64,000 nucleotides of DNA, taken from positions 20,701-84,700 of the IMG/VR virus record IMGVR_UViG_3300045017_000165; one strand, given 5' to 3'. The notes under the pieces were generated by a model. That model did no database searches and was not told the origin of the DNA. It saw only the letters and a program-made list of their open reading frames with translations. A program made the translations under genes and the position numbers. Source of the stretch: a virus. Position 1 is the first letter of the stretch, and each line of letters begins with the position of its first letter. Positions 1 to 64,000 of this stretch are shown piece after piece.

Positions 1-45
1 ACCACTAAAGTTTTGCCTCGCGTCATAAACATGCTTTTTGATGAA

Positions 46-90
46 ACCCGTGTAAAATGTTATTCTTAGTGAGAAAGTTCTGGAGAAAAA
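46..90 (+). promoter_or_regulatory. Possible late promoter and RBS ahead of the first gene
   Basis: The ten bases TAAAATGTTA at 53-62 recur exactly at 44817-44826, just ahead of another plus-strand gene set. A purine-rich stretch (TGGAGAAAAA) directly precedes the ATG at 91 and can serve as ribosome binding site. Two copies are few, so the promoter reading is tentative. Confidence 0.3.
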
Positions 91-1191
91 ATGAGACTAA
101 TAAATCAAGTTATTGATTTTACAGACGACGTCAGTAAAGAGATTTTTAAGCAGGCTTCTGCCATACCAGAGCACTGCGCTGATGGGGCTATACTCACTGC
201 TGAAGAGCGCGCAAAACTAGCGGAAGAAGACTTTGCGCTGGTTATGCTCACGAAAGAAGCCTCCAGATTGAGAAAGTTCCCCATCACAGACGAAGCAAAT
301 ACTTGGCTATCGTGCCACTACTTTAGCAAGACTGCAGCTAGACTCCCTCACACGGCTCAAAAGATAGCTGCTGCTAATTTAAAGAGAGCCTGTGCCATAT
401 TTAACATCACTCCCCCAAACAACGTGTGCGAGCTCGCCGACGAAACTGTTAGCAGTAACTTCTATGATGAAGCTACCCACGCAAACGCAGATCGATCGTT
501 TGAGCAGACAGTGAAGATTGCTAGAGAGTTGCCGCGCTCAGAAAGCTCACCGCACTACTACGCGTTGTCGGGTAAATATGCGATGCCGTCGGCTGAGTAT
601 GTGAAGATCGCAAGCCAGTACTTTGATAAGCATGAGAAAGAGTTTGGTAATGCGGAAGATAGGCACTCATTTGCTAATAATGTGCTGAATCGCGCTAAAG
701 AATTGAACGTAGATCTTGGTGAATCCGCAACCATCAATAAATATGCCTCTGACCAGTACAGTGATAATATTTCTCGTCAGATTAAACTTAGGGAATCACT
801 GGTGGATGGAAAAGATGACTTATCCAAGTCGCTCAGTAAACTAGCCTCATTTAAATCGACCACAGAGCCGTCAGTATTTGCAAAAGCTCTTTATGAATTC
901 GATAAAAAAGCCGGTCTGGAGCGCTATTACGGAAAATCTGTGGATGATGCGTTTAAAGCAACTCTAGAAAAAACCGCTGCCTCGGCGTATCAATGGAAGG
1001 ACGCGCAAACAAACGAATCCATCACTGGAGACTTATTGAAAAAAGCTGCTAGTTCAAAGTTTGATAAAATCTCTCAGTATTTCGGCAAAACCGTGGCGGA
1101 AAACTTGAAAAAGCACCCAGTTGAAATATTTGATTCGCTGCCAAACGATGCCAAGGTGGTTATCGTTCGTCTAGCGAAAGGGACAATGTAA
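91..1191 (+). CDS. Helical virion-type protein with repeated K-x-A motifs
   Basis: This 366-residue protein has no domain I recognise. It is mostly helical, with no signal peptide or membrane segment. It carries many short motifs of the form hydrophobic-x-K-[TIQEL]-A, for example FKQA, TKEA, SKTA, QKIA, VKIA, SKLA, EKTA and KKAA, spread along its length at roughly 20-60 residue intervals. The same motifs fill the proteins upstream of the capsid gene at 45-52 kb, so I infer a virion or internal head protein. The ATG follows a GGAG-type site, and the stop abuts the next gene (GTG at 1192), suggesting one operon with translational coupling. Function is unknown. Confidence 0.75.
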   Translation: MRLINQVIDFTDDVSKEIFKQASAIPEHCADGAILTAEERAKLAEEDFALVMLTKEASRLRKFPITDEANTWLSCHYFSKTAARLPHTAQKIAAANLKRACAIFNITPPNNVCELADETVSSNFYDEATHANADRSFEQTVKIARELPRSESSPHYYALSGKYAMPSAEYVKIASQYFDKHEKEFGNAEDRHSFANNVLNRAKELNVDLGESATINKYASDQYSDNISRQIKLRESLVDGKDDLSKSLSKLASFKSTTEPSVFAKALYEFDKKAGLERYYGKSVDDAFKATLEKTAASAYQWKDAQTNESITGDLLKKAASSKFDKISQYFGKTVAENLKKHPVEIFDSLPNDAKVVIVRLAKGTM

Positions 1192-2034
1192 GTGAGTAAT
1201 ACTCAAGATCAACAGAAAAAAAGCCGCACCGAGGAACTAGGTAGGCGCACACTACGCTTGGTAAAGGGTGTGGAGCAGGTCGGCTCAAATCTGAAGGGCG
1301 GGCAACCTGTCAAGGCACTGCACCAAGCGATCATCACTGGGATAAAACTAGCAGACGAAAACGTTTTTTATAATGAGTTATCTTCAGCGCTTCAAGTTGC
1401 TGCAGCCTTGAAGGCGCTGAGCACGGATGCACTGAGCTGGACGCCGGAGGTTCTGTGCGCTGAGATCGATAAGAAGTTTAGAGGGTGGTCGAGTGAAAGG
1501 GTTGCCTCTGCCATCGCCCACTTTCATAAAACTGGTACTCTTTTAACAGACGTTCCTCAGCTAGTTCGTGAGAAGATTTACGCAATTCGTATAGTGGCGA
1601 CATCCAACTCTGCCCAGACAGAGTGGCACATCTTTGAAAAAGTCGGTGGCGCGTTCAACGATCGCGTCGCTAAATTCGGAGAGATCGAGCCGCTATCAGC
1701 TGCGGAAGCTGCTAAAACCGTAGCTATAATAGAAGACATTCGACCTGACGTTTATGACAACGAAGTGAAAATATACATAGCGGGGTGTTGCCATCAGGAC
1801 GGGCTTTACACCATAGAAGCCATTAAATGGTTGCGTATGTCAGAACCATACCTCCGACAGATGAACAGAGACTCAACCGGAGATCCTTTTGATCCATCAA
1901 TCGGAGCTGCCATCGGTAAAAAATTAAACGAACTGAGGAGTTTAGAAACCATACCGGATTTCGACGAGTCTGACGTTGTGTCAGTACAAGCAGGGAAGCT
2001 ACTCGCCATTGAACTTATAGCCAGCAAGGTCTAG
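1192..2034 (+). CDS. Hypothetical protein (possible structural)
   Basis: A 280-residue, mostly helical protein starting at GTG immediately after the stop of the previous gene. An early segment is basic (residues about 10-40), and the C-terminal part contains a Cys-Cys-His stretch (AGCCHQDG). No family is recognised. It lacks the N-terminal tag and has few K-x-A motifs. Tight coupling to 91-1191 and position at the head of the fibre gene cluster suggest a shared virion-assembly role, which is inference from context only. Confidence 0.7.
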   Translation: MSNTQDQQKKSRTEELGRRTLRLVKGVEQVGSNLKGGQPVKALHQAIITGIKLADENVFYNELSSALQVAAALKALSTDALSWTPEVLCAEIDKKFRGWSSERVASAIAHFHKTGTLLTDVPQLVREKIYAIRIVATSNSAQTEWHIFEKVGGAFNDRVAKFGEIEPLSAAEAAKTVAIIEDIRPDVYDNEVKIYIAGCCHQDGLYTIEAIKWLRMSEPYLRQMNRDSTGDPFDPSIGAAIGKKLNELRSLETIPDFDESDVVSVQAGKLLAIELIASKV

Positions 2035-2041
2035 GGGTTGT

Positions 2042-2347
2042 ATGGGCATAGCTCGCAATAAAAGAGCTAACATTTTAATGGCGGTGGCGTTTAGCGCGAG
2101 CGACTGGCTAAATAACTCTATCGTCATTATCCGCTCAGGACTCCCTACAGTGCCGGGTGAAATCGGTCCTCACGAACTACCGTTAAATCGTTTTTACGAA
2201 ACTTCAATTTATAAATACCTGCCTAGTAGTAGGACTAAAGAAGTGGGTCTAACTATAGTGCACGATAGGGCGACCGGTAATATAACCTTCTCGAAAGCTG
2301 CAGCAGTAGCCGCTTTTTCTGGGGTGGCATTTATAAAAACCTACTAG
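2042..2347 (+). CDS. Small paralogue of the C-terminal domain of the 2570-3304 product
   Basis: This 101-residue protein matches the last 95 or so residues of the gene two places downstream. Both have F-x-A-S-D-W near the start, then G-E-[IV]-G-P-H, and D-x-x-x-G-[ND]-I-T-[FL]-x-K near the end, with an A-x-F-[SA]-G-V-x-[FL]-I close. It is predicted to be a single beta domain. In a fibre cluster such a domain could be a trimerisation, bundling or capping module, but this is inference. No membrane segment or signal peptide is visible. The start is the ATG after AGGGG. Confidence 0.7.
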   Translation: MGIARNKRANILMAVAFSASDWLNNSIVIIRSGLPTVPGEIGPHELPLNRFYETSIYKYLPSSRTKEVGLTIVHDRATGNITFSKAAAVAAFSGVAFIKTY

Positions 2348-2349
2348 TC

Positions 2350-2553
2350 ATGAACGATAAAATAAGAAATAATCACACCCAGGAACTTTCTGAAAAAGTA
2401 GATTTACTTATCAATGCGCTACTACTTCTAACAAATATGCTAAGATGTAATAGGACAGTTGATGGAGTATCTTTTATTAACGCGATACCAGAATCAGTTT
2501 TGGATCGCGTAGAACATTTAGTGACGTACGATAAGCGTAGACCAAAATCATAG
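2350..2553 (+). CDS. Small hypothetical protein
   Basis: A 67-residue protein with a hydrophobic helix (LINALLLLTNML) and a basic C-terminus. No family is recognised. It starts three bases after the preceding stop and ends 16 bases before the next gene, so it fits the operon. The next gene has its own AGGAGG site overlapping this gene's end. Short length and lack of a clear RBS keep confidence moderate. Confidence 0.5.
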   Translation: MNDKIRNNHTQELSEKVDLLINALLLLTNMLRCNRTVDGVSFINAIPESVLDRVEHLVTYDKRRPKS

Positions 2554-2569
2554 GAGGGTATGACGCAAT

Positions 2570-3304
2570 ATGGCACAAATTAATTATGCTCACGTTTATG
2601 CTGGGGCAGGTTTCAGCGGCGAGCAGTTCAATATTGCGGCTGGTCCAGCCGACACCAGTATTATTGACGTTCTGCTGAGCGTTGGCGACGGCGCACTGAC
2701 GGAAGACGCTCCGCACGTTCTCGTTTCAACAGGCGCTCTTGGTGGAGCGCGCGCTCTCGATATTTCAGCAATGGAAGTCGAATCCGCTGCCAAAGGTGGA
2801 CAAGCTCTGAACGGTCGTATTTTCTATCTGTCGGTTCAGAACTCAGACATTTCTGGAACTAACACGTTGACCATCAGTGGCACTACTTCGATCAACGGTT
2901 CTGCCACACTAGTCATCTCCAATACTGGTGACTACCTCTTCCATCACGTCAGTGGTGGCGTGTGGCGTGTAAACGTTCTCCCGACTCCGGCTGAAAAGCT
3001 AGCCACCATGGCTCGCGTTTCATTCGCGGCGTCTGATTGGGATGCTGGCGCAAGCAAGAACACGATCAAAGTGCTTCAGACTGGCACTCCTGCCGCGGGC
3101 GAGGTTGGTCCACATCTTGTTACTCCATACGGTTCATATGTAGTTCAGGTCATTAACACTGACCTCACTCCGGAGTGGCAACATCGTTTAGTATTGGTCG
3201 ACGTCGAGATTCAATTTGCGCCGAACGGCGACATTACTCTGCGCAAGTCTCCGAAAGCGGCTGACTTTGCTGGCGTAGTGCTTATCGTCGGCACACTAGA
3301 CTAA
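2570..3304 (+). CDS. Two-domain beta-rich virion protein
   Basis: A 244-residue protein rich in Gly, Ala, Thr and Ser with a beta-strand pattern. Residues 1-140 or so form one domain (V-L-S-V-G-D-G-x-L region, later LTISGTTSINGSATLVIS), and residues 145-244 form a second that is paralogous to 2042-2347 (F-A-A-S-D-W, GEVGPH, GDITLRKS). The composition and neighbours suggest a fibre, collar or capsid decoration component. A strong AGGAGG site lies 18-23 bases before the ATG. No catalytic motif was seen. Confidence 0.7.
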   Translation: MAQINYAHVYAGAGFSGEQFNIAAGPADTSIIDVLLSVGDGALTEDAPHVLVSTGALGGARALDISAMEVESAAKGGQALNGRIFYLSVQNSDISGTNTLTISGTTSINGSATLVISNTGDYLFHHVSGGVWRVNVLPTPAEKLATMARVSFAASDWDAGASKNTIKVLQTGTPAAGEVGPHLVTPYGSYVVQVINTDLTPEWQHRLVLVDVEIQFAPNGDITLRKSPKAADFAGVVLIVGTLD

Positions 3305-3317
3305 TTAAGGGGGTATC

Positions 3318-3500
3318 ATGGATATCTCTTCAAAAATTAAAGCGCTGCGCGAGGAAGCTGAAAAGCTCTCTGCCGAGGAAAAACTAATTAAAGCTCGCAT
3401 CGCCGAGCTTAAAACCGTCCTAGCAGAAAAGAAAAAGCAAGAAGAGCAACTAGCTGCTTTGAAGAAAGAAGAAGCCGAATTGCTAAAGCTTCTAGCGTAA
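3318..3500 (+). CDS. Short coiled-coil protein A
   Basis: Sixty residues, almost entirely a charged coiled coil with leucine heptads. It begins M-D-I-S-S-K-I-K-A-L-R and ends in L-L-K-L-L-A. A second coiled-coil gene at 3560 begins M-D-I-T-D-K-I-R-Q-L-R and ends in Q-Q-L-L-S-L-L, so the two are tandem paralogues. A possible role is a trimerisation or chaperone peptide for the nearby fibre proteins. A GGGGG site precedes the ATG. A terminator follows, so the upstream transcript probably ends here. Confidence 0.7.
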   Translation: MDISSKIKALREEAEKLSAEEKLIKARIAELKTVLAEKKKQEEQLAALKKEEAELLKLLA

Positions 3501-3523
3501 GCGGTTTTTATACAAAATAAGGC

Positions 3524-3554
3524 GGGCGGGGAGTTTAAACTCTCCGCCCTTTTT
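3524..3554 (+). terminator. Intrinsic terminator
   Basis: A GC-rich hairpin (GGGCGG.GAG pairing with CTC.CCGCCC around a TTTAAA loop) is followed directly by TTTTT. It separates the two paralogous coiled-coil genes. Confidence 0.85.
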
Positions 3555-3559
3555 AATTT

Positions 3560-3757
3560 ATGGACATAACTGACAAAATCAGACAGCTTCGCGACGACGT
3601 AGTAGAAATAGATCGTCTAACGGCTGTGACCGAAAAAAGACTGCAGGCGTTGAAGACTTTAATCTCTGAACGAAATTTAGTCCTAGATCGTTTGGAGAAC
3701 TCTCTTAAAGAAGAGCAACAACTACTAAGCTTGCTAGGCAACGACTCAACGTATTAA
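3560..3757 (+). CDS. Short coiled-coil protein B, paralogue of 3318-3500
   Basis: Sixty-five residues, a single long amphipathic helix with leucine repeats, sharing the N-terminal pattern M-D-I-[ST]-x-K-I-[KR]-x-L-R and the Q-L-L-x-L-L ending of its neighbour. It begins six bases after a terminator hairpin, so it either depends on readthrough or uses a promoter inside the terminator region. It sits directly ahead of the large fibre-like gene, consistent with a fibre assembly partner, but no function is proven. Confidence 0.65.
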   Translation: MDITDKIRQLRDDVVEIDRLTAVTEKRLQALKTLISERNLVLDRLENSLKEEQQLLSLLGNDSTY

Positions 3758-3766
3758 TATGTAGGC

Positions 3767-5521
3767 ATGGCGGGCTACTTTAATCAAACGATCAGAAGCT
3801 ATGGTGGTCTGTCTTTAGAATACGAAGACATATCAGAGTCAGATTTTGCTGCCGCTAATGGAGCAGCCTACACCCCTCCAGAGCGTGGTACAGAAAGCAG
3901 AGGCATTCGTCGCATCAACGTTGCCAGGGCTATTCAAATTTTAGCTGAGTGTCCTGGAGTTATTGAAACGTTCCAGTCAGCAGATGCCGAACTCAGGCTT
4001 CCAGCAAACACCGTGCTCGAAGCAACAAACGATGCTGGTAATGGTCGACTATTCTTCGTAAAAAACTCGGGCACCGCAAATGCCAGACTACTGATAAAAG
4101 ACTACTTGGGAAATCTGTTATTCACCCTCTACATGAACACCACTGTAATCGTAGTGGGGAACATGAATAACACGTGGGATTTTTACATGGGGTCTTCTGG
4201 TACCTTCCCTTCCGTAACAGGGGAACCAACCGGGTTTGTAAACACAATGTATGATTCGGTTGTTAGCTTCAATGAGACTTCGCTTCAATTCTCAATATCC
4301 CCAGTTAGCGGCTCTTTTAAATATTTAATACAGGGAGTGGAATACGTAAAAACCGGCACTGACACGGTCAACATAACTAACAACGATGGGGTTTGGTATT
4401 TCTACTACGTCGGTACGGTTTTGACAGCCAGTCAGACCCCGTGGACCATAGGCGACACTACCAAGGCTTTTATTCAAGCTATCTACTGGAATACGCAGGA
4501 TCAAAAAGCCACCGTCATAAACGAGGAGCGCCACGGTTTAGTGATGGACTGGGCTACTCATCGCTATAACCACTTCGTGCAGGGATTAATACCCGAAGAA
4601 TTTAAGTTTGACGCTTCTAACTACATACTACGCGGAGATGGATCGCTAAACACGCACGCTCAAATAGGAGTTACTAACATTGGGAGAGTTTTTGACGAAG
4701 ACTTAGATATCCTTCCCGTCAACTCCACGACTCCCACACAACCGTACGAGCAAATCCTCAGTCCTTACTTAAATGCCCCAGTTCTCTACCGATCTGGAGC
4801 CTCGGGCTTCTGGCGTAAACTTGCTGCAACTGCCTATCCTTTAGCTTGGCAAGCCGGTAATCTGGCGCGGTACAACCAGTGGACAGGAGCTACTTGGCAA
4901 CTAACCACTTGCACTGACAACTACTTCGTAAATTCTTATGTTTGCATTGTTGAAGATCCTCGCCACCCGCTTATTGTATTTTTGGGGCAGAATCAATTTC
5001 CAACCGTTGTCGATGCTGCAAACGAGCTATTCAAAAACCTCGTCACTGCCTTTCCGATGACGGAAGTTTACCCACTTTTTAAGCTAATTTACAAAACTAG
5101 TACAACTTATACAAACCAACCAAAATCAGTTTTATACGCAATCCTGCCAGTTGGCGAAACTGTAGTAGATAACGATCGCTACACGTACGAGTGTGGATAT
5201 AATGGTAACGCTGGTGTGGGTAAGTACATGGATCGTAGTACTGGCACATCTACTTCTGAAGACCCTTTTACTCTCCCTGAAGCATCCTTTATCAGATATA
5301 TAACAGTTCAAACTTCTGCCGACTCCACTGGAACAATAGCATTATATAAGATGACAGACTTAGTGAATCCCCTACTAAGTATGAGTATTACCGCCATTAG
5401 ATACGCGAAGTTTTCGTTCTCTCAATACTTCGCCGCCGATGAGCAGTTCGCCTTAAAGGTTACTTCCGGATCATTCGCAAAGCCTCTAGTCACCATCTGG
5501 ATACAAACTCAATTGGGATAA
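3767..5521 (+). CDS. Putative tail fibre or adhesin-like protein
   Basis: A 584-residue protein rich in Thr, Asn, Tyr and Gly with a beta-strand pattern and no membrane segment. The N-terminal 100 residues could be an attachment region. The middle (residues about 160-260) has beta-structured repeats such as TVNITNNDGVWYFYYVG. The C-terminal 130 residues look like a beta-sandwich that could bind a receptor. It lies between coiled-coil peptides and another beta-rich protein, typical of phage fibre gene clusters. I recognise no named family, so fibre is an inference from composition, length and position. The ATG has only a weak upstream site. Confidence 0.6.
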   Translation: MAGYFNQTIRSYGGLSLEYEDISESDFAAANGAAYTPPERGTESRGIRRINVARAIQILAECPGVIETFQSADAELRLPANTVLEATNDAGNGRLFFVKNSGTANARLLIKDYLGNLLFTLYMNTTVIVVGNMNNTWDFYMGSSGTFPSVTGEPTGFVNTMYDSVVSFNETSLQFSISPVSGSFKYLIQGVEYVKTGTDTVNITNNDGVWYFYYVGTVLTASQTPWTIGDTTKAFIQAIYWNTQDQKATVINEERHGLVMDWATHRYNHFVQGLIPEEFKFDASNYILRGDGSLNTHAQIGVTNIGRVFDEDLDILPVNSTTPTQPYEQILSPYLNAPVLYRSGASGFWRKLAATAYPLAWQAGNLARYNQWTGATWQLTTCTDNYFVNSYVCIVEDPRHPLIVFLGQNQFPTVVDAANELFKNLVTAFPMTEVYPLFKLIYKTSTTYTNQPKSVLYAILPVGETVVDNDRYTYECGYNGNAGVGKYMDRSTGTSTSEDPFTLPEASFIRYITVQTSADSTGTIALYKMTDLVNPLLSMSITAIRYAKFSFSQYFAADEQFALKVTSGSFAKPLVTIWIQTQLG

Positions 5522-5528
5522 TAAGCCT

Positions 5529-6836
5529 ATGGACAGAATAGTTATAATAAAGAACAACCGAACTTCTGCTGCTGTAGTCTACGAGGGTCAGGAAATAGCT
5601 GCAGAGTCTTCTTACACTATTCAGACAGATGGCGAACTTCTCCGCTTCGCGGGTTGTACCTCGTTAATTCACGACTTGACCGAAGACTCACCACAAACGG
5701 TAATCAACGACGGGTCGAGTGATTTATCCGCAGTTCAGGGAGTGAATTGGCTAACGGGTAACACCGATAAACGTAACAAGGAAGGTGTTCAACTCGTAGA
5801 TATGGTGCTCAGACGGGGACAGCCCGGAGACGATGGATTTACGATAGTTTCTCATGACCTCACTGATCGCACCACTTGGTATCAGGCTTCGGTCCGCGTT
5901 TCTGACTGCTCACTAGTAGATTCTGGAGATCACCTCACTTTTCAGGCAGAGGAGGGAAAGCGCCATTGGGTCAATATTTACTCGAGAAAATTGACTATAG
6001 ATCACAACAAGATCTTACTAAAAGACGGAACACTAGCGAAAGAAGAGGACTTTGCAGTTGTAGTAAAAGTTGATGGAGTCGTAACCACGGAAGGATTTAC
6101 TATCGACTTTACTACAGGGTCAATCACGTTTAGTTCGTCGCAAGAAAACAAAACAATCACCGCAACCTTTAATCACAATGACGTTGACGATGCCTCTAAC
6201 TTCATCGTTAGACCGGTGTCTAACTGCAAATATTTGGTAGAGCACGTAGAAATTCAGTTCTCCAAAAACATGTCGTTTAACGATTCCCATATTCAATTTG
6301 AGGTTTGGGCGGGGGATCCCTCCTACTCTTACTATGGTTCCTACTCAGATGAGATGTTCCACTATGCGTGGGGACAACATGAAAACGTATTATTTAGGGC
6401 GGTCTCTGAAGGCTTGGCGTGGACTATTGCGGCTGGTACGCAAGGAGTCTACGTCCCATTTGACGGTAGTAGTACGATCAGTGCCATTGTCTCTGCTTGG
6501 AACACCTCTAATCCGGACCTAGCTATTACCTGCCTTGGAGATGACTCTCAAGTTCTTGCCGCAGGAGGACTATTTCTTATCGGCGGGTTTGGTCAAATGC
6601 GCACCAGGTACCGCGGAATGCGAGACCTTATCAACTGGTGTAATAATCAATACCCAGTCATCCCGGCGTGTGGTGAACTTCAATATGACATAATGTGCTT
6701 CCCTTTTAGGTACCTCGTTCCTGCCGAATTAAATCCTGCGCAAGGAGCCTTGGTTCGATTATTTAATAAAGACGATGTTGAGCTGACTGGTGAGATCGCA
6801 ACGATTACGTTTTATATGTTAAAGGTGGATCCTTAA
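5529..6836 (+). CDS. Putative fibre or baseplate-associated protein
   Basis: A 435-residue beta-rich protein. Residues about 100-220 resemble a repeated virion beta domain (GFTIVSHDLTDRTTWYQAS, then strands ending GSITFSSSQENKTITATFNHND). The C-terminal half is rich in Trp, Tyr, Gly and Cys. It is seven bases downstream of the preceding fibre gene and one base upstream of the phospholipase gene, so it is co-transcribed with them. No catalytic motif was identified. A role in host binding is an inference from neighbours. Confidence 0.6.
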   Translation: MDRIVIIKNNRTSAAVVYEGQEIAAESSYTIQTDGELLRFAGCTSLIHDLTEDSPQTVINDGSSDLSAVQGVNWLTGNTDKRNKEGVQLVDMVLRRGQPGDDGFTIVSHDLTDRTTWYQASVRVSDCSLVDSGDHLTFQAEEGKRHWVNIYSRKLTIDHNKILLKDGTLAKEEDFAVVVKVDGVVTTEGFTIDFTTGSITFSSSQENKTITATFNHNDVDDASNFIVRPVSNCKYLVEHVEIQFSKNMSFNDSHIQFEVWAGDPSYSYYGSYSDEMFHYAWGQHENVLFRAVSEGLAWTIAAGTQGVYVPFDGSSTISAIVSAWNTSNPDLAITCLGDDSQVLAAGGLFLIGGFGQMRTRYRGMRDLINWCNNQYPVIPACGELQYDIMCFPFRYLVPAELNPAQGALVRLFNKDDVELTGEIATITFYMLKVDP

Positions 6837-6837
6837 G

Positions 6838-7659
6838 ATGAGAGCTTTCGTTTTATCTGGTGGTGGAGCTAAGGGGTCATTTCAAGCAGGAGTGCTGCTG
6901 CAGCTTTTTGAACAGGGAATTGTTCCAGACGCTTTCTTCGGCACTTCCGTCGGTGCCATCAACGCGCTCGGCTACGCCTACGGTGGGGCGGAAAAGCTGG
7001 TGAACTGGTGGCTTAGCGTTAAGGGGCGGGGGGACATACTATATCCGCACGGTATTCAGTGGCTTTGGAATTTCCATCGAATACTAGGGATTACAAACAG
7101 CGGTATATTTTCTACCGCACCACTTAGAAAAATCCTCCGCAACGCAGCAAGTGGAATAGAAACACCAATAGAGGCGGTAAGCTGCTTTGTGGACGTCAAG
7201 TCAGGCAAAACCAGCTACTGCTCTAACAAAACCAGCTCAACTGAGGACTTCGTGGACGCGGTGGTCTCCTCAGCCACTATACCCCTCATAATGGACGCCA
7301 ACCACTACACGGTTGACGGTGGTGTTAGAGAACAAACACCCCTCCAAGAAGCGCTAGACCGCGGCGCTACTGACGTTTATGTCGTGCTCTGCAACCCACT
7401 GCACGAAGATCCCGACCCGTGGAAACCTAAAGCTAAAGTATTCAAGTGGTTTGAAGTTCTCGAGCGCTGCGTGGACGACATCATGTGCCACGAGCTTTTC
7501 ATCAATGATCTGAAGGCACTTCTGAAGAATAAACCGCCGGGCGTCACCTTCCATGTTTACGCTCCCGACAGGCTTTGGATGCGCACAGTAGAGTTTGATC
7601 CGGCGAAAATACGAGACGCGATAGCCGCGGGTAAAGTCGCTAAACCTATTCAAATCTAG
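6838..7659 (+). CDS. Patatin-like phospholipase
   Basis: This 273-residue protein has the full set of patatin motifs: the glycine-rich oxyanion loop SGGGAKGSFQAG at residues 7-18, the nucleophile elbow G-T-S-V-G with Ser37, and the dyad Asp160 in V-D-G-G. The family hydrolyses acyl esters of phospholipids with a Ser-Asp dyad. There is no signal peptide or membrane helix. It lies between fibre-like genes and a long repetitive virion protein, so it may be carried on the virion to attack host membranes, or act in the cell at lysis. The length is typical of bacterial patatins. The function call is strong; the place of action is inference. Confidence 0.9.
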   Translation: MRAFVLSGGGAKGSFQAGVLLQLFEQGIVPDAFFGTSVGAINALGYAYGGAEKLVNWWLSVKGRGDILYPHGIQWLWNFHRILGITNSGIFSTAPLRKILRNAASGIETPIEAVSCFVDVKSGKTSYCSNKTSSTEDFVDAVVSSATIPLIMDANHYTVDGGVREQTPLQEALDRGATDVYVVLCNPLHEDPDPWKPKAKVFKWFEVLERCVDDIMCHELFINDLKALLKNKPPGVTFHVYAPDRLWMRTVEFDPAKIRDAIAAGKVAKPIQI

Positions 7660-7697
7660 GCAGTTACAGCTTGCCTATCGCAAGGTAGGTAGGCATG

Positions 7698-7713
7698 AGG
7701 TAAACTAGGGTTA
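7698..7713 (+). promoter_or_regulatory. Possible promoter ahead of the 920-residue protein gene
   Basis: AGGTAAACT at 7698-7706 recurs exactly at 16397-16405 upstream of the RNA polymerase gene. Here it lies only seven bases before the ATG at 7714, with no good ribosome binding site, so any transcript would be nearly leaderless. Two copies only; tentative. Confidence 0.3.
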
Positions 7714-10476
7714 ATGATAACAGCCACGGTAGGGTACCCAGCCCCAATAGATCTACAGTTAGATGATGGGGCAACGGACAGATACCCGAGAGCATACGTA
7801 TTCACCGATGCTGGGGTCTCTTTAGGAACCGTTGATCTAATTCACCAGGATAAGGGAGACTATACAGGGTTCTTTACCTTTTCTAGCGCCGGGTACTTTC
7901 TTGTACATTTTGTCACCTATCTAGATGCTGCGCGCACAATTGAAGACGTTGATTATACCCGTGACACCGATCTCTACAGGGCTACTATCACCACAGGGCT
8001 TTCTTGCGAGGATCTGGAAGCGATCGCCGATCATGTTTGGGATGAACCTGCTGAAGATCACATAACTCCAGGTTCTACGGGAGCCTACTTAGAAACCGCC
8101 ACCCATCCTGAAATCAACCTAGATTGTGTGGATCTCTCTCAAATAGCTGATGCTGTATGGGAAGAAGCAAAAGCAGGGCACACTACTCCAGATACTTACG
8201 GATATTACTTAGATACTACGGTTTCATCCCGAGCTTCTGAAATTACCGCAGCAGCTATAAAAGCGAAAACCGACCTACTTACATTCACAGGAACAGACGT
8301 CCACGCTGCATTTAGTCCCACCACGCAACAAGACGTAGCAGATAAGGTGTGGGATACCGCCATGGCTTCGCATACGGTAGCGGGGAGCTTTGGTGCAAAT
8401 GCTAATCTTATCGATGAGATTAAAACAGCTGTCGACCAGATTAATGTTGAGACAGACCCTACTCAAATAGCTGGCGCCGTGTGGGATGCAACAAGATTAC
8501 TTCACACAAACGCGGGTTCATTTGGAGAAGCCAATCAAGGGGTTGTCTCAGTAGCGCGCGCCAATAATCTCGATAATCTAAACGCTACCATTTCAAGTAG
8601 GGCGGCAGCCGCTACCGCTGTGTCGAATACCGACCTGACACTTGCCCGAATACAGAACCTAGATAACCTAGATATCGCAGTGTCGACGCGTGCCTCACAA
8701 GTAAGTATGGCGCTAGGGTTTGCGGCTGGAGCCAAAGATGCAACCGTTGCAAAAGACAGCACTGTCGCAAAAGAATCCACTCTTATCGCAATGAACAGTA
8801 CGTTGGTTAATATAGACAACGACACCACTCTATTAGAGTCCAGACTTACCGCTACGAGAGCTGCAAATCTCGATAAGTTAGATGTCAACGTTTCGACAAG
8901 GGCTACGCAAGCATCTGTCGACAATCTGTCGACAATCGTAGCTAAGGACGCAACCGTAGCTAAGGCTGCACAACTAGCCGCGCTTGACGCCAAGATCGGA
9001 ACTCCCGTTACAACGGTATCTGGGGACATCGCAGCAATCAAAACTACAGTGGATGCGGTAAGTACTGCTGTGAACACCTCTGGTGTGATGGTTAAGCCAT
9101 CAGAAAAAGCTGACATAGCTGACAGAGTTTGGGACGAGACGTTGAGCGATCATCTCGTTGCTGGCACTACTGGAGCTAAACTCGATTACCTCGATAACTC
9201 AACCGCAGTGCTTACGCCTGCAGATCTTAGCGCGATTGCAGACTCAGTATGGGACGAAAGCCTTGTAGGACACACGAGCTCGGGTTCTGCTGGCGCCAAC
9301 CAGAACCTCATCGATGAAATAGCTAATGATACTGCTGCTCTGGAAACACGAATCACCGCAGCCCGCGCAACTAACTTAGACAACTTAGACGTAGCTGTGT
9401 CGACTAGAGAAAGCGAAGCAAGTGCTGCAACTCGTTCAAGCGCTAACTTCATCGAACATAATCAAACCCAGACCGACATAGCTAATCTGCAACTCACTAC
9501 GAATAGCATCTCAACTAAAATCGGTAGTCCAATCACGTCTCTCTCTGGCGATATTGCGAGCGTTAAGGCTGATACGACAGCGATCAAAAGTAAAACGAAT
9601 AATCTTCCTTCTGATCCAGCAAGCCAATCAGCAGTTGACTCTAGGTTTAACACCGTCGATGCCACGACTGTAGCGACGCTAAACAATACCACTTTAATCA
9701 AAGTAAAAACCGATAATCTTCCAGCTGATCCAGCGAGTGAGAGTTCAGTTGTAGCTATTCCAACTAATCCAGTTCTAGTCACAGATCCGCGCCTATCAAG
9801 ACTCGACGTAAACGTATCTACAAGAGCCACACCTGCCGATCTCGCTAACCTCGCCACCAAGAACGACATTCTTCTGACCGAGGCTGCGATCATCGGTGGT
9901 ATTGATATTGTCGACGCTAAGGTAGATCAATTACCGACCAACGCTGAACTAACTGCAGCACTAGCTCCGATCGCTAAAGAGATCACACTACAGCAAGTGA
10001 AAGCTATTGTAGAAGCAATCCAAATCGCGCAGCTAACCGCGGAGCAAGTTTGGACATACGTAACTAGATCACTCACTGAACCAGTCACAACCGATTTAGA
10101 CCTAGCCCCACTTGCTAAGTCAACCGAGGTTAACGCGGCTAAAGCGGAAATACTCGATGCAATTCCTAAGCACGACATCGATATGACGACCGCGATTAAC
10201 CCCGATACCGACGAAATTGAAGTACAGGTGTGGATGGACTTGGATAACGCTACCATTGAGGATCCATTTAACGCTTCTATCTCCGTGTTCGATGGACTCG
10301 GAGCTCTTATTTTCAGCTCTCCAGTTTCTACAGATCACACTCCACAAGGGGTGTTTAGATTTATCAGAGGCAACGCAAGCGCGCTGCTAAGCCGCAATAA
10401 AACTTATGTCGTTAGCGCCACGATTACTCACGGAACTGAAACCTTACAAAAACTTAAATCCTTCGTGGTGTTCTGA
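7714..10476 (+). CDS. Long repetitive fibre-like virion protein
   Basis: A 920-residue protein built of repeats. One unit, [IV]-A-[DG]-x-V-W-[DE]-x-x-x-x-x-H-x-x-x-G-[ST]-x-G, occurs at least six times (residues about 105, 145, 210, 250, 468 and 508). A second, A-x-N-L-D-x-L-[DN]-x-x-[VI]-S-[ST]-R-A, occurs at least six times, interleaved with stretches such as KDATVAKDSTVAKEST. The last 100 residues form a separate beta domain. This is the architecture of an elongated trimeric fibre or whisker. No enzyme motif was seen. It overlaps the next gene by one base (TGATG). Confidence 0.7.
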   Translation: MITATVGYPAPIDLQLDDGATDRYPRAYVFTDAGVSLGTVDLIHQDKGDYTGFFTFSSAGYFLVHFVTYLDAARTIEDVDYTRDTDLYRATITTGLSCEDLEAIADHVWDEPAEDHITPGSTGAYLETATHPEINLDCVDLSQIADAVWEEAKAGHTTPDTYGYYLDTTVSSRASEITAAAIKAKTDLLTFTGTDVHAAFSPTTQQDVADKVWDTAMASHTVAGSFGANANLIDEIKTAVDQINVETDPTQIAGAVWDATRLLHTNAGSFGEANQGVVSVARANNLDNLNATISSRAAAATAVSNTDLTLARIQNLDNLDIAVSTRASQVSMALGFAAGAKDATVAKDSTVAKESTLIAMNSTLVNIDNDTTLLESRLTATRAANLDKLDVNVSTRATQASVDNLSTIVAKDATVAKAAQLAALDAKIGTPVTTVSGDIAAIKTTVDAVSTAVNTSGVMVKPSEKADIADRVWDETLSDHLVAGTTGAKLDYLDNSTAVLTPADLSAIADSVWDESLVGHTSSGSAGANQNLIDEIANDTAALETRITAARATNLDNLDVAVSTRESEASAATRSSANFIEHNQTQTDIANLQLTTNSISTKIGSPITSLSGDIASVKADTTAIKSKTNNLPSDPASQSAVDSRFNTVDATTVATLNNTTLIKVKTDNLPADPASESSVVAIPTNPVLVTDPRLSRLDVNVSTRATPADLANLATKNDILLTEAAIIGGIDIVDAKVDQLPTNAELTAALAPIAKEITLQQVKAIVEAIQIAQLTAEQVWTYVTRSLTEPVTTDLDLAPLAKSTEVNAAKAEILDAIPKHDIDMTTAINPDTDEIEVQVWMDLDNATIEDPFNASISVFDGLGALIFSSPVSTDHTPQGVFRFIRGNASALLSRNKTYVVSATITHGTETLQKLKSFVVF

Positions 10477-10928
10477 TGCAAGCACTACGCGCTTATTCAC
10501 ACTCAGCCATTCCAATCTTCTTTTTCGAGCCCGCTGAAACGCAGCCCCAAGTAGGGGATCAGCCGCCGGTTGAAAAAGCTTTGGGGTTTCCTCCTGTGGG
10601 TGGTTTTATGGTGGAGTACTCCGGCGATGACCTCTCGCTTTTTGGAGTAAGCGTAGAGGAAGAAAAGGCGCAGGAAGTCCTGTTCGCCATCAATGTACTC
10701 CTACCAGAAGAGCCAGAAACAGTCGTGGCGACATCTGTTAAACGCACTCCAGAGCCTATGTATATTGTAGGTCACGGAGTTAGTAGAAGTCCAGAAGAGT
10801 CAAATATATTCGGCGCTGCGGTTGAAATGGATGCCAATTGGGAGTCAACTGGTATAATCTCTTTATACGTAGCTAAGTTACGAGAGGACGACGCGCCTCT
10901 CGGTCTTGGAGTTGAAATACATGAATAA
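10476..10928 (+). CDS. Hypothetical protein in the fibre cluster
   Basis: A 150-residue acidic protein that I do not recognise. It contains three similar glycine-valine segments (LSLFGVSVEEE, MYIVGHGVSRSPEE, SNIFGAAVEMD), which suggests a small internal beta repeat. Its start overlaps the preceding stop, and its end overlaps the next, tagged gene by eight bases, so the three are translationally coupled. It could be a fibre tip or assembly factor, but only context supports this. Confidence 0.6.
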   Translation: MQALRAYSHSAIPIFFFEPAETQPQVGDQPPVEKALGFPPVGGFMVEYSGDDLSLFGVSVEEEKAQEVLFAINVLLPEEPETVVATSVKRTPEPMYIVGHGVSRSPEESNIFGAAVEMDANWESTGIISLYVAKLREDDAPLGLGVEIHE

Positions 10929-11082
10929 ATCATTTCTGCATGGTTTTGAAAAAACTGCCGCGGCGTCTCTGCCAAAGTGGCTACGTGAGCACCACAAGAC
11001 AATCAATCCGCTCAAAACGCTAAAAAACTTTAGTGGTAAATCTATTCATAAAACCAAAGCCGGAAGGGAGCTGCGCAAATGA
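10921..11082 (+). CDS. Tagged small basic protein (53 residues)
   Basis: This short gene encodes a basic, helical peptide that opens with the recurring tag: F-L-H-G-F-E-K-T-A at residues 5-13, close to the consensus M-F-x-x-G-F-E-K-T-A of many other genes here. The rest (KWLREHHKT, then LKTLKNFSGKSIHKTKAG) is Lys and His rich and could bind nucleic acid. It overlaps the upstream gene by eight bases and the downstream gene by four (ATGA). The conserved N-terminus and two coupling overlaps make it a real gene despite its length. Function is unknown. Confidence 0.75.
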   Translation: MNKSFLHGFEKTAAASLPKWLREHHKTINPLKTLKNFSGKSIHKTKAGRELRK

Positions 11083-11927
11083 CCAACAAAGTGCGCTGGC
11101 ACGTTTTTGATGACGCCGACGTTGATAGCTTTAACGTCTATAGAGCCATCACTGGTCTAACAGTGACATTCCCAAACGCACTGCAGAGCGGTGATAAGCT
11201 AACATTCGCTGCAACTAGCCCGCAACAGCAGACCGTTACGCTGCGACCCGATGCACCCAGTATCGATACCGTACTAGCTGACATCAACTCACAAGCCAAA
11301 GGAATCGAAGCCTCTAAAAGCACCGATAATACTGAGCTGTTCATCCGCTGCACGGCTAAAACTAATCCCAAACTTAAGCTTTTTTCATGCTCGTTTCTAA
11401 CTCACTTGGGAGAACAGCCAAGGATCATAGTGGCTAAACTCGAATGGTCCGTGGTCGGTAATGTACTTTTTGAAGAGGGTACATCTGCCTATGGGTTCGA
11501 TGACGAGAATGGTGATCCGCTCGATTGGTATCATGTCACCTCAATAAAAGATTCTGTGGAATCAATCCCAAGCCAAGATCAACAAGCATTACTTGTGCCA
11601 GAAGATTTCTGCGTAGTTGAGGGGCGTATTGTCGACATCCAGAACAATCCTATTTCGGGAGCGGAAGTAAAAGCCTCTATTATGATTCCAGTCGGAACTT
11701 CAGATAATGCGGGCATCACAGTCCAATCTAAATCAATGGTTAGCGACAGTCTTGGTCGCTGGAACCTGCCAATTCTTCAAAAACAACAAGTACTTTTTGA
11801 AATTCCGGCAATCCGGTATAATCAAGTCGTAGAGATACCTGAGCAGCCATACATCTTGTTCAAGGATCTGAAACCACTAAACGATCACTACTTTGCGCCA
11901 GCGGGAGAGCCAGAAGGCGGAGTCTAA
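11079..11927 (+). CDS. Virion protein with carboxypeptidase-regulatory-like beta domain
   Basis: A 282-residue protein. Residues 1-110 or so are a beta-rich domain of unknown family. The part from about residue 183 (V-V-E-G-R-I-V-D, then P-I-S-G-A-E-V, then S-D-S-L-G-R-W-N-L-P) matches the pattern of carboxypeptidase-regulatory-like or CNA-B-type beta-sandwich domains, which are structural and adhesive rather than catalytic. It lies between fibre genes and the portal gene and overlaps the preceding tagged gene, which suggests a neck, collar or fibre-attachment role. Confidence 0.65.
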   Translation: MTNKVRWHVFDDADVDSFNVYRAITGLTVTFPNALQSGDKLTFAATSPQQQTVTLRPDAPSIDTVLADINSQAKGIEASKSTDNTELFIRCTAKTNPKLKLFSCSFLTHLGEQPRIIVAKLEWSVVGNVLFEEGTSAYGFDDENGDPLDWYHVTSIKDSVESIPSQDQQALLVPEDFCVVEGRIVDIQNNPISGAEVKASIMIPVGTSDNAGITVQSKSMVSDSLGRWNLPILQKQQVLFEIPAIRYNQVVEIPEQPYILFKDLKPLNDHYFAPAGEPEGGV

Positions 11928-11930
11928 TAA

Positions 11931-13754
11931 ATGAGCTCAGATCCATCACAACCAAGCGGTAATGTAGATCCGAATCTCAGGATGTCCTACGAACGTGGTA
12001 GGACGCGCTACCCCTCGCCATTTTTTGACGTCTCTCAGCAATACATCCCGCCCACAGTTAAAGAGATGTTTAAGTGGGTATACTTCTACGCCACCAACAA
12101 CTCATTTCTAGGACCAGCTCTTAATAAGATCGCCCGCTATCCGATCACAGATCTAATCATAGAAGACCACAACGCTAAGGTAGCTGATAACTGGAAAACC
12201 CTACTGAATAACACTCTTCAAATTAAGACCTTCGAGATGGAAGTAAATCTCGACCTCACTACTTACGGCAACGCTTTCGTTTCTATCAACTATCCGTTCT
12301 CTCGCTTCTTGGTGTGTCAGGGGTGCAAGCACCGTCACCCATGGAAAACAGTTTCTAAGCGAATAGAAAACCTCTCAATCAAAATTAAATGTCACAAATG
12401 CGGTTACAACGGGATCGCTAAGATTCATGATGTTCAGTATAAGTCCGCTGAAGGTGTGCGGCTTATAAGACTTAATCCAGAATTTATCGACATTAAGTAT
12501 AACGACTCCACCGGCAGACATGTTTACCTATACTCAATACCGGATAAGCTAAAACGCATGATCATGTCGGGTGATTCCGACATCATCGAGGACACACCTG
12601 AAATCTATCTCGAGTCCATTAGACAAAAGAAAAAGATTAGGCTTAGCAATCAAAATGTTTTTCACCTCAAAAGACCATCCCTTGCCGGCAAAGACATGGG
12701 TTGGGGAATGCCGCTAATCGCTACAGCGCTGAAAGACTTGTTTCACTACTATACACTTCGTCGTGGACAAGAAGCTGTAATGTTGGAACACATCACTCCG
12801 TTTGATATTTTGTTCCCACAAGCTAACGGAAAATTCGACCCGTACGTTCATTCCGACCTCACTTCATGGAAAGCTGAAATTCAAAGACAAATCGCAGCTA
12901 AACGTAAAGATCCGAACTACAAAGCGGTTCTTCCATTCCCTGTGGGATTTGAACGAATCGGCGGTGATGGCAAAAATCTAATGCTCACTCCGGAGCTAGA
13001 TTTTCTCGCCAAGACCATCATCGGAACTTGCGGTATTCCGCAAGAATTCGTGTACGGCGGTACAATGAACTGGTCCGGATCTTCCGTAGCACTTCGTACG
13101 CTCGAAAACGAATTTCTCCACCACCGCTCACAGCTACTTCAAATGATTATCTGGATAGTCGATCGTCTTAGAGTTTATCTTGATATTATGCCTCCCAAGT
13201 CAATCAAGTTCTCTGACTTCAAGATGGCTGATGATATGCAAAAACTTCAGCTGCTCTTCAACGCTGCCGATAAAGACAAACTCGACTGGGAAACGATCTT
13301 TAAAGAATTGGGCTACGACTACGAAGTGGTTAAGCGTAAGATCGAAGAGCAAAAGCTCTTTGAGGCGAAACTTACAGAGGTACAGTTGGTAAGGCAGGCG
13401 GAAGCTCAAGCCAAAGCTCAACAAGTCGCTTTAAGATATCAGCAAAAAGTTCAGGGCTCTGAACAGCCACAGACAGAACAAGAAGCCGCTCAGGAGTCCA
13501 TACAAGAAACGACAATTCAAGCTTGGGCAAAACGCCTTGCTGCACAATCAGTAGAACAACAGCAGCAAGCACTAGCTAGACTAGAGCAGCAAGATCCGCA
13601 ATTCGCTGCTAAGATCAAAGCAGCGCTAGCTGGGTTGTCACAAACACAACCAGCAACTTCTACCAAAACCACACAGAAACCAAAAGCTGGTGAACAGATA
13701 GATATGCGGCAAGCACCGGAGCAAAAACCTCCGCGCAGACAGGGAGGCATCTAA
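11931..13754 (+). CDS. Portal protein with inserted zinc ribbon
   Basis: This 607-residue protein is the likely head-tail connector through which DNA is packaged. The size, the early TVKEMFKWVYFYATNNS region, the T-Y-G-N-A-F segment, the long helical stem with E-x-x-L-R-R-G-Q, and the I-P-x-E-F-V-Y-G-G motif near residue 370 fit phage portals. Residues about 127-160 carry two Cys pairs (C-Q-G-C and C-H-K-C, with nearby His), a zinc ribbon not usual in portals. The last 150 residues are a Gln/Ala-rich coil and Pro-rich tail. It overlaps the next gene by TAATG. The family call rests on pattern, not a search. Confidence 0.75.
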   Translation: MSSDPSQPSGNVDPNLRMSYERGRTRYPSPFFDVSQQYIPPTVKEMFKWVYFYATNNSFLGPALNKIARYPITDLIIEDHNAKVADNWKTLLNNTLQIKTFEMEVNLDLTTYGNAFVSINYPFSRFLVCQGCKHRHPWKTVSKRIENLSIKIKCHKCGYNGIAKIHDVQYKSAEGVRLIRLNPEFIDIKYNDSTGRHVYLYSIPDKLKRMIMSGDSDIIEDTPEIYLESIRQKKKIRLSNQNVFHLKRPSLAGKDMGWGMPLIATALKDLFHYYTLRRGQEAVMLEHITPFDILFPQANGKFDPYVHSDLTSWKAEIQRQIAAKRKDPNYKAVLPFPVGFERIGGDGKNLMLTPELDFLAKTIIGTCGIPQEFVYGGTMNWSGSSVALRTLENEFLHHRSQLLQMIIWIVDRLRVYLDIMPPKSIKFSDFKMADDMQKLQLLFNAADKDKLDWETIFKELGYDYEVVKRKIEEQKLFEAKLTEVQLVRQAEAQAKAQQVALRYQQKVQGSEQPQTEQEAAQESIQETTIQAWAKRLAAQSVEQQQQALARLEQQDPQFAAKIKAALAGLSQTQPATSTKTTQKPKAGEQIDMRQAPEQKPPRRQGGI

Positions 13755-14140
13755 TGCTACAAGAACCACAAAAAGGAGCGCTACCTGTAGCGCTTGAAGA
13801 AGCGTCTCACTTAGAGAAAAGCCCGGCGGTTCAAGGGTTTCTGGCTGGTTTGAAGGGAGCGCTATTCGGAGCTCCCGCAGCGGGGTTTATCCAAGCGGTT
13901 CGTGGTAAGGCTCCCATTCCAGCCGCCATTCTCGGTGGATTAGGCGCAGGTCTCGCAATGGGTCTAGCTAAGTATCTAAAACAAAACGTTGAGAACGTAG
14001 AAACCGAAAGCGATATTAGATGGCATGCTGCCCGTATCAAGCAAAGAGAGCCACTATTCTTCATGCCGCCAGCTCAACATATGGGATCGATCTTCTCTAA
14101 ATTCCACTCTAGAGCGCATCTACCAGACGCAGAGAACTAA
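13754..14140 (+). CDS. Glycine-rich membrane-active small protein
   Basis: A 128-residue protein with two Gly/Ala-rich hydrophobic helices (residues about 31-52 and 58-76; one has A-I-L-G-G-L-G-A-G-L-A-M-G). These glycine-zipper features suit membrane insertion. The N-terminus has no GFEKTA tag but carries A-S-H-L-E-K-S-P-A near residue 20. The start overlaps the portal stop. Similar glycine-zipper proteins occur at 44830 and 63334. A role in genome ejection or as an internal head protein is plausible but unproven. Confidence 0.65.
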   Translation: MLQEPQKGALPVALEEASHLEKSPAVQGFLAGLKGALFGAPAAGFIQAVRGKAPIPAAILGGLGAGLAMGLAKYLKQNVENVETESDIRWHAARIKQREPLFFMPPAQHMGSIFSKFHSRAHLPDAEN

Positions 14141-14143
14141 TCC

Positions 14144-14359
14144 ATGGCGTTTATTGAGCGAACCACTCGAGCGGTTAGACGGTTTAATATTAACGATGCC
14201 GAAGAGCTCGAGCAGTACAACAGCCTTATTCGAGACCCCAAGGTAAAGGTGATTAGAGACCAGGTACTGACTCAATCCGAAAGCCACTTTGAAGAGGGTT
14301 TTAGCACTACCACTACGAACCATATTGTACTAGTGGAGGTTGAGATATGTTCTTTGTAA
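14144..14359 (+). CDS. Small hypothetical protein
   Basis: Seventy-one residues, with an N-terminus (M-A-F-I-E-R-T-T-R-A) that looks like a degenerate form of the recurring tag seen at 15165 (M-A-F-I-K-S-F-E-K-T-A). A second tag-like run, H-F-E-E-G-F-S-T-T, occurs near residue 48. The rest is charged and unrecognised. Its last 13 bases overlap the next gene. Confidence 0.55.
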   Translation: MAFIERTTRAVRRFNINDAEELEQYNSLIRDPKVKVIRDQVLTQSESHFEEGFSTTTTNHIVLVEVEICSL

Positions 14360-14577
14360 GGGGATTCGCAAAGACTGCCGCTCCACTTGGCGACAACGCA
14401 TTTATAGGAGATACGGGCGGTAAATCTGACATTGCAGACACCACCGCGACTCAACTAAAATGGGAAACTAGTTCAGGTGCGTCCCCCGAAAATATTGGCT
14501 ATAATGAGCCAGAAGATCTTAACACACGTAAAAAGATTCGCAGTCTTTTTAGAAAACCACGGAGACTCGTCAGATGA
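14347..14577 (+). CDS. Tagged small protein
   Basis: Seventy-six residues starting M-F-F-V-R-G-F-A-K-T-A-A, a clear copy of the recurring N-terminal tag. The remainder is polar and ends in a basic cluster (K-K-I-R-S-L-F-R-K-P-R-R). It overlaps the neighbours on both sides (13 and 4 bases), so it is translated in a coupled string of five small tagged genes between 14144 and 15344. No enzymatic motif; function unknown. Confidence 0.7.
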   Translation: MFFVRGFAKTAAPLGDNAFIGDTGGKSDIADTTATQLKWETSSGASPENIGYNEPEDLNTRKKIRSLFRKPRRLVR

Positions 14578-14966
14578 CTAACTTCGTCAATGGCTTTGAA
14601 AAAACAGCGGCTAAAGCTCAAGCGGCTTCTAAAGCAATGGACACAGCAAAGAAAATTTTGCATGGCGGTAAAGATGTTGCCGTGGCGTTTGGTAAGGGTG
14701 TTAAAAGTTCTGGCGGGCATACGGTTAGCGACGTGCTCAAGCTTAAAGGTCTTTATTCAACTCCCGCAGAAGCTATCAAGCGCTCTGGTGGCATTCATAA
14801 AGCACTAACTACAGTTCAGGGTCGCAAAGCACTTTCAGAAGCAGCTGGAAAAGTACTTCCACAAGCCGTAGCTGCTGGAGCTTACGGAGCTGGCGCTAAA
14901 AAACTTTACGATGCTACTCTTGGTTCTGATAATCAGAGTGCTGCATCTATGGGGTACTATCAATGA
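14574..14966 (+). CDS. Tagged Ala/Lys-rich helical protein
   Basis: A 130-residue protein beginning M-T-N-F-V-N-G-F-E-K-T-A-A-K. After the tag it is rich in Ala, Lys and Gly, with helices that could be amphipathic, and an Ala-rich hydrophobic segment near residues 95-110. It overlaps both neighbours by four bases (ATGA type). Basic, small and tagged, it would fit an internal head protein. Confidence 0.7.
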   Translation: MTNFVNGFEKTAAKAQAASKAMDTAKKILHGGKDVAVAFGKGVKSSGGHTVSDVLKLKGLYSTPAEAIKRSGGIHKALTTVQGRKALSEAAGKVLPQAVAAGAYGAGAKKLYDATLGSDNQSAASMGYYQ

Positions 14967-15163
14967 ACTTCCTAAAATCGTTTAAAAAAGTGGCTATGGA
15001 AAAAGTGGCTGAGCCACCAATCCCAGGAACGGGGATGGACAAACTTTTGAAAGGGTTGCGTGGTACTTTTGGTGGGCAACCTAAACCCCCAAAAACCACG
15101 ATGGTAACTCCACCACCGACAACGCCTAAGCCTTTAGCACCAGTTAAACCGCTGAGCTCATAA
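14963..15163 (+). CDS. Tagged Pro-rich small protein
   Basis: Sixty-six residues beginning M-N-F-L-K-S-F-K-K-V-A-M, a variant of the tag with Val for Thr, followed at once by another E-K-V-A. The C-terminal half is proline-rich (PPPTTPKPLAPVKP) and probably extended. The next gene is also tagged and Pro-rich (K-T-P-P-P-P-P), so the two are likely paralogues. It overlaps the preceding gene by four bases. Confidence 0.7.
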   Translation: MNFLKSFKKVAMEKVAEPPIPGTGMDKLLKGLRGTFGGQPKPPKTTMVTPPPTTPKPLAPVKPLSS

Positions 15164-15164
15164 C

Positions 15165-15344
15165 ATGGCATTCATTAAGTCGTTTGAAAAAACCGCAGCC
15201 ATTAAGCTCGCGCAAACCATTAATGAACGTATTGGGAATCCCTTCGGAAAAGTCACTCCGAAAACTCCGCCTCCACCACCAGCGGCACCAGCCAATGTTG
15301 GGCAGGGTAAAACGATCGGTCAGATGATTGGTTTTCCTGGCTAA
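15165..15344 (+). CDS. Tagged Pro-rich small protein, paralogue of the previous gene
   Basis: Fifty-nine residues starting M-A-F-I-K-S-F-E-K-T-A-A, then a Pro-rich stretch and a Gly-rich end (IGQMIGFPG). It begins one base after the stop of its tagged neighbour and is followed by a strong terminator, so it closes the operon. The exact tag and the similar plan to 14963-15163 support it as a gene. Confidence 0.7.
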   Translation: MAFIKSFEKTAAIKLAQTINERIGNPFGKVTPKTPPPPPAAPANVGQGKTIGQMIGFPG

Positions 15345-15369
15345 GCTACCCGGAAATTCCGGATAGCTA

Positions 15370-15404
15370 AAAACAAAACGTAGTGATCAGCTACGTTTTG
15401 TTTT
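15370..15404. terminator. Bidirectional terminator between convergent genes
   Basis: A perfect 14-bp stem (AAAACAAAACGTAG with CTACGTTTTGTTTT) around TGATCAG. T runs on one side and A runs on the other let it act in both directions. A smaller hairpin (GCTACCCGGAA with TTCCGGATAGC) lies just upstream at 15345-15367. Confidence 0.9.
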
Positions 15405-15414
15405 ATTGCACGGG

Positions 15415-15876
15415 TCATTTTCGCTTTCTTTTTAATTTCGCAAGATTAATCCTTTCGATGAACTTGCGGTGTTTCTTATTGTAGTGCGATTTTAAACGTC
15501 CCTCATCGCGGTAGGTTTTTCCGCAATGTTCGCAAATGAACTCTCCCTTCGGATAGGCGTTATCTACTGTGCTCCAATCCAGTTCGTATTTAGCGTGATG
15601 TAGCTGGATTATCTTTTTATATTGTTCAATGGTGCTATCGATGGCTTCCTTGTTGTTTTTAGCGAACTCCATGTAGTCTGGGCAATCTTTCTTACAAACT
15701 CCTTTAGCTCTAAGAACAGTGCAAACTCTGCTGTCCTTGATATGCGCAAAAAGCGCGCAGTGAATACTTCTATAGGGAATACCTTTTTTAATTACGGCTT
15801 TTCTATTAAAGTCCTTAATCTCTCCCTGCTTCTTACGTAGTTTCATACCTTCTGCACCCCGCGCAGTTATCACCAA
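15415..15876 (-). CDS. C2H2 zinc-finger protein
   Basis: A 153-residue basic protein. Near residues 114-136 there is a classic C2H2 finger (C-E-H-C, twelve residues, H-Y-N-K-K-H). Upstream, near residues 40-67, a second Cys cluster (C-A-L, then C-T-V, C-K-K-D-C) may bind another metal. The ends are Lys/Arg rich, so nucleic acid binding is likely. The start is uncertain: GTG at 15876 overlaps the upstream stop, but an ATG at 15846 is also possible. It shares a promoter with the 16364 gene. Possible regulator; target unknown. Confidence 0.7.
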   Translation of the reverse strand: MVITARGAEGMKLRKKQGEIKDFNRKAVIKKGIPYRSIHCALFAHIKDSRVCTVLRAKGVCKKDCPDYMEFAKNNKEAIDSTIEQYKKIIQLHHAKYELDWSTVDNAYPKGEFICEHCGKTYRDEGRLKSHYNKKHRKFIERINLAKLKRKRK

Positions 15877-16364
15877 GGAGCGACATTATGCGGAGAGGAA
15901 CCATTATTTCCATAAGCTACGTGCTGAAATGGGTCGTTCCTAGTGCCAGAGCCACCTAGCGCACTATATTGCTGCTGTGGGGTCTGCTGCTGAATACTCG
16001 CGCTCTTACCTGCGTATAAAACTCCTCCGGTCGAGATCTCCAGCGCCGGCTTTCCCTTCTTTACTAGTGAGTCCATGATAGAATTCATAATCATAGCGCA
16101 CAGCTCAACTATAAACTTAAACACCGCAAGCTCGATCGCTCTAATTACAAACTCAACCAGCATTGATTTCAACCTGGTGGCGATCTCGCGTAGCTTGCCG
16201 AGCCAAGCGTGATCTTTCCGCTTCTTAGCCAGCTTCACTTGAGACTGGATCTTAAAAGCAGCTTTTAGCATGTCTTTTGCTTCTCCCAGCATCTCCTCCT
16301 TGCTTTCTGACTGCTCATCCGCCCCTCCAAAATCAAATGGATTTACCACTGCCGAACTAGTCAT
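15870..16364 (-). CDS. Hypothetical protein with hydrophobic helices
   Basis: A 164-residue protein with a charged helical region (residues 20-65), then a long amphipathic to hydrophobic stretch (F-V-I-R-A-I-E-L-A-V-F-K-F-I-V-E-L, about residues 72-90) that may sit at a membrane or oligomer interface. The C-terminus is Gln, Gly and Ser rich. No family recognised. An AGGAGC site precedes the ATG, and a TATAAG promoter-like motif lies about 60 bases upstream. It overlaps the zinc-finger gene. Confidence 0.65.
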   Translation of the reverse strand: MTSSAVVNPFDFGGADEQSESKEEMLGEAKDMLKAAFKIQSQVKLAKKRKDHAWLGKLREIATRLKSMLVEFVIRAIELAVFKFIVELCAMIMNSIMDSLVKKGKPALEISTGGVLYAGKSASIQQQTPQQQYSALGGSGTRNDPFQHVAYGNNGSSPHNVAPW

Positions 16365-16396
16365 AAGTACAGCTCCTTGTTATGGGTTGTTGGTTA

Positions 16397-16405
16397 AGGT
16401 AAACT
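16397..16405 (+). promoter_or_regulatory. Possible plus-strand promoter upstream of RNA polymerase
   Basis: AGGTAAACT repeats the motif at 7698-7706. It lies 72 bases ahead of the RNA polymerase ATG in the divergent intergenic region. Two occurrences only. Confidence 0.3.
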
Positions 16406-16420
16406 CATACCGAATGGTTT

Positions 16421-16440
16421 CACCTATTAAACTTATATCG
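16421..16440 (-). promoter_or_regulatory. GATATAAG promoter-like motif for the 16364 and 15876 genes
   Basis: On the minus strand this reads CGATATAAGTTTAATAGGTG. The core and the following TTTAATAGGT match the motif at 39551-39570, and the core matches those at 26051, 37292, 41086 and 43787. It is placed 57 bases upstream of the start codon. Recurrence ahead of several minus-strand genes is the evidence. Confidence 0.6.
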
Positions 16441-16476
16441 TTAACTCAACTATTTTTGCCCTCCGGTTGGTAAGAC

Positions 16477-19400
16477 ATGAGAACATTTCACGGCTCCGCG
16501 CAATTCGATGCATTGAAAACTACTGTTACTGATGCGTACAAAAAACTATTTCCAGTTTATGCCAAGGGGCAGGAAGGCAAGAGTCCGTCACTCCACTTAA
16601 AGAATATTTGGGTAGATGATGCAGAGCTGGATCCCAACAACTTTACAGATCAGAAAAAAACTAAGCTCGCAGGAAGAACTTGGGGAGCTCCCGTATTTGC
16701 GGACATCGAATTGAAAGACCCCTCAGGTCATGTCATTGACAAACTAGATAAAATTCGCATCTCAACCATTCCAAGGCTAACCCCGCGTGGCTCCTACTTG
16801 GTGCAAGGTAGTGAATATCAGATAGCCAATCAGTTCCGCAGAAAGGCGGGCGTGTACGTTCTACCCATGGCTACTGGGGATCAGTTCAAGGCGGTGTTCA
16901 ACGTTCTGGGAGAAGGCTCACGCAACTTTGAAGTACACCTTGATCCTAAGTCCAATAAGTACGCACTAAAGGTAGGGCAGGGGTTCATGCCCCTCTACCC
17001 GTTCTTAAACGCGCTCGGTGCAAAAGACGATGACCTGAAAAAAGCTTGGGGTGAAGAGGTGTTCGCAGCCAATAAAGTTGACCCCAATAAGCACGTACAG
17101 AAATTGGCTGAAAAACTTACGCGAGTAAAGACAGACAACAAACAGACAGCCATCGAAGCGCTCCATAACTTCGGCAAAGCAGCGAAGCTAGATCCCTCTA
17201 TTACCGAGCTAACTCTTGGTAAAAGTTACGCGCAGCTCGATCAGCACGCGATAATCGCAGCCAGCAAAAAACTAAAGGACGTTTACCACGGCGTAGTCGA
17301 ACACGATGATCCCGAGAACATCCTCTTTAAAGAAGTTCTATCAGTTGAAGACATGCTTCACGATAAGCTTACCAGTAAAACCCAAACTGATGCTCTTAAG
17401 TATTCGCTATCCAGAAAGCTCGGAAAGCGCACTAAAATCAAAGACATCGTAGACTTCAGACGTCTGGCTGGTCCTGTGGAATCTTTCTTCACCTCAGACA
17501 CCAGAAGCAGTACCCCAGAGCAGTACAACCCTATCCACATGCTCTCAGAAAGTCAGAAAGTTACCCTGCGCGGTACTGGTGGCATTACTGACCCACACAC
17601 CATCACAAGTAGTGTGCGCGAAGTTCATCCATCTCACGTAGGATTCGTGGATCCGGTGCATACCCCCGAAGGTGAGAACATCGGCGTCACCATGCACCTA
17701 GCCGCTGGAGCAGTTAAAGACGGTCGCGCAATCAGAACTCCTGCAGTAAATGTACGCACTGGTAAAGAGGAACTCCTTACCCCTAAAGAACTGTACACGA
17801 AGGTAGTGGCATTCCCAGATGAAGCTAATATCTCAGATAAGGGTGTGCAGTTCAAAAATAAGCTAGTCAAAGCGCAGCGTCTTGGAAAGATGTTAGAAGC
17901 CGAGCAACACAGCGTGGACTACGTGATTCCGTCGCATACGACGATGTTCAGCTACGCTACGAATCTCGTGCCGTTCCTTCACAGCGATCAAGGTAATCGT
18001 ATCGCCATGGCTGCAAAACACTTGAGCCAAGCAATCCCACTAGTCGATCGTGATGCGCCAAACGTTCAAACTGAGGTTGCACCTGGAAAGAGTTTTCACG
18101 AGGTGATTGGTAGGCAGTTCGCGGTCCACGCCCCTGAAGACGGAGTAGTAACTAAAGTTACGTCTGACTTCATCGAGGTCGGTAAACATAAAATTCACCT
18201 CTATAATGATTTTCCGCTAAGACAAAAAACGCTCCTTCACCACGAACCGCTAGTTAAAGTGGGAGATAAAGTTAAGAAGGGTCAGCTCATCGCAGACTCC
18301 AACTTTACAAAAAATGGTACGCTTGCCCTCGGTAAGAACTTGAAAGTCGCTTACCTCCCGTATCCGGGTCTAACTTTCGACGACGGTATTGTCATCACCG
18401 AAAGTGCGGCTAAAAAACTTTCAACTGTCCAGGTGTACAAGCACGCGTTTGAAGTTGAGCCGGGAGCCAAGAAAACTGACCTCCGCATGTACTCGGCTTA
18501 CTTCCCGAACGTCATTGGAAAAGATCTGCATAAAAAGTTTGACGTTGACGGTGTCATTAAAAAAGGTGCTGTCGTAAACCCTGGGGAACTCGTAATCGCT
18601 GGTTTGAAGTATGATCTAGCCAATCCTGAACTCGCTACACTAAAGCGCATTAATAAATCCCTCGCACGTCCATGGTCAAACGCAGGACAACACTATTCGG
18701 GTGAATTCCCAGGAGTAGTGACAGATGTAGTTAAGCGTGCAGATACTGTAGAAGTCTATATTAAAGCCGTCGAGCCAGCCAGAGAATCGGACAAACTATC
18801 GGGCGTTCACGGCAATAAAGGCGTCATTACTAAAGTGATTCTCGATAGTGAAGCGCCAAGAACTAAAGACGGAAAAATACCCGACGTTATCTTGAATCCT
18901 CACGGGATCATCGGTCGTATTAACGCCGGACAAATATTTGAGTCCGCCGCAGGAAAAATTGCCGAGAAGACCGGAAAAACTTACGTGGTGAAAAACTTTA
19001 ACGGTAAGAACACCGGTAAGGAAATTCTGAAAGAACTTGAGGCTCATAATATCGATGACATGGAAGAAATGTTTCTTCCTAATGGAAAATCGATGGGCAA
19101 AGTTCACATCGGTAATCCCTATATTCTCAGACTCTCCAAAACAGGTAAGACTGGCTTCTCTGCCAGAATGCCTGGCAGCGGTTATGACCCGAACCAGCAA
19201 CCTACTAAAGGTGGTGAAGAAGGCTCTAAAGCTCTCGACCTGCTCACATTCTATTCGATGCTTTCTCACGGTGCTAAAAAAAACCTTGCAGACGCTCACC
19301 AGAAATCAGAAAAAAATGACGAGTACTGGCATGCAATTGAAATGGGAAAACCACTTCCAGCTCCACGACAAACCTACGCGTTCAACAAGTTCATCTCTCT

Positions 19401-22400
19401 GTTGCACGGTGCCGGCGTTAATACTGTTAAACAAGGTAATAACGTCATTCTCGCACCGCTAACAGATGGTGCTGTTAAAAGACTTAGTCACGGTGAAATT
19501 AAAGAACCAGAGTTTCTTCATGGAAAAGACTTAAAAGAAAAGAAGGGTGGCTTTTTCGACCCTGCGCTTACTGGTGGTAAAGCCGGCAAGAACTACACCC
19601 ACATCGAGCTGAAGGAGTATCTGCCAAATCCAGTGTTTGAGCGCCCAATCAGATCACTCTTAAATTTAACCGCTGCCGATTACGCTGATATAGTGAGTGG
19701 CACTAAACATGTTAGTACTGAGGGTAAAGTCCTGACCACTTCCGCTAAAGGGACTCTTACTGGAGGCAACGCTATCCAGCATCTTCTATCAAAGATAGAC
19801 GTAGATAAAGAAATAGAAGCTACCACCAAAAAGCTTCCTTCTATGCGAGAAGGAAACGATCTTAACCAGTTGAGCAGAAAACTTCGGTATCTGCACGCGC
19901 TTAAGGAGCTCGATCTTAAACCTCAAGACGCGTATGTTAGAAAACTAATTCCCGTTGTTCCGCCTGAATTCCGACCCATTTATGAAACGGCTAAACGTGG
20001 TTTGCAGGTGGCGCCAGTAAATGTTCTCTACCAGAACGTTGGTATCCTAAACAAGTCTCAAGATCTCCCCGTAATGTCTTTACTCGAAGATTCTGAGAAG
20101 AAGGACTTACGTACCGAGCTTTACCACTCGACTAAGACACTCGCTGGTCTCGAAGAGATCATGCGCACAAAAGAACAGCCAATAAGAGGTTTCCTATCGC
20201 AGATCACTGGTGACACACCCAAAACCAGTTTCTTCCTCAACAAGGTCATCAATAAACGACAAGACCTAGTAGGTCGCGGCGTTATTACAGCATCTCCTGA
20301 TCTCCACATCGATCAGCTAGGTATACCCGAGAAGATGGCTTGGAAAATTTTTCATCCATTTATCATTAGAGAGTTCACTTCATCCGGTATTACTCCAGAC
20401 ATCGCGAGAAAAGAAATCGAAGAGAAAACTCCCCGAGCGAAACAGTTCCTTCAGACTGCGATGGACAAGAGAACCGTTCTAATGAATCGCGCGCCGTCAC
20501 TACACAAATTCTCTATAATGGCGTTCAAGCCGACCATCACTGATGGACTTGCTATTAAAGTGCCCCCGCTAGTTCTAAAGGGGTTTGGCGGAGACTTTGA
20601 CGGAGATTTTCAACAAAATCGCGTACTTGTTCATCTCACAGAAAAAGTTTTGCTTGAGATTGAGGAGGTACTTGGGCATAGTTACGCCAAGGAGCGCGAT
20701 GTGACCGCCAGATATAAAGAATCAGTGGTGTTAAAGAAGGGCGAAAAAGTTCTCGCTATCGATCTACAAGATTTTCCTGTCGGAGCGCTGGTAGCGACTC
20801 GTGAAGCCTCGAAAGGGCAAATAGATCTCTATGAAGCTATTCCTGGTACAAACGTTATTGCGTACGATGAGCAGAGCGGACGAATCGAGTTAAAGCCGGT
20901 GACCTATTGGTCCAAGCACTACGACCGCGAAGTAGAAATCGTTACTTTAGTGTCAGGGCGTCAAATCGTAACTGATGACGACCCCAGAGCCGTGTATGGA
21001 ATTCCAGCAGGATTTCTGTCACCTGCTAGGTTTACACCAGAACACGCCGTAGCTAAAACTGTATTAGTACCGCGTGCTATAAACATTAACCCCGTTGAGT
21101 CTATCGTAACCACGTATGTAGATCTCGAGACCGAGGAAGGGGACCTACTAGCTTTACCGCTCAACGAAAATCTTGGCTACCTGATAGGAGCCGCCGCAGG
21201 AGATGGCTGGAGTGACGACAGGCACTTCTGTCTGGCGTCAATTACTCCCGAAATTCCGGCTAAAGTTTTTGCCGCTCTAAAAGATCTCGGGCTAGTTAAA
21301 CCGGACAGTAAATTCTATAAGTCGGATCGTAAACAGGCTGGGCTGGGGGACGTTAGCTCCAAGTATTCGTGTGGCGGAGCTAGACTAGCCAAGTTCATTA
21401 AGCACAGCATCGGGCATCGAGCGAAGAATAAGCACTTACCCGAGTACTTTCTGGGTGCGAGCAGAGAGTTTAGAGAAGGGTTATTTGCTGGTTTGATGGA
21501 CACGGATGGGTCAATCTCGGTATCGAACGCAAAAGATAAAGTTTCACCGCAGTTGATGGCTAACTACAGCACTAATAGCCTTCGTTTAGCGAGAGAAATC
21601 CAGCTTCTCGCGCGAACGCTGGGGATTAGAGCTAGCATTACTGCGTCCAAAACTCCTGCGGGTAATCCATGTTGGATGATGAGCTTTTCAAACGTAGACA
21701 TCAAACAGTGGGATGGTAAGAGTATGCAACATCCCGGAAAACTAGCCAAGCTCGCTAGTATCCAAGAGATAAAGAAAACCGCCTCCACAGCTAAACTCGA
21801 TATCATACCCATCACCAAAGTGTTGGCTACGTTTATCGCTAAAACATTAGGAGCTCCAAGAACCGCTCCAACCGAACACAAAAGACTCTACGGAATTGCT
21901 AATCAGGCTGCTAAAGATGGATTCGTTTCAAGGCAGTCCATCGATGCTGTCATTGAAAAGATTTCACGCAAAGTCGTAGCCTCCCATCCCGACGGTCAAA
22001 GGTGGCTGGCACTACTAGACAATCGCGATGTCACGTGGGATCGCTGCGTATCTTTCGAGCGTACGGGTATCAAAGAAACCGGCTACGATCTCACAGTGCC
22101 AGGACACGAAACTTTCATGGCTGTCGACGGTGTCATCCTCTCTAACACAAGCACCATCCACGTGCCGACAAGCGACGAAGCCGTACGAGAATCTTTCAAG
22201 ATGCTCCCTTCACAAAATCTGTTTAAGCCCGGGACCGGGGAGTTGATGATTCAACCATCGCAAGAAAACGCGATCGGTCTTTATTTCCTTTCTCAGTCAA
22301 AGGAAGGGCGCGCCAGAATAAATGCGCTACTTCCCAAAGACCACCACATCTCAGCAGCTCTTGATAAGAAGGGGCTGGGTAGTCTCTTCAACAGTCTAGC

Positions 22401-24144
22401 TAAAACTCACACCAGACAATACGCCGACATTGTCCACAAACTTAAACAACTCGGCGATTCGGAAACCTACGCCAGAGGCTTTTCAGTTGGTGTAAAAGAC
22501 GTGGTTACCAGCACTGCGACAAGAGATAAGATTTTCGACATAGCAGAAAAGAAAGTGGCAGCACTCAAAAAAGCTAAGAAGCCGGGTCTAGAACTAGATC
22601 ACGAGATCGCAGGTATCTACACTTCAGCTGCTAAAGAGGCGTACGAACATACTAAACAAGATCTGAAGAAAAGCGATAATGCGTTCTACCATATGGTCAC
22701 CTCAGGAGCGCGTGGTAAGGACTCACAGCTACAACAGCTAGTCACTGCTCCAGGCATCGTGACCGACGCTAAAGATCGCCCAGTACCGATCCCACTAAAG
22801 CGTTCTTATGCCGAGGGTATTTCTACAAGTGATTACTTCGTTTCCTCTTACGGCGTTCGTAAGGGTATGATAGATAAATCACTTCAGACTTCGCAGCCCG
22901 GCGCCATGAACAAAAATATCATGGCGAATACCGTGGACAATATCATCACATCTCAAGACTGTGGAGTACGAAAGGGTATTGAACTACCGATCTCGAGTCA
23001 CGATGTTAACAACCGTTTCCTTGCTTCAGATCAGCACGGCTTCAAACGTAACACCCTAGTTACACCGCAGCTAATCTCGAACCTCACCAAACGTGGAGTA
23101 CGAACAGTACAGGTAAGAACTCCTCTGGAATGCATCGCTCCTAAAGGAACTTGCGCACACTGTTTCGGTCTTGATGAGCACGGTAAGGCCCCAGAACTCG
23201 GCGACAATATTGGCGCAAAAGCTGGTCAGGCACTATCCGAGCCTCTTACCCAATCCAGCATGAAAACCTTCCATACTGGCGGCGTAGCTGGTGAAGTTTC
23301 TATGCTCGGTGGATTTCCGCGCATTAAGCAGCTTCTCACAATGCCTAAGTATGTTGCTGGCGAAGCTCCACTAGCAAAGTTAGACGGCAAAGTGACGCAG
23401 ATTAAAACTACCACCAATGGTGCGCATGTAGTTATTGCGCCTCTCAGTAAAGAAGGAAAGCCTGAGATTCACCCGCTTCCACCCAACAGAAAAATAAAAG
23501 TTAAACTGGGGGATAAAGTGCAGGCGGGGGATCCTCTCACCCACGGGGTTCTTAACCCACAGGAAATCCTCAAGTACCGCGGAATGAAAGCCGCACAAAA
23601 TTACGTGGTGGATGAGCTAAAGAAAACTTACGACGAGATTTCGGGTGTCGGTAGGATGGAGCGAAGAGCCATCGAGACGCTTGTAAGATCGTTCGGCAAC
23701 TACACAAAAGTTAAAAGCGCTCCTAAGCAGGCTGACTTTAAACCAGGCGATATCATACCGTTCACTGTTGCAAATCACTACAACGAGACCCGTGCAGAGA
23801 CTTTACCAACCGCCGACTCAATGGGGTATAAACTCAGGTCTAGCGTTGGTAAACTCCCCCAATTCCATGAGATCGGGCACAAGGATATCGAATATTTGCA
23901 CGGGCTGGGCTACAATAAAGTGGACGTCGTAAAGGATCCCCTAATCCACACCCCGATAATGAAGGGCGTGGAAAGGCTCCCTAAAGAAAAGAAAGATTGG
24001 CTAGCTCAGCTTGGATACCAGCACATTAAGGACACATTATCCGAAGGTGCTGCGGAGGCTTGGAAATCAAGTCTTCAGGGCGAGCATCCAATCCCTGCTT
24101 ACGCATTTGGCGCCACGTTCGGTCAGAAAAAGGAGCACTACTAA
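16477..24144 (+). CDS. Fused beta-beta' RNA polymerase with intein
   Basis: This 2555-residue polypeptide joins both large subunits of a multisubunit-type RNA polymerase. The beta half has VDPVHTPEGENIG near residue 392 and DGIVITESA. The beta' half starts after about residue 1030, with VIPVVPPEFRP, RAPSLHKFSIMAF, the Mg-binding loop D-F-D-G-D (Asp1373, 1375, 1377), a trigger-loop-like block near 2070 and LSEPLTQSSMKTFHTGG near 2255. An intein (residues about 1378-1890) interrupts it right after the catalytic aspartates; removing it gives about 2040 residues. Asn-Ala before DFDGD is replaced by Gly-Gly. No alpha, omega or sigma gene is seen nearby. It probably transcribes phage genes; whether it is packaged is unknown. 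Confidence 0.95.
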   Translation: MRTFHGSAQFDALKTTVTDAYKKLFPVYAKGQEGKSPSLHLKNIWVDDAELDPNNFTDQKKTKLAGRTWGAPVFADIELKDPSGHVIDKLDKIRISTIPRLTPRGSYLVQGSEYQIANQFRRKAGVYVLPMATGDQFKAVFNVLGEGSRNFEVHLDPKSNKYALKVGQGFMPLYPFLNALGAKDDDLKKAWGEEVFAANKVDPNKHVQKLAEKLTRVKTDNKQTAIEALHNFGKAAKLDPSITELTLGKSYAQLDQHAIIAASKKLKDVYHGVVEHDDPENILFKEVLSVEDMLHDKLTSKTQTDALKYSLSRKLGKRTKIKDIVDFRRLAGPVESFFTSDTRSSTPEQYNPIHMLSESQKVTLRGTGGITDPHTITSSVREVHPSHVGFVDPVHTPEGENIGVTMHLAAGAVKDGRAIRTPAVNVRTGKEELLTPKELYTKVVAFPDEANISDKGVQFKNKLVKAQRLGKMLEAEQHSVDYVIPSHTTMFSYATNLVPFLHSDQGNRIAMAAKHLSQAIPLVDRDAPNVQTEVAPGKSFHEVIGRQFAVHAPEDGVVTKVTSDFIEVGKHKIHLYNDFPLRQKTLLHHEPLVKVGDKVKKGQLIADSNFTKNGTLALGKNLKVAYLPYPGLTFDDGIVITESAAKKLSTVQVYKHAFEVEPGAKKTDLRMYSAYFPNVIGKDLHKKFDVDGVIKKGAVVNPGELVIAGLKYDLANPELATLKRINKSLARPWSNAGQHYSGEFPGVVTDVVKRADTVEVYIKAVEPARESDKLSGVHGNKGVITKVILDSEAPRTKDGKIPDVILNPHGIIGRINAGQIFESAAGKIAEKTGKTYVVKNFNGKNTGKEILKELEAHNIDDMEEMFLPNGKSMGKVHIGNPYILRLSKTGKTGFSARMPGSGYDPNQQPTKGGEEGSKALDLLTFYSMLSHGAKKNLADAHQKSEKNDEYWHAIEMGKPLPAPRQTYAFNKFISLLHGAGVNTVKQGNNVILAPLTDGAVKRLSHGEIKEPEFLHGKDLKEKKGGFFDPALTGGKAGKNYTHIELKEYLPNPVFERPIRSLLNLTAADYADIVSGTKHVSTEGKVLTTSAKGTLTGGNAIQHLLSKIDVDKEIEATTKKLPSMREGNDLNQLSRKLRYLHALKELDLKPQDAYVRKLIPVVPPEFRPIYETAKRGLQVAPVNVLYQNVGILNKSQDLPVMSLLEDSEKKDLRTELYHSTKTLAGLEEIMRTKEQPIRGFLSQITGDTPKTSFFLNKVINKRQDLVGRGVITASPDLHIDQLGIPEKMAWKIFHPFIIREFTSSGITPDIARKEIEEKTPRAKQFLQTAMDKRTVLMNRAPSLHKFSIMAFKPTITDGLAIKVPPLVLKGFGGDFDGDFQQNRVLVHLTEKVLLEIEEVLGHSYAKERDVTARYKESVVLKKGEKVLAIDLQDFPVGALVATREASKGQIDLYEAIPGTNVIAYDEQSGRIELKPVTYWSKHYDREVEIVTLVSGRQIVTDDDPRAVYGIPAGFLSPARFTPEHAVAKTVLVPRAININPVESIVTTYVDLETEEGDLLALPLNENLGYLIGAAAGDGWSDDRHFCLASITPEIPAKVFAALKDLGLVKPDSKFYKSDRKQAGLGDVSSKYSCGGARLAKFIKHSIGHRAKNKHLPEYFLGASREFREGLFAGLMDTDGSISVSNAKDKVSPQLMANYSTNSLRLAREIQLLARTLGIRASITASKTPAGNPCWMMSFSNVDIKQWDGKSMQHPGKLAKLASIQEIKKTASTAKLDIIPITKVLATFIAKTLGAPRTAPTEHKRLYGIANQAAKDGFVSRQSIDAVIEKISRKVVASHPDGQRWLALLDNRDVTWDRCVSFERTGIKETGYDLTVPGHETFMAVDGVILSNTSTIHVPTSDEAVRESFKMLPSQNLFKPGTGELMIQPSQENAIGLYFLSQSKEGRARINALLPKDHHISAALDKKGLGSLFNSLAKTHTRQYADIVHKLKQLGDSETYARGFSVGVKDVVTSTATRDKIFDIAEKKVAALKKAKKPGLELDHEIAGIYTSAAKEAYEHTKQDLKKSDNAFYHMVTSGARGKDSQLQQLVTAPGIVTDAKDRPVPIPLKRSYAEGISTSDYFVSSYGVRKGMIDKSLQTSQPGAMNKNIMANTVDNIITSQDCGVRKGIELPISSHDVNNRFLASDQHGFKRNTLVTPQLISNLTKRGVRTVQVRTPLECIAPKGTCAHCFGLDEHGKAPELGDNIGAKAGQALSEPLTQSSMKTFHTGGVAGEVSMLGGFPRIKQLLTMPKYVAGEAPLAKLDGKVTQIKTTTNGAHVVIAPLSKEGKPEIHPLPPNRKIKVKLGDKVQAGDPLTHGVLNPQEILKYRGMKAAQNYVVDELKKTYDEISGVGRMERRAIETLVRSFGNYTKVKSAPKQADFKPGDIIPFTVANHYNETRAETLPTADSMGYKLRSSVGKLPQFHEIGHKDIEYLHGLGYNKVDVVKDPLIHTPIMKGVERLPKEKKDWLAQLGYQHIKDTLSEGAAEAWKSSLQGEHPIPAYAFGATFGQKKEHY
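20608..22146 (+). other. Intein with LAGLIDADG endonuclease in the RNA polymerase catalytic loop
   Basis: About 513 residues between DFDGD and the resumed extein T-S-T-I-H-V-P, which aligns with Q-M-A-V-H-V-P of cellular beta'. The C-terminal block is canonical: G-Y-D-L-T-V-P-G-H-E-T-F-M-A, then V-I-L-S-N before Thr. Two LAGLIDADG-type motifs are present (LIGAAAGDG and LFAGLMDTDG). The N-terminal end is odd: the residues after DFDGD are F-Q-Q-N-R, with no Cys, Ser or Thr, and the block B T-x-x-H is T-D-D-D. The left boundary is therefore uncertain by a residue or two. Confidence 0.85.
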
Positions 24145-24638
24145 TGTTTAACTCAGGATTTGAAAAAACAGCACTTCAAGCCAAATTCATCGGTAAGGGT
24201 CTAGGTTATTCTGCTAAGGGAGCTCGCGCAGTGGGTCAGCACTTGAAACGCGTAGCTGCGGGTAAGACTGAGCTGCAGAAAAGTATCCGCGCCGGTAAAG
24301 AAGAAGTCATGCGCGCAGGCAAGAGTGAGCCTGGCGAGAAACTACTTCAGAAACATATCGAAAAATTCACCTCTGGCAAAAAACCACATGAGAAGCTAAT
24401 TCCTGGTGAAACAAAACGGAAGCTTCAAACTGTGCGCGGTCAGAAAGAATTTAAAGAAGCTTTTAGAGAAAAAGCTAAGCAGCGTCTAGAGAAGATGGAA
24501 GAGTCCAAGCCAACGTTCATGCATAAACACCCACTACTTACGGCTGGCGGTGCAGTGCTTGCCTACAAGTCGCTCTTTGGCGAAAAAGATTCTGAACAAA
24601 AACAATTTCCATCCATCACCTACCCACAGCAGTACTAA
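24144..24638 (+). CDS. Tagged basic helical protein
   Basis: A 164-residue Lys/Arg-rich protein beginning M-F-N-S-G-F-E-K-T-A-L, an exact tag. I chose the ATG at 24144, which overlaps the RNA polymerase stop (TAATG), because it places the tag at the N-terminus; longer in-frame starts lie inside the polymerase gene. The body is strongly basic and helical, with one short hydrophobic segment (LLTAGGAVLAYKSLF) near residue 130. Basic, small and tagged, it looks like an internal head or DNA-associated protein. Confidence 0.75.
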   Translation: MFNSGFEKTALQAKFIGKGLGYSAKGARAVGQHLKRVAAGKTELQKSIRAGKEEVMRAGKSEPGEKLLQKHIEKFTSGKKPHEKLIPGETKRKLQTVRGQKEFKEAFREKAKQRLEKMEESKPTFMHKHPLLTAGGAVLAYKSLFGEKDSEQKQFPSITYPQQY

Positions 24639-24845
24639 ATGAGCTTCTCTTCAGGATTTATTAAGACTGCGGAGTTCTCCAACTACGACGTCATAGAGGG
24701 CGCTGCCCCCAATTCAGGTCTCGGGTACGATCCGAGACTTCATGCGGGATCAGTAGAGATGGATACTCAAATAGCTAAAAAAAGCTCCCCGAAGGGAACC
24801 GCGGCAAAGCGCCGCCAACTATCAAACAAAGAGAGCACCAAATAA
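24639..24845 (+). CDS. Tagged small protein
   Basis: Sixty-eight residues starting M-S-F-S-S-G-F-I-K-T-A-E-F. The body is polar and ends in a basic segment (P-K-G-T-A-A-K-R-R). It starts directly after the previous stop (TAAATG) and is the last gene of the RNA polymerase operon. The phrase G-Y-D-P-R-L-H-A-G may be a small turn motif. Function unknown. Confidence 0.65.
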   Translation: MSFSSGFIKTAEFSNYDVIEGAAPNSGLGYDPRLHAGSVEMDTQIAKKSSPKGTAAKRRQLSNKESTK

Positions 24846-25102
24846 ATAGTGCTCATCCGTGTTTGAAGAGCGGTACGGTTACCGTTGTACGTTGGTTTGC
24901 TTGATGAAAGAGAACGTTATCCAGTAATACTACCTGAACTTTATACGATCTCCGCCACCAATCAAACTTAAGCAAAGTGGCGACGCAACGTCGATCAGCA
25001 TGTTCAATTCAACTCATCATGAGTTCCGTATAAGTCCCTCGTGCGCTAGGTACAAGCAATTACCAATAAAGATTTAACTGAATAAATCTTTCTTCTACTA
25101 TA
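24846..25102. other. Intergenic region, possible short RNA
   Basis: About 260 bases without a convincing gene between converging transcription units. It holds a perfect palindrome (AACTCATCATGAGTT at about 25012-25026) and the hairpin at 25068-25091. The promoter-like motif at 25103-25111 points into it on the minus strand, so a small untranslated RNA is possible. I see no tRNA fold. Confidence 0.3.
25068..25091. terminator. AT-rich hairpin terminator
   Basis: A perfect 9-bp stem (AAAGATTTA with TAAATCTTT) and six-base loop. Its A-rich left and T-rich right sides could work on either strand, ending the minus-strand SSB unit or the plus-strand polymerase operon. Confidence 0.5.
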
Positions 25103-25111
25103 CTTATACCC
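25103..25111 (-). promoter_or_regulatory. GGGTATAAG motif after the Cys-rich gene
   Basis: The minus strand reads GGGTATAAG overlapping the stop codon of the 25111-25317 gene, 12 bases before the AT-rich hairpin. It is the same core as the other minus-strand promoter-like motifs, but no gene follows, so it may drive a short RNA or be fortuitous. Confidence 0.4.
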
Positions 25112-25317
25112 TAAAAACTCACGCTCTTGCCTAGCTGCTCTTTGCGTACTTTAACCCGTAAATCCAGCTCTTTTTTGTATCGCTTCGTATCTAGCGGAAT
25201 GTCGGTTGGAGAGGCGTGTTCGTCGCAAAATAGATGCCCCCAACTATTGATATTGGCAGCTTCCTTATCACACTGCTCGTATCTGGTTCCTTTTGAATAC
25301 TCACATTCACAGCGCAT
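25111..25317 (-). CDS. Small Cys-rich putative zinc-binding protein
   Basis: Sixty-eight residues with C-E-C near the N-terminus, then Q-C-D, and a later F-C-D-E-H, a plausible four-ligand zinc site (Cys, Cys, Cys, Cys/His). The C-terminal half is a charged helix. An AGGAG site precedes the ATG. It lies downstream of SSB, separated by a terminator hairpin. It may be a small replication or transcription accessory factor, but this is inference. Confidence 0.65.
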   Translation of the reverse strand: MRCECEYSKGTRYEQCDKEAANINSWGHLFCDEHASPTDIPLDTKRYKKELDLRVKVRKEQLGKSVSF

Positions 25318-25329
25318 GCTTAGCTCCTA

Positions 25330-25364
25330 AAGATAAAAGAATGAGCGCGATACTTCCGCGCTCA
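25330..25364 (-). terminator. Terminator after SSB
   Basis: On the minus strand TGAGCGCG and CGCGCTCA form an 8-bp stem with a seven-base loop, followed by TTCTTTTATCTTT. It lies between the SSB stop and the next start. Confidence 0.75.
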
Positions 25365-25387
25365 CCCCTCAATTACACAGCCGTTAT

Positions 25388-25810
25388 TCAAAATGGAATG
25401 TCGACGGCATTGTAGTCGTCCGTATTACTTCCTGGACCGTTTGACTGATTACTCTGCGGAGCACCCTGCGACTGACCCTGCGGAGCAGAGCCGATGAACT
25501 GCACAACTGAAGCCACAATTTCAGTTGTGTACTTGGTCTGCCCTTCTTTGTCCTGCCACGACCTGGTTTGAAGTTTTCCCTCTACGTAGGCTTCACGACC
25601 TTTGGCTAGGTATTTACAACAGTTTTCAGCAAGCTTACCCCAAACAACAATACGATGCCATTCAGTGCGGTCCTGCTTTTGACCATTCTTATCCACCCAA
25701 CTTTCATTAGTAGCGACACTAAAATTAGCAACTGCAGATCCTCCTTGCGTATTGCTAGCTTTAGGATCCTGACCAAGTCTGCCTACAAGAATGACTTTAT
25801 TAACCGACAT
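25388..25810 (-). CDS. ssb: Single-stranded DNA-binding protein
   Basis: A 140-residue bacterial-type SSB. The OB fold spans residues 1-108, with the family start [10 protein letters not shown]-x-D-P, the central [11 protein letters not shown] and the Y-V-E-G-K-L-x-T-R-S-W segment. A Gln/Gly/Ser-rich linker leads to an acidic tip ending D-I-P-F, the form that recruits replication and repair partners in cellular SSBs. It coats single-stranded DNA during phage replication. An AAAGG site precedes the ATG, and a hairpin (CTACTCGG with CCGAGTAG, 25834-25854) lies in its leader. The length matches the short SSB class. Confidence 0.95.
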
Positions 25811-25856
25811 TTGAGTTACCTTTCATTTCGTTACTACTCGGACCACCCGAGTAGGA

Positions 25857-26036
25857 TCATTTTTTAGATTTACCATCGACTATACCTAAATAGCCAACGG
25901 TAGCCCCAATAACTAGTGCTGCTGTAATACTGAGCGGAATGCCCAACACCGCAGAAACACCCACTATAACACAACCAGTCATAACTATATTATTAGCTTT
26001 GCCTCGTCGTGCTTCACAGTTAGATTTGTTTTTCAT
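25857..26036 (-). CDS. Small two-helix membrane protein
   Basis: A 59-residue protein with a short basic N-terminus (K-N-K-S-N-C-E-A-R-R-G-K) and two hydrophobic segments (about residues 17-31 and 36-52), ending in G-K-S-K-K. A GGGGAG site sits nine bases before the ATG, and a GATATAAG motif lies just upstream. It is probably an inner membrane hairpin protein expressed early. Its role is unknown; small phage membrane proteins can act in superinfection exclusion or host control. Confidence 0.65.
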   Translation of the reverse strand: MKNKSNCEARRGKANNIVMTGCVIVGVSAVLGIPLSITAALVIGATVGYLGIVDGKSKK

Positions 26037-26050
26037 GAATCTAACTCCCC

Positions 26051-26070
26051 AGTCTCCCTTATATCGGCAT
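26051..26070 (-). promoter_or_regulatory. GATATAAG promoter-like motif for the 26036 gene and SSB
   Basis: The minus strand reads GCCGATATAAGGGAGACT. The CGATATAAG core equals that at 16421-16440. It lies 20-30 bases upstream of the small membrane protein gene, giving a short leader. Confidence 0.6.
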
Positions 26071-26097
26071 ATCCTGATTTTATGCCAAACAACAATG

Positions 26098-26113
26098 TTG
26101 GTACAATAACGTT
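26098..26113 (+). promoter_or_regulatory. Possible promoter for a leaderless baseplate mRNA
   Basis: TACAAT at 26102-26107 is a good -10 hexamer and lies six bases before the ATG at 26114. No Shine-Dalgarno sequence fits in between, so if this is the promoter the message would start at or near the ATG. Confidence 0.35.
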
Positions 26114-27196
26114 ATGGCTAGAGAACTTAGTATTTACGAAGGTACGCTCGATGGCAGAAATGGACTTACCTGCCTGGGAAGAATCACAAACGTAGACGCT
26201 GACGCTCGTAGATGTCGCGTTAAGACTATCGGTCTTAAGGGTGCTACTGACGACTTAGATTTGTACAACGTTCAGTGGGTGTCTCTCACCGCACACGACC
26301 AAGGCGATGAGTGCACGTTTATCCCAAGAGCAGGGCAGTACGGAGTTGTGCTGTTCATAAACTCTGAGCCGTACATTACGGGCTTCTTTTCTACTCTACC
26401 CGCCGAACCCGGCGTAGTTAACTCCAATAAAGTGAAGCTAAAACCCGGTGACTGGATCGTCAAAACTATCGGTGAGAACAGAATAATCGTTAGAGGCGGT
26501 GGTTCTATTGAAGTCGAATCTAGTAAGATGTGCCACACTTACTGGCTTCCAGCTAGAAACCTAATCAGCAGCGTATGCAAGGAATATGAATTAGAGTGCG
26601 ACGGAGGGTTCTTCTTCTGGACTCGAGATAAAAAGACAGACGCAACCAAACTCGAATTCTTCGCTTACAACTCACTTAAACCTACCAATGCTTGCTCTGT
26701 TCAAATGGGTACCGGAGTAGGCGGAGAACTGCTTCGCGTTATCGCCGGCTCATGTGACGGAAAACCAGATATTCAAAACTCAGTGTTCAAACTACTGGTG
26801 CAGCCCACGGGAGACACCACTTTAGACGTCGGCAATGGTAAAGCGACGCTTTCGATTAAAGGCGCGACAGGTGATACGTCTCTGGTCACAAAAGGTAAAC
26901 TAACCATCACTACCACTGGGGATGCAGCGCTAACCTCCGCAGGAGCTTTGAAGCAAGTCGGAAAGACTGCTAGCGTTGAGGGTACCACCTCAGCGCAACT
27001 AAAGAGCAACAAGGTAGCCATTGGTAATAGCGGAACGGAGCTTCTAGATCAGATCGTGACAGCACTTAAAGCCATCGGGATGCTCACTCCACCAACCGCT
27101 GTAGGACCTACCGCCCCATTTCAATCCGCACCTCAGTGGTCACAAGTTCAGGCTGCTATAGGTAAGATCGAAAGCATCAAGGGTTCCATCTCATGA
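26114..27196 (+). CDS. Baseplate central spike or assembly protein (gpV/gp5-like)
   Basis: A 360-residue protein. Residues about 15-110 have an OB-like beta pattern (G-R-I-T-N-V-D, R-C-R-V, P-R-A-G-Q-Y-G-V-V-L-F). Residues 225-310 are a repetitive beta stretch (T-L-D-V-G-N-G-K-A-T-L-S-I-K-G, then A-A-L-T-S-A-G-A-L), the form of a trimeric spike helix. The close A-I-G-N-S-G-T-E-L-L-D-Q-I-V is typical of baseplate spike proteins. It would form the needle under the tail tube. It overlaps the next gene by four bases. The family call is by pattern. Confidence 0.7.
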   Translation: MARELSIYEGTLDGRNGLTCLGRITNVDADARRCRVKTIGLKGATDDLDLYNVQWVSLTAHDQGDECTFIPRAGQYGVVLFINSEPYITGFFSTLPAEPGVVNSNKVKLKPGDWIVKTIGENRIIVRGGGSIEVESSKMCHTYWLPARNLISSVCKEYELECDGGFFFWTRDKKTDATKLEFFAYNSLKPTNACSVQMGTGVGGELLRVIAGSCDGKPDIQNSVFKLLVQPTGDTTLDVGNGKATLSIKGATGDTSLVTKGKLTITTTGDAALTSAGALKQVGKTASVEGTTSAQLKSNKVAIGNSGTELLDQIVTALKAIGMLTPPTAVGPTAPFQSAPQWSQVQAAIGKIESIKGSIS

Positions 27197-27762
27197 GTCT
27201 TGATCCTCTATCCGACTGGAAGGCAGCTATTGACGCACTACCTGCAGCAAATTCCACCCCAGCTGGAACTCTCAACCTAGCTAATGCAATCTCGGAACTG
27301 GAAGATAAAGTGCAAGCCGGTTCAAAGGGTAGTCCTGGTATTCTAACTACAAACTCCTCCCTCTTCGCTGCAGGACTGGCGGCTATGGCGCCAACATCTG
27401 GTACTGGTTGGGTAGATACGATCGTAAGCGCATGGCAAGCCGCGCTTACCGCTAGCTCCATCACCCCTAGTACTGTTAATGATCCTACCACATGGGTAGC
27501 CTCATCAACCGATACTTTAACCCTAGCAGTCGTACCAGCTACTATCACTACTCTGAGCAGTGCCGTCAGCGAGCTGAGGTCCGAACTAATGGAATTGGCT
27601 GCGTCTTTTCAAGGGGGTGGAGATCCAGCCATACAGCAGAACGCCACCGAAAAATTTGCGGGAGCCTTCCGTAAAGCAGTGTTAAAATTCAAGTTTAATT
27701 GCATTGGTCTGGTGGTAGCTACTCCGCCGACTCCACTACTAGTAGCCATTGACGCGAAATAA
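27193..27762 (+). CDS. Putative baseplate-associated protein
   Basis: A 189-residue protein rich in Ala, Thr and Ser. It overlaps the spike gene by four bases, which suggests the two act together. The middle has a Thr/Ser/Ala-rich low-complexity stretch (residues about 80-125), and the C-terminal third has a basic helix (F-R-K-A-V-L-K-F-K-F) and a hydrophobic segment (I-G-L-V-V-A). No family recognised. Confidence 0.6.
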   Translation: MSLDPLSDWKAAIDALPAANSTPAGTLNLANAISELEDKVQAGSKGSPGILTTNSSLFAAGLAAMAPTSGTGWVDTIVSAWQAALTASSITPSTVNDPTTWVASSTDTLTLAVVPATITTLSSAVSELRSELMELAASFQGGGDPAIQQNATEKFAGAFRKAVLKFKFNCIGLVVATPPTPLLVAIDAK

Positions 27763-27831
27763 ACGTCTATTTATTCAAATACAATAGTAGGATATTATTG
27801 GGTAGACATCACACGATGAGGAGACAACCAA

Positions 27832-29889
27832 ATGCCAGGTCTTGAGAACCTTTTTGCCGCCGAACCCAAACTTCCTTCAGTTCAAACGCTTAAGATGCCA
27901 GAGAATCCTCAAGAATGGGCAGAAGCCATAACGGTCGCTGCCAGAGAACGCTATCCTGATTTAGCTCATCTACCACTTGTCATTGAATTCCGTAAAAAAG
28001 ACGAGCAAGCCGGCACCGCGGTAGGGGCTATTCACGTTACAAGCGACGACGATAAAAAAACAATCTTTCTCCCGATCGTCATTAAAAAGTTTGAACTATC
28101 ACCTCTCGACGTATGGATGGAAAAAGACACCCAAGCCATTCACCCCATTAAGCCGGATACTTTTAAAAAGGCGTTCTTTAATCCGTCTTCAGCTAAAGGA
28201 CTCGATGTCCGCCCTACAGATGTAGCCGGTCAGTACTTCAACGACCCCTCCACTTGGAGTTCCAACTATCCACCACTCCAAGGTCGATACAGCTACGCTT
28301 CTGCTGGTTATCCAATTCTTGATAGCATTAGCGACACCATCCGAGAAAAAGAGCTGAAAGAGTTTCGTGAAACCCTGCAAAAAAATGCCTTCGTTCTAGC
28401 TAAATTTAAACGCGGTCCTCACTACGAAGTAATTCAAAAGCTAGCGGCTAAAATTCCTACTAAGGATCCCGACTACGTAGCTTCTGCCACTAAGCTTATT
28501 CCGGTGGGAGCGGCTAGCATTAAACGTGAGGGTAAAGATAAGTATTCGGTCCTTTCCATGGCAGACCAAATGTTTGATCTCGCTGCTAGTGAATATCTGG
28601 ACGAGTATAACTGCCGTAACTGGCTTTCAAAAATTACTGCCTTTTGTAAAGACTCTATCCACGACCTTCCACAACAAGGAGAAAAACTCCTTGTAACGAA
28701 ACCGGCTCCGAAAGGAACCGTTTATCTATTTGATCAGACAAAATACTCCCCGGTCAGCGCTGACGAGTTCGCAGCATACGTAGTAAAGACTAAAACCGGT
28801 GTTCAGTCACACGGCGTAGTTTTCCCAAACGTGGTTGAGTTCAACGGTGATAAGGCTCCTGTAAAACTTTTCGTCAGTCAGTCACACTGCAGTTTCCAGA
28901 CAAACATCGCCGGAGAAAAGAAACCAGATAGCGAAATGATGGCTAAAGTTCTTAAGCCATCCGCCGCTAGAGTGGGGCAGACCGGAACATTCGTATTTAT
29001 TGACGATGGTCAGGCAATCGCCACCGTCCCTGTCACAATCAAGGCGATCGAAGAATACGGTCAAGCCCGTATTACCGCAATCAAACTGGATGGCACAAAA
29101 ATCAAAATTAGCCGCGGCTATTCCGACGATCCTCCAAAGATGACAGAAGCGTTGCCGTGTACTAAACCTGCTAAGACTAAAGATAAATTCCTAGATGTTC
29201 ACTCTATGATCGAGGATCGTCCTAAAGAATATACTATTCCAAGATCAATGATCTGGATTCCTATGGAAGGTTTCCAGGAAGTTTCTAGCTCTCCAAAAGA
29301 ATGGATGCAGAAAGAGGCTGCTAAGGTATCTCACGATCCGTTTAACATTCGCTATACAGGCATTGTTTATGAAGCCTATGGTAGTGATATCGAAAAACGC
29401 GCTTTCAGCGAAAGAGAGCTGAAAGTAACCCTAGCCAACAAAGGCGCAGACGCAGAGATGATCGACTCTGTTATCAAAGTTGCGAGGGCTAAAGGTAAAT
29501 GTTGTGTTCACGGTCTTCGACAGCTTAAGAAAAAAGCTGACATTATTAAAGTTGCAACAGATGCCTCCGCACGCTTAGAGAAAGCCTGCGCAGAGCTGAA
29601 GAGAGACTTAGTCAAGTTCGCGGCGGAAGTCGGCGACTCATCAATGACAGTTGATGCCATGTTGTCACTTAACTTTGTAAACCCCGAGAACTTGGCTAAG
29701 TTCGTTTCCTACAAGCCTGTGTTTGAGAAAGTCGCTGACTACCTGGCGGAGCTCTTGATGGCGGCAAGACTGGGTATTAAAGACATGTCCGAGAGTGCGC
29801 TAGTAACTGCGATCGCTCGTATTCAAGAAGTAATCGATGGTCTAGCTAAAGTTCAAACAAGCCTTAGCGGATCAGGAGAAAAGGTTTAA
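27832..29889 (+). CDS. Large virion-associated protein
   Basis: A 685-residue protein of unknown family. The first two thirds look globular with mixed structure and an acidic surface. From about residue 480 on it becomes helical and rich in x-K-x-A motifs (Q-K-E-A-A-K-V, E-K-R-A-F, V-I-K-V-A-R, V-K-F-A-A, F-E-K-V-A-D). Cys-Cys at about 559 is unusual. A GAGGAG site precedes the ATG. It follows the spike genes and precedes a tagged protein, so a virion role is likely. Confidence 0.65.
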   Translation: MPGLENLFAAEPKLPSVQTLKMPENPQEWAEAITVAARERYPDLAHLPLVIEFRKKDEQAGTAVGAIHVTSDDDKKTIFLPIVIKKFELSPLDVWMEKDTQAIHPIKPDTFKKAFFNPSSAKGLDVRPTDVAGQYFNDPSTWSSNYPPLQGRYSYASAGYPILDSISDTIREKELKEFRETLQKNAFVLAKFKRGPHYEVIQKLAAKIPTKDPDYVASATKLIPVGAASIKREGKDKYSVLSMADQMFDLAASEYLDEYNCRNWLSKITAFCKDSIHDLPQQGEKLLVTKPAPKGTVYLFDQTKYSPVSADEFAAYVVKTKTGVQSHGVVFPNVVEFNGDKAPVKLFVSQSHCSFQTNIAGEKKPDSEMMAKVLKPSAARVGQTGTFVFIDDGQAIATVPVTIKAIEEYGQARITAIKLDGTKIKISRGYSDDPPKMTEALPCTKPAKTKDKFLDVHSMIEDRPKEYTIPRSMIWIPMEGFQEVSSSPKEWMQKEAAKVSHDPFNIRYTGIVYEAYGSDIEKRAFSERELKVTLANKGADAEMIDSVIKVARAKGKCCVHGLRQLKKKADIIKVATDASARLEKACAELKRDLVKFAAEVGDSSMTVDAMLSLNFVNPENLAKFVSYKPVFEKVADYLAELLMAARLGIKDMSESALVTAIARIQEVIDGLAKVQTSLSGSGEKV

Positions 29890-29892
29890 TTA

Positions 29893-30120
29893 ATGTTTAC
29901 GCTAGGACTAGAGAAAACTTCAAAAGTGCTTTCAGCTAAAGGTAGAAAGCATATTAAAGAAGAAAACTTTGCGCTTCCAGGAAGACGATATCCAATTCAC
30001 GATGCGGCTCACGCTCGCAATGCTCTAGCTCGAGTCGCTCAGCACGGTACTCCTGAGGAGCAAGCGATCGTAAAAAGAAAAGTGGAAGCAAAGTTCCCTA
30101 GTATTGGCGACAAAAGCTGA
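29893..30120 (+). CDS. Tagged small protein with a conserved phage HA-R-N-A-L-A-R-V module
   Basis: Seventy-five residues. The first ten (M-F-T-L-G-L-E-K-T-S) are a variant of the recurring tag. The rest (F-A-L-P-G-R-R-Y-P-I-H-D, then H-A-R-N-A-L-A-R-V, H-G-T-P-E-E) matches a short sequence module that I recall from the ends of many phage proteins, often in maturation proteases or capsid-associated proteins. It is translationally close to the preceding gene (three-base gap). Fusion of this module to the tag supports a virion location. Confidence 0.65.
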   Translation: MFTLGLEKTSKVLSAKGRKHIKEENFALPGRRYPIHDAAHARNALARVAQHGTPEEQAIVKRKVEAKFPSIGDKS

Positions 30121-30141
30121 TAGTGGAGTCAAGAGAATTCG

Positions 30142-31110
30142 TTGACTTCCCGTTACTCCTGGCTCAATACTTTAGGTATGGGTGTACCTTTCCACCGATA
30201 TCTGACGTGGCTATGCTTTAAAGAGCTAGAAGATGAACAGATCCGCTCTTTTTTTGAAAATTTTACCATCCCATGCCCATCCAAATCAATGATTGAAGAG
30301 TACCGCACAAAGGCTGAGGGAATTCTTGTATCCTCTGCTACTAGGCGGCGTGTTAAAGCACTAAAGTACGATGCTTCTGACGCACTGATACTAGAGAAGT
30401 TTGGGCTTGGTGAGACGTATAAAAGGGATGTGGGCGGCATAGCTGGCGAACCTAAGCTTAAGGCAGCTTGGGATGAGGTGTTCAGTGTTCTTGAAAACCC
30501 CCTAACTAGAGTAGCGATGGACTGTGCTTTTTTATGCAGATACTCTCCTGAGGATCTGTCGCAGATACTACCTGAGATGCTAGGAACGAGCTGCACGTCT
30601 GCTGGAGTGGCACTCTACCGGAAGTACTTCTTCGATTACTCTTCGATGAGTAGAAGCGACTGGAAGGACTTTCTAGCCCTCACTGAGGACGTGCCCTACG
30701 TACACGTTAGGTATTACACGGCGCTTACAAAGCCTAAGGAAGAGACTCTGTTCCTGGTGGGGATACCAACTAAGCCCGACTTCTCACGGTTCTTAAAGAA
30801 CGTGCTAGCTACCGCGGATTTTAAATTTAAGTACTACTCCAGGCTATCATCTCCGGATAGTGACGCTCAGGCTAAGACTTGGGCTAAGGTTGGGTTTGAG
30901 GCTGGGGTTAGATATGAGAAGGTGTCGACTGGCGACGTGACTGACTTCTCGTCGGCGGTGCAGACTGAGTTCGATATGCTTGACCCCACGTTCCAGACGA
31001 TCGATAACGACCTTCTTAGCCAAGTGAAGACGCAAGCATCGGTGGAAGAAAAGCCTACGTCCGCCCCTGCGTTACCTGCCGAACAGACCTATAATATGAA
31101 CGACGTTTGA
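30142..31110 (+). CDS. Hypothetical protein upstream of terminase
   Basis: A 322-residue, mostly helical protein. The reading frame opens with TTG at 30142; an ATG at 30178 is an alternative start. The N-terminal half has basic helices (A-T-R-R-R-V-K-A-L-K near residue 67) and could bind DNA. The position before the large terminase would suit a small terminase or packaging partner, but the length is larger than usual and the two genes are separated by 500 bases, so I leave it unassigned. Confidence 0.6.
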   Translation: MTSRYSWLNTLGMGVPFHRYLTWLCFKELEDEQIRSFFENFTIPCPSKSMIEEYRTKAEGILVSSATRRRVKALKYDASDALILEKFGLGETYKRDVGGIAGEPKLKAAWDEVFSVLENPLTRVAMDCAFLCRYSPEDLSQILPEMLGTSCTSAGVALYRKYFFDYSSMSRSDWKDFLALTEDVPYVHVRYYTALTKPKEETLFLVGIPTKPDFSRFLKNVLATADFKFKYYSRLSSPDSDAQAKTWAKVGFEAGVRYEKVSTGDVTDFSSAVQTEFDMLDPTFQTIDNDLLSQVKTQASVEEKPTSAPALPAEQTYNMNDV

Positions 31111-31137
31111 GCAAACCGCTCGGGTATTGTTCTTTCA

Positions 31138-31170
31138 GTTTTATGCAAGAGCGACCCCGTTTTATGCAAG
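31138..31170 (+). repeat. Direct repeat GTTTTATGCAAG
   Basis: Two exact 12-base copies start at 31138 and 31159, 21 bases apart (two helical turns), so both would face the same side of the DNA. Confidence 0.8.
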
Positions 31171-31233
31171 CTATTCCAAGAATTGACGCGGTGCTCAGGT
31201 CATTCGTAGAAAAAGCCACTGTCAATTCTTTGA

Positions 31234-31262
31234 CAAAGTTTTGAGATTTTGTCAAAACTTTG
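31234..31262. repeat. Inverted repeat, 10-bp arms
   Basis: CAAAGTTTTG (31234-31243) and its exact complement CAAAACTTTG (31253-31262) around a nine-base spacer. Could be an operator or origin hairpin. Confidence 0.8.
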
Positions 31263-31391
31263 ACTAACGCACTGTTTCGTATTTGTGCATGCATGCGAAA
31301 TGACGCGCCCTCTCTGGAACGAGCAGGTGCGTTAGTGTAGCGTAATTTCAAGTGAATTTTATGACGCGGTGTTTCGTATTACTATTCCATT

Positions 31392-31413
31392 CCTATAAGT
31401 AAGGTCTTATAGG
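31392..31413. repeat. Inverted repeat CCTATAAG / CTTATAGG
   Basis: Perfect 8-bp arms around TAAGGT. Each arm, read outward on its own strand, contains TATAAG, the core of the minus-strand promoter-like motif, so this may be a divergent or symmetrical control site. Confidence 0.75.
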
Positions 31414-31545
31414 GATAAAAAATTTTAATGGGGCGCGCTCCCGCGTTTTTCTTTTCCCTACAACCCTTGTGATATTTGGTCTTGAATAGCTTGAATAGAA
31501 ATACGAATCGGTGCGTCACAAATTGCTCCGTGCGTCTAACGCGTC

Positions 31546-31571
31546 AATACCTGATCGACCAGTCAGGTATT
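31546..31571. repeat. Inverted repeat AATACCTGA / TCAGGTATT
   Basis: Perfect 9-bp arms around an eight-base loop, about 45 bases upstream of the terminase ATG. Suits an operator or a leader hairpin; there is no T run for a terminator on the plus strand. Confidence 0.7.
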
Positions 31572-31617
31572 TCAATACTCAGTTGCAATACCCGTTGACT
31601 GCGGTGATAACTAAAGT

Positions 31618-34560
31618 ATGGGAGACTCAGAGTTAGATTTCTTGCGCAGCGGCAGTACTGACGAGATAGAAGCCAACAGAGCAGCTTCCAGCGATGAGAG
31701 ACTCAAATCTCTAGCCTCTCCGGAACGCGTCGCCAAAGTCATGTCTGCGCTTAAATCTGATGGCTCCACCAAGACCCTGATCAAGGCTAAGAAGTCAGAC
31801 TGGATACGAGCCCTGATCCACCTCGACGGCACTAACTTCGACTTCTCTGGACGCGACTACCTAAAACAGATCTACGATACGAAGCATCCGCATAAACTTC
31901 TTGTCACGGGGCGTCAAGTTGAAAAATGTCAACCGATTTGGTCAACTATTCACAGAAGCGATGGGGGTGAATGTCGCATAGATGAACTTCGCTTAGGGGA
32001 CTCTATCTGCGCCATGAACCAAGGGGGCATACAGACGCAGGACTTAGTGTTAGCCTCGGAATCTAACGGTGTTAAAAAGTGTCTTCGCATAAAAACTCGC
32101 CTAGGCTCTACGATTGAAGCCACGTTGAACCACCCCTTTAGAAAACTACTCACATGGGAGCAAGCCTCTAAGCTAATAGTTGGTGATAAAATCGCGGCAC
32201 TTCGCAGTGTAGGGTTTTTTGGAGATAAGCAAAACGATCTGGCGATGGTAGTGGGGCTTCTGTTTGGAGATGGAAGCTTCAGTAATAGACTCATTTCGCT
32301 GGCGTGTGGAAGAGCTCCTATCCAAGAACTATTTGAAAAAGAGTATATTAGGCTAGAGGGTATAGCGCCTAAGTTTAGTTTGTCGAAAGGCTCAAAAACA
32401 CAACGAACCTATCGAGTCAGTGTCTCTACTAAAATAGCAGCGTGGTTCTACGAGCACGATCTGATAGGTATGGTTGCAAGCATCAAAAAATTACCCGCCG
32501 AAGTTTTCTCTTACAATAAAGAGTCAACTCGAAATTTGATCCGAGGACTTTGGGCAACCGATGGGCATTGTAAGAACGTAACCTCTTCTAAGATTGATTT
32601 AGTTTACTGCTCCACTAGCGAAACACTTGTTAGACAAGTGAGACTACTACTAAGAAAGTTTGGAGTTCTTACAACACTTCGTACGTATAAGCCCCAGCGA
32701 GGACAAAAAGCATTCCTTATTAGAGTAGTCACAAGAAAATCCATAGAAGCTTTTCATCGTGACATTGGACCTATTCCAGGAAAACCATTTAATATTCCCG
32801 GGTGTGAGAGCAATAGCAATTTAGATACTGTCCCTAGAGAAGTACTCAACGTATTGAAGAAAGCAAAACGTGCTGCCGGTTATGGTGGAAGATGGGGCAG
32901 CGACAACAAATGCTTTGAGCGAGATTCAGGGTTCCGGTTTAAGTCAAATTATTGCCCAACATTTGAGAAGTTAGCTGCTGCGCAGTCTTTACTCAACAAC
33001 TCTACCATACAGAAAATCTTAGACTCGGATATTATTTGGGATGAGATTGTATCAATAGAGGATTTAGGAGACCAACCAACGTGGTCTATTCAAACCCAAA
33101 CAGAAACCTACATCTCTGATTTCATAGTCCAGCACAACTCTACAATGCTAGCTAACGAGATCATCATCAACTCGGTAGTGATACCTTATTTCAAAACTCT
33201 ATATGTATCGCCGTCGCATGATCAGACAAGACAGTTCAGCAACGGAAAGTTAAAGCCGTGGATCGAAGATAGTCCTCTTATTCAAAAGTACTTCCAGAAC
33301 TCTGCCGTATCAAAGCAGGTCTTTGAGAAGAGCATGTCAAACGGATCGATTGCGTTTCTCAGGTCAGCTTTTCTAAGTGCTGACCGAACACGCGGAATAT
33401 CTAGTGATATACTATGCTTAGACGAGATTCAGGACATTTTAACGTCAAATATTCCGGTCATTACCGAGACCTTATCGCATAGTAAGTATGGGTATAAGAT
33501 TTTCGCCGGCACTCCAAAGACTCTTGAGAATCCTATCCAGCAGTACTTTGAGATGTCTAGCATGTGCGAGTGGTTGATACCTTGTTTCGCACACTCGCCG
33601 CCGCACTGGAACTACATTGATGAGAAGAGTATCGGTAAGGACGGACCAATATGCAATAAATGCGGCAAGCCCATTAATCCTGCTGAAGGTAAGTGGATAG
33701 CATTCAATGATAGTCGAGATATTCTGGGGTTTAGGATTTCACAGATCATGGTGCCATGGATCTATCAGAATCCTCTGAAGTGGAAGGAGTTCTTGTGGAA
33801 GTACGAGAACCTTTCGAGAGGTATTTTTTATAACGAGTGCTTGGGTATTTCTTTTGACTCCGCAAGCAAGCCTATTACGCGCACTGAATTAGTTGAGTGC
33901 TGCTCGTCAAAACATCCACTACGCTATCATCCAGACTCCTTCACGCATAAGATAGATCTATTTGCCGGTGTGGATTACGGCGAGGGCTCGGACGGAACAG
34001 AACGGGGTATGAAAGGAAGGATGAAGAACGCTTCGTACACAGTTCTTACGATAGGAGTCTATCTCGACCCAACACATTTTCATTACTTATTTATGAAACG
34101 GTATACTGGAGAGGAAGCTCTCCCAGCTAACTGTATCGGTGACATTATAAATATTGCACGAGCGTTTAGGGTTAAGTGCGTTGGTGCTGACTGGGGTCAT
34201 GGATGGGGAGTTAATGAGCAACTGGAAACTGCTCTCGGAAAGTCGCGCGTAATTAAGTTTCAATACGTAGGTAATCAGCGCGAGCGTAAAAAGTTTGATG
34301 AGATAGGACTTAAATACCAACTAGGTAGAACAGAAGTGATGACAGACTTTTTTACAGCAATAAAAAACCACCACATAATTTTTCCGGCATGGGAGTCAGT
34401 TAAAGATTATCTGTGTGATATCGAACATGTTTACGCCGAGTACGGAGATGGGGGAAGGTCGCTTAAGTATGACCACAAACCATCGGAGCCTGATGACGCG
34501 CTTCACTCAATGATTTATTGTAAGGAAGCCGCGGACAACTATTTCGGTAAGCACAAATAG
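31618..34560 (+). CDS. Terminase large subunit with intein
   Basis: A 980-residue packaging motor with an ATPase and a nuclease domain. The Walker A region reads G-R-Q-V-E-K then S-T once the intein (residues 104-507) is removed; mature length is about 576, normal for the family. Walker B is L-C-L-D-E-I-Q-D near residue 600. The nuclease acidic motifs are G-V-D-Y-G-E-G (about 784), G-A-D-W-G-H-G (about 857) and E-P-D-D-A-L-H (about 957). A Cys pair (C-N-K-C) near 680 suggests a zinc ribbon. The usual Gly of the Walker A loop is Glu here. The ATG lacks a strong ribosome site. A terminator follows. Confidence 0.93.
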   Translation: MGDSELDFLRSGSTDEIEANRAASSDERLKSLASPERVAKVMSALKSDGSTKTLIKAKKSDWIRALIHLDGTNFDFSGRDYLKQIYDTKHPHKLLVTGRQVEKCQPIWSTIHRSDGGECRIDELRLGDSICAMNQGGIQTQDLVLASESNGVKKCLRIKTRLGSTIEATLNHPFRKLLTWEQASKLIVGDKIAALRSVGFFGDKQNDLAMVVGLLFGDGSFSNRLISLACGRAPIQELFEKEYIRLEGIAPKFSLSKGSKTQRTYRVSVSTKIAAWFYEHDLIGMVASIKKLPAEVFSYNKESTRNLIRGLWATDGHCKNVTSSKIDLVYCSTSETLVRQVRLLLRKFGVLTTLRTYKPQRGQKAFLIRVVTRKSIEAFHRDIGPIPGKPFNIPGCESNSNLDTVPREVLNVLKKAKRAAGYGGRWGSDNKCFERDSGFRFKSNYCPTFEKLAAAQSLLNNSTIQKILDSDIIWDEIVSIEDLGDQPTWSIQTQTETYISDFIVQHNSTMLANEIIINSVVIPYFKTLYVSPSHDQTRQFSNGKLKPWIEDSPLIQKYFQNSAVSKQVFEKSMSNGSIAFLRSAFLSADRTRGISSDILCLDEIQDILTSNIPVITETLSHSKYGYKIFAGTPKTLENPIQQYFEMSSMCEWLIPCFAHSPPHWNYIDEKSIGKDGPICNKCGKPINPAEGKWIAFNDSRDILGFRISQIMVPWIYQNPLKWKEFLWKYENLSRGIFYNECLGISFDSASKPITRTELVECCSSKHPLRYHPDSFTHKIDLFAGVDYGEGSDGTERGMKGRMKNASYTVLTIGVYLDPTHFHYLFMKRYTGEEALPANCIGDIINIARAFRVKCVGADWGHGWGVNEQLETALGKSRVIKFQYVGNQRERKKFDEIGLKYQLGRTEVMTDFFTAIKNHHIIFPAWESVKDYLCDIEHVYAEYGDGGRSLKYDHKPSEPDDALHSMIYCKEAADNYFGKHK
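31927..33138 (+). other. Intein with LAGLIDADG endonuclease in the terminase Walker A motif
   Basis: About 404 residues. It starts with Cys104 (C-Q-P-I-W-S-T), has a block B T-L-N-H-P, two LAGLIDADG motifs (V-V-G-L-L-F-G-D-G and I-R-G-L-W-A-T-D-G), and ends Y-I-S-D-F-I-V-Q-H-N before Ser508. All residues needed for standard splicing are present. Insertion lies between Lys and Ser of the ATP-binding loop, so the unspliced protein should be inactive. Confidence 0.93.
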
Positions 34561-34580
34561 ATAAAAAAACTAACAGTGTT

Positions 34581-34620
34581 GTATTAGCCGACCCCAACGC
34601 GAATCGGGGTCGGCTAATAC
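34581..34620. terminator. Bidirectional terminator between convergent genes
   Basis: A perfect 15-bp stem (GTATTAGCCGACCCC with its complement) and ten-base loop, followed by TTTATTT on the plus side and preceded by an A run for the minus side. It separates terminase from the early region. Confidence 0.9.
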
Positions 34621-34632
34621 TTTATTTACGCG

Positions 34633-35256
34633 CTAGCTTTTCTTATCATTGAAAGCTCCCAGTCTCCAGCGAGCCAACGGTACAAATACCTCGCCCGGAT
34701 CTGGTAAGCGGTGTGAGTAGCATTGCGCACGCATTTCGTCGTAGTCAGAGTGCATAAGATTATCTGAACACCAACCCACTTTTAATAGCTCGGCGTTCAA
34801 TCCAGCGCTTGGATAATTGTTATCTGCTGACACACTAAAGAGTAACACTGGCAATATACTCCAGCTATTTGCGAGACAGATCTTTAAGATTTCTCTTAAG
34901 ATATGATCGCTTTCATAGCGTGAGCTAGAGCGTATAGCATTATCAAATTCACCATAAGATATAAGCTCCCCTCTAGCAGCTGTGAGTAAAAGAACATTAA
35001 GACCAGCTGCTATTCTGAAGCCTCTGAGTTCTCTTGCTCTTTCAATACCAACTTGGGTTGCTTTCTTATTGTCGTAGCCTGCTTTTTCTTCGCAGTCTGC
35101 GAGTGCTTTCTTATATGCATCGAACGATTTAATAGTAAGCATATAGCTTCCTTCATTTGATCCCTTATTTTTAAAACTGCGCCACATCGCGGGATCTTTT
35201 CCAGTGGCACACCTTTGGATATTTGGACCGATATAGCGCTCGGTTCCCACACGCAT
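34633..35256 (-). CDS. Hypothetical protein
   Basis: A 207-residue protein of unknown family with several Cys residues and a hydrophobic stretch (A-A-G-L-N-V-L-L-L-T, about residues 82-91). The late motif C-S-D-N-L-M-H-S-D-Y-D-E and C-Y-S-H could bind metal. It starts six bases after the lipoprotein gene stop, so it is co-transcribed and perhaps coupled. No signal peptide. It is the last gene of the minus unit before the terminator. Confidence 0.65.
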   Translation of the reverse strand: MRVGTERYIGPNIQRCATGKDPAMWRSFKNKGSNEGSYMLTIKSFDAYKKALADCEEKAGYDNKKATQVGIERARELRGFRIAAGLNVLLLTAARGELISYGEFDNAIRSSSRYESDHILREILKICLANSWSILPVLLFSVSADNNYPSAGLNAELLKVGWCSDNLMHSDYDEMRAQCYSHRLPDPGEVFVPLARWRLGAFNDKKS

Positions 35257-35262
35257 TTGTTA

Positions 35263-35697
35263 TTACTCACTATCGGAAGACTCAGAGAGTTTAAGCTTCA
35301 TAAGTTCTTCGTCTAGTGTAGGAGCAGCTTCAAACCCTTCGATATTACCGCGCTTGTCGCAGCACTTACCTTTTGGTTTAGGTTCGTTTGGCGACAGCCC
35401 AACATATATACGAAGTGTTCGATACTTTTCCTCTGTATTGGCTTTATCTATGTTCAGATTTTTCAGTGCCTGTTCGAGCTCAGCTTTTTCAGCAATAAGA
35501 CGTTTTTCTCTCGCTTGAACTTCTTCAACGTCTATGTGAACAACGGCACCGCTTTTAGTGATAGCCATGCCAGGTTTAATGTGTTCTTCCTGCATAGCAT
35601 TTTCCATTGTGCGCATCTCTTTATACACTGGCTGAGATGCACACGCGCTTAGGATAACAAGAGACACTGACGCAACCATTAGTGTTATGTTTTTCAT
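35263..35697 (-). CDS. Lipoprotein with coiled coil
   Basis: A 144-residue protein with a lipoprotein signal: basic start (M-K-N), hydrophobic core and lipobox L-S-A-C at residues 16-19. The mature part has a coiled coil (about residues 55-95), a Cys-Cys pair near 113, and an acidic C-terminus (E-S-S-D-S-E). It should be anchored in the host membrane facing the periplasm. Phage lipoproteins of this kind can block superinfection or help lysis (a spanin-like part is possible, but no partner is seen). An AGGAGG site precedes the ATG. Confidence 0.8.
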   Translation of the reverse strand: MKNITLMVASVSLVILSACASQPVYKEMRTMENAMQEEHIKPGMAITKSGAVVHIDVEEVQAREKRLIAEKAELEQALKNLNIDKANTEEKYRTLRIYVGLSPNEPKPKGKCCDKRGNIEGFEAAPTLDEELMKLKLSESSDSE

Positions 35698-35767
35698 AAC
35701 ATCCTCCTATTTGTTTCAGTTACTTGTTTAATTAACTCGACCTGACTGTGTTTAAATCTTTAATTAA

Positions 35768-35811
35768 GACGTACCAACGAGCTGATGAACAGCAGTACTC
35801 GTGGGTACGTC
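35768..35811. terminator. Long hairpin at the edge of the phased array
   Basis: GACGTACC-A-ACGAG (35768-35781) pairs with CTCGT-G-GGTACGTC (35798-35811), one mismatch, 16-base loop. On the minus strand it is followed by TTAATTAAAG. It marks the boundary of the 5-bp periodic array and may end its transcript or be a protein site. Confidence 0.5.
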
Positions 35812-35818
35812 TCATTTC

Positions 35819-36070
35819 ACTACGACACGTCACTTGACATTACTTTAACCTCACGGAACTTTACCTTACTTCACATGACGGCACCACGACCATACTTTAC
35901 TCGACCATACGTTACCATGACTTTACTCTACTCAGCAGTACCATACGGTGCTTCACAGTACCCGCACGCCACTCGACTAAACGGTACCATACCTCCACAA
36001 CACAGAACGGCACAAAACCCCACCCCACATTACCAATACTGGACTGGACAGGACGACACATAACCCTTAC
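35819..36070. repeat. Helically phased AC/GT array 1 (about 250 bp)
   Basis: On the plus strand an AC dinucleotide recurs every 5 bases, with a 6-base step at seven places (35842, 35883, 35914, 35960, 35991, 36032, 36063). From 35822 to 36069 there are about 48 steps over 247 bases, so two steps average 10.3 bp. The three bases between vary freely. Only about two positions deviate (35934 and 35950, AG and GC). It is not in codon register. It fills the space between the hairpin and the stop of the 36098-36889 gene. Confidence 0.85.
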
Positions 36071-36097
36071 TGAAAGCCATCCATGGCAAACAAGTAG

Positions 36098-36889
36098 TTA
36101 CGCAGATTCGATCGTGCACTTGAACTGTCCGTAGCCTGCGTTTCTCCACTGACCTAAGCCCGACACTCTTCCGTATGAGAAGAGTTTCTTTAGAGCTTCT
36201 TCAGTGAGCGGGGAATTCTCAAGCACGAGAAGTGTGAACTTGAGAGCGGCTCCGGATTCAATGCACTCGCTTTTAGCTACAGAGACGCGTGGACCTTGAG
36301 CTGTCATAGCTCTCAGTGAACGCTCACAGTACTTGATTGAGCCATCAGCACTCTTCATCACGTCTTTATCAAACGAGATGAATTGTTGCTCAATTGTTAC
36401 GTGTTGATTAATGATCGATTCCGTATAGCTTGCTGAGTTGAGGATCGTACCATTCTTTTTAGGAAGAGTACGAGCTACCGCTTCAGCAGCTGCTTTTAGG
36501 AATCCTTTAATCATGTGATCTCCGATACACGGCATTCCTGCCTTGTCGCGGAAGAACACTGTAACGCCTCGAAGTTCTTGCTCGTCGAGAGTTTCTTTTA
36601 AAGATTCGAGTTCACCTTTGATAGCAAGTTCGCGTTCTTCTGAGGTGAACTTTCTACCCACGAGAGTTTCAAGCTTATCGAGAAGCTTATCGGTTTCAAG
36701 TTTACCGCGCTCTTCGGTGATCTGTAGAGCTTCTAGGTACTTATTAATCTCAGCGTTGTAGCTACCTTTCTCTTGAATAAGCTTACGCTGCTTTTGAATG
36801 ATATGTTGTTCGTGAATCGACGGATCCGCCGGATTCGTGCCCAAAATGTCACGTGTGAATGACAAGACTACTTTATATTCTTTAAACAT
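36098..36889 (-). CDS. Unknown protein with RAMP-like glycine loop
   Basis: A 263-residue protein. The N-terminus (Y-K-V-V-L-S-F-T-R-D-I-L-G) is a beta strand followed by a long charged coiled coil (about residues 30-100). The C-terminus has G-L-G-Q-W-R-N-A-G-Y-G-Q-F, which resembles the G-x-G-x-x-R-x-x-G-x-G loop of RAMP (Cas5/6/7-like, ferredoxin-fold) RNA-binding proteins. The resemblance is by eye, and the rest does not show a second RAMP signature. The gene directly precedes array 1 in the direction of transcription. No SD is obvious within the short leader after the upstream terminator. Confidence 0.65.
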   Translation of the reverse strand: MFKEYKVVLSFTRDILGTNPADPSIHEQHIIQKQRKLIQEKGSYNAEINKYLEALQITEERGKLETDKLLDKLETLVGRKFTSEERELAIKGELESLKETLDEQELRGVTVFFRDKAGMPCIGDHMIKGFLKAAAEAVARTLPKKNGTILNSASYTESIINQHVTIEQQFISFDKDVMKSADGSIKYCERSLRAMTAQGPRVSVAKSECIESGAALKFTLLVLENSPLTEEALKKLFSYGRVSGLGQWRNAGYGQFKCTIESA

Positions 36890-36910
36890 TTTAATACGCT
36901 TTCAAATAAA

Positions 36911-36950
36911 AGCGGTCACGCTCTACACTAGTTCATAGAGCGTGACCGCT
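36911..36950 (-). terminator. Terminator after the AT-hook-like gene
   Basis: A perfect 15-bp stem (AGCGGTCACGCTCTA with its complement), ten-base loop, followed on the minus strand by TTTTATTT. It lies between two minus genes only 72 bases apart. Confidence 0.9.
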
Positions 36951-36961
36951 AGTTTTAGGTT

Positions 36962-37183
36962 TTACAGTACTTCTGGCTTAGATTTCTTGCCTGGCTTTTT
37001 ATTAGCTGCGGCAGGATTCTTAGCCGGTCTTCCACGCTTCTTTACGGTGCTTGGCGGCGTTGCATCGTCGTTAGCCATAAAGCGATCGTAAGCTTTCACA
37101 GCTACTGCGCCTGCTGCTGCGGAAGCGACGTAAGGAAGTGCTTTCTTAGTTACTGACCATACTGATGATAGAAAACCACTCAT
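36962..37183 (-). CDS. Small protein with hydrophobic helix and AT-hook-like tail
   Basis: Seventy-three residues. Residues 14-30 form an Ala-rich hydrophobic helix (L-P-Y-V-A-S-A-A-A-G-A-V-A-V) that could enter a membrane. The C-terminal half is strongly basic, with K-K-R-G-R-P-A-K-N-P, close to the AT-hook R-G-R-P core, and a run of Lys, Pro and Ala. It may tether AT-rich DNA to a membrane or scaffold. An AGGAGG site precedes the ATG, and two TATAAG/TATAAT motifs lie in its leader. Role inferred. Confidence 0.65.
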   Translation of the reverse strand: MSGFLSSVWSVTKKALPYVASAAAGAVAVKAYDRFMANDDATPPSTVKKRGRPAKNPAAANKKPGKKSKPEVL

Positions 37184-37291
37184 GGGATCCTCCTAATGAG
37201 TTTGTTTATGTTGTTGATTGTTGGTTGTTGCTAGCAACATTGTCTCGACCAACATTCGAGACAATACTTTAAAAACTTTTTCACTAATAAT

Positions 37292-37300
37292 CTTATACCC
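37292..37300 (-). promoter_or_regulatory. GGGTATAAG promoter-like motif for the 37183 gene
   Basis: The minus strand reads TTTTCGGGTATAAGATTATTAGTGAAAA. Core identical to 43787-43795. A second, GGGTATAATA, lies at 37331-37340, 40 bases upstream, so tandem promoters are possible. The start codon is about 110 bases downstream. Confidence 0.6.
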
Positions 37301-37330
37301 GAAAATGGCTATTTTTATCCAATAGTTAGA

Positions 37331-37340
37331 TATTATACCC
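37331..37340 (-). promoter_or_regulatory. GGGTATAATA promoter-like motif (second copy)
   Basis: Located between the terminator of the 37400 gene and the GGGTATAAG motif. It contains a consensus-like TATAAT. Confidence 0.5.
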
Positions 37341-37350
37341 TATGGGGGTA

Positions 37351-37389
37351 TAAAAGGTGTGCGCATAACAGATAGCTTATGCGCACACC
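37351..37389 (-). terminator. Terminator after the 37400-37639 gene
   Basis: A perfect 13-bp stem (GGTGTGCGCATAA with TTATGCGCACACC), eight-base loop, followed by TTTTAT on the minus strand. Confidence 0.9.
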
Positions 37390-37399
37390 CAGATTCAAA

Positions 37400-37639
37400 T
37401 TACTCTGAGAACATCTCAGCAAGCTTACTTTTAGCTTCAGCTTGATGTTCTGCGGGCACTTCTTTTAGATTTATGTTTACGGTGACAGTTCCATCTTCGT
37501 TAGTGATAGCTTTACCAACCATGTAGCTGTCACCACCTAGATCAAGTCTTATTGACATCTTCTTAATATAACCGCTTGAAAACGCCATAAGAGTCACGTC
37601 ACTAACAATCTCTCTTACCACTTCTCTTAACCTAATCAT
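37400..37639 (-). CDS. Small hypothetical protein
   Basis: A 79-residue protein if it starts at the ATG at 37639, chosen because GGAGG lies nine bases upstream; longer in-frame starts have no such site. It has an amphipathic N-terminal helix (M-I-R-L-R-E-V-V-R-E-I-V) and two beta strands (Y-M-V-G-K-A, T-V-T-V-N-I-N-L). Terminator hairpins flank it on both sides, so it is probably a single-gene unit. No family recognised. Confidence 0.6.
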   Translation of the reverse strand: MIRLREVVREIVSDVTLMAFSSGYIKKMSIRLDLGGDSYMVGKAITNEDGTVTVNINLKEVPAEHQAEAKSKLAEMFSE

Positions 37640-37662
37640 ATTCCGTACCTCCATAATGAAGT

Positions 37663-37689
37663 GGGTGCGGATTAGAAGTCTCCGCACCC
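37663..37689 (-). terminator. Hairpin after the collagen-like lipoprotein gene
   Basis: GGGTGCGGA pairs with TCCGCACCC around a nine-base loop. It lacks a clear T run on the minus strand, so it may be a weak terminator or a leader structure of the next gene. Confidence 0.5.
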
Positions 37690-37707
37690 GCTGACATGAT
37701 TCTGGTA

Positions 37708-38523
37708 TTACTCGGCATTTATTGAGATACCGGTAGTACCTGTTAACGAGGTCATAAGTGCAGGATCTGAACTAAAGTCTACACTCGTCACTGTAGCTCC
37801 ATAGAACCCCGTGGGGGCAGCTATGTCTACACAGGTAGATGAGTCGTAGGCTTTATAGGATCTAACAGTCCTTGACATTATGTCGTTAGTTAAAGCGACA
37901 TAATATACACCGTTATTGTTCAGCAGGACTTTGAGCATAGACCCAGCATCAGGATCATTATGACCTGAGGTTAGTCGGTTAGTCCTGACCACAGGAGTTC
38001 CGACGCACCCCAAACTAGGGTAGTAGATACGGGCACGAAGTCCGTACTCACTACCGAACTCGTTCTTATTTATGTTGACTACGAACCCACCAGTAGTATG
38101 CCAAAACGCAATGCCAACTGCGCTTTGACTAATTAGAGTTCCCATTACAACACCGAGCGAGTTCCTTACTACGAACCGAGGAGCAGCTGTACCAGCAGGA
38201 CCCTGGGCACCTTGAGCGCCCTGAGCACCTGTAGCTCCAACCGCACCCGCAGCACCTGTAGCTCCTGTGGCGCCTTGTGGTCCTTGAGGACCTTGAGCGC
38301 CATTAGATACTACAGCAGTGTTACCGCTTGGATCTGTGATACGAACGCCGTCTGACAGCTGAGTAATGGTGATTGAACCAACACTCATACTTTCACCGAC
38401 GCTAAGGTTAGTAGCCGCACCGTCCACTGGCATGACTGTTACGGATTCACTTACACAACCTGAGAGAACAGCTACTGAAGTTACAATCAAACTACCAACT
38501 GACATCATCATGAGCTTATTCAT
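37708..38523 (-). CDS. Lipoprotein with collagen-like repeats
   Basis: A 271-residue secreted lipoprotein. The signal has a basic start, a hydrophobic core and lipobox L-S-G-C at residues 20-23. Residues about 77-112 are eleven or so G-x-y triplets (G-P-Q, G-A-T, G-A-A, G-A-Q), a collagen-like triple-helix segment that would trimerise the protein. The C-terminal 155 residues form a beta-rich domain with paired Cys. It should be displayed from a host membrane after infection. Its place in the early region favours a cell-surface or periplasmic role such as exclusion of other phages, but this is inference. Confidence 0.8.
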   Translation of the reverse strand: MNKLMMMSVGSLIVTSVAVLSGCVSESVTVMPVDGAATNLSVGESMSVGSITITQLSDGVRITDPSGNTAVVSNGAQGPQGPQGATGATGAAGAVGATGAQGAQGAQGPAGTAAPRFVVRNSLGVVMGTLISQSAVGIAFWHTTGGFVVNINKNEFGSEYGLRARIYYPSLGCVGTPVVRTNRLTSGHNDPDAGSMLKVLLNNNGVYYVALTNDIMSRTVRSYKAYDSSTCVDIAAPTGFYGATVTSVDFSSDPALMTSLTGTTGISINAE

Positions 38524-38568
38524 AACGTCCTACCTTTCATGATTACATTGATTGGATCGCGACGAGCT

Positions 38569-38970
38569 TCACAGTGAACGCACGACATGTGCGAACTTAC
38601 TGAGCGCATCGTTTGTTTCTTGCAGTAAGCGTCTTCTGAGAATCTTTTGTAGTAGAGGTAGCTCTGAGATATATTTTTTGTGAGCGATTAGAGTATTTGC
38701 TAATTGCTCAGTCAAATATTCTTTAGCTATCTTTACTGCTAGTACGTCGTCGACCTTAGAGGTATCAAATTCTCTATCGTCGTCTAAAAGTGCTAGCTTA
38801 AAATTCTCAGCAGTTTGCTCAGCACATCCGATTACAAGTTCGTCTGTGCTTTTTAGTTTCACTAGATCTACAATCGTCTTCGCGACAAGATCACCCAACA
38901 GTGATTTTTCTGACATTCTTTTTCGTTGGAGTGTCTGGCTTGGCGACGCGTGGTTTTTTACGTTCGACAT
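38569..38970 (-). CDS. Hypothetical helical protein
   Basis: A 133-residue helical protein of unknown family. The ATG at 38970 is chosen because a strong AAGGAGG site precedes it; this makes it overlap the end of the upstream gene by 80 bases in another frame. A shorter start at 38916 (M-S-E-K-S-L-L-G-D-L) has a weak site. It ends in a basic helix (L-R-R-R-L-L-Q-E-T-N-D). Co-transcribed with 38891-39406. Confidence 0.6.
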   Translation of the reverse strand: MSNVKNHASPSQTLQRKRMSEKSLLGDLVAKTIVDLVKLKSTDELVIGCAEQTAENFKLALLDDDREFDTSKVDDVLAVKIAKEYLTEQLANTLIAHKKYISELPLLQKILRRRLLQETNDALSKFAHVVRSL

Positions 38971-39406
38971 TTTGCAGTCCTCCTTTTTCTTCGATTGATT
39001 TGATGTAGTGTCTTACGGCTACGATTACCCCGCCCGCTACTTGCTTCATTTTGGAAATGATAAGTAGTTTGGCAAAGTGCGCAGCCTTGTCAGCACCTAC
39101 ATCGTCTTTGTTAATGATCGATCCCATCACGAAGAACATCGCCCCGTACTTGAGCTTACGGAGCGTTTCGATATGAAGACCATTAGGGCGGTCATCTATC
39201 TGTGACGGGAACATCTTTACGAAAACAGCCGCGAATTTCTCGGTAGTTGCCGATAGGGTCTCGAGCGTGTTCACGACTGAGTTCATTAGCCCTTCATTAC
39301 TTTCATTGTCAGCCAGTTTAGCGGCGGACTCTGAAAAGGCTTCAAGAGACTCTGCGAATACGTGCATTGAGTCTAGTTCGTCTTTGCTTAGTTTTAATGT
39401 TTTCAT
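38891..39406 (-). CDS. Hypothetical helical protein
   Basis: A 171-residue protein, largely helical, with a basic Lys/Pro/Thr-rich C-terminus (K-K-P-R-V-A-K-P-D-T-P-T-K-K). An AGAGGTG site precedes the ATG, and a GGGTATATG promoter-like motif lies about 150 bases upstream. It heads a two-gene unit with a long coding overlap. No domain recognised. Confidence 0.65.
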   Translation of the reverse strand: MKTLKLSKDELDSMHVFAESLEAFSESAAKLADNESNEGLMNSVVNTLETLSATTEKFAAVFVKMFPSQIDDRPNGLHIETLRKLKYGAMFFVMGSIINKDDVGADKAAHFAKLLIISKMKQVAGGVIVAVRHYIKSIEEKGGLQNVERKKPRVAKPDTPTKKNVRKITVG

Positions 39407-39550
39407 AGGTCACCTCTTTGGTTAATAGTTAAAGTTTTAGTTTGGATACACGACCGCCCAACGCTAGCACCGTTTAGATGCAGCGTTAGACGGGGTCTAA
39501 GCTTTATGTAAAGGGAGGAAAAAATAGCTTAAGGGAATAAGTATTTTTTA

Positions 39551-39570
39551 CCTATTAAACATATACCCTT
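39551..39570 (-). promoter_or_regulatory. GGGTATATG promoter-like motif for the 39406 gene
   Basis: The minus strand reads AAGGGTATATGTTTAATAGG, sharing TTTAATAGG(T) with the motif at 16421-16440. It lies in a 240-base gap that otherwise holds only a short inverted repeat (AACGCT with AGCGTT near 39460-39490). Confidence 0.55.
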
Positions 39571-39648
39571 AAAAGGGCTGTTTTTGCCTGTATTTTTGAT
39601 GGGTTAGTGGAGGTCTAAAAAGGGTGTTTTTTAGGTATTCAGATGGAC

Positions 39649-39849
39649 TTATTTGGGGGTTGATTTAAAGCCCTTGAGGAAGCCTGAAACGTTATAGTTC
39701 TTTGGAGCGTTTATGGCATCTATATCGGCATAGCTAAGCCCTAGATTTTTGAGTCTTCCCCACTCTCTTGTGGAGCGAAGCTTTTTTGTAAGAGCGGGGT
39801 TTTTAGCGAATATTGATCTTAGAAGCTGGTATGCACCTGGTTTAGACAT
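39649..39849 (-). CDS. Small basic hypothetical protein
   Basis: Sixty-six residues, basic, with no membrane segment. The end (V-S-G-F-L-K-G-F-K-S-T) has a loose likeness to the G-F-x-K tag, but at the C-terminus. The start codon follows AAATTACCTTC with no strong site on the minus strand (AAGGTAATTTT lies antisense), so the start is uncertain. A terminator separates it from the upstream gene. Confidence 0.45.
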   Translation of the reverse strand: MSKPGAYQLLRSIFAKNPALTKKLRSTREWGRLKNLGLSYADIDAINAPKNYNVSGFLKGFKSTPK

Positions 39850-39876
39850 GAAGGTAATTTTATCGCAATACCTAAA

Positions 39877-39903
39877 AAAGAGCCAGAGGGGAGCCGGCTC
39901 TTT
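39877..39903 (-). terminator. Terminator after the 39910-40203 gene
   Basis: AAAGAGCC pairs with GGCTCTTT around a GC-rich loop, followed on the minus strand by TTTTTTAGG. Confidence 0.8.
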
Positions 39904-39909
39904 CGGTTA

Positions 39910-40203
39910 TTAGTTCATCCAATTCTTACTGGGTATGACGAATGTTTTAACAGCATTATCTGAATCATCGGGGGATGATTGTTCTACTGCTGTACTCGCC
40001 TTGGCTGTCAAAGATTTGAACGTAGTAACGATCTTACTGAAATCTTTACTTAGTTTTTTAAAATCCCTGAGAGTTTTATTACTCAGTACTAACTGGCGCT
40101 TCATTTCAATCGCCTGACTACGAAGTTTTAAAATCTGAAGCATCAGATAGATGCATGTCAGTCCTAAAACAACTAATGAGACGCTGAAAACTTTGTTATA
40201 CAT
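39910..40203 (-). CDS. Small membrane-anchored protein
   Basis: A 97-residue protein. The ATG at 40203 is preceded by AAGGA. Residues 4-24 (V-F-S-V-S-L-V-V-L-G-L-T-C-I-Y-L-M-L) are a single membrane anchor. A helical, coiled-coil-like region follows (about residues 25-70), then a Ser/Asp-rich linker. No lipobox. It begins directly at the end of the long phased array 2, much as the lipoprotein at 35697 follows array 1. Function unknown. Confidence 0.65.
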   Translation of the reverse strand: MYNKVFSVSLVVLGLTCIYLMLQILKLRSQAIEMKRQLVLSNKTLRDFKKLSKDFSKIVTTFKSLTAKASTAVEQSSPDDSDNAVKTFVIPSKNWMN

Positions 40204-40227
40204 ACGATTCCTTCCCAATAACAAGTA

Positions 40228-40757
40228 ACGTTACCGTACCTTACCTTACGAAACCCCAACGCAACGCTACTGAACTCCACATAACTATACCACCACACAA
40301 CATAATCACCACTACCGCGCAACACATTACATTACCCCGCCAAGACAGTGCATTACTTCACCGTACTAAAGCTAAGCCCTACCGCACAGTACCCTACCCG
40401 AACCGGTTTCTACCGGAACACAACACTACTAAACTTAACTACACCATACCGTCACGTTACATGACGAAACTGCACTGACGCAGTACATTGCTTTACCGAG
40501 ACTTTACTACACTCAACGACACTTCACGCTACCCAACCGTGACTTTACTGCACCCTACTACACATCACGATACCTCACTGTGGCTTTACCCCACGACACA
40601 CCACCCAATCAAACATCACCATACCGCACGGGACTCTACCGAGACGCTGCCATGCTGGACGTTACTTTGCCATAGCAATACTGCACAACACGTTACCCGA
40701 CCTTACCATAGCATCACCTTACAACACGAGACCTTGCGTCACTGTAGCATCGCAGTA
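40228..40757. repeat. Helically phased AC(GC) array 2 (about 530 bp)
   Basis: On the plus strand AC, sometimes GC, recurs every 5 bases with intermittent 6-base steps. For example AC starts at 40228, 33, 38, 43, 48, 53, 59, 64, 69, 74, 79, 84, 89, 95; at 40301, 06, 11, 16, 21, 26, 31, 36, 42, 47, 52, 57; and at 40485, 90, 95, 500, 505, (GC 511), 516, 521, 526, 531. Over about 529 bases there are about 15-16 six-base steps, again near 10.3 bp per two units. No supported gene lies in it. It runs from the stop of the 41009 gene to the start region of the 40203 gene. Confidence 0.85.
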
Positions 40758-41009
40758 CTAATGTGCAGTATCGTTACGGACTTCGTCTGAACTAAACGAT
40801 GTCGCCGCAACGTAATTATTTTTTTCCTGTGGTGGATAAACAAGAAAAACCGTCCTGCCGTTTAGTACGACTGGAAGCATAGTGTGTATTCCTGTCGTAG
40901 CTACTTTGGAAGATTCTTCCAAAATATCCGCAAGAGCTCTTAGCTGCTCTGGCGAAGTTTCAAATAATTGCCCGTGTACAACTTGTCCCGTAGTTTTAAA
41001 TTTTTCCAC
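40758..41009 (-). CDS. Small hypothetical protein
   Basis: An 83-residue protein that starts at GTG behind a GGGGAGA site. The sequence is a mix of helix (P-E-Q-L-R-A-L-A-D-I-L) and strands (L-P-V-V-L-N-G-R-T-V-F-L-V-Y). No family recognised. A terminator hairpin lies between its promoter-like motif and its start codon. Its last codons run into the edge of the phased array, and the stop marks the array end. Confidence 0.6.
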   Translation of the reverse strand: MEKFKTTGQVVHGQLFETSPEQLRALADILEESSKVATTGIHTMLPVVLNGRTVFLVYPPQEKNNYVAATSFSSDEVRNDTAH

Positions 41010-41033
41010 GACAAATCTCCCCTAAATAAAAAA

Positions 41034-41062
41034 GGGAGCCGTCTAAAAGATAGACGACTCCC
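41034..41062 (-). terminator. Terminator or attenuator ahead of the 41009 gene
   Basis: On the minus strand GGGAG-T-CGTCTA pairs with TAGACG-G-CTCCC around TCTTT, then TTTTTT. The hairpin lies 25 bases before the GTG at 41009 and after the promoter-like motif at 41086, so it ends the upstream unit or attenuates the next gene. Confidence 0.85.
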
Positions 41063-41085
41063 AAGTTGGTTTTCACTACTTTAAA

Positions 41086-41093
41086 CTTATACC
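41086..41093 (-). promoter_or_regulatory. GGTATAAG promoter-like motif
   Basis: The minus strand reads AATGGTATAAGTTTAAAGTAGTGAAAA, resembling the motifs at 16421 and 37292 including the trailing GTGAAA. It sits between the stop at 41114 and the terminator hairpin at 41062. Confidence 0.55.
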
Positions 41094-41113
41094 ATTTAAA
41101 TTAATGGTTTAGT

Positions 41114-41434
41114 TCACACTGTCTGATCAATCAGAGATGCCACCAGATATCTATATTCGGTCTTTAATGCCTCGGAATACGGTGACGCTAAAATCTTTAC
41201 TCTGACTAAAACTAGCTCACTAAGCCTGAGTCCTAATGGAGCTAAGAATTGCACTTTAGCGTTAGTTGTTCCTGATGATTCCACTCCTATTATGAGCGGG
41301 TATTGAAATAGGACTGGCTCGTCTAAATCAACGTTTTCTATCGCGCAATGCATGAACGCCATGATGGTTTGCCCATCATCTAGCTGTGCGATGACGACTG
41401 GATTATTTTTCAATGCGTCTACTATACTAGTCAT
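41114..41434 (-). CDS. Hypothetical protein, paralogue of 41427-41861
   Basis: A 106-residue beta-rich protein sharing V-V-I-A-x-L-D-x-G-x-x-x-M-A-F-M-H-x-x-x-E-N-V-D-L and L-F-Q-Y-P with the next gene upstream. The N-terminal half resembles a small barrel domain. The two genes overlap by eight bases and arose by tandem duplication. No known motif. Possibly a small RNA- or protein-binding barrel, but I cannot assign it. Confidence 0.65.
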   Translation of the reverse strand: MTSIVDALKNNPVVIAQLDDGQTIMAFMHCAIENVDLDEPVLFQYPLIIGVESSGTTNAKVQFLAPLGLRLSELVLVRVKILASPYSEALKTEYRYLVASLIDQTV

Positions 41435-41861
41435 TTCGATCCCCCTTATTTAGTTTAGTTTTGTTCCTTAGGTTGGCTTCGTTTTCTTCGATTTGTTTTA
41501 GGTAGTTGTACACTGCAGATCTGTAGGCTTCTTTTGCGCACTGCGAGCTAGGTGAGTCCAGCCCCGCAACTTTCCTGAGCGAGAACTCACTTAAGCAGCG
41601 CCCGAAAGGACGGTCTAACACCGAGTCTAATTCTGCGTCATCAGAGTCGGGTATTTCGTAATTTAAGAACGGTGCGGTTCTAACGGACTCTTCAGCTGAT
41701 ATAACTTCTATAGGATATTGAAATAAGATAGCATCGTTTAGATCAACGTTTTCCATCTCTCCGTGCATAAACGCCATAAAGCTTTTCCCGTTGTCCAGAT
41801 GAGCAATCACGACGTGGAGTTGTTTCAGTATATCTTTTTGATCGGGTTGTTTTTTATTCAT
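41427..41861 (-). CDS. Hypothetical protein, paralogue of 41114-41434
   Basis: A 144-residue protein with the same core as its neighbour (H-V-V-I-A-H-L-D-N-G-K-S-F-M-A-F-M-H), plus an acidic insert (D-S-D-D-A-E-L-D) near residue 72 and a longer helical C-terminus. It lies directly downstream of DNA polymerase (12-base gap), so it is expressed with it. A replication accessory role is possible from context only. Confidence 0.65.
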   Translation of the reverse strand: MNKKQPDQKDILKQLHVVIAHLDNGKSFMAFMHGEMENVDLNDAILFQYPIEVISAEESVRTAPFLNYEIPDSDDAELDSVLDRPFGRCLSEFSLRKVAGLDSPSSQCAKEAYRSAVYNYLKQIEENEANLRNKTKLNKGDRND

Positions 41862-41872
41862 TTGTGTTTCCT

Positions 41873-43768
41873 TTATTTAGTCCAATAAGGCAGAAGTATG
41901 CCTTCAACTTCCATAGGCACTCTTGAGAGAAATTTCTGACTCTGCTCGATGCCTATCTTTTTATGAAGTTCGTGCGCTTCTTCTGCGTCTTTTTTAGCTA
42001 CATCTAAGACAACTTCGTCATAGATGCTGTTATACATTCTGGCGTCGTAGCCTCGCTTTTTGAATTCTTTGCGAAGCTCGTACATCCAGCACTTGGTCAT
42101 CTCTACGTTGGTAGATTGCACCATGAAGTTTGCGGCTTCTCGTTCAATCTGCGCGTAGATATTTTGTCTCTTCTCATCCACAAGCCTACTTACTTGCCTA
42201 TTGATCACGACTTTGTCTAGATCTCCGATTGCGATACCCTTGTAAGATTTCATGACTTCTTTATACATTTCACCATGGATCTTAGCAGTGTTTGGCGGCA
42301 ACCATCTTCTGCGCCTACCATTAATGTTACTCATGGATAGCTGAGATCTTCCTAAGCGTTTACAATTGTCGAGCCAGTGAATGGCTCCACGGAAAGTCTG
42401 CTTGTACTTCTGTAGAAGCTCGTGGCACTCTTCAATTGTAATTGCATAACCCGCCGAATTAAGTAGCAAGTGTAACCTACCAGCACCACCTCCGTATGCG
42501 AGCATGAAGTTGATAGTTTTAGCGGGAGTTCTTAGTTTCGCGTTCGTGTTCTTTTTCGTTACCTCGCAACCAAACAGCATTGAGGCTACATAGCAATGAA
42601 AGTCGACGCCACTGTTAAAACCCCTGACCATCAATTCGTCTTCCGATTGATCCGCAAGAATTCTTAATTCCGCTCCACTCAGATCAACAGTGGAGATTAG
42701 TCTTGATGGATCCGTTGTGAACGCGTGACGGAATCTTTTATCTCTTGGAATGTTTAGAACATTGATTCCCCCTCTACCAGCAACACGACCGGTTTCTGTG
42801 CCATATTGCCAGAACGCCGGGTGTATTCTACCTGTGGCTGGATTTATGGCGTCTATAAAGTTTTGCCCGTATGCAGATATGGCTCGCATCGCTTCTCTAT
42901 AGTTATCGAGCGCCGGAATCATGGGGTGCTTAATTTTTTTACGCACCTCCTTACCAGTGCTGGTGATCATCTCACCGTCTACAGTGATGCCGTTCCTCTG
43001 CATGGCATAAAGAATGGTTGGCTGGGAGTTGTAATTAATGTCCAGCACTCCAAATAGGTCTCGATCAAAGAATGGTTCAAAGAACGGTTCTAGATTTCGT
43101 TTAGCCTCCTCCGCCTTATCTTGGTTAAACTTCATGACGTCTTTCCAAGCATCGGTGTCAAGTTTTTGACCGAAGTAGGTGATGTCTGCAAACGCTGGGA
43201 GGGCGTTACACTCAATTAGGAAGGTGGGCATAATACCCTCCTTAAGAAGACGGTCTCCTATCTTTTCTCTGAGCGGAATAAGGTCGGCGGTGTCTTCAGC
43301 CGCGTATTGCAGTTGCTCTGCTGAAAATTCACCCTTATGCCCGATAAAACTTTTCTGAAGAGTTTTATCCCGCTTTTTATCCAAATACTTTTCTGTAATG
43401 GCTTCTAAGCTAAATCCGTCAAACTGAACGCCAGCCTCAAGACACTGTTCAGCGAGCATGAAGTCTTTACAGCTTTCCATCACTACGCCCGACGTCCCTC
43501 TCACCATCATGTAGTCAAAGGTGAGGTTGACGCCAAGCTTACTAATGTTCTCGTTTTCCAGTGGTTCCTGCAGTGCTTGTAAGCAACGCACATCTCGCGT
43601 GTCGATAAGGACAGTTTCATCATTAGTGCTAACGGATGCGAGAATCACTTTATCTTTGTGTGGATCCAGTCCTGTAGTTTCTGTGTCGAATCCAAACGAC
43701 TTTTTAGTTAACAGCCGCTTCGATAATTCATAAACCTTAGCCGGGTCTTTAATGTACGTGTGGCGCAT
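41873..43768 (-). CDS. polA: DNA polymerase, family A, with 3'-5' exonuclease
   Basis: A 631-residue replicative polymerase. The exonuclease domain has D-T-E-T-T-G-L-D (Asp28, Glu30), G-V-N-L-T-F-D-Y and Y-A-A-E-D-T-A-D-L. The polymerase domain has motif A V-D-L-S-G-A-E-L-R-I-L (about residue 360), motif B R-T-P-A-K-T-I-N-F-M-L-A-Y-G-G (about 412-426) and motif C S-I-Y-D-E-V-V (about 579). The usual His of motif C (HDE) is Tyr, and the usual Gln of motif A is Gly-Ala; the catalytic Asp residues remain. No 5' nuclease domain. A GGGGAG site precedes the ATG, and GGGTATAAG lies just upstream. Confidence 0.93.
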   Translation of the reverse strand: MRHTYIKDPAKVYELSKRLLTKKSFGFDTETTGLDPHKDKVILASVSTNDETVLIDTRDVRCLQALQEPLENENISKLGVNLTFDYMMVRGTSGVVMESCKDFMLAEQCLEAGVQFDGFSLEAITEKYLDKKRDKTLQKSFIGHKGEFSAEQLQYAAEDTADLIPLREKIGDRLLKEGIMPTFLIECNALPAFADITYFGQKLDTDAWKDVMKFNQDKAEEAKRNLEPFFEPFFDRDLFGVLDINYNSQPTILYAMQRNGITVDGEMITSTGKEVRKKIKHPMIPALDNYREAMRAISAYGQNFIDAINPATGRIHPAFWQYGTETGRVAGRGGINVLNIPRDKRFRHAFTTDPSRLISTVDLSGAELRILADQSEDELMVRGFNSGVDFHCYVASMLFGCEVTKKNTNAKLRTPAKTINFMLAYGGGAGRLHLLLNSAGYAITIEECHELLQKYKQTFRGAIHWLDNCKRLGRSQLSMSNINGRRRRWLPPNTAKIHGEMYKEVMKSYKGIAIGDLDKVVINRQVSRLVDEKRQNIYAQIEREAANFMVQSTNVEMTKCWMYELRKEFKKRGYDARMYNSIYDEVVLDVAKKDAEEAHELHKKIGIEQSQKFLSRVPMEVEGILLPYWTK

Positions 43769-43786
43769 AAAAATCTCCCCAGAAAA

Positions 43787-43795
43787 CTTATACCC
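43787..43795 (-). promoter_or_regulatory. GGGTATAAG promoter-like motif for DNA polymerase
   Basis: The minus strand reads CTCGCGGGTATAAGTTTTCTGGGGAG before the ATG at 43768. The spacing gives a leader of about 15-20 bases that includes the ribosome site. Confidence 0.65.
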
Positions 43796-43815
43796 GCGAG
43801 AGATTGAGTTAGGAA

Positions 43816-44322
43816 CTACTTGCGGATTTTGCTTACTGCGCCTGAGTAAATGTTTTCATTGGCGTGGTGTGTGACTGTGGCGAGTTTGTTTTTACGCAAG
43901 ACGTCTTTTGTGAGGATGGAGTCAGTAAAGATAACGACTTTACCTTTGTGCTTAACGACTCTGGCACATTGGTTGAGGAGCGATATTAACTGCACCGTAT
44001 TAGGGGTTGAGATCATGAGAACGTCAATGGAGTCGCTATCGACTCCATCCAGATTCCCAAGCCCGCAGCTAACACAGTACTTTCTGTGTGCTTTGAAGAA
44101 CTCATCCCCGCGTCCTTTCTCGTAGGCTAATTCGAGCGGTGGAAGAAAAGTCGGAATCAAGATCGAGACCTCTACGTTCAACTTCGCGACAAGTGGTTCG
44201 ACCTTATCAAGGTGTTCACCACCTACCACCAACAAGCGGTGCTTGGGTGCGGGGATAGAATACTGATCTTCCGAATGACGGCGGTTTGGGACCGCAATCA
44301 GTTTAGCTAGTAGGTCGGTCAT
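43816..44322 (-). CDS. Hypothetical protein, possible Rossmann-like fold
   Basis: A 168-residue protein. An early strand-loop (R-L-L-V-V-G-G-E-H) and a later D-V-L-M-I-S-T-P-N-T plus G-K-V-V-I-F-T-D suggest an alternating alpha/beta fold as in methyltransferases, though no SAM motif is complete. Cys residues C-V-S-C near residue 83 may bind metal. It overlaps the upstream gene by 20 bases and precedes DNA polymerase in the same unit. Function uncertain. Confidence 0.6.
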   Translation of the reverse strand: MTDLLAKLIAVPNRRHSEDQYSIPAPKHRLLVVGGEHLDKVEPLVAKLNVEVSILIPTFLPPLELAYEKGRGDEFFKAHRKYCVSCGLGNLDGVDSDSIDVLMISTPNTVQLISLLNQCARVVKHKGKVVIFTDSILTKDVLRKNKLATVTHHANENIYSGAVSKIRK

Positions 44323-44761
44323 CTGAGCTTAGTTTAGCACACTCACTACTTGGCGCGCCTTCTTTGACCAGTAGGTCTATGAATTTTTTAGTATATCTGA
44401 TGAATATGGGCTTTTGGGGATCAAAGTTCTGCTCGAAGATCTCTCCTCCTAAGTCGTCAGTATATCGAATGTAGCCGAGCTTTCTAAGCTTAGTTAGTCC
44501 CATTGCAACACTTCTGGGATCAAAACCACACTGCTCAAACCCCCAAACTACATTAGGTAGAAGACCCTCAGCGACCATATTTGATTTCTTGAAGCAGTCG
44601 AGTAGACCTACAAATACGAGGGTAGCCTCATCCCCGGCGCATAGCTCGGCAGGCGTTGCCTTAATCCCCCGGTAGGGACTTATGAGTGGGGTAAGGGGTT
44701 CTTTCTTTGAATTCTCTAGGATAGACGCCGGAAGGTGAACCTCTTGACGAACTGCGTGCAT
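44303..44761 (-). CDS. Possible winged-helix protein
   Basis: A 152-residue protein starting at the ATG at 44761, chosen for the GGAGA site eight bases upstream. The middle has a helix-turn-helix followed by a strand pair (V-A-M-G-L-T-K-L-R-K-L-G-Y-I-R-Y-T-D), which looks like a winged helix, so DNA binding is plausible. It is the first gene of the DNA polymerase unit and lies divergent to the head operon, so it could be a regulator. Not proven. Confidence 0.55.
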   Translation of the reverse strand: MHAVRQEVHLPASILENSKKEPLTPLISPYRGIKATPAELCAGDEATLVFVGLLDCFKKSNMVAEGLLPNVVWGFEQCGFDPRSVAMGLTKLRKLGYIRYTDDLGGEIFEQNFDPQKPIFIRYTKKFIDLLVKEGAPSSECAKLSSDDRPTS

Positions 44762-44811
44762 TTTTGAGTCTCCAAGCATCAAAAATACTATGCTTGTTAC
44801 GCGGCGTCCAC

Positions 44812-44829
44812 TGCTATAAAATGTTACCT
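44812..44829 (+). promoter_or_regulatory. Possible late promoter of the head operon
   Basis: CTATAAAATGTTA contains TAAAATGTTA shared with 53-62. The TATAAA lies ten bases before the likely start codon at 44830, and there is no ribosome site between, so the message could be leaderless. Confidence 0.35.
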
Positions 44830-45156
44830 ATGTTCTTACAAGGGTTTACAAAGACAGCTACTACTGTTGTGACCATGACACCGGAGGAGTACTACGATTT
44901 AGCTAGGGAGAAAGACCCCTTGGTTGGTACGCTCCTCGGTGCTGCGTCAGGTGCAGCGGTCGGCGGAATAAAGGGCGCTAAGAAAAAGAAGGCTAGGTCT
45001 GCATTGATTGGGGCTGGTTTAGGTTCTGCAGCTGGAGCGGTAAGTGGACACCAGCTCAGCAAACTAATCAAACACTACCAATCAAAGCGAGTTCATAATT
45101 TAGCTGAGGAGTTGAAACTGAGGTCAGCTCCACGTCGTTCCGCGTATTCTGAGTAA
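44830..45156 (+). CDS. Tagged glycine-zipper membrane protein
   Basis: A 108-residue protein. I chose the ATG at 44830 because it gives M-F-L-Q-G-F-T-K-T-A-T, the recurring tag; an ATG at 44821 adds three residues. Residues about 32-73 contain two glycine-zipper helices (G-T-L-L-G-A-A-S-G-A-A-V-G-G and G-A-G-L-G-S-A-A-G-A-V-S-G) split by a Lys cluster, so it may span a membrane. First gene of the head operon. An ejected membrane pore is an attractive but unproven idea. Confidence 0.7.
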   Translation: MFLQGFTKTATTVVTMTPEEYYDLAREKDPLVGTLLGAASGAAVGGIKGAKKKKARSALIGAGLGSAAGAVSGHQLSKLIKHYQSKRVHNLAEELKLRSAPRRSAYSE

Positions 45157-45185
45157 ACCAGAACTAAAGTTAAGGGGGCTCTTAC

Positions 45186-46064
45186 GTGTCGCAATACCGC
45201 TCAAAAGATGTACTGAATGTTCTGGCGAAGTTGGCGGCAGATGGCTATTTGAAGTCTCAGACGCCCTTAAACGAGGGTGTAGCTAAAATTGCTGAGCAAG
45301 AAAGTCTGACTCCAGCACAAGTGGAGTATGTTGCGGCTGAGTCTAATAAGTCCGTATGGCGTAGACTTTTTAGTATGGATAAAGAAGCTTCTTATGATTT
45401 TCCTCTAGCGGATTCCGCAGAGATCATCAGTAAGTTGCAGGTGGAGCATAAACCTAAGACGGTGAAAGAGATTGATTTAGATTATCTCAGCCCACCGATT
45501 AACACTAAATTGGCGGAATTTAACCCTATGAAAGCTATGGGATTTAAAGATGAAGTTTTTGAGAAGCAGGCGAGTACACTGGCTAGAAAGGAACTGAAGC
45601 ATGAACTTCAGGCGCGCTACGAGAAGCTCGCGTTTGCTAAAGAAGAACTTTATAGGTTGGATCTTGAGACATCTACAAAGATTGAAAATCTAGAAGTGCA
45701 GTTTGTTAAAACCGCACGAGCGCTAGTATTAGAAGAGTCGTTTGAAGATAGAGGTATGGCTTTTGAGAAGATCGCTGAGTTTCTTAGAGGCTGCGAAGGT
45801 AAGATGGAATACAAGCTAGGTCTTATGAAAAAGCTAGCTCACGTTGCTGTTAAGCAAGGGATTGTTAAAGAAGCTGATCTTAAAGCTCCTGAGCAGTATA
45901 TAAGCGATAAGCTGCCGGCTCGTATTATTAACGGTAATCACTCCCTCTACATCACCATCAAAACACTGTTCGATAATTACGACTATCATAACGGCATTAG
46001 AGAAAAGAGCTTGATCGTAGACGGCTCACTTCCCGTAGTTAAGGAGAAGATTCGTGAGCTTTAA
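45186..46064 (+). CDS. Helical head-region protein rich in K-x-A motifs
   Basis: A 292-residue protein starting at GTG behind GGGGG. It holds about ten motifs of the type x-K-x-A (A-K-L-A, A-K-I-A, D-K-E-A, T-K-L-A, E-K-Q-A, E-K-L-A, V-K-T-A, E-K-I-A, K-K-L-A, V-K-E-A), spaced about 10-70 residues apart. No enzyme domain. Together with its place upstream of the protease-like and capsid genes, this fits a scaffold, core or internal protein that the maturation protease cuts at several points. It overlaps the next gene by 11 bases. Confidence 0.7.
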   Translation: MSQYRSKDVLNVLAKLAADGYLKSQTPLNEGVAKIAEQESLTPAQVEYVAAESNKSVWRRLFSMDKEASYDFPLADSAEIISKLQVEHKPKTVKEIDLDYLSPPINTKLAEFNPMKAMGFKDEVFEKQASTLARKELKHELQARYEKLAFAKEELYRLDLETSTKIENLEVQFVKTARALVLEESFEDRGMAFEKIAEFLRGCEGKMEYKLGLMKKLAHVAVKQGIVKEADLKAPEQYISDKLPARIINGNHSLYITIKTLFDNYDYHNGIREKSLIVDGSLPVVKEKIREL

Positions 46065-46269
46065 TAAAGGCTTCGAGAAGCAAGCATTTGTTGCGCCAGT
46101 GACTAAAGCTATCACTGCACCTTTACGTGCCGCTTACAAAGTTGGTAAGTGGGGCGTGCAGAAGGTTATGGGTAAGGGTCTAGGTGGATTAGCTAACATG
46201 GCATTAACCGGTTTAGACGCAGCCAGTAGCGGATCCGACTACTATAAAAAGATGACTACAGCGAGGTAA
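46054..46269 (+). CDS. Tagged small protein
   Basis: Seventy-one residues starting at GTG: M-S-F-N-K-G-F-E-K-Q-A-F-V-A. After the tag there is a basic amphipathic helix and a Gly-rich segment (M-G-K-G-L-G-G-L-A-N-M-A-L-T-G-L). It overlaps the preceding gene by 11 bases. Basic and tagged, it could be an internal head or ejection protein. Confidence 0.7.
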   Translation: MSFNKGFEKQAFVAPVTKAITAPLRAAYKVGKWGVQKVMGKGLGGLANMALTGLDAASSGSDYYKKMTTAR

Positions 46270-46272
46270 TGC

Positions 46273-47712
46273 GTGAGCGACTTTAATACGGGTTTGAGCA
46301 GCACGATGTTAGAAGAAATTCATTCGTATAAGGATGTTCTTAGTAAGGATGCTGAACTTCTTAAGAATGCTGCCGCAAAAACAAAGGTACTCGAGCACCT
46401 ACCGCTGCTCGGAGGAGCGCTTGCTTGGTCAGCTTTGATGGGCGCTGGTGGGTACTTCCTAGCAAAGAGACGCCACGAGGAGCACGAAAAGCAGCTGAAA
46501 AATAGCTTCAATGCGCTAACTACTACTGACGCGTTTAAGAAAAATCCAGGACAGTATCAGCAGCGTTTCACTGAACTCACCATGTTATCCCCCACTGTTG
46601 CCATGAACCCAAACATGGCTAACAAAGTGATTAAGGATAATCTAGAAAACGGGTTTAATTTGGATGACGTTCATAGACTGTCCGCTGTTGAATACTATAC
46701 GTCTAAGTCAGATAAGCCTGCGCATCCACATTCTGTGGCGGCAAGAAGTGCTTGGTCAGGATTAAGTTCAGCGCTCAGTAATTTGGCGCTGCCTAATTTA
46801 TCGGCATTCTTTGGTGCGTCCCGCGCGTCTAAGGCAACTGAGACCGCTGTCAATAAAGTGCTTAAAGATCAGAAATCTGAGCCCCAAATTCCGCTTCAAC
46901 AAGCGATTAGGGAAATGACTAAAGAAAAAATTCTTGGAGCAATACCGACGCAAGCTCCAGTTATGTCGACTAGTGCTGAACCTTCCGCACCAACGTATAC
47001 TGACGAAATGAAACGCGTTGATGAAATGATTAAAGCCATGCAAATGGCGGGCAAAAAGAGTGGAGGACAAGTGAAACAAAGTTCTGAGATCCAACTTCGA
47101 GTAAGCGATGAATGTATGGGTAGGATGCTAGCAGACAGATACTGTCTTTACAGTATTTCTGAAGGCGCCTTGTCCAAAACTGCTGCAACCTCCGGCTTTA
47201 CAAACACGTTAAAATCCTATCTTTCTGTTGGTGGCAAAGCCATCGATAAGCACTTAAAATCCTATCTTTCTGGTGGTGGCAAAGCCATCGATAAGTACTT
47301 AAAAGTAATGCTCTTGCCCATCGCTATCGGTGGAGGCATCCAACTTATTAAATCGATCCAAAAAAGTCGCGACAACGCCGCTGCGGGTGAAGCCGCTGAT
47401 AAGGTTTTTGCCAGGCTTCGCGCTCAAAGCGACTTGGTGAAAGAAAGCCCAGAGCTAGCTATGCAGGCGTTCGATTCACTAAAAAGTTTCGCTCCAGCTC
47501 TTGCGGCTAAACCCATCATTACCAAGACGTTCGTAGAGGACGTGATTAAGAAACAAGGCTTGCTACCACCGGACACTATCAACATGCTCTCAAAAACAGA
47601 ACAGATGATTCAGCAAGTGAAGGATACGACCGGTGGTCAAGGTTTCATCGAAGGTTTAAAATCTCCGATGTCATTGTTCGGGCACAGTATTAAGGGTTCG
47701 CTTAAGGATTGA
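46273..47712 (+). CDS. Large helical head-region protein with internal tandem repeat
   Basis: A 479-residue protein that starts at GTG. The N-terminus (M-S-D-F-N-T-G-L-S-S-T-M) is a degenerate tag. There are hydrophobic helices near residues 50-63 and 335-357, long Ala/Lys/Gln-rich linkers, and a 15-residue tandem repeat at residues 313-342. Between the halves lies L-S-K-T-A-A-T-S-G-F-T-N-T, which looks like an internal K-T-A site. It may be an internal head or ejection protein. The stop overlaps the next start. Confidence 0.65.
   Translation: MSDFNTGLSSTMLEEIHSYKDVLSKDAELLKNAAAKTKVLEHLPLLGGALAWSALMGAGGYFLAKRRHEEHEKQLKNSFNALTTTDAFKKNPGQYQQRFTELTMLSPTVAMNPNMANKVIKDNLENGFNLDDVHRLSAVEYYTSKSDKPAHPHSVAARSAWSGLSSALSNLALPNLSAFFGASRASKATETAVNKVLKDQKSEPQIPLQQAIREMTKEKILGAIPTQAPVMSTSAEPSAPTYTDEMKRVDEMIKAMQMAGKKSGGQVKQSSEIQLRVSDECMGRMLADRYCLYSISEGALSKTAATSGFTNTLKSYLSVGGKAIDKHLKSYLSGGGKAIDKYLKVMLLPIAIGGGIQLIKSIQKSRDNAAAGEAADKVFARLRAQSDLVKESPELAMQAFDSLKSFAPALAAKPIITKTFVEDVIKKQGLLPPDTINMLSKTEQMIQQVKDTTGGQGFIEGLKSPMSLFGHSIKGSLKD
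47209..47298 (+). repeat. 45-base in-frame tandem repeat
   Basis: Two units of 45 bases encode LKSYLSVGGKAIDKH and LKSYLSGGGKAIDKY. The DNA differs at only two positions, so the duplication is recent. Confidence 0.85.
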
Positions 47713-49655
47713 TGATGGATAAGCGCCTTATTTTTCCTGGCAACACTAACGATAATCGCGACCTCTTTTTCGTTAAGGAAGATCGCAATTATCTTGTTAA
47801 GAAAGCCTCGAATTACCACCCTAAAATTGCGCAGTATATTGAAAAAGCGCAGCCCATAGATGATCTGGTGCAAGTGCTCCTAACGGCTCTGGGCGCTTAC
47901 GAAGCATGGGGTCAGAACGTTAATGGTGACATCTTCAAAATTCCTGCGCTTTCTCACGAGGGAGATGATTACGGCTACCAGACGTTTAAAACCACCGGTA
48001 ATTATTTCACGCACCATAATAACAAGGATCCGGCTTTAGCTAAGGGCAAAGTTCTACACTCAGTGTGGAATGATAAGGCTAAACGAGTTGAACTTGTTGT
48101 CGGTATTAATCCTAAACTGGATCCAGATGCTATTGCTGAGATAAGCAATGGTAACGATCTGTGCTTCTCGATGGGCGCTAAAGTTCCCTACGACGTTTGC
48201 TCAGTATGCGGCAATAAAGCAAAAACTCGGGCTGACTACTGCGAGCACCTTCGCTACATGTTAAACCAGATTGATCCTGTTTCAGGTCTTTTGGTCGGCG
48301 CCGACAATACATTCCCTAAATTCTTTGATATCAGTCGGGTTTTAATACCAGCTGATAAGACAGCTTATATGTGGACAAAGGTAGCTTCAGCTGCCAATCC
48401 ATTTCAGAAACTGAGCAGTTCATTCCTAGCGGCGCTTCCAGCAGGTAAGTTGAATGACACCGAGTTTCTGCAAAAATGCGCGGATGAGCAGGCAGAGATT
48501 GCGCGCGATCGTTTCAGCACCAAGAAGATAGCCGTCGTCAATAAGGATGCCTCCATCATTAAGCGGGTTCCGCTAAAGATTGACGCCAACGCCTCTGATA
48601 AAATAAACGCAGACAGCACAGGTTTAGAGCAACTCGAGTCTAGCGTAGGTACAGCGGCTAAAGCTCTGCAAGCGGTGTCGCCGGACATTCCTAAGGAAAA
48701 GTTTTTAAAAGCTAAAGATAAGTCAGATGCCATTCTGACCATGCTACTTCTAGGAATGGTACCGAAAGTTGGCGAGCTAGATTCGCTCAAAGAAGCGGAT
48801 GAGCCGGCTGCATCATTTCCATCTGGAGTTGCCCACAAGACTGCCGAGGCTTTTAACAGTGAGTTAGCAGAGGATCTATCCGGATTCATTCCAGAAAGGT
48901 CTTTTGCAAGACCTTTCCTGCTTCAAAGATCTATCAAGCTGGCATCTCAATTAGAGCTGGAAAAGACTGCCGAGACAGTGAATGATCTGATGGAGCGAAA
49001 CCGTAATCCTCAGCTTAAACCGTCCCCCATCAGTCCGGAACTACTGGTTGGATCACTTGCCGCCATATTCGCGGCAAGCCCCCTTATCCGTAAGATGGTT
49101 ATGAATAACCCTCTGATTGCTATGGCTCTCGGCGCCGGTCTGTTGGCTGGTGGCAAGACTCTTATAGACACTCCTCCCAGAACTGGTTTTTATGACGTTG
49201 ACGCGGGGATTAGTGGCTTATACAATAAGGGCTGGCAGAGTCGCTTTATGGACTACCAATCGCGTCCTGTCACGGTTATTAAAACCGCTAACGATCGGAA
49301 TGTAGGTTTGTACAAAAAGTTATTTTACGGCGTTCCAGCCATTTATTTAACGTCTAAACTTTATGACACGTACCACGACCTACATCCGGAGAAGCGGCGT
49401 CATCCGGTAATCGGAACCATAGCAAAACATCCAGATTTATTGTCGTTCGGACTCATAGGAGAACACTTAGGTGGTCGCCCCGTCAGTAAGCGGATATCTG
49501 CTTTGCTCGAATCCGGTAAAAGAGCTGTTAAAACAGCATCCTTAAATGATATCGAATTTTTAAGTTCTGCTCCTGAAGAGGAGCGTGAGTTGCTGTGGGA
49601 CTTTGCAATCTTAGATTGCGCAAATCGCATAAGTGACAAGTTGTTAGGAGGATAA
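47712..49655 (+). CDS. Probable prohead maturation protease with C-terminal extension
   Basis: A 647-residue protein. Residues about 50-230 have the pattern of phage prohead (S78/herpesvirus-assemblin-like) proteases: G-Q-N-V-N-G-D-I-F, then T-H-H-N-N-K-D-P with a candidate catalytic His, then I-S-N-G-N-D-L-C-F-S-M-G-A with the candidate nucleophile Ser. A zinc finger follows directly (C-S-V-C-G, D-Y-C-E-H). From about residue 300 the protein is helical, with K-T-A sites and hydrophobic segments (about 435-485). The position upstream of scaffold-like and capsid genes fits. The ATG has AAGGA upstream. By eye; not searched. Confidence 0.7.
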   Translation: MMDKRLIFPGNTNDNRDLFFVKEDRNYLVKKASNYHPKIAQYIEKAQPIDDLVQVLLTALGAYEAWGQNVNGDIFKIPALSHEGDDYGYQTFKTTGNYFTHHNNKDPALAKGKVLHSVWNDKAKRVELVVGINPKLDPDAIAEISNGNDLCFSMGAKVPYDVCSVCGNKAKTRADYCEHLRYMLNQIDPVSGLLVGADNTFPKFFDISRVLIPADKTAYMWTKVASAANPFQKLSSSFLAALPAGKLNDTEFLQKCADEQAEIARDRFSTKKIAVVNKDASIIKRVPLKIDANASDKINADSTGLEQLESSVGTAAKALQAVSPDIPKEKFLKAKDKSDAILTMLLLGMVPKVGELDSLKEADEPAASFPSGVAHKTAEAFNSELAEDLSGFIPERSFARPFLLQRSIKLASQLELEKTAETVNDLMERNRNPQLKPSPISPELLVGSLAAIFAASPLIRKMVMNNPLIAMALGAGLLAGGKTLIDTPPRTGFYDVDAGISGLYNKGWQSRFMDYQSRPVTVIKTANDRNVGLYKKLFYGVPAIYLTSKLYDTYHDLHPEKRRHPVIGTIAKHPDLLSFGLIGEHLGGRPVSKRISALLESGKRAVKTASLNDIEFLSSAPEEERELLWDFAILDCANRISDKLLGG

Positions 49656-49656
49656 C

Positions 49657-50259
49657 ATGGCTTCTATTAAAGAATTGCTGGCTGAATGCAATCTTTCCGA
49701 CCCTCAAACATCTGGGCAGGAAAAAGTAGCAACAGCGGCTAAACCCTCGACCGACGAGATCGATCGAGTTTTAGAAAATCTTGGGCTAAAAGAAGATGGT
49801 CAGGAAAAGACCGCTTCCGCTACCGAGACAGACGGAGGAAATGATATGAGCTTGGCTAATATTTACAATCAGCTGTTCGATACGCAGGAAGTTGAAACTG
49901 CGGTCGAAACGGAAAAAGTTGCTTCAGAAGTTGAAACCAACGAAGAATCTTCTGAAGTCAGCGCGACCACAGCGTTCGGCGAACTCACTGGCGAATACTT
50001 CAACATTATCGCCGCTCCTTTCTTCAGCAAAGTTGCTGGTGAATTGGAAATGGAAGCTGGCAAAGGTGAAAAACCACTCGCTCATCAGCCTAAAGCTGAA
50101 GGCGATGCGCACCTTCCAGTTAACCACAAAGCTTCAGGCGGCGAAGGCTTGAAAGCGATGACCCACGGTGAAAGCCCATATTCTTTGAAAGAAAAAGCTC
50201 TCGCAAAAGCTATTCTTAAGAGAATGATGGCTGCTCCTGTTGGCGCCATTAAAGAATAA
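49657..50259 (+). CDS. Acidic scaffold-like head protein
   Basis: A 200-residue acidic protein (very rich in Glu, Thr and Ala) with repeated Q-E-K-V-A, Q-E-K-T-A, E-K-V-A and F-S-K-V-A motifs every 30-40 residues. Acidic, low-complexity proteins just before the capsid gene are often scaffolds. The K-x-A sites would let the maturation protease cut it into exit-sized peptides. An AGGAGG site precedes the ATG. I infer a scaffold or core protein. Confidence 0.65.
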   Translation: MASIKELLAECNLSDPQTSGQEKVATAAKPSTDEIDRVLENLGLKEDGQEKTASATETDGGNDMSLANIYNQLFDTQEVETAVETEKVASEVETNEESSEVSATTAFGELTGEYFNIIAAPFFSKVAGELEMEAGKGEKPLAHQPKAEGDAHLPVNHKASGGEGLKAMTHGESPYSLKEKALAKAILKRMMAAPVGAIKE

Positions 50260-50270
50260 GGAGTCACACC

Positions 50271-51140
50271 ATGAGTAAAGATATTTTCTCAATGATTGAA
50301 GGCATGAGCGACGTGGAGAAGAACGAACTTCTCAACGCTGAAATTCCAGCTGAACTTGAAAAGCAGGCTGAAGCTGATCTCGATCAAGCTTCGTTGGCTG
50401 ATGCTTTGTACAACTATGGCTGGCTCTCGGCTGAACGTGCGATCGCTGAAGAAGAAGGTCTTGATAAGTTTGCTTCTGAAGATCTCGAAGCTCACGAAAA
50501 TTCTGAAAAAGAAATCGGTGAAGCTATTGAGTCTCTCATGAGCTCACTCGGCGTTGCTGATAGTGAAGATGAAGTTGAACTTCATAAAGAAGCTCAGGCT
50601 GCCGCTTCGTTGATTTTTGAAGGCTATTCGGATTGTTTTGAAAAGCTCGCTGCTAAGCAGAAGGCTAGCTTCATTCAGAACCTCTCGAAGAAGACCATGG
50701 CTGGCTTGAAAGCTGCTAAAGAAAAGACAGTCGAAAAAGCGAGAGAAGCCGCGAAAGCTGCTAAGAAAGGTGCAAAAGAAGCCGTTAAGGGCGCGCACAA
50801 CATCGGCAAAAAAGGTGGCTACGGAGCCATCGGTGGCGCCGGTGCTCTTTATCTTGGCGCGAAAGCTAAGCAGAAGCTAGAAAAGAAAGCTTCTGAAATG
50901 ACCGTCGGTGAACTCTATGAAGGCTTCTCTGAAAAGATCGCAGCCGAAATGGAAATCATGGAAGGCATTGATAAACTCGCCGCTAAAGGTGCGAAGAAAG
51001 CCAAGAAAATTATCCCTTTCATGGCTAAGGTAAAAGAAGTTGCTGAGAAAGCACACAAAGCCGGTAAAAAAGGCTTGTATGCTGGTCTCGGTGGCGCTGG
51101 CGCCGGTTTCGCTGCTGGTAAAGCTAGCAACGAGGATTAA
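50271..51140 (+). CDS. Scaffold or core head protein with glycine-zipper segments
   Basis: A 289-residue protein that starts acidic and ends basic. Motifs of the x-K-x-A class recur (E-K-Q-A, D-K-F-A, H-K-E-A, E-K-L-A, E-K-K-A, E-K-I-A, D-K-L-A). Two Gly-rich stretches, K-G-G-Y-G-A-I-G-G-A-G-A-L-Y and K-G-L-Y-A-G-L-G-G-A-G-A-G-F, are near-repeats at about 182 and 267. Between them lies Lys/Ala-rich helix. It is probably an internal or scaffold component. An AAGGAG site precedes the ATG. Confidence 0.65.
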   Translation: MSKDIFSMIEGMSDVEKNELLNAEIPAELEKQAEADLDQASLADALYNYGWLSAERAIAEEEGLDKFASEDLEAHENSEKEIGEAIESLMSSLGVADSEDEVELHKEAQAAASLIFEGYSDCFEKLAAKQKASFIQNLSKKTMAGLKAAKEKTVEKAREAAKAAKKGAKEAVKGAHNIGKKGGYGAIGGAGALYLGAKAKQKLEKKASEMTVGELYEGFSEKIAAEMEIMEGIDKLAAKGAKKAKKIIPFMAKVKEVAEKAHKAGKKGLYAGLGGAGAGFAAGKASNED

Positions 51141-51143
51141 GAA

Positions 51144-51533
51144 ATGGCTAAGGCAAGAACTCTGAAAGACCTACTAGCTCAAGCTGATGCCTTCGTGAAG
51201 GTCAGTCAGGCAAGCACGTCTAACGAAGTTCTTACCTCTCAAGGTGATGTGGAAGCGCTAGCGAACAAATTAGCTAGCGCTTCCGCTGAAATCCATGTTG
51301 TTAACGATAACGAACTTGATGCGGACTTTGAAAAGCTCGCCGAAAGCTTTAATCGTTACCAGACCGTCCTCGAGCTCAACGAACTTTTTAAAGTAGCTGA
51401 GTTTGAGAATAAAGCCAGACAAGAAGGTTTCAACGACGCACAAATCGCTGAAGCTATTAATAAAATTGCGGCGGAAAAGTTGGCTAAAAACCTTCCTTTC
51501 TTAGCAGCTCTTAAAAGGTCTTGTCAGGATTAA
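51144..51533 (+). CDS. Scaffold-like helical protein
   Basis: A 129-residue helical protein with F-V-K-V-S, F-E-K-L-A, L-F-K-V-A, I-N-K-I-A and E-K-L-A motifs. It follows the preceding gene after three bases and precedes another of the same type. Length and composition match a small scaffold or core protein. No domain recognised. Confidence 0.65.
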   Translation: MAKARTLKDLLAQADAFVKVSQASTSNEVLTSQGDVEALANKLASASAEIHVVNDNELDADFEKLAESFNRYQTVLELNELFKVAEFENKARQEGFNDAQIAEAINKIAAEKLAKNLPFLAALKRSCQD

Positions 51534-51544
51534 GGAGCCGCCAC

Positions 51545-51904
51545 ATGGATAAAGTTATAAAGCTTGAGCACATTAAACTAGCGGGTGATCTTCTTAAACG
51601 TGAACATGCAGAGCGAGTACGACTCGAAAAAGTTGCCTCCGATGCGATTCAAGAGAAGAGAGCGCAAAAAATTGCATTCCGCGAAGTTGAGCTCGGCATA
51701 TCAGAACCGTTCAAGTCTTTTGATGATTTTCAGACTAAGGTAGCAAGCCTGCGCACTGAAAATCTTGAGGTACTTGAGAAAGCGCTAGAGAGAGGCTACG
51801 GCAATTCTCAAAGCTTTGGTGAACTCGACGTTGAGTCGAATAACAGAAAAAATAGGAATCCGTTGGAACATTTCGTTCTTACTGGTGAACTAGAACTCGA
51901 TTAA
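51545..51904 (+). CDS. Scaffold-like helical protein
   Basis: A 119-residue protein starting at the ATG at 51545, which follows AAGGAG; a longer frame has no such site. Motifs of the K-x-A class recur (I-K-L-A, E-K-V-A, Q-K-I-A, T-K-V-A, E-K-A-L), spaced about 10-40 residues. It is highly charged and helical. It lies just before the decoration-like and capsid genes, so it is probably part of the prohead core. Confidence 0.65.
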   Translation: MDKVIKLEHIKLAGDLLKREHAERVRLEKVASDAIQEKRAQKIAFREVELGISEPFKSFDDFQTKVASLRTENLEVLEKALERGYGNSQSFGELDVESNNRKNRNPLEHFVLTGELELD

Positions 51905-51916
51905 AGGAGACCTATC

Positions 51917-52384
51917 ATGGTTGCTGAACTAATCGTACCTATTACAGAAGATCTTCGTAAAGAAGACTCTCGTATGGACATCATCAAAGGGATCGAACAC
52001 ATCGCTCCTAAAGATGAAGTCATGACTGCTGGCGTGTTGAGCGCTGGTTGTGAAGCTGGCGACTGGCTTGTTAAGGGTGCAAACGGACTCGAAATTCCTG
52101 GCTTGTCGGCTGTTGCTAATACCTACCCTGTGTGGGTTGGCAATGATCAGTTGGATGCTAAAGCGTCAGGTAAAGCTACCATCATCGTTGATGGTGGATT
52201 TATCTATCGCACTACGAAGTATGTGGCAGGTTCCTACACTGTCGGCATGAACCTCACCGTTAAAGGCTTAGGCGCTGGTGAGAAAGTTCCGTCGGCGGCT
52301 GCTGGTTCCGATCCAATTTTGGCCCGTGTATACACTGCGCCTGATTCAAAAGGCGTTATGGAAATTCTCGTATTGAATCGCTAA
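51917..52384 (+). CDS. Possible capsid decoration protein
   Basis: A 155-residue beta-rich protein with Gly, Val and Ala repeats and no K-x-A sites. Features such as D-E-V-M-T-A-G-V-L, V-W-V-G-N-D, G-G-F-I-Y-R-T-T and V-G-M-N-L-T-V suggest an all-beta fold like that of head decoration proteins, which bind the outside of HK97-type shells. Position directly before the major capsid gene fits. An AAAGGAG site precedes the ATG. I cannot name the family. Confidence 0.6.
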   Translation: MVAELIVPITEDLRKEDSRMDIIKGIEHIAPKDEVMTAGVLSAGCEAGDWLVKGANGLEIPGLSAVANTYPVWVGNDQLDAKASGKATIIVDGGFIYRTTKYVAGSYTVGMNLTVKGLGAGEKVPSAAAGSDPILARVYTAPDSKGVMEILVLNR

Positions 52385-52428
52385 GCGATCGATACTTGAA
52401 CAGCTAACCCAAGGAGGAGGAGGCAAAC

Positions 52429-53349
52429 ATGTCTTTTCAAGAAGAAGCAACAACGTTCAATAATTTGTTCGTTGAGCGTATGGACACCACCGATGGACAG
52501 ATCAAGACAGCTCAGGCTGGTCAAGCTTATGTCCGTTCGTTCTTGCGTGAACATTCGTTCAGCCGCAAAGTTCTTCCGCCCGAGTCTGTGACTCGTTCGG
52601 ATCTTACCCGTTCGACCCGTCATGACACTCTGATGAAGATTGTCGACTTCGAACATCCTTCAACTGCAGCAGTTGTCAACTTCCGCTCAGCCGGTCGTGA
52701 ACGCTACTTGCAGGGCAAGCGCTACGCGGTTCCGTTCTTCAAAGTTGAGAGCGATCTCTTCGTGAAGAATGAAGCTGAGTTGCTTGCTTACGAATATCCG
52801 ATCACCAAAGTGATTGAAGAAAACAGCATTAAAGACATTATGGCTGTTGAAGACTCGGTCTTCATGAATGTCTGTAACGGTGCTGTTACGACTTCTGGTA
52901 AGAAGATCGTTTCGACCGACACCACGGTTACTCGCAGTAACCTCAATAAACTCGTCAAGATGATCGACGTGGACAAGCTCCAGTCAACGATGTTCTTGAT
53001 GACCAACGTCGATTTCGACGATTGGCACGTTCAGCCAGCTACCGACATCGGTTCACCGCTGGCTTCTGAGATCGTGACGAAGGGCTATCAGTACGACAGC
53101 ATTCTTCGCCGCAAGCTCGTTGTGACCAACAAGACCGATTTGTTGGCTCCTGGTCACATCTTTGCTTTCACGGATCCTCAGTTCCTCGGCAACTTCTTCA
53201 TCCTGAACGACGTTAAGTTCTGGATTAAGAAAGAAGCTGATAAGGTCCTCTGGAAGACGTGGGAATACGTCGGCATGGGCGTCGCCAACCTCCGTTCGAT
53301 CGCGAAGATTGAATTGGCTGTTCCAGCGATTCCACATCCTGATTTCTAA
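52429..53349 (+). CDS. Major capsid protein (HK97 fold)
   Basis: A 306-residue shell protein. The pattern (V-L-P-P-E-S-V-T-R-S-D, then R-Y-L-Q-G-K-R-Y-A-V-P-F-F-K-V, Y-E-Y-P-I-T-K-V-I-E-E-N, later W-K-T-W-E-Y-V-G-M-G-V) is that of small HK97-fold capsid proteins in large phages. The first 30 residues contain G-Q-I-K-T-A-Q-A-G, a K-T-A site where the maturation protease could remove an N-terminal delta segment. A very strong AGGAGGAGG site precedes the ATG, and a strong terminator follows, consistent with high expression. Confidence 0.85.
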   Translation: MSFQEEATTFNNLFVERMDTTDGQIKTAQAGQAYVRSFLREHSFSRKVLPPESVTRSDLTRSTRHDTLMKIVDFEHPSTAAVVNFRSAGRERYLQGKRYAVPFFKVESDLFVKNEAELLAYEYPITKVIEENSIKDIMAVEDSVFMNVCNGAVTTSGKKIVSTDTTVTRSNLNKLVKMIDVDKLQSTMFLMTNVDFDDWHVQPATDIGSPLASEIVTKGYQYDSILRRKLVVTNKTDLLAPGHIFAFTDPQFLGNFFILNDVKFWIKKEADKVLWKTWEYVGMGVANLRSIAKIELAVPAIPHPDF

Positions 53350-53372
53350 GATAGTCTAGAGATCTATGTGCT

Positions 53373-53409
53373 AACGCCCGGGGGCTAAAACTCCCGGGCG
53401 TTTTATTTT
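53373..53409 (+). terminator. Strong terminator after the capsid gene
   Basis: AACGCCCGGG pairs perfectly with CCCGGGCGTT (10 bp), followed by TTTTATTTTTG. Confidence 0.9.
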
Positions 53410-53411
53410 TG

Positions 53412-53442
53412 TGACTTGCGCGTATTTTAGCTCAGTGCTAAT
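53412..53442 (+). promoter_or_regulatory. Possible sigma70-like promoter after the capsid terminator
   Basis: TGACTT (53412) and TGCTAAT (ending 53442) resemble -35 and extended -10 elements with a rather long spacer. It would restart transcription for the connector and tail genes. Confidence 0.35.
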
Positions 53443-53465
53443 TTTGCTTTAAGGAGACTCATTAC

Positions 53466-53990
53466 ATGGCTAAGTACCGTATTACTAATATCACTCATAC
53501 TCTTAAAGAATTCCCACGTGGCTTCTGTCTAGATTTTGACGGTAAGTTTTTTACGCCGACCCATTATATTATCGTAGAGGTACCAGCCATCTCCGAACAG
53601 CTACAGGAGTGGATCGATAAGAAGTGGGCAAGGCTTGAGGATGCTGGTGCTGCGCTTGTAAGTAAGCCCGAGGAAACCAAAGTCTCGCTCGGTGTTAACA
53701 TCAACGAAGCTAACCCGACTGAGGTTGAAGAAGACGAGCTCGATGAGTTTAACCTAGCCGACGCCAAAGAAGCGGCACTCCCGCAGGCTGAGCAGGGACA
53801 CATTCAGAGCATTAGCCAGGTGGATAACAAACCTCGCGCTAAAGTAACGCTTGGATCAGAGAACGAGCACATGCCGGCTGATATTCACTCCCCTATCCCT
53901 GGCGACAGAGTGCGCAATGTCGACGATACCGCGGCGTTCACTGTTAGAGCTCCGCACGTTTACCAGCCGGGTGCTGTGGTAAAGAGCTGA
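53466..53990 (+). CDS. Hypothetical virion-module protein
   Basis: A 174-residue acidic protein. The N-terminal 50 residues are a small mixed fold (Y-R-I-T-N-I-T-H-T-L, F-C-L-D-F-D-G-K-F-F-T-P). The rest is polar with an acidic stretch (E-V-E-E-D-E-L-D-E-F) and ends in I-H-S-P-I-P-G-D. AAGGAG precedes the ATG. Position between capsid and head-completion genes suggests a head or neck part. Function unknown. Confidence 0.65.
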   Translation: MAKYRITNITHTLKEFPRGFCLDFDGKFFTPTHYIIVEVPAISEQLQEWIDKKWARLEDAGAALVSKPEETKVSLGVNINEANPTEVEEDELDEFNLADAKEAALPQAEQGHIQSISQVDNKPRAKVTLGSENEHMPADIHSPIPGDRVRNVDDTAAFTVRAPHVYQPGAVVKS

Positions 53991-54014
53991 GCTAAGTGAT
54001 AGTATTTTGGGGGT

Positions 54015-54485
54015 ATGCAATACTCCGCACAGGAAAAGAAACGTCTAGAGAAAGCTCGCGAGTACTTGAGACTATTTACCTCCGACACCGAGGAGTTGAA
54101 TAGACTTTTGCGTCGTAAAGAGATTAGCGATAAGCAGCTTGATCTTGCGATCCAGCTGACTATCAGTGATTGGAATTCTACCACTCCCATTATTGGGGCG
54201 GTGACGATCGGCAATTTTCCCAGTCTCTATCTTTTACTCCATGGCGCCACCATTCAAATGCTCAAGATGGCGGGATTATACCAGAGTAGAAACGAGCTCA
54301 CATACAGCTCCGGCGGCAGCTCCTTTGTGCGCTCAAACAAAACATCATATTATCAGTCGTGGATTCAAAACTTTGCTTCCGAGTATGAAGCTAAAAAACT
54401 AAACTGGAAGATTCAGCGCAACACCGAATCAGCATACGGAGGCGGTTTTCACTCTGAGTATTTTTCCATTGGTTATGATTGGTGA
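54015..54485 (+). CDS. Putative head-tail connector protein
   Basis: A 156-residue helical protein with T-I-S-D-W-N-S-T-T-P-I-I-G near residue 49 and a Tyr/Ser-rich C-terminus. The size, helix pattern and position between the capsid and tail genes fit a head-completion or adaptor protein. A GGGGGT site precedes the ATG. I cannot match it to a named family. Confidence 0.6.
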   Translation: MQYSAQEKKRLEKAREYLRLFTSDTEELNRLLRRKEISDKQLDLAIQLTISDWNSTTPIIGAVTIGNFPSLYLLLHGATIQMLKMAGLYQSRNELTYSSGGSSFVRSNKTSYYQSWIQNFASEYEAKKLNWKIQRNTESAYGGGFHSEYFSIGYDW

Positions 54486-54489
54486 TCGT

Positions 54490-56811
54490 ATGTTTACATC
54501 AGGATTAAATAAACTAGCCGCATTAAAACCCGGAGTTAAACTCAATCCTATTCAGGTGGGAGCTGTTAAGAGAGTGGAAGATGGTGATGGTTCACACGTC
54601 TTTGCTCACGACGTCGGCTTAGGTAAAACGCTCACTTCTATAGCAGCGTTTGAAAAATTGAAAGAGATGGGTAGAGCGACTAAAGCATTGGTTATAGTAC
54701 CAGCGACGCTTAAGGATAATTTTGTTACCCATGGAGTACGAAAATTTACTAACAGCTCTGTCCATAGAGTAGACGATGGTAAGGAAAAACTTGATCCAAA
54801 GAAAACTTATAACGTCATAAGTTATGAGCTCTTCAAAAAAGACCCCGCTAGATACGTTGCCGAATCTGGTGCCGACACTATCATAATGGATGAAATGCAT
54901 AGAGTGCGCGACGAGGGTACGCAAAACTACAAGAAGTCCTTAGAAGCCCGCGGAATGGTTAAAAACTTCATAGGCTTAACCGGCAGTGTTATTAACAATA
55001 GCCCTAAAGAAATAGTTCCAATGTTGGATGTGGTCACTAATAGAACTCATCCTTTTGGCAGTAAAGACTCCTTTTTGAACAAACTATTCACGGAACAGGA
55101 AAAGAAAACGGGAGTACTGGGATTGTACGGAAATACAATCACCACTTGGGAACCAAGAAAACCTCCCGAGTACATCGGAAAAACGTTGAAAAAATTTATC
55201 GACTACAAAACGGTGCAGGATATAGATTCCAAAGACCTGCCGAAGCTAAAGGTTTCAGAGATTAAAGTGCCGATGTCGGAAGCTCAAGCCGATGTGTATA
55301 GGTGGGCTTTGAGAGAAGCCGGTCCTATAGCAGAGCGGATTGTCAGTTCTAATTTGCCAGTTGATCAAAAAGAAGCCTCACATGTATTCGCGAAGATTTT
55401 GAAAGCTAGACAGGCGTGCAATGCGATACATCTATTTAAAAAAGATATGACGCTTTCAGAGTCCGCTGTCAAAACTCCTAAAATTAAGAAAATTTTAGAC
55501 GACGTAGAGGAGCACCTGAAAAGTGGTGATGACCACAAAGTAGTTGTGTTCAGCAATTTTGTGCACGGTGGTACGGACGTAATTAGCCAGGGGCTGAAGG
55601 ATCGCGGTATTGAACACGGCTTGTTTCTAGGCTCTGGTCAAGAAGGCAGCACAACTAAAAAAAGAGCGGCGGCTGTAGAAGCCTTCAACGCTAATAAAAC
55701 TAATGTAATCGTATTATCTGGAGCGGGTGGTGAGGGGATCTCTTTTCCAAACGCTACTCTGCATGTATCTGTCGACGGTCACTATAACCCTGAAAAAATT
55801 AATCAAGCTGAGGGAAGAAGTAGACGTTTCGGAGGACAGCAGCACAGGGAGCCAGAACAAAGGTCAGTTGAAGTGAGAAGATATGTGTCTACTATACCCA
55901 CCACTAGAAAAGCGTTTTCTGTTGTCGGAGCATTAGCAGCAGGAAAACCATTAGACGCGCTGGATATCGTTACTGGTAAGGAAAAGAGCGCGGATAGTGC
56001 TGACCAGTGGGTTTACGCGGTAGCGAGTAAAAAACAAAAAATGAACGATCACCTTAAAAATATAATAAAGACCGCATCTTTGAAAAAAGACGAGGAGCTT
56101 GAGCGTTATTTAGAAGGAACAACCACGATTAAATTGCCGACGAAGTATAGTAAGGTTCTGCATCAGTACTACGCTAAGATTAAAGATAGACCGCAGACAG
56201 TCGCCACGTTGCAAGCTAGACTTCAGGATGATTTGGACTCTTTGCTTTCTAAGCATGAAAAAATGCAGAACACGTCGGCGCTACGAAATTACACCACTAT
56301 GTTCATACCCTCATTCCTGACTTCCTACCTACTAGGAGCGGGACAGCTTCAGATGCGGCTAGGAAAATTGGATAGAGTTGCACATGATACGAGAATTGAT
56401 TCGCACGATTTTTTGAAAACATCCGCACAAAGTGACTCCTACAGCTCAAAAAAACGGGACACGTATAGCAAAAGCATTGCGGCAATAGGGCTAACTCCGT
56501 TGGCATTAACTTTGGCTGACCTAGCACTTAAACATCGATCAGCTGGATATCGCAACTTAAGAAAAACGTTGCCGGGTAAGGTAGGATTTGTCGCTGCCAA
56601 TATAGCAATACCGTACGGATTGGGATATTATCTCTTTCCTAAAAAAGCTCCCGTCAACGCCAAAAGCATTAATACGGCAAATCTATTAGCCCACGCTGAC
56701 GACAAAACCTACGACACACTTCTATCTGGCGGGGGGATAAAGATCAAAAGAAAATCCCTATATGATACCGGCGCGGCTGAGAACGTACTACGGCGTTGGT
56801 CCGACAGATAG
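54490..56811 (+). CDS. Tagged SNF2-family helicase
   Basis: A 773-residue SWI/SNF2-type ATPase. I use the ATG at 54490, which gives M-F-T-S-G-L-N-K-L-A, a variant tag; an earlier frame start overlaps the previous gene. Motifs: Walker A D-V-G-L-G-K-T near residue 40, I-I-M-D-E-M-H-R near 133, then V-V-V-F-S-N-F, G-A-G-G-E-G-I-S-F and N-Q-A-E-G-R-S-R-R-F-G-G in the second RecA domain (about 350-460). The last 250 residues hold K-T-A and K-T-S-A sites and two hydrophobic stretches. It translocates on DNA and remodels protein-DNA complexes. In a virion operon with a capsid tag, it may be packaged and ejected. Confidence 0.88.
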   Translation: MFTSGLNKLAALKPGVKLNPIQVGAVKRVEDGDGSHVFAHDVGLGKTLTSIAAFEKLKEMGRATKALVIVPATLKDNFVTHGVRKFTNSSVHRVDDGKEKLDPKKTYNVISYELFKKDPARYVAESGADTIIMDEMHRVRDEGTQNYKKSLEARGMVKNFIGLTGSVINNSPKEIVPMLDVVTNRTHPFGSKDSFLNKLFTEQEKKTGVLGLYGNTITTWEPRKPPEYIGKTLKKFIDYKTVQDIDSKDLPKLKVSEIKVPMSEAQADVYRWALREAGPIAERIVSSNLPVDQKEASHVFAKILKARQACNAIHLFKKDMTLSESAVKTPKIKKILDDVEEHLKSGDDHKVVVFSNFVHGGTDVISQGLKDRGIEHGLFLGSGQEGSTTKKRAAAVEAFNANKTNVIVLSGAGGEGISFPNATLHVSVDGHYNPEKINQAEGRSRRFGGQQHREPEQRSVEVRRYVSTIPTTRKAFSVVGALAAGKPLDALDIVTGKEKSADSADQWVYAVASKKQKMNDHLKNIIKTASLKKDEELERYLEGTTTIKLPTKYSKVLHQYYAKIKDRPQTVATLQARLQDDLDSLLSKHEKMQNTSALRNYTTMFIPSFLTSYLLGAGQLQMRLGKLDRVAHDTRIDSHDFLKTSAQSDSYSSKKRDTYSKSIAAIGLTPLALTLADLALKHRSAGYRNLRKTLPGKVGFVAANIAIPYGLGYYLFPKKAPVNAKSINTANLLAHADDKTYDTLLSGGGIKIKRKSLYDTGAAENVLRRWSDR

Positions 56812-56828
56812 TTTCAGGTGGAAAGACT

Positions 56829-57158
56829 ATGTTTTCGTTAGGCTTTAAAAAAATAGCCTTTGTCTCCAAGCACACCAAAGAAAAGCTTATTAAGTCTACG
56901 CCTAAAGAGAAGGGTGGTAAGGATGGCAAGAGCAGTTATTTCTTGCGTTTCCATCCCAAAGAAAAACGGTGGAGTTGTACCTGTCCTGACTGGCAAATAC
57001 GTAGAAGGTGGCTGGGGAAAGAACACAAGAAGCACCACGACTGCAAGCATATCAAAGCGCACTTAAGCCGTACGTCTGTGTGGAAGACTAAAGAAAAGAT
57101 GCGCAAGTATCCGAAAGAAGTTTTGGAAAGTCTCCGCGAGGAAAGATCTTCCAAATAG
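56829..57158 (+). CDS. Tagged SWIM zinc-finger protein
   Basis: A 109-residue basic protein starting M-F-S-L-G-F-K-K-I-A at the ATG at 56829 (GGTGGAAAG upstream). Near residues 54-80 it has W-S-C-T-C-P-D-W and H-D-C-K-H, the C-x-C-x(n)-C-x-H pattern of SWIM zinc fingers. In cellular proteins SWIM domains are often fused to SNF2 helicases; here the SNF2 gene lies 17 bases upstream, so the two probably act as a split pair. SWIM domains bind DNA or proteins. Both halves have the tag. Confidence 0.8.
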   Translation: MFSLGFKKIAFVSKHTKEKLIKSTPKEKGGKDGKSSYFLRFHPKEKRWSCTCPDWQIRRRWLGKEHKKHHDCKHIKAHLSRTSVWKTKEKMRKYPKEVLESLREERSSK

Positions 57159-57229
57159 TTTAGTAAAAACGCCACCTTACAAAATTTTCTCCCCTCCTAG
57201 AATAGCGCGGCAAGCCACACCTATACTTA

Positions 57230-57349
57230 TGAGTAGGGGAGGGGCGGTTCTCAACTCCAACTCGGAGGCGGTGCCGTTCAGCACTGATGACTCGTTGGCA
57301 AGCGACATGGAAGTTGTTGTCAAAGGAATCGAAGGCTCGTTTAACTAGG
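57230..57349 (+). CDS. Possible small ORF
   Basis: Thirty-nine codons (ATG at 57230 to a stop at 57349) just after TATACT, which could be a -10 element. It overlaps the start of the 57287 gene in another frame. No ribosome site. It may be a leader peptide or an artefact. Confidence 0.2.
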
Positions 57350-58111
57350 TATGCGCGTTGTGGGGTCAGCAATATAAAGCGAATGCGTCTTGGGATGTTT
57401 CTTCCAAGACTGGATAAAGAAAGCGCTCGAAGAGCGAATAGGATAGCTGAGCACACGTTTAAGATAAGGCTCCGTAATAGACTTGTGAAGTTAATGACTG
57501 CACGTACGCATCCTTTTGCCGTGTTTTCGAGGGACTTTACTGGATTTATAGGCATGCCTCCAGATCCAGTGCGCGAAGCTGAGGTTAGTGGTTACCTTGG
57601 GCGCGGCGCTAAATCAGGTCGTGGGCATTATAAGATGGCTACGCTCGCTCACGAGTTTTCAGAGTTATACGTTATGCATAACAAAGCAAAACGAAACTCC
57701 TTTGGGAAACTTCTTCGTAAGCATAAAAGCCTATATGATGGTTGCCACGACCACAGTAGTGCTCATCCGCTGATTGCAGAACTGAATCATGCGGGTAAAT
57801 GCGTGCCAGTGCTTAAAGCAGTGCTGAGCGAGTGGAGCCGTGCAGGCGCGCAAGCTAAGGTATTTGCTGTCATGAAGCAGTGCGGTTGGACTCCCGTTAG
57901 GGGCATTCCAATGTATGGGAGGGCGGCTGGGGCTATTCAAAGGAAGTCGGAGGCTCTATTTGCCCCATACTTCAAAAAACTTATGGGTAGGAAAATTAAG
58001 CGTTTAGAGCGAAAATACAAAGGTAAGGCTTTGGTTAAACGGTTAAAGCTTCTTCTGCAGGATGTAAAAACATATGCGGGAGGGGCGGAGTTTATGAAAG
58101 AATTTAAATGA
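57287..58111 (+). CDS. Basic hypothetical protein
   Basis: A 274-residue, highly basic protein of unknown family with Cys and His residues (A-R-C-G-V, Y-D-G-C-H-D-H-S-S-A-H). The segment T-L-A-H-E-F-S-E-L-Y could be part of a metal site but lacks the full HExxH form. The start is uncertain: ATGs at 57383 and 57395 are also in frame, and the early codons overlap a short ORF. The tail end overlaps the next gene by four bases. Basic charge suggests DNA binding. Confidence 0.55.
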   Translation: MTRWQATWKLLSKESKARLTRYARCGVSNIKRMRLGMFLPRLDKESARRANRIAEHTFKIRLRNRLVKLMTARTHPFAVFSRDFTGFIGMPPDPVREAEVSGYLGRGAKSGRGHYKMATLAHEFSELYVMHNKAKRNSFGKLLRKHKSLYDGCHDHSSAHPLIAELNHAGKCVPVLKAVLSEWSRAGAQAKVFAVMKQCGWTPVRGIPMYGRAAGAIQRKSEALFAPYFKKLMGRKIKRLERKYKGKALVKRLKLLLQDVKTYAGGAEFMKEFK

Positions 58112-59022
58112 GCTTCCCAATCACGTTCTCAAAATTCGAGGCTATTCCACTCTCAAGAGATCCCGCAAAGGTTCTTATTCGGTGGGATATTATGCCGACA
58201 AAGGCTGATTTAAGCGATTTTGAATTCTTTATCGACGCTAGGGAAAGTCCCGATCAGATCCCGCACTTTCAAAATGTCACTATTGATGGTGAGCTTTTTG
58301 ATTCATATGCACCAACAACTAGTTCAATCAACCAACCGCCAATTACGAAAGCCATTTCTGCGCTAGATTTTTACGAGTACAACGATTACCTCCCCTACTT
58401 AAAAAACCTGTCGAAGCATATTTATTACAAGATTCGTTGCAGACGAATCTCAACGCAGGAAGAAATCTCTACACCACCTTTTTCGTGGTTTGGCGAACTC
58501 GATTTAATCGGATTGTACGTTGTTGAGGAGCACAACTTCCTTCTGGAAGACGCGATAGGAACTCCTTGCTTAGTTTACATCAGGCGACGTAGTGGGCTGC
58601 GCTGCTGCTGTTTCGATGAAGTACAGAAGAAACGACTCATTTCTAACTGCAAACGTTGTTACGGCACGAACTGGGTAGACGGCTTCTACAACCCGATCGA
58701 TACTTACGTTGACTTCAATCCTTCCCAAGAAAATTCTATAATTCAAGAGTGGGGAGAAGTTCAGCCAAACGAGACAAACATCCTTCTTTCCAACTACCCA
58801 CTTCTTTCTAGCGGAGACTTGGTGAGGGAGCTCCGAGAGAATAGGCTTTGGAGAGTGGTGTCCTCAAAACAGACTGAAAAGCGACGTACTCCTATGTTAC
58901 AGTTTGCAAGAGTTACAGAAGTGAAGCCAGGCGATATCGAGCATAACTTACCTATTGATCAGAAATTCGTGCTCGATAAAATTAAACAGTTTGAGGACAT
59001 GCGTCTTCTTAGGGAGTTTTAA
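58108..59022 (+). CDS. Putative tail or neck protein with zinc ribbon
   Basis: A 304-residue protein. Early part is beta-rich with an Ig- or fibronectin-like feel (K-V-L-I-R-W-D, Y-Y-K-I-R-C-R-R). Near residues 172-192 it has C-C-C-F-D-E and C-K-R-C, a probable zinc ribbon. The C-terminal part is mixed. It overlaps the previous gene by four bases and lies two genes before the sheath module, so a neck or tail-completion role is plausible. Not assigned. Confidence 0.6.
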   Translation: MSFPITFSKFEAIPLSRDPAKVLIRWDIMPTKADLSDFEFFIDARESPDQIPHFQNVTIDGELFDSYAPTTSSINQPPITKAISALDFYEYNDYLPYLKNLSKHIYYKIRCRRISTQEEISTPPFSWFGELDLIGLYVVEEHNFLLEDAIGTPCLVYIRRRSGLRCCCFDEVQKKRLISNCKRCYGTNWVDGFYNPIDTYVDFNPSQENSIIQEWGEVQPNETNILLSNYPLLSSGDLVRELRENRLWRVVSSKQTEKRRTPMLQFARVTEVKPGDIEHNLPIDQKFVLDKIKQFEDMRLLREF

Positions 59023-59023
59023 T

Positions 59024-59350
59024 ATGTTTAAAATTGGATTTGAAAAGACAGCCGTCTCTGTGGGGTGGGCGATGAGAAAAATACAGGGCGGTCTAAGAAC
59101 AAGAGCGGGATTGCCCAGAGACCCCTCTAAAGTCGATCGCTTCATCAACCGCAGTCGTAGCGCGATGTCACGTGAGCTAGGTGACTCTCCAAAAGAGATT
59201 AAAAAACTTATGACCTTGCCAGTCCGTCACTACAAGGACGAAAATGTACTGGAGCTTGTTAAGGAGCTCAGGGATACTCGCAACAATCCGTCTAAAGCGC
59301 TGAAGAAACTTCTGCAGTCGGAAGTTTTCTTGAACAAAGCTGGAGCGTGA
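59024..59350 (+). CDS. Tagged basic small protein
   Basis: A 108-residue protein starting M-F-K-I-G-F-E-K-T-A-V at the ATG at 59024 (AGGGAG upstream). It is basic and helical, with a final K-K-L-L-Q-S-E-V-F-L-N. The next gene begins M-F-K-V-G-F-E-K-T-A, so the two tags are nearly identical, though the bodies differ. Internal head protein candidate. Confidence 0.72.
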   Translation: MFKIGFEKTAVSVGWAMRKIQGGLRTRAGLPRDPSKVDRFINRSRSAMSRELGDSPKEIKKLMTLPVRHYKDENVLELVKELRDTRNNPSKALKKLLQSEVFLNKAGA

Positions 59351-59351
59351 T

Positions 59352-59756
59352 ATGTTTAAAGTTGGGTTTGAAAAAACAGCCCTAGACCCGAAGAAGTTAG
59401 AAACGCGCTTGCAAGAGATTCTTAAACATAAGCGCTTTGCAGGCAAGGCTGCGAAGACTCAGGCTCTTAATGCTGCTGACGAGTACAGAATCGCTAGATC
59501 TACAGGGCAGTCGGCACTTCCACATATTCACAGTCTTCAAAAGCAGTTCCCGAAACTAGCCGCGCTAAAACCGTTTACTATGAGTCGCGGTAGGATTACA
59601 CCTACGCTTATCCCGGGTAATCCCGTGAAGGGATTGAAGGGTTTGACTGGAGCGCAGGCTGCGACACCGTTTAATAAGGCTGTAGGTAGGTTTGGACACA
59701 AACCTAGACAAGCACTTGTAGCTAAATCAAACGTAAGAGCTAATGATGGGACTTAG
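59352..59756 (+). CDS. Tagged basic protein
   Basis: A 134-residue basic protein starting M-F-K-V-G-F-E-K-T-A-L. After the tag it has a helical region and a Gly/Pro-rich segment (L-I-P-G-N-P-V-K-G-L-K-G-L). It starts one base after the preceding stop and overlaps the next gene by 14 bases. High Lys/Arg content suggests DNA association inside the head. Function unknown. Confidence 0.72.
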   Translation: MFKVGFEKTALDPKKLETRLQEILKHKRFAGKAAKTQALNAADEYRIARSTGQSALPHIHSLQKQFPKLAALKPFTMSRGRITPTLIPGNPVKGLKGLTGAQAATPFNKAVGRFGHKPRQALVAKSNVRANDGT

Positions 59757-60051
59757 GATAGATTTTGAGCCCCTAAATAAACTTTTCGAGGACGGTCCCA
59801 TCTCAGAAGACATGATGAAGCAGCATGTCGTAAGGAATCTCAAATCGACGGTTCTAGCGGGCACTCCTGACGCATTCCTAGAAGTAAGCTTGGAACCGGA
59901 TAGTGGCGATGATATACTTATCCGGAAGATAGACCCAGAAAACGCTCTGGGCTACTCGGTCTACCAGGGCGAAGGCGACTACTTCAATCATATCTCAGCA
60001 CAGCTTTATGAACCGAGCTTAGATGAAGTATTGGAGCAGTCAAATGAGTAG
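59743..60051 (+). CDS. Small acidic tail-module protein
   Basis: A 102-residue acidic protein without the tag. No domain recognised. It overlaps the previous gene by 14 bases and the next by eight. It begins at one of two adjacent ATGs. The position directly before the sheath genes suggests a tail completion or neck protein. Confidence 0.65.
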   Translation: MMGLRIDFEPLNKLFEDGPISEDMMKQHVVRNLKSTVLAGTPDAFLEVSLEPDSGDDILIRKIDPENALGYSVYQGEGDYFNHISAQLYEPSLDEVLEQSNE

Positions 60052-60661
60052 CCAGAAAAGTCTTTTAGATCCAAACAAAGTTTTTCCCGATATGTTGAGA
60101 TTCATGGAGAATTCGATGCTCGAATTCCTCCAAGTCTTGTTTAACTCGTTTCAGCAAGGTTGTTTTCATTTTGAGTGGGACGAGCAAGCCACGGAACTTT
60201 TTATAGAGGGACAAAACACTGATAATCTAAGGACAGTGGATACAGGACGACCAAAAATTGTTGTCGCGCGTGGTCCGGTTGGTTGGGCAAATGCATCAAT
60301 CGGTAAATTTGTCGGTTCTTCCAACCTGAGTAATTTGAATAGGCAGTACGCGGATATAAATCGTGGCACTGTATCTATCAACTGCTTTTCACGCGAAGAC
60401 ATGGAAGCCGATCGCATTGCTGAAATTTGCTACAAAGCGATCACAATGTTTCGTCCAGTTCTTCAAAAAGCTGGTTTCCTGTCTATCAATAGCGTTCAGA
60501 TTGGACAGCGTGGTCTAATTGTAAAAGACGCGAGACCTGAGTGGACAGTAGTACCGGTTTTAGTGAAGATGGATATTACTAGTAATTGGAGCGTAGTACA
60601 GACTGATTCAGTTAAGTTGCGGGATATTTTCAAACAATTTATAATGAGAACACCAAGTTAA
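60044..60661 (+). CDS. Putative tail terminator or connector protein
   Basis: A 205-residue protein starting at the ATG at 60044, with GGAG upstream, overlapping the preceding stop. It has a helical N-terminus, central strands (T-G-R-P-K-I-V-V-A-R-G, G-T-V-S-I-N-C-F) and ends in W-T-V-V-P-V-L-V-K-M-D-I-T. The alpha/beta layout and position just before the sheath gene fit a tail terminator. Not confirmed. Confidence 0.6.
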   Translation: MSSQKSLLDPNKVFPDMLRFMENSMLEFLQVLFNSFQQGCFHFEWDEQATELFIEGQNTDNLRTVDTGRPKIVVARGPVGWANASIGKFVGSSNLSNLNRQYADINRGTVSINCFSREDMEADRIAEICYKAITMFRPVLQKAGFLSINSVQIGQRGLIVKDARPEWTVVPVLVKMDITSNWSVVQTDSVKLRDIFKQFIMRTPS

Positions 60662-60687
60662 GCAGCCGTATATCGGAGGAAAGTTAA

Positions 60688-62574
60688 ATGGCATATTTAG
60701 AACCAGGTGTAGTTGTTACACAGCAATTTGTCGGAGCGTTGCCTGCGCTTGCCACTTTTGCTTTACCTAACGTAACAGTCGGTCCAGTCTTCCAAGTTGT
60801 AGATAAAGCAGACTCTGGTAATTACGCTGGCGTGTTGGTGGCGGCAAGTTATGGCGATCAGATGGCTGGCACATATGTCGATACACGCACGGATGTGTCA
60901 GATTCGCTAACGGCATTCCCTGTTAGAATTTTCTTGGACAACGCTATCGCAGATTTCTTGGATGCGACAACTGGTGTAGTCCTCGTCTCTAATCTTAACG
61001 TATTCACTGATGCCACCGTCGATATTTTTGAAGACGTGGTCGCGGGGGATCAAATCGTAGTTAATAGTGGCGCGCTAACCGGAACTTATACGGTTAGAAG
61101 CAAGATTAACAACAACACCCTACGCATTAACGAAACATTTGCTGCAGCCGACACAGCGATCGATTATTCCATCGTTCGAAATGTTGGCGAAGTTGAAATT
61201 TCTACCGATGAAGTTGGTGTGGTAGTTAGCTCCACAAGCGTAACTCTTCCTGCTGGACTCGAAGCTCCGGTTGGAACTCTCGGTGATTTTCCGATCGTGA
61301 GCGCAGATATCCTTCTTTCTTATCGTGCCCTACGTATCGACAAATCCGCTAACGTTTGGGAATACGGTAGTACTTCAGAACTTCAGGCGGACTTCGGACT
61401 CGACCAGATTCGTCCTGAAAATCCAGCGGTGTTCGGCGCATACCTCGCACTAAACAACGCGGTGACTAAGACTAATATCTTAGGGCTTGGGCAAGCATTC
61501 TTGACGGACGAACTTCTTGCTTATAGCAACGCTTTTGAAATTCTAGCGCTAATCGATATGTATGCTATCAGCGTAATGACTCAGAACACGGCAGTTCACA
61601 CTGCTCTTAAGAGTCACGCCGAAGGCATGTCTGTTCCAACTAAAAAGCTGGAACGTGTCGGTATCGTGAATAGAACGCTCGTAACGAAAATGACCGTAGT
61701 GGACACCAAAGCCGATGGTGTGGTGGCTGGTGCAGTTCTTACTTCCGCTACATCCGAGTTCATCACTGACGGCGTAGTGCCGGGTATGTTCATCGTCATT
61801 GGCGATAACCGCTACGAAATCTCTGCGGTTGATAGCCAGACTCAAGTTACGCTAGCAAGCAATCCTACTCCTGGAAGCGGCATCTCGTTCCTCGTAGAAC
61901 GGGATCTTCAGAAGAGTGAGCAAGCCTCGGTAATGGCGGCGTATGCTCGCAGCCTTGGTAGCCGGCGCATGGTCCTTACGTATCCGGACGTCATCAAAGT
62001 TCCGGTTGGAAACGAGATTAAGCAGCTTCCGGGCTATTTCCTAAATTGCTCGATTGGTGCTTTGACCACTGGATTACCGACGCAGCAGGGTTTCACTAAC
62101 CTCAGCGTTGCGGTTTACTCCGGTGTCGTTCACTCCACCAAATACTTTGATGGTGAGCAGCTGAATACGATCGCAGACGGTGGCGTGATGATTTTTGTAC
62201 AAGACGTTCTTGATGAGACGGCTTTGTATATTAGGCATCAGTTGACCACAGACCGCTCGGCAATCAAGTTCCAAGAATACTCCGTTACTAAAAACGTAGA
62301 CTTCATTGCCAAGTTCATCCGAGAAAATCAGACTCAGTTCATTGGTCAGTACAACATCGTTGATAGTACGCTTGACGACATCAAAACGTCTGCAACCGGC
62401 ATTATCAAATACCTGACGGAAGCTACGAAGCTTCCTAAAATTGGTGGGGTTATTAAGAGTGGCTCTATCGATAAGGTTGAAGTCGACTCGGTTAACATCG
62501 ATCGAGTTAATGAGGTGCTGAGCTTGGATATTCCGATCCCACTGAACGGAATCGACGTAACGTTAGTGGTGTAA
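60688..62574 (+). CDS. Tail sheath protein
   Basis: A 628-residue contractile sheath protein. The start (M-A-Y-L-E-P-G-V-V-V) and the C-terminal domain (V-M-A-A-Y-A-R-S-L-G-S-R-R-M-V-L-T-Y-P-D, T-G-L-P-T-Q-Q-G-F-T-N, F-V-Q-D-V-L-D-E-T, Y-I-R-H-Q-L-T-T-D) are typical of myovirus sheaths. Residues about 150-400 carry variable beta insertions. It forms the tail's outer contractile tube. A GGAGG site precedes the ATG. It lacks the K-T-A sites seen in head proteins, as expected for a part not built inside the prohead. Confidence 0.88.
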   Translation: MAYLEPGVVVTQQFVGALPALATFALPNVTVGPVFQVVDKADSGNYAGVLVAASYGDQMAGTYVDTRTDVSDSLTAFPVRIFLDNAIADFLDATTGVVLVSNLNVFTDATVDIFEDVVAGDQIVVNSGALTGTYTVRSKINNNTLRINETFAAADTAIDYSIVRNVGEVEISTDEVGVVVSSTSVTLPAGLEAPVGTLGDFPIVSADILLSYRALRIDKSANVWEYGSTSELQADFGLDQIRPENPAVFGAYLALNNAVTKTNILGLGQAFLTDELLAYSNAFEILALIDMYAISVMTQNTAVHTALKSHAEGMSVPTKKLERVGIVNRTLVTKMTVVDTKADGVVAGAVLTSATSEFITDGVVPGMFIVIGDNRYEISAVDSQTQVTLASNPTPGSGISFLVERDLQKSEQASVMAAYARSLGSRRMVLTYPDVIKVPVGNEIKQLPGYFLNCSIGALTTGLPTQQGFTNLSVAVYSGVVHSTKYFDGEQLNTIADGGVMIFVQDVLDETALYIRHQLTTDRSAIKFQEYSVTKNVDFIAKFIRENQTQFIGQYNIVDSTLDDIKTSATGIIKYLTEATKLPKIGGVIKSGSIDKVEVDSVNIDRVNEVLSLDIPIPLNGIDVTLVV

Positions 62575-62598
62575 TCTTAAGCTATAGGAGGATCGCTA

Positions 62599-63315
62599 AT
62601 GGCGACGACAGATTTTTCAAACTGGGATTTTAGTAATTACCACGTTCAGCAGGAATTGCAGGGCGGTCAGTTCGTGTCAGCCGAAACAAGCTTGATCGCG
62701 GCTGGTCCTCCGGAGATTGGCGGCACTGGACCTTACTCAAATCAGCCAGCTTCAAGTGTAAGTACGGTTTATCCGATCGGACTTATCGAGAACGCTGGAT
62801 TAAGCCAGTCTAAGCAGATCCAGAAGATTTTTGAAGTAGGTTCTTCCCGCTCTTACTTCATTCCTGGTCGCGTGATTGGTTCAGTGAACCTCGGGCGTAT
62901 TTTTTACTACGGTCCGAGCCTACTTCGCGTAATGTATTCGCACTATCAGAGTGATACTGGTGCCGTGAAGATTGGCACGAAAGATTCTGGAACGATGCTT
63001 ACGCTTCCAGACGGCAGCTCTGCTCCAGATCCTTTGGCGCGACTTCTTAATAAAGGCGGACCATTCCATCAGGTTAAGGTCAGCCCTGGTGAAGATTACT
63101 TCTACATCAACCTGGCTTCGGATTTATTTAATCAACCGACAGGTCTTGCGTTCTACTTCAAAGACGCGAACTTCAACTCGGTTGGTGCGTTCTATCTTGA
63201 GCAGGTTTACGTGCAAGGTCATCAGTTCTCTGTGTCTTCAGGATCAGTTTTGATCATGGAAGGCGCGGCAGCCCAGTACGATCGTATCGTACCAATTAAA
63301 CTACTCAACTCTTGA
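62599..63315 (+). CDS. Tail tube protein
   Basis: A 238-residue beta-rich protein directly after the sheath gene. V-I-G-S-V-N-L-G-R-I-F-Y, D-Y-F-Y-I-N-L-A-S-D-L-F and Y-L-E-Q-V-Y-V-Q-G-H-Q-F are consistent with a tail tube, which forms the inner channel. The order (sheath then tube) and size support it. AGGAGG precedes the ATG. Confidence 0.78.
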   Translation: MATTDFSNWDFSNYHVQQELQGGQFVSAETSLIAAGPPEIGGTGPYSNQPASSVSTVYPIGLIENAGLSQSKQIQKIFEVGSSRSYFIPGRVIGSVNLGRIFYYGPSLLRVMYSHYQSDTGAVKIGTKDSGTMLTLPDGSSAPDPLARLLNKGGPFHQVKVSPGEDYFYINLASDLFNQPTGLAFYFKDANFNSVGAFYLEQVYVQGHQFSVSSGSVLIMEGAAAQYDRIVPIKLLNS

Positions 63316-63333
63316 GAATGAGAGATTTACACT

Positions 63334-63651
63334 ATGTTTACCTCAGGCTTCAGCAAAACAGCTGGCGATGATAAAAAAGAAAAGCGTATCGCTGGAGCCA
63401 TGCATTCAGTGAATCCTTTGGCGGGTGCTACATACTCGGCTATGCAGCACCCCAAAAAGTCAGTAATGCCCTTTTTAGTGAGCGGCGCTGGCGGGCTTTT
63501 AGGACTTGCTGCGGGAAAACACACCGGAAGAATTCTTTCCAACATCGCGCACATCGAATCCCCTGCTAAAAGAGCTATTATAAAAGGTATGCTCGGTGCA
63601 TTGGGTGCGTACTACGCGGGCGCTAAAGGACACGAGCTTTCCTCTAAGTAG
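63334..63651 (+). CDS. Tagged glycine-rich membrane-type protein
   Basis: A 105-residue protein that starts M-F-T-S-G-F-S-K-T-A-G. Residues about 47-66 (M-P-F-L-V-S-G-A-G-G-L-L-G-L-A-A-G) and 86-100 (M-L-G-A-L-G-A-Y-Y-A-G) are hydrophobic and glycine-rich, so it could insert in a membrane, like 44830-45156. It overlaps the convergent gene at the right edge by eight bases. Confidence 0.7.
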   Translation: MFTSGFSKTAGDDKKEKRIAGAMHSVNPLAGATYSAMQHPKKSVMPFLVSGAGGLLGLAAGKHTGRILSNIAHIESPAKRAIIKGMLGALGAYYAGAKGHELSSK

Positions 63652-64000
63652 ATACGTTTCCGAGTTGTCTTCTAGAGCTCTCTCGTATGAAGCGTTCCTT
63701 ACTTAGTAGTTTGTCTTTTCTTGCGGTGTCTAGAACGCAAGTTCCTTGAGGCAAGAAGAGCATTGGAAACGGCTGTGCTATTTCGGAGCAGGAGTTGGAG
63801 TAGTCGTACAGCCAAATTTTTTGTTGGATGTATAGGGGTAGGCTTCCGAGCTCGTCTCCGTGTGAATCAGAGAGTACACAACTGTGGAACACTAGATCTG
63901 AGGGCGCTCCATATCTGTGAAGGAAATCTTCGTTGGGTAGCATCTTACCTGAAATGAATATTTTGCTAGATTCGAGCAGAAGCGCGTGACCATCTTTACC
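63644..64000 (-). CDS. Partial gene entering from the right edge
   Basis: The minus-strand frame is open from the right edge of the window to a stop at 63644 and gives at least 118 residues. An internal ATG lies at 63943, but the frame continues upstream (G-K-D-G-H-A-L-L-L-E-S-S-K-I-F-I-S-G-K), so the true start is outside. The visible part (P-S-D-L-V-F-H-S-C-V-L-S-D, P-L-Y-I-Q-Q-K-I-W-L-Y-D-Y) matches no family I recognise. Confidence 0.55.
   Translation of the reverse strand, partial: GKDGHALLLESSKIFISGKMLPNEDFLHRYGAPSDLVFHSCVLSDSHGDELGSLPLYIQQKIWLYDYSNSCSEIAQPFPMLFLPQGTCVLDTARKDKLLSKERFIRESSRRQLGNVST

Follow-up and report, generated by a model that had tools for sequence, protein, structure and literature searches.

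An SNF2 ATPase and a SWIM zinc-finger protein as probable head cargo of an environmental phage

Why should genes for an SNF2 ATPase and a SWIM zinc-finger protein, whose products begin with closely similar short peptides, lie among the head genes of a phage? The pair occupies positions 54490-57158 of a 64 000-nucleotide stretch (hereafter, the window), which was taken from an 84.7 kb IMG/VR record (bases 20701-84700). An initial annotation had raised the possibility that the N-terminal peptide marks packaged cargo and that the two products form one split DNA-remodelling machine injected with the genome. Our analysis suggests that both proteins are probably packaged and argues against their being one machine.

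RESULTS

Both genes lie on the plus strand, as do the head genes, the RNA polymerase gene and the further tagged ORFs of the window described below. The SNF2 ORF (773 aa; ATG at 54490, stop codon ending at 56811) carries the Pfam domains SNF2-rel_dom (2.4e-21) and Helicase_C (2.8e-12) with intact motifs (Walker A GLGKT, DEMH and QAEGRSRR), and its product was therefore assigned to the SNF2 ATPases (SNF2_N plus Helicase_C). It begins with the tag MFTSGLNKLA (54490-54519), in which L replaces the usual F, followed by an ATPase core with all helicase motifs (residues 11-529; 54520-56076), defined by Pfam, AF2 and Foldseek and proposed as the mature cargo, whose Foldseek matches were ISW1, SNF2h and Ino80. 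A KTA site (residues 527-529; 56068-56076), with K527 and A529 invariant in five aligned homologues, marks the C-terminal edge of the core. The remaining C-terminal helical module (56077-56808) was modelled by AF2 as a low-confidence fold and includes two 19-residue, mildly hydrophobic segments (KD 1.74 and 1.36). The SWIM ORF (109 aa; ATG at 56829, stop codon ending at 57158) matched PF04434 at 7.4e-5, above the curated cut-off. Its tag MFSLGFKKIA (56829-56858) contains the sole K.A of the protein and precedes a zinc-finger body (56859-57155) in which C50-x-C52...C72-x-H74 is invariant in the two relatives aligned. The initial description of two neighbouring tagged genes was thus confirmed.

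The pair follows the genes for the head protease (from 47709) and the major capsid protein (from 52429). Two more tagged ORFs were found by the tag scan downstream in the same region (59024-59350 and 59352-59756). The ORFs at 60688 and 62599 we take, from their look alone, to be sheath- and tube-like; useful matches were found neither in Pfam for both nor in PHROGs for the ORF at 60688. The ORF at 57287-58111, without a Pfam match, contains the stretch AHEFSE, zincin-like on visual inspection, and a homologue follows the SWIM gene in contig L005. Elsewhere in the window, a patatin-like phospholipase (6838-7659; PF01734, 3.2e-26) is encoded near tail-fibre-like genes.

The tag has the consensus MF..G[FL].K.A and is borne by 14-15 window proteins. 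It was found on 14 of the 145 first-ATG ORFs of the window, against a mean of 0.23 and a maximum of 2 in 300 shuffles. When this record and seven relatives were scanned with a regular expression, 98 tag-like N-termini were obtained, a few of them doubtful, or about 8-21 tagged proteins per relative sampled with the few doubtful ones counted. In some relatives the tag is of a W type, FW.GFEKRA. In an alignment of 96 otherwise unrelated proteins, the tag was the sole part in common, as would be expected of a capsid-targeting sequence (CTS) on proteins that are presumably head proteins, and it ends in a hydrophobic residue followed by K.A. Among the tagged proteins of other contigs are a NUDIX hydrolase, likely an enzyme cargo (L076, 3951-4484; PF00293, 5.7e-18), and a 230-aa ORF without a Pfam match, whose GKGGEG loop looks kinase-like by eye (L056, 4014-4703).

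The same ending recurs in the head genes. In the major capsid protein (52429-53349; phrog_2522, 1.5e-18; 39 loci), a KTA site at residues 26-28 (52504-52512) lies in the N-terminal propeptide, and [hydrophobic].K.A was conserved there in all 33 rows with an N-terminus, down to ∼30% identity, a level at which the rows include Salmonella phage Arash and Vibrio phage D69. The head maturation protease (47709-49655; phrog_18299, 2.4e-8) consists of an N-terminal domain (residues ∼34-223) and a K.A-rich extension. Its putative catalytic residues are H102/H103 and S154-M-G, of which H102/H103 and S154 are invariant in the alignment, placing it with gp21-like proteases; T4 gp21 was its top fold match (probability 0.92 but E 0.08). 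A K.A site before the domain, proposed for self-cleavage (K31..A33; 47799-47807), is invariant in 16/16 aligned proteases, and another just past the domain (K224..A226; 48378-48386) is conserved in at least 90% of the 16. In contig L023 (3524-6598), an intein apparently splits the head protease exactly at its catalytic S-M-G.

Most window core proteins around the protease had an excess of K.A sites (z up to 5.8); those counted there include a head-core protein with 10 sites (45186-46064; z 4.4) and four head-core or scaffold candidates with 4-14 sites each (49657-51904; z 1.3, 2.8, 2.5 and 5.8), in counts that take in near-duplicates in places. The core proteins of Arash and D69 were likewise K.A-rich. 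No excess was found in the RNA polymerase, DNA polymerase, SNF2 and tail genes tested in the window. Outside the head core it was limited to two ORFs, one of 366 aa far from the head-core cluster (91-1188; 16 sites, z 6.0) and one of 685 aa (27832-29889; 13 sites, z 2.3). Glutamate preceded the lysine (P4) in 15/52 core sites versus 3/53 background sites (p = 0.0018), and likewise in 37 of 92 tags. Two further candidate signatures were discarded. A hydrophobic P5 residue did not distinguish core from background (26/52 versus 19/50, p = 0.24). W-type tags favor R, K or Q at P2 while the core sites of the same phages do not, so the clade-specific P2 gave no covariation between protease and tag.

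One motif is thus found in four places: at the tag ends, in the capsid propeptide, at the protease N-terminus and in the head-core genes. From its motif, the tag reads best as a CTS that ends, like the capsid propeptide, in a predicted head-protease site. Since it behaves in this way, SNF2, and SWIM by the same tag, are probably packaged, in line with the reading of the tag as a mark of packaged cargo. Alternatively, its bearers could be structural proteins of the head that stay there and are not ejected.

We then compared the placing of K.A in 25 SNF2 homologues. K.A lies directly N-terminal to the core in 21 of them, among which are SNF2s that begin with the core and others whose core comes after a hydrophobic module (L024, L039, L108 and L112), and is missing just before the core in the late SNF2s of the other four (L008, L126, L127 and L121). 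Behind the core, K.A was present in 11 of the 12 SNF2s with a long C-terminal tail versus 2 of 12 without one (Fisher p = 6e-4, taking homologues as independent and ignoring shared ancestry). The SNF2 of L025, which ends at the contig end, was excluded from this comparison; its ORF reads through, in frame, to another full tag. Contig L106 (67-4786) has two SNF2 ORFs, both with K.A before the core and only the second with a full GF.K.A tag. In the AF2 model of the window SNF2, pLDDT is low over residues 1-10; most of the stretch between residue 11 and ∼530 is confident, apart from dips near 210 and at 491-498, so that confidence begins and stops at the two K.A sites.

In relatives, the late SNF2 was distinguished from replication-type paralogues, which have no tag in the five relatives in which they were read. 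Both types are present in G012 and G016, and only the replication type was found in G002, G005 and G006 as far as searched. In a phylogenetic tree, from which DarB domains were excluded as too diverged, the replication-type paralogues (4 of 5 placed) group in a separate clade; the other clade (100/99) contains the late SNF2s with those of Arash and PA-SR01, where Arash and G016 fall into one subclade and G012 and L110 into another. A replication or repair role for the late SNF2 was rejected on account of these separate untagged paralogues and the two relatives encoding both types.

The tag, the K.A sites at the core edges and the untagged replication-type paralogues together suggest that SNF2 is head cargo that would be cut free in the prohead, and we hold its packaging and cleavage to be very probable from these sequence features. 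Alternatively, SNF2 and SWIM might be late cytoplasmic enzymes whose tag serves as a localization or assembly signal without packaging, as the untagged SNF2 of the cultivated phage Arash could indicate. Tag ends that equal the capsid-propeptide and protease sites, together with K.A at the SNF2 domain edges, make this quite unlikely.

In many homologues, the SNF2 core is bordered by hydrophobic segments, and matches to a Gly-zipper family were found for six of the tagged proteins. Both observations would suit a membrane-anchored entry motor, formed by SNF2 and the hydrophobic modules, that reels the genome in. We consider such a motor very unlikely, as the conserved K.A sites would sever it from these modules, homologues lacking the modules are common and the segments are only mildly hydrophobic (KD 1.2-1.8). 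It is also improbable, in our estimate, that the late SNF2 is made as a polyprotein and processed in the head, with the motor cut from between membrane-inserting modules; if so, a single gene would supply both a channel part and an engine acting on the entering genome.

We next considered whether SNF2 and SWIM form a single split machine, as in bacterial SNF2 enzymes fused to SWIM domains. The genes adjoin in the window and lie one gene apart in L008, but pairing was seen in only two contigs besides the window's own. SWIM relatives were limited to three IMG/VR contigs, with no match in INPHARED. Of 27 related records, the majority encode a late SNF2, and none has a SWIM that scores above the curated threshold. 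In L005, SWIM occupies the corresponding position, the interval to the capsid gene is free of SNF2, and no SNF2 was found in the 10.8 kb of that contig. Bacterial SNF2 enzymes with a fused SWIM carry SNF2_assoc, which Pfam did not report for the window SNF2 at E <= 1. With neither SNF2_assoc nor a conserved pair, the protein was not assigned to the SWIM-associated bacterial SNF2 enzymes, and the split machine, now a most improbable reading, was abandoned. SWIM is probably a separate cargo item, for whose packaging the tag is the sole argument, and likely contacts nucleic acid or protein.

A possible partner for SNF2 is a fused beta/beta' RNA polymerase (16477-24144), an untagged single chain whose intein bears a LAGLIDADG-type domain. 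Another intein probably lies in the large terminase ORF (31618-34560; 980 aa), in which the N-terminal half gave matches not to terminase but to phrog_9666, phrog_30356 and phrog_510, a set of helicase, primase and unnamed families. SNF2 directly follows the RNA polymerase in Arash and G012, is separated from it by one tagged gene in G016 and lies ∼1.2 kb beyond its end in L110; in the window, the two are 30 kb apart. The polymerase was found in 16 of 18 SNF2 contigs, but also in every near-complete member checked, so that co-occurrence with SNF2 alone is a weak argument, and G002 and G005 encode it without a late SNF2. Identity with RapA was rejected: RapA and the late SNF2 gave a weak profile match, no RNA-polymerase-binding N-terminal domains were reported and the core already starts at residue 11. 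A RapA-like partner has been suggested for the phiKZ-group helicase (PMC7824862). We tentatively favor a polymerase partner as the role of SNF2, ahead of DNA protection and then of an entry motor.

Protection or clearing of incoming DNA against host defence has a precedent in P1 DarB, a virion SNF2 protein with a short N-terminal targeting sequence and an anti-restriction role (PMC5512222; PMC9024508). The DarB-like family phrog_10089 was matched by three of five late SNF2s scanned (window, 2.6e-4; G012, 3.2e-9; L112, 8.4e-9) and by neither of two replication-type paralogues. The match was absent in G016 and in the second SNF2 of L106, and spans only ∼70 residues around Walker A. With 773 aa and no methylase match in Pfam, the protein does not belong to the DarB-type polyvalent proteins, which join SNF2 to an adenine methylase in a single chain of very large size, and the SNF2 of DarB scores weakly against the late-SNF2 profile. 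We regard protection as possible but doubtful.

DISCUSSION

From the tag, its match to the capsid and protease sites and the K.A sites at homologue domain edges, we infer packaging, cleavage, ejection and a role in the cell. The last residues of the CTS tag, [hydrophobic].K.A, would be where the head protease of the phage, which is of the T4-gp21-like type, cuts. The tag may draw SNF2 and SWIM as two separate cargo items into the prohead core, where the protease would cleave both after K.A. A second cut of SNF2 at the KTA behind the core would leave a motor of ∼519 residues without tag and C-terminal module. Both proteins would leave the head together with the DNA at infection. In the cell, the incoming genome might be the substrate on which the SNF2 core serves as a dsDNA translocase, working beside the phage-coded RNA polymerase in a clearing or recycling role like that of RapA or poxvirus NPH-I, with DarB-like protection as a close second role. 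This explanation as a whole, from targeting to an ejected motor with a role in the cell, appears fairly likely.

If right, an F..GF.K.A start would denote head cargo, and the injected set could be read from metagenomes for a whole clade of large environmental phages. A packaged SNF2 motor would be tied to a phage-coded RNA polymerase, which bears on the start of transcription. The cleavage rule would also be predicted for two cultivated relatives, Salmonella phage Arash, on which we found no papers under that name, and Vibrio phage D69. It would have their capsid protein begin after KEA; the tag itself was not seen in the regions of these two phages that were read.

RapA and NPH-I resemble the SNF2 described here as SNF2-family ATPases that work with RNA polymerase, and NPH-I is present in poxvirus virions. 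Similarity is low, however, no RapA N-terminal domains were seen and the partnership proposed here is read from gene order. T4 offers a parallel in the CTS of IPI-III and Alt and in gp21, the top fold match of the protease. The T4 head protease cuts after L/I-x-E, whereas the site here is K-x-A, and unlike in T4 one near-uniform tag occurs on some 8-21 proteins per relative sampled. The comparisons with T4 Alt/IP and P1 DarB, already drawn in the initial annotation, are apt for the tagged SNF2. DarB is likewise a virion protein that contains SNF2 and has a targeting sequence at its N-terminus, although virion status is a prediction here, no methylase domain was seen and SNF2 stands alone as a core with K.A sites on either side. 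In P1, 30 N-terminal residues suffice for targeting and the Dar N-termini have no consensus (PMC9024508). The ejection proteins of SPN3US and the phiKZ group offer another comparison: these phages have many head proteins, a virion RNA polymerase and a cleavage motif of the P3-x-P1 form, and their prohead protease gp245 cleaves at A-x-E and removes propeptides (PMC10052503). Those propeptides differ from the tag in being mostly long, and ∼80% of head proteins there are uncut. Phages of the phiKZ group often have an SNF2-type helicase gene next to those for RNA polymerase (PMC7824862); the group-1 helicase is described as Rad25-related, unlike the SNF2 ATPase found here.
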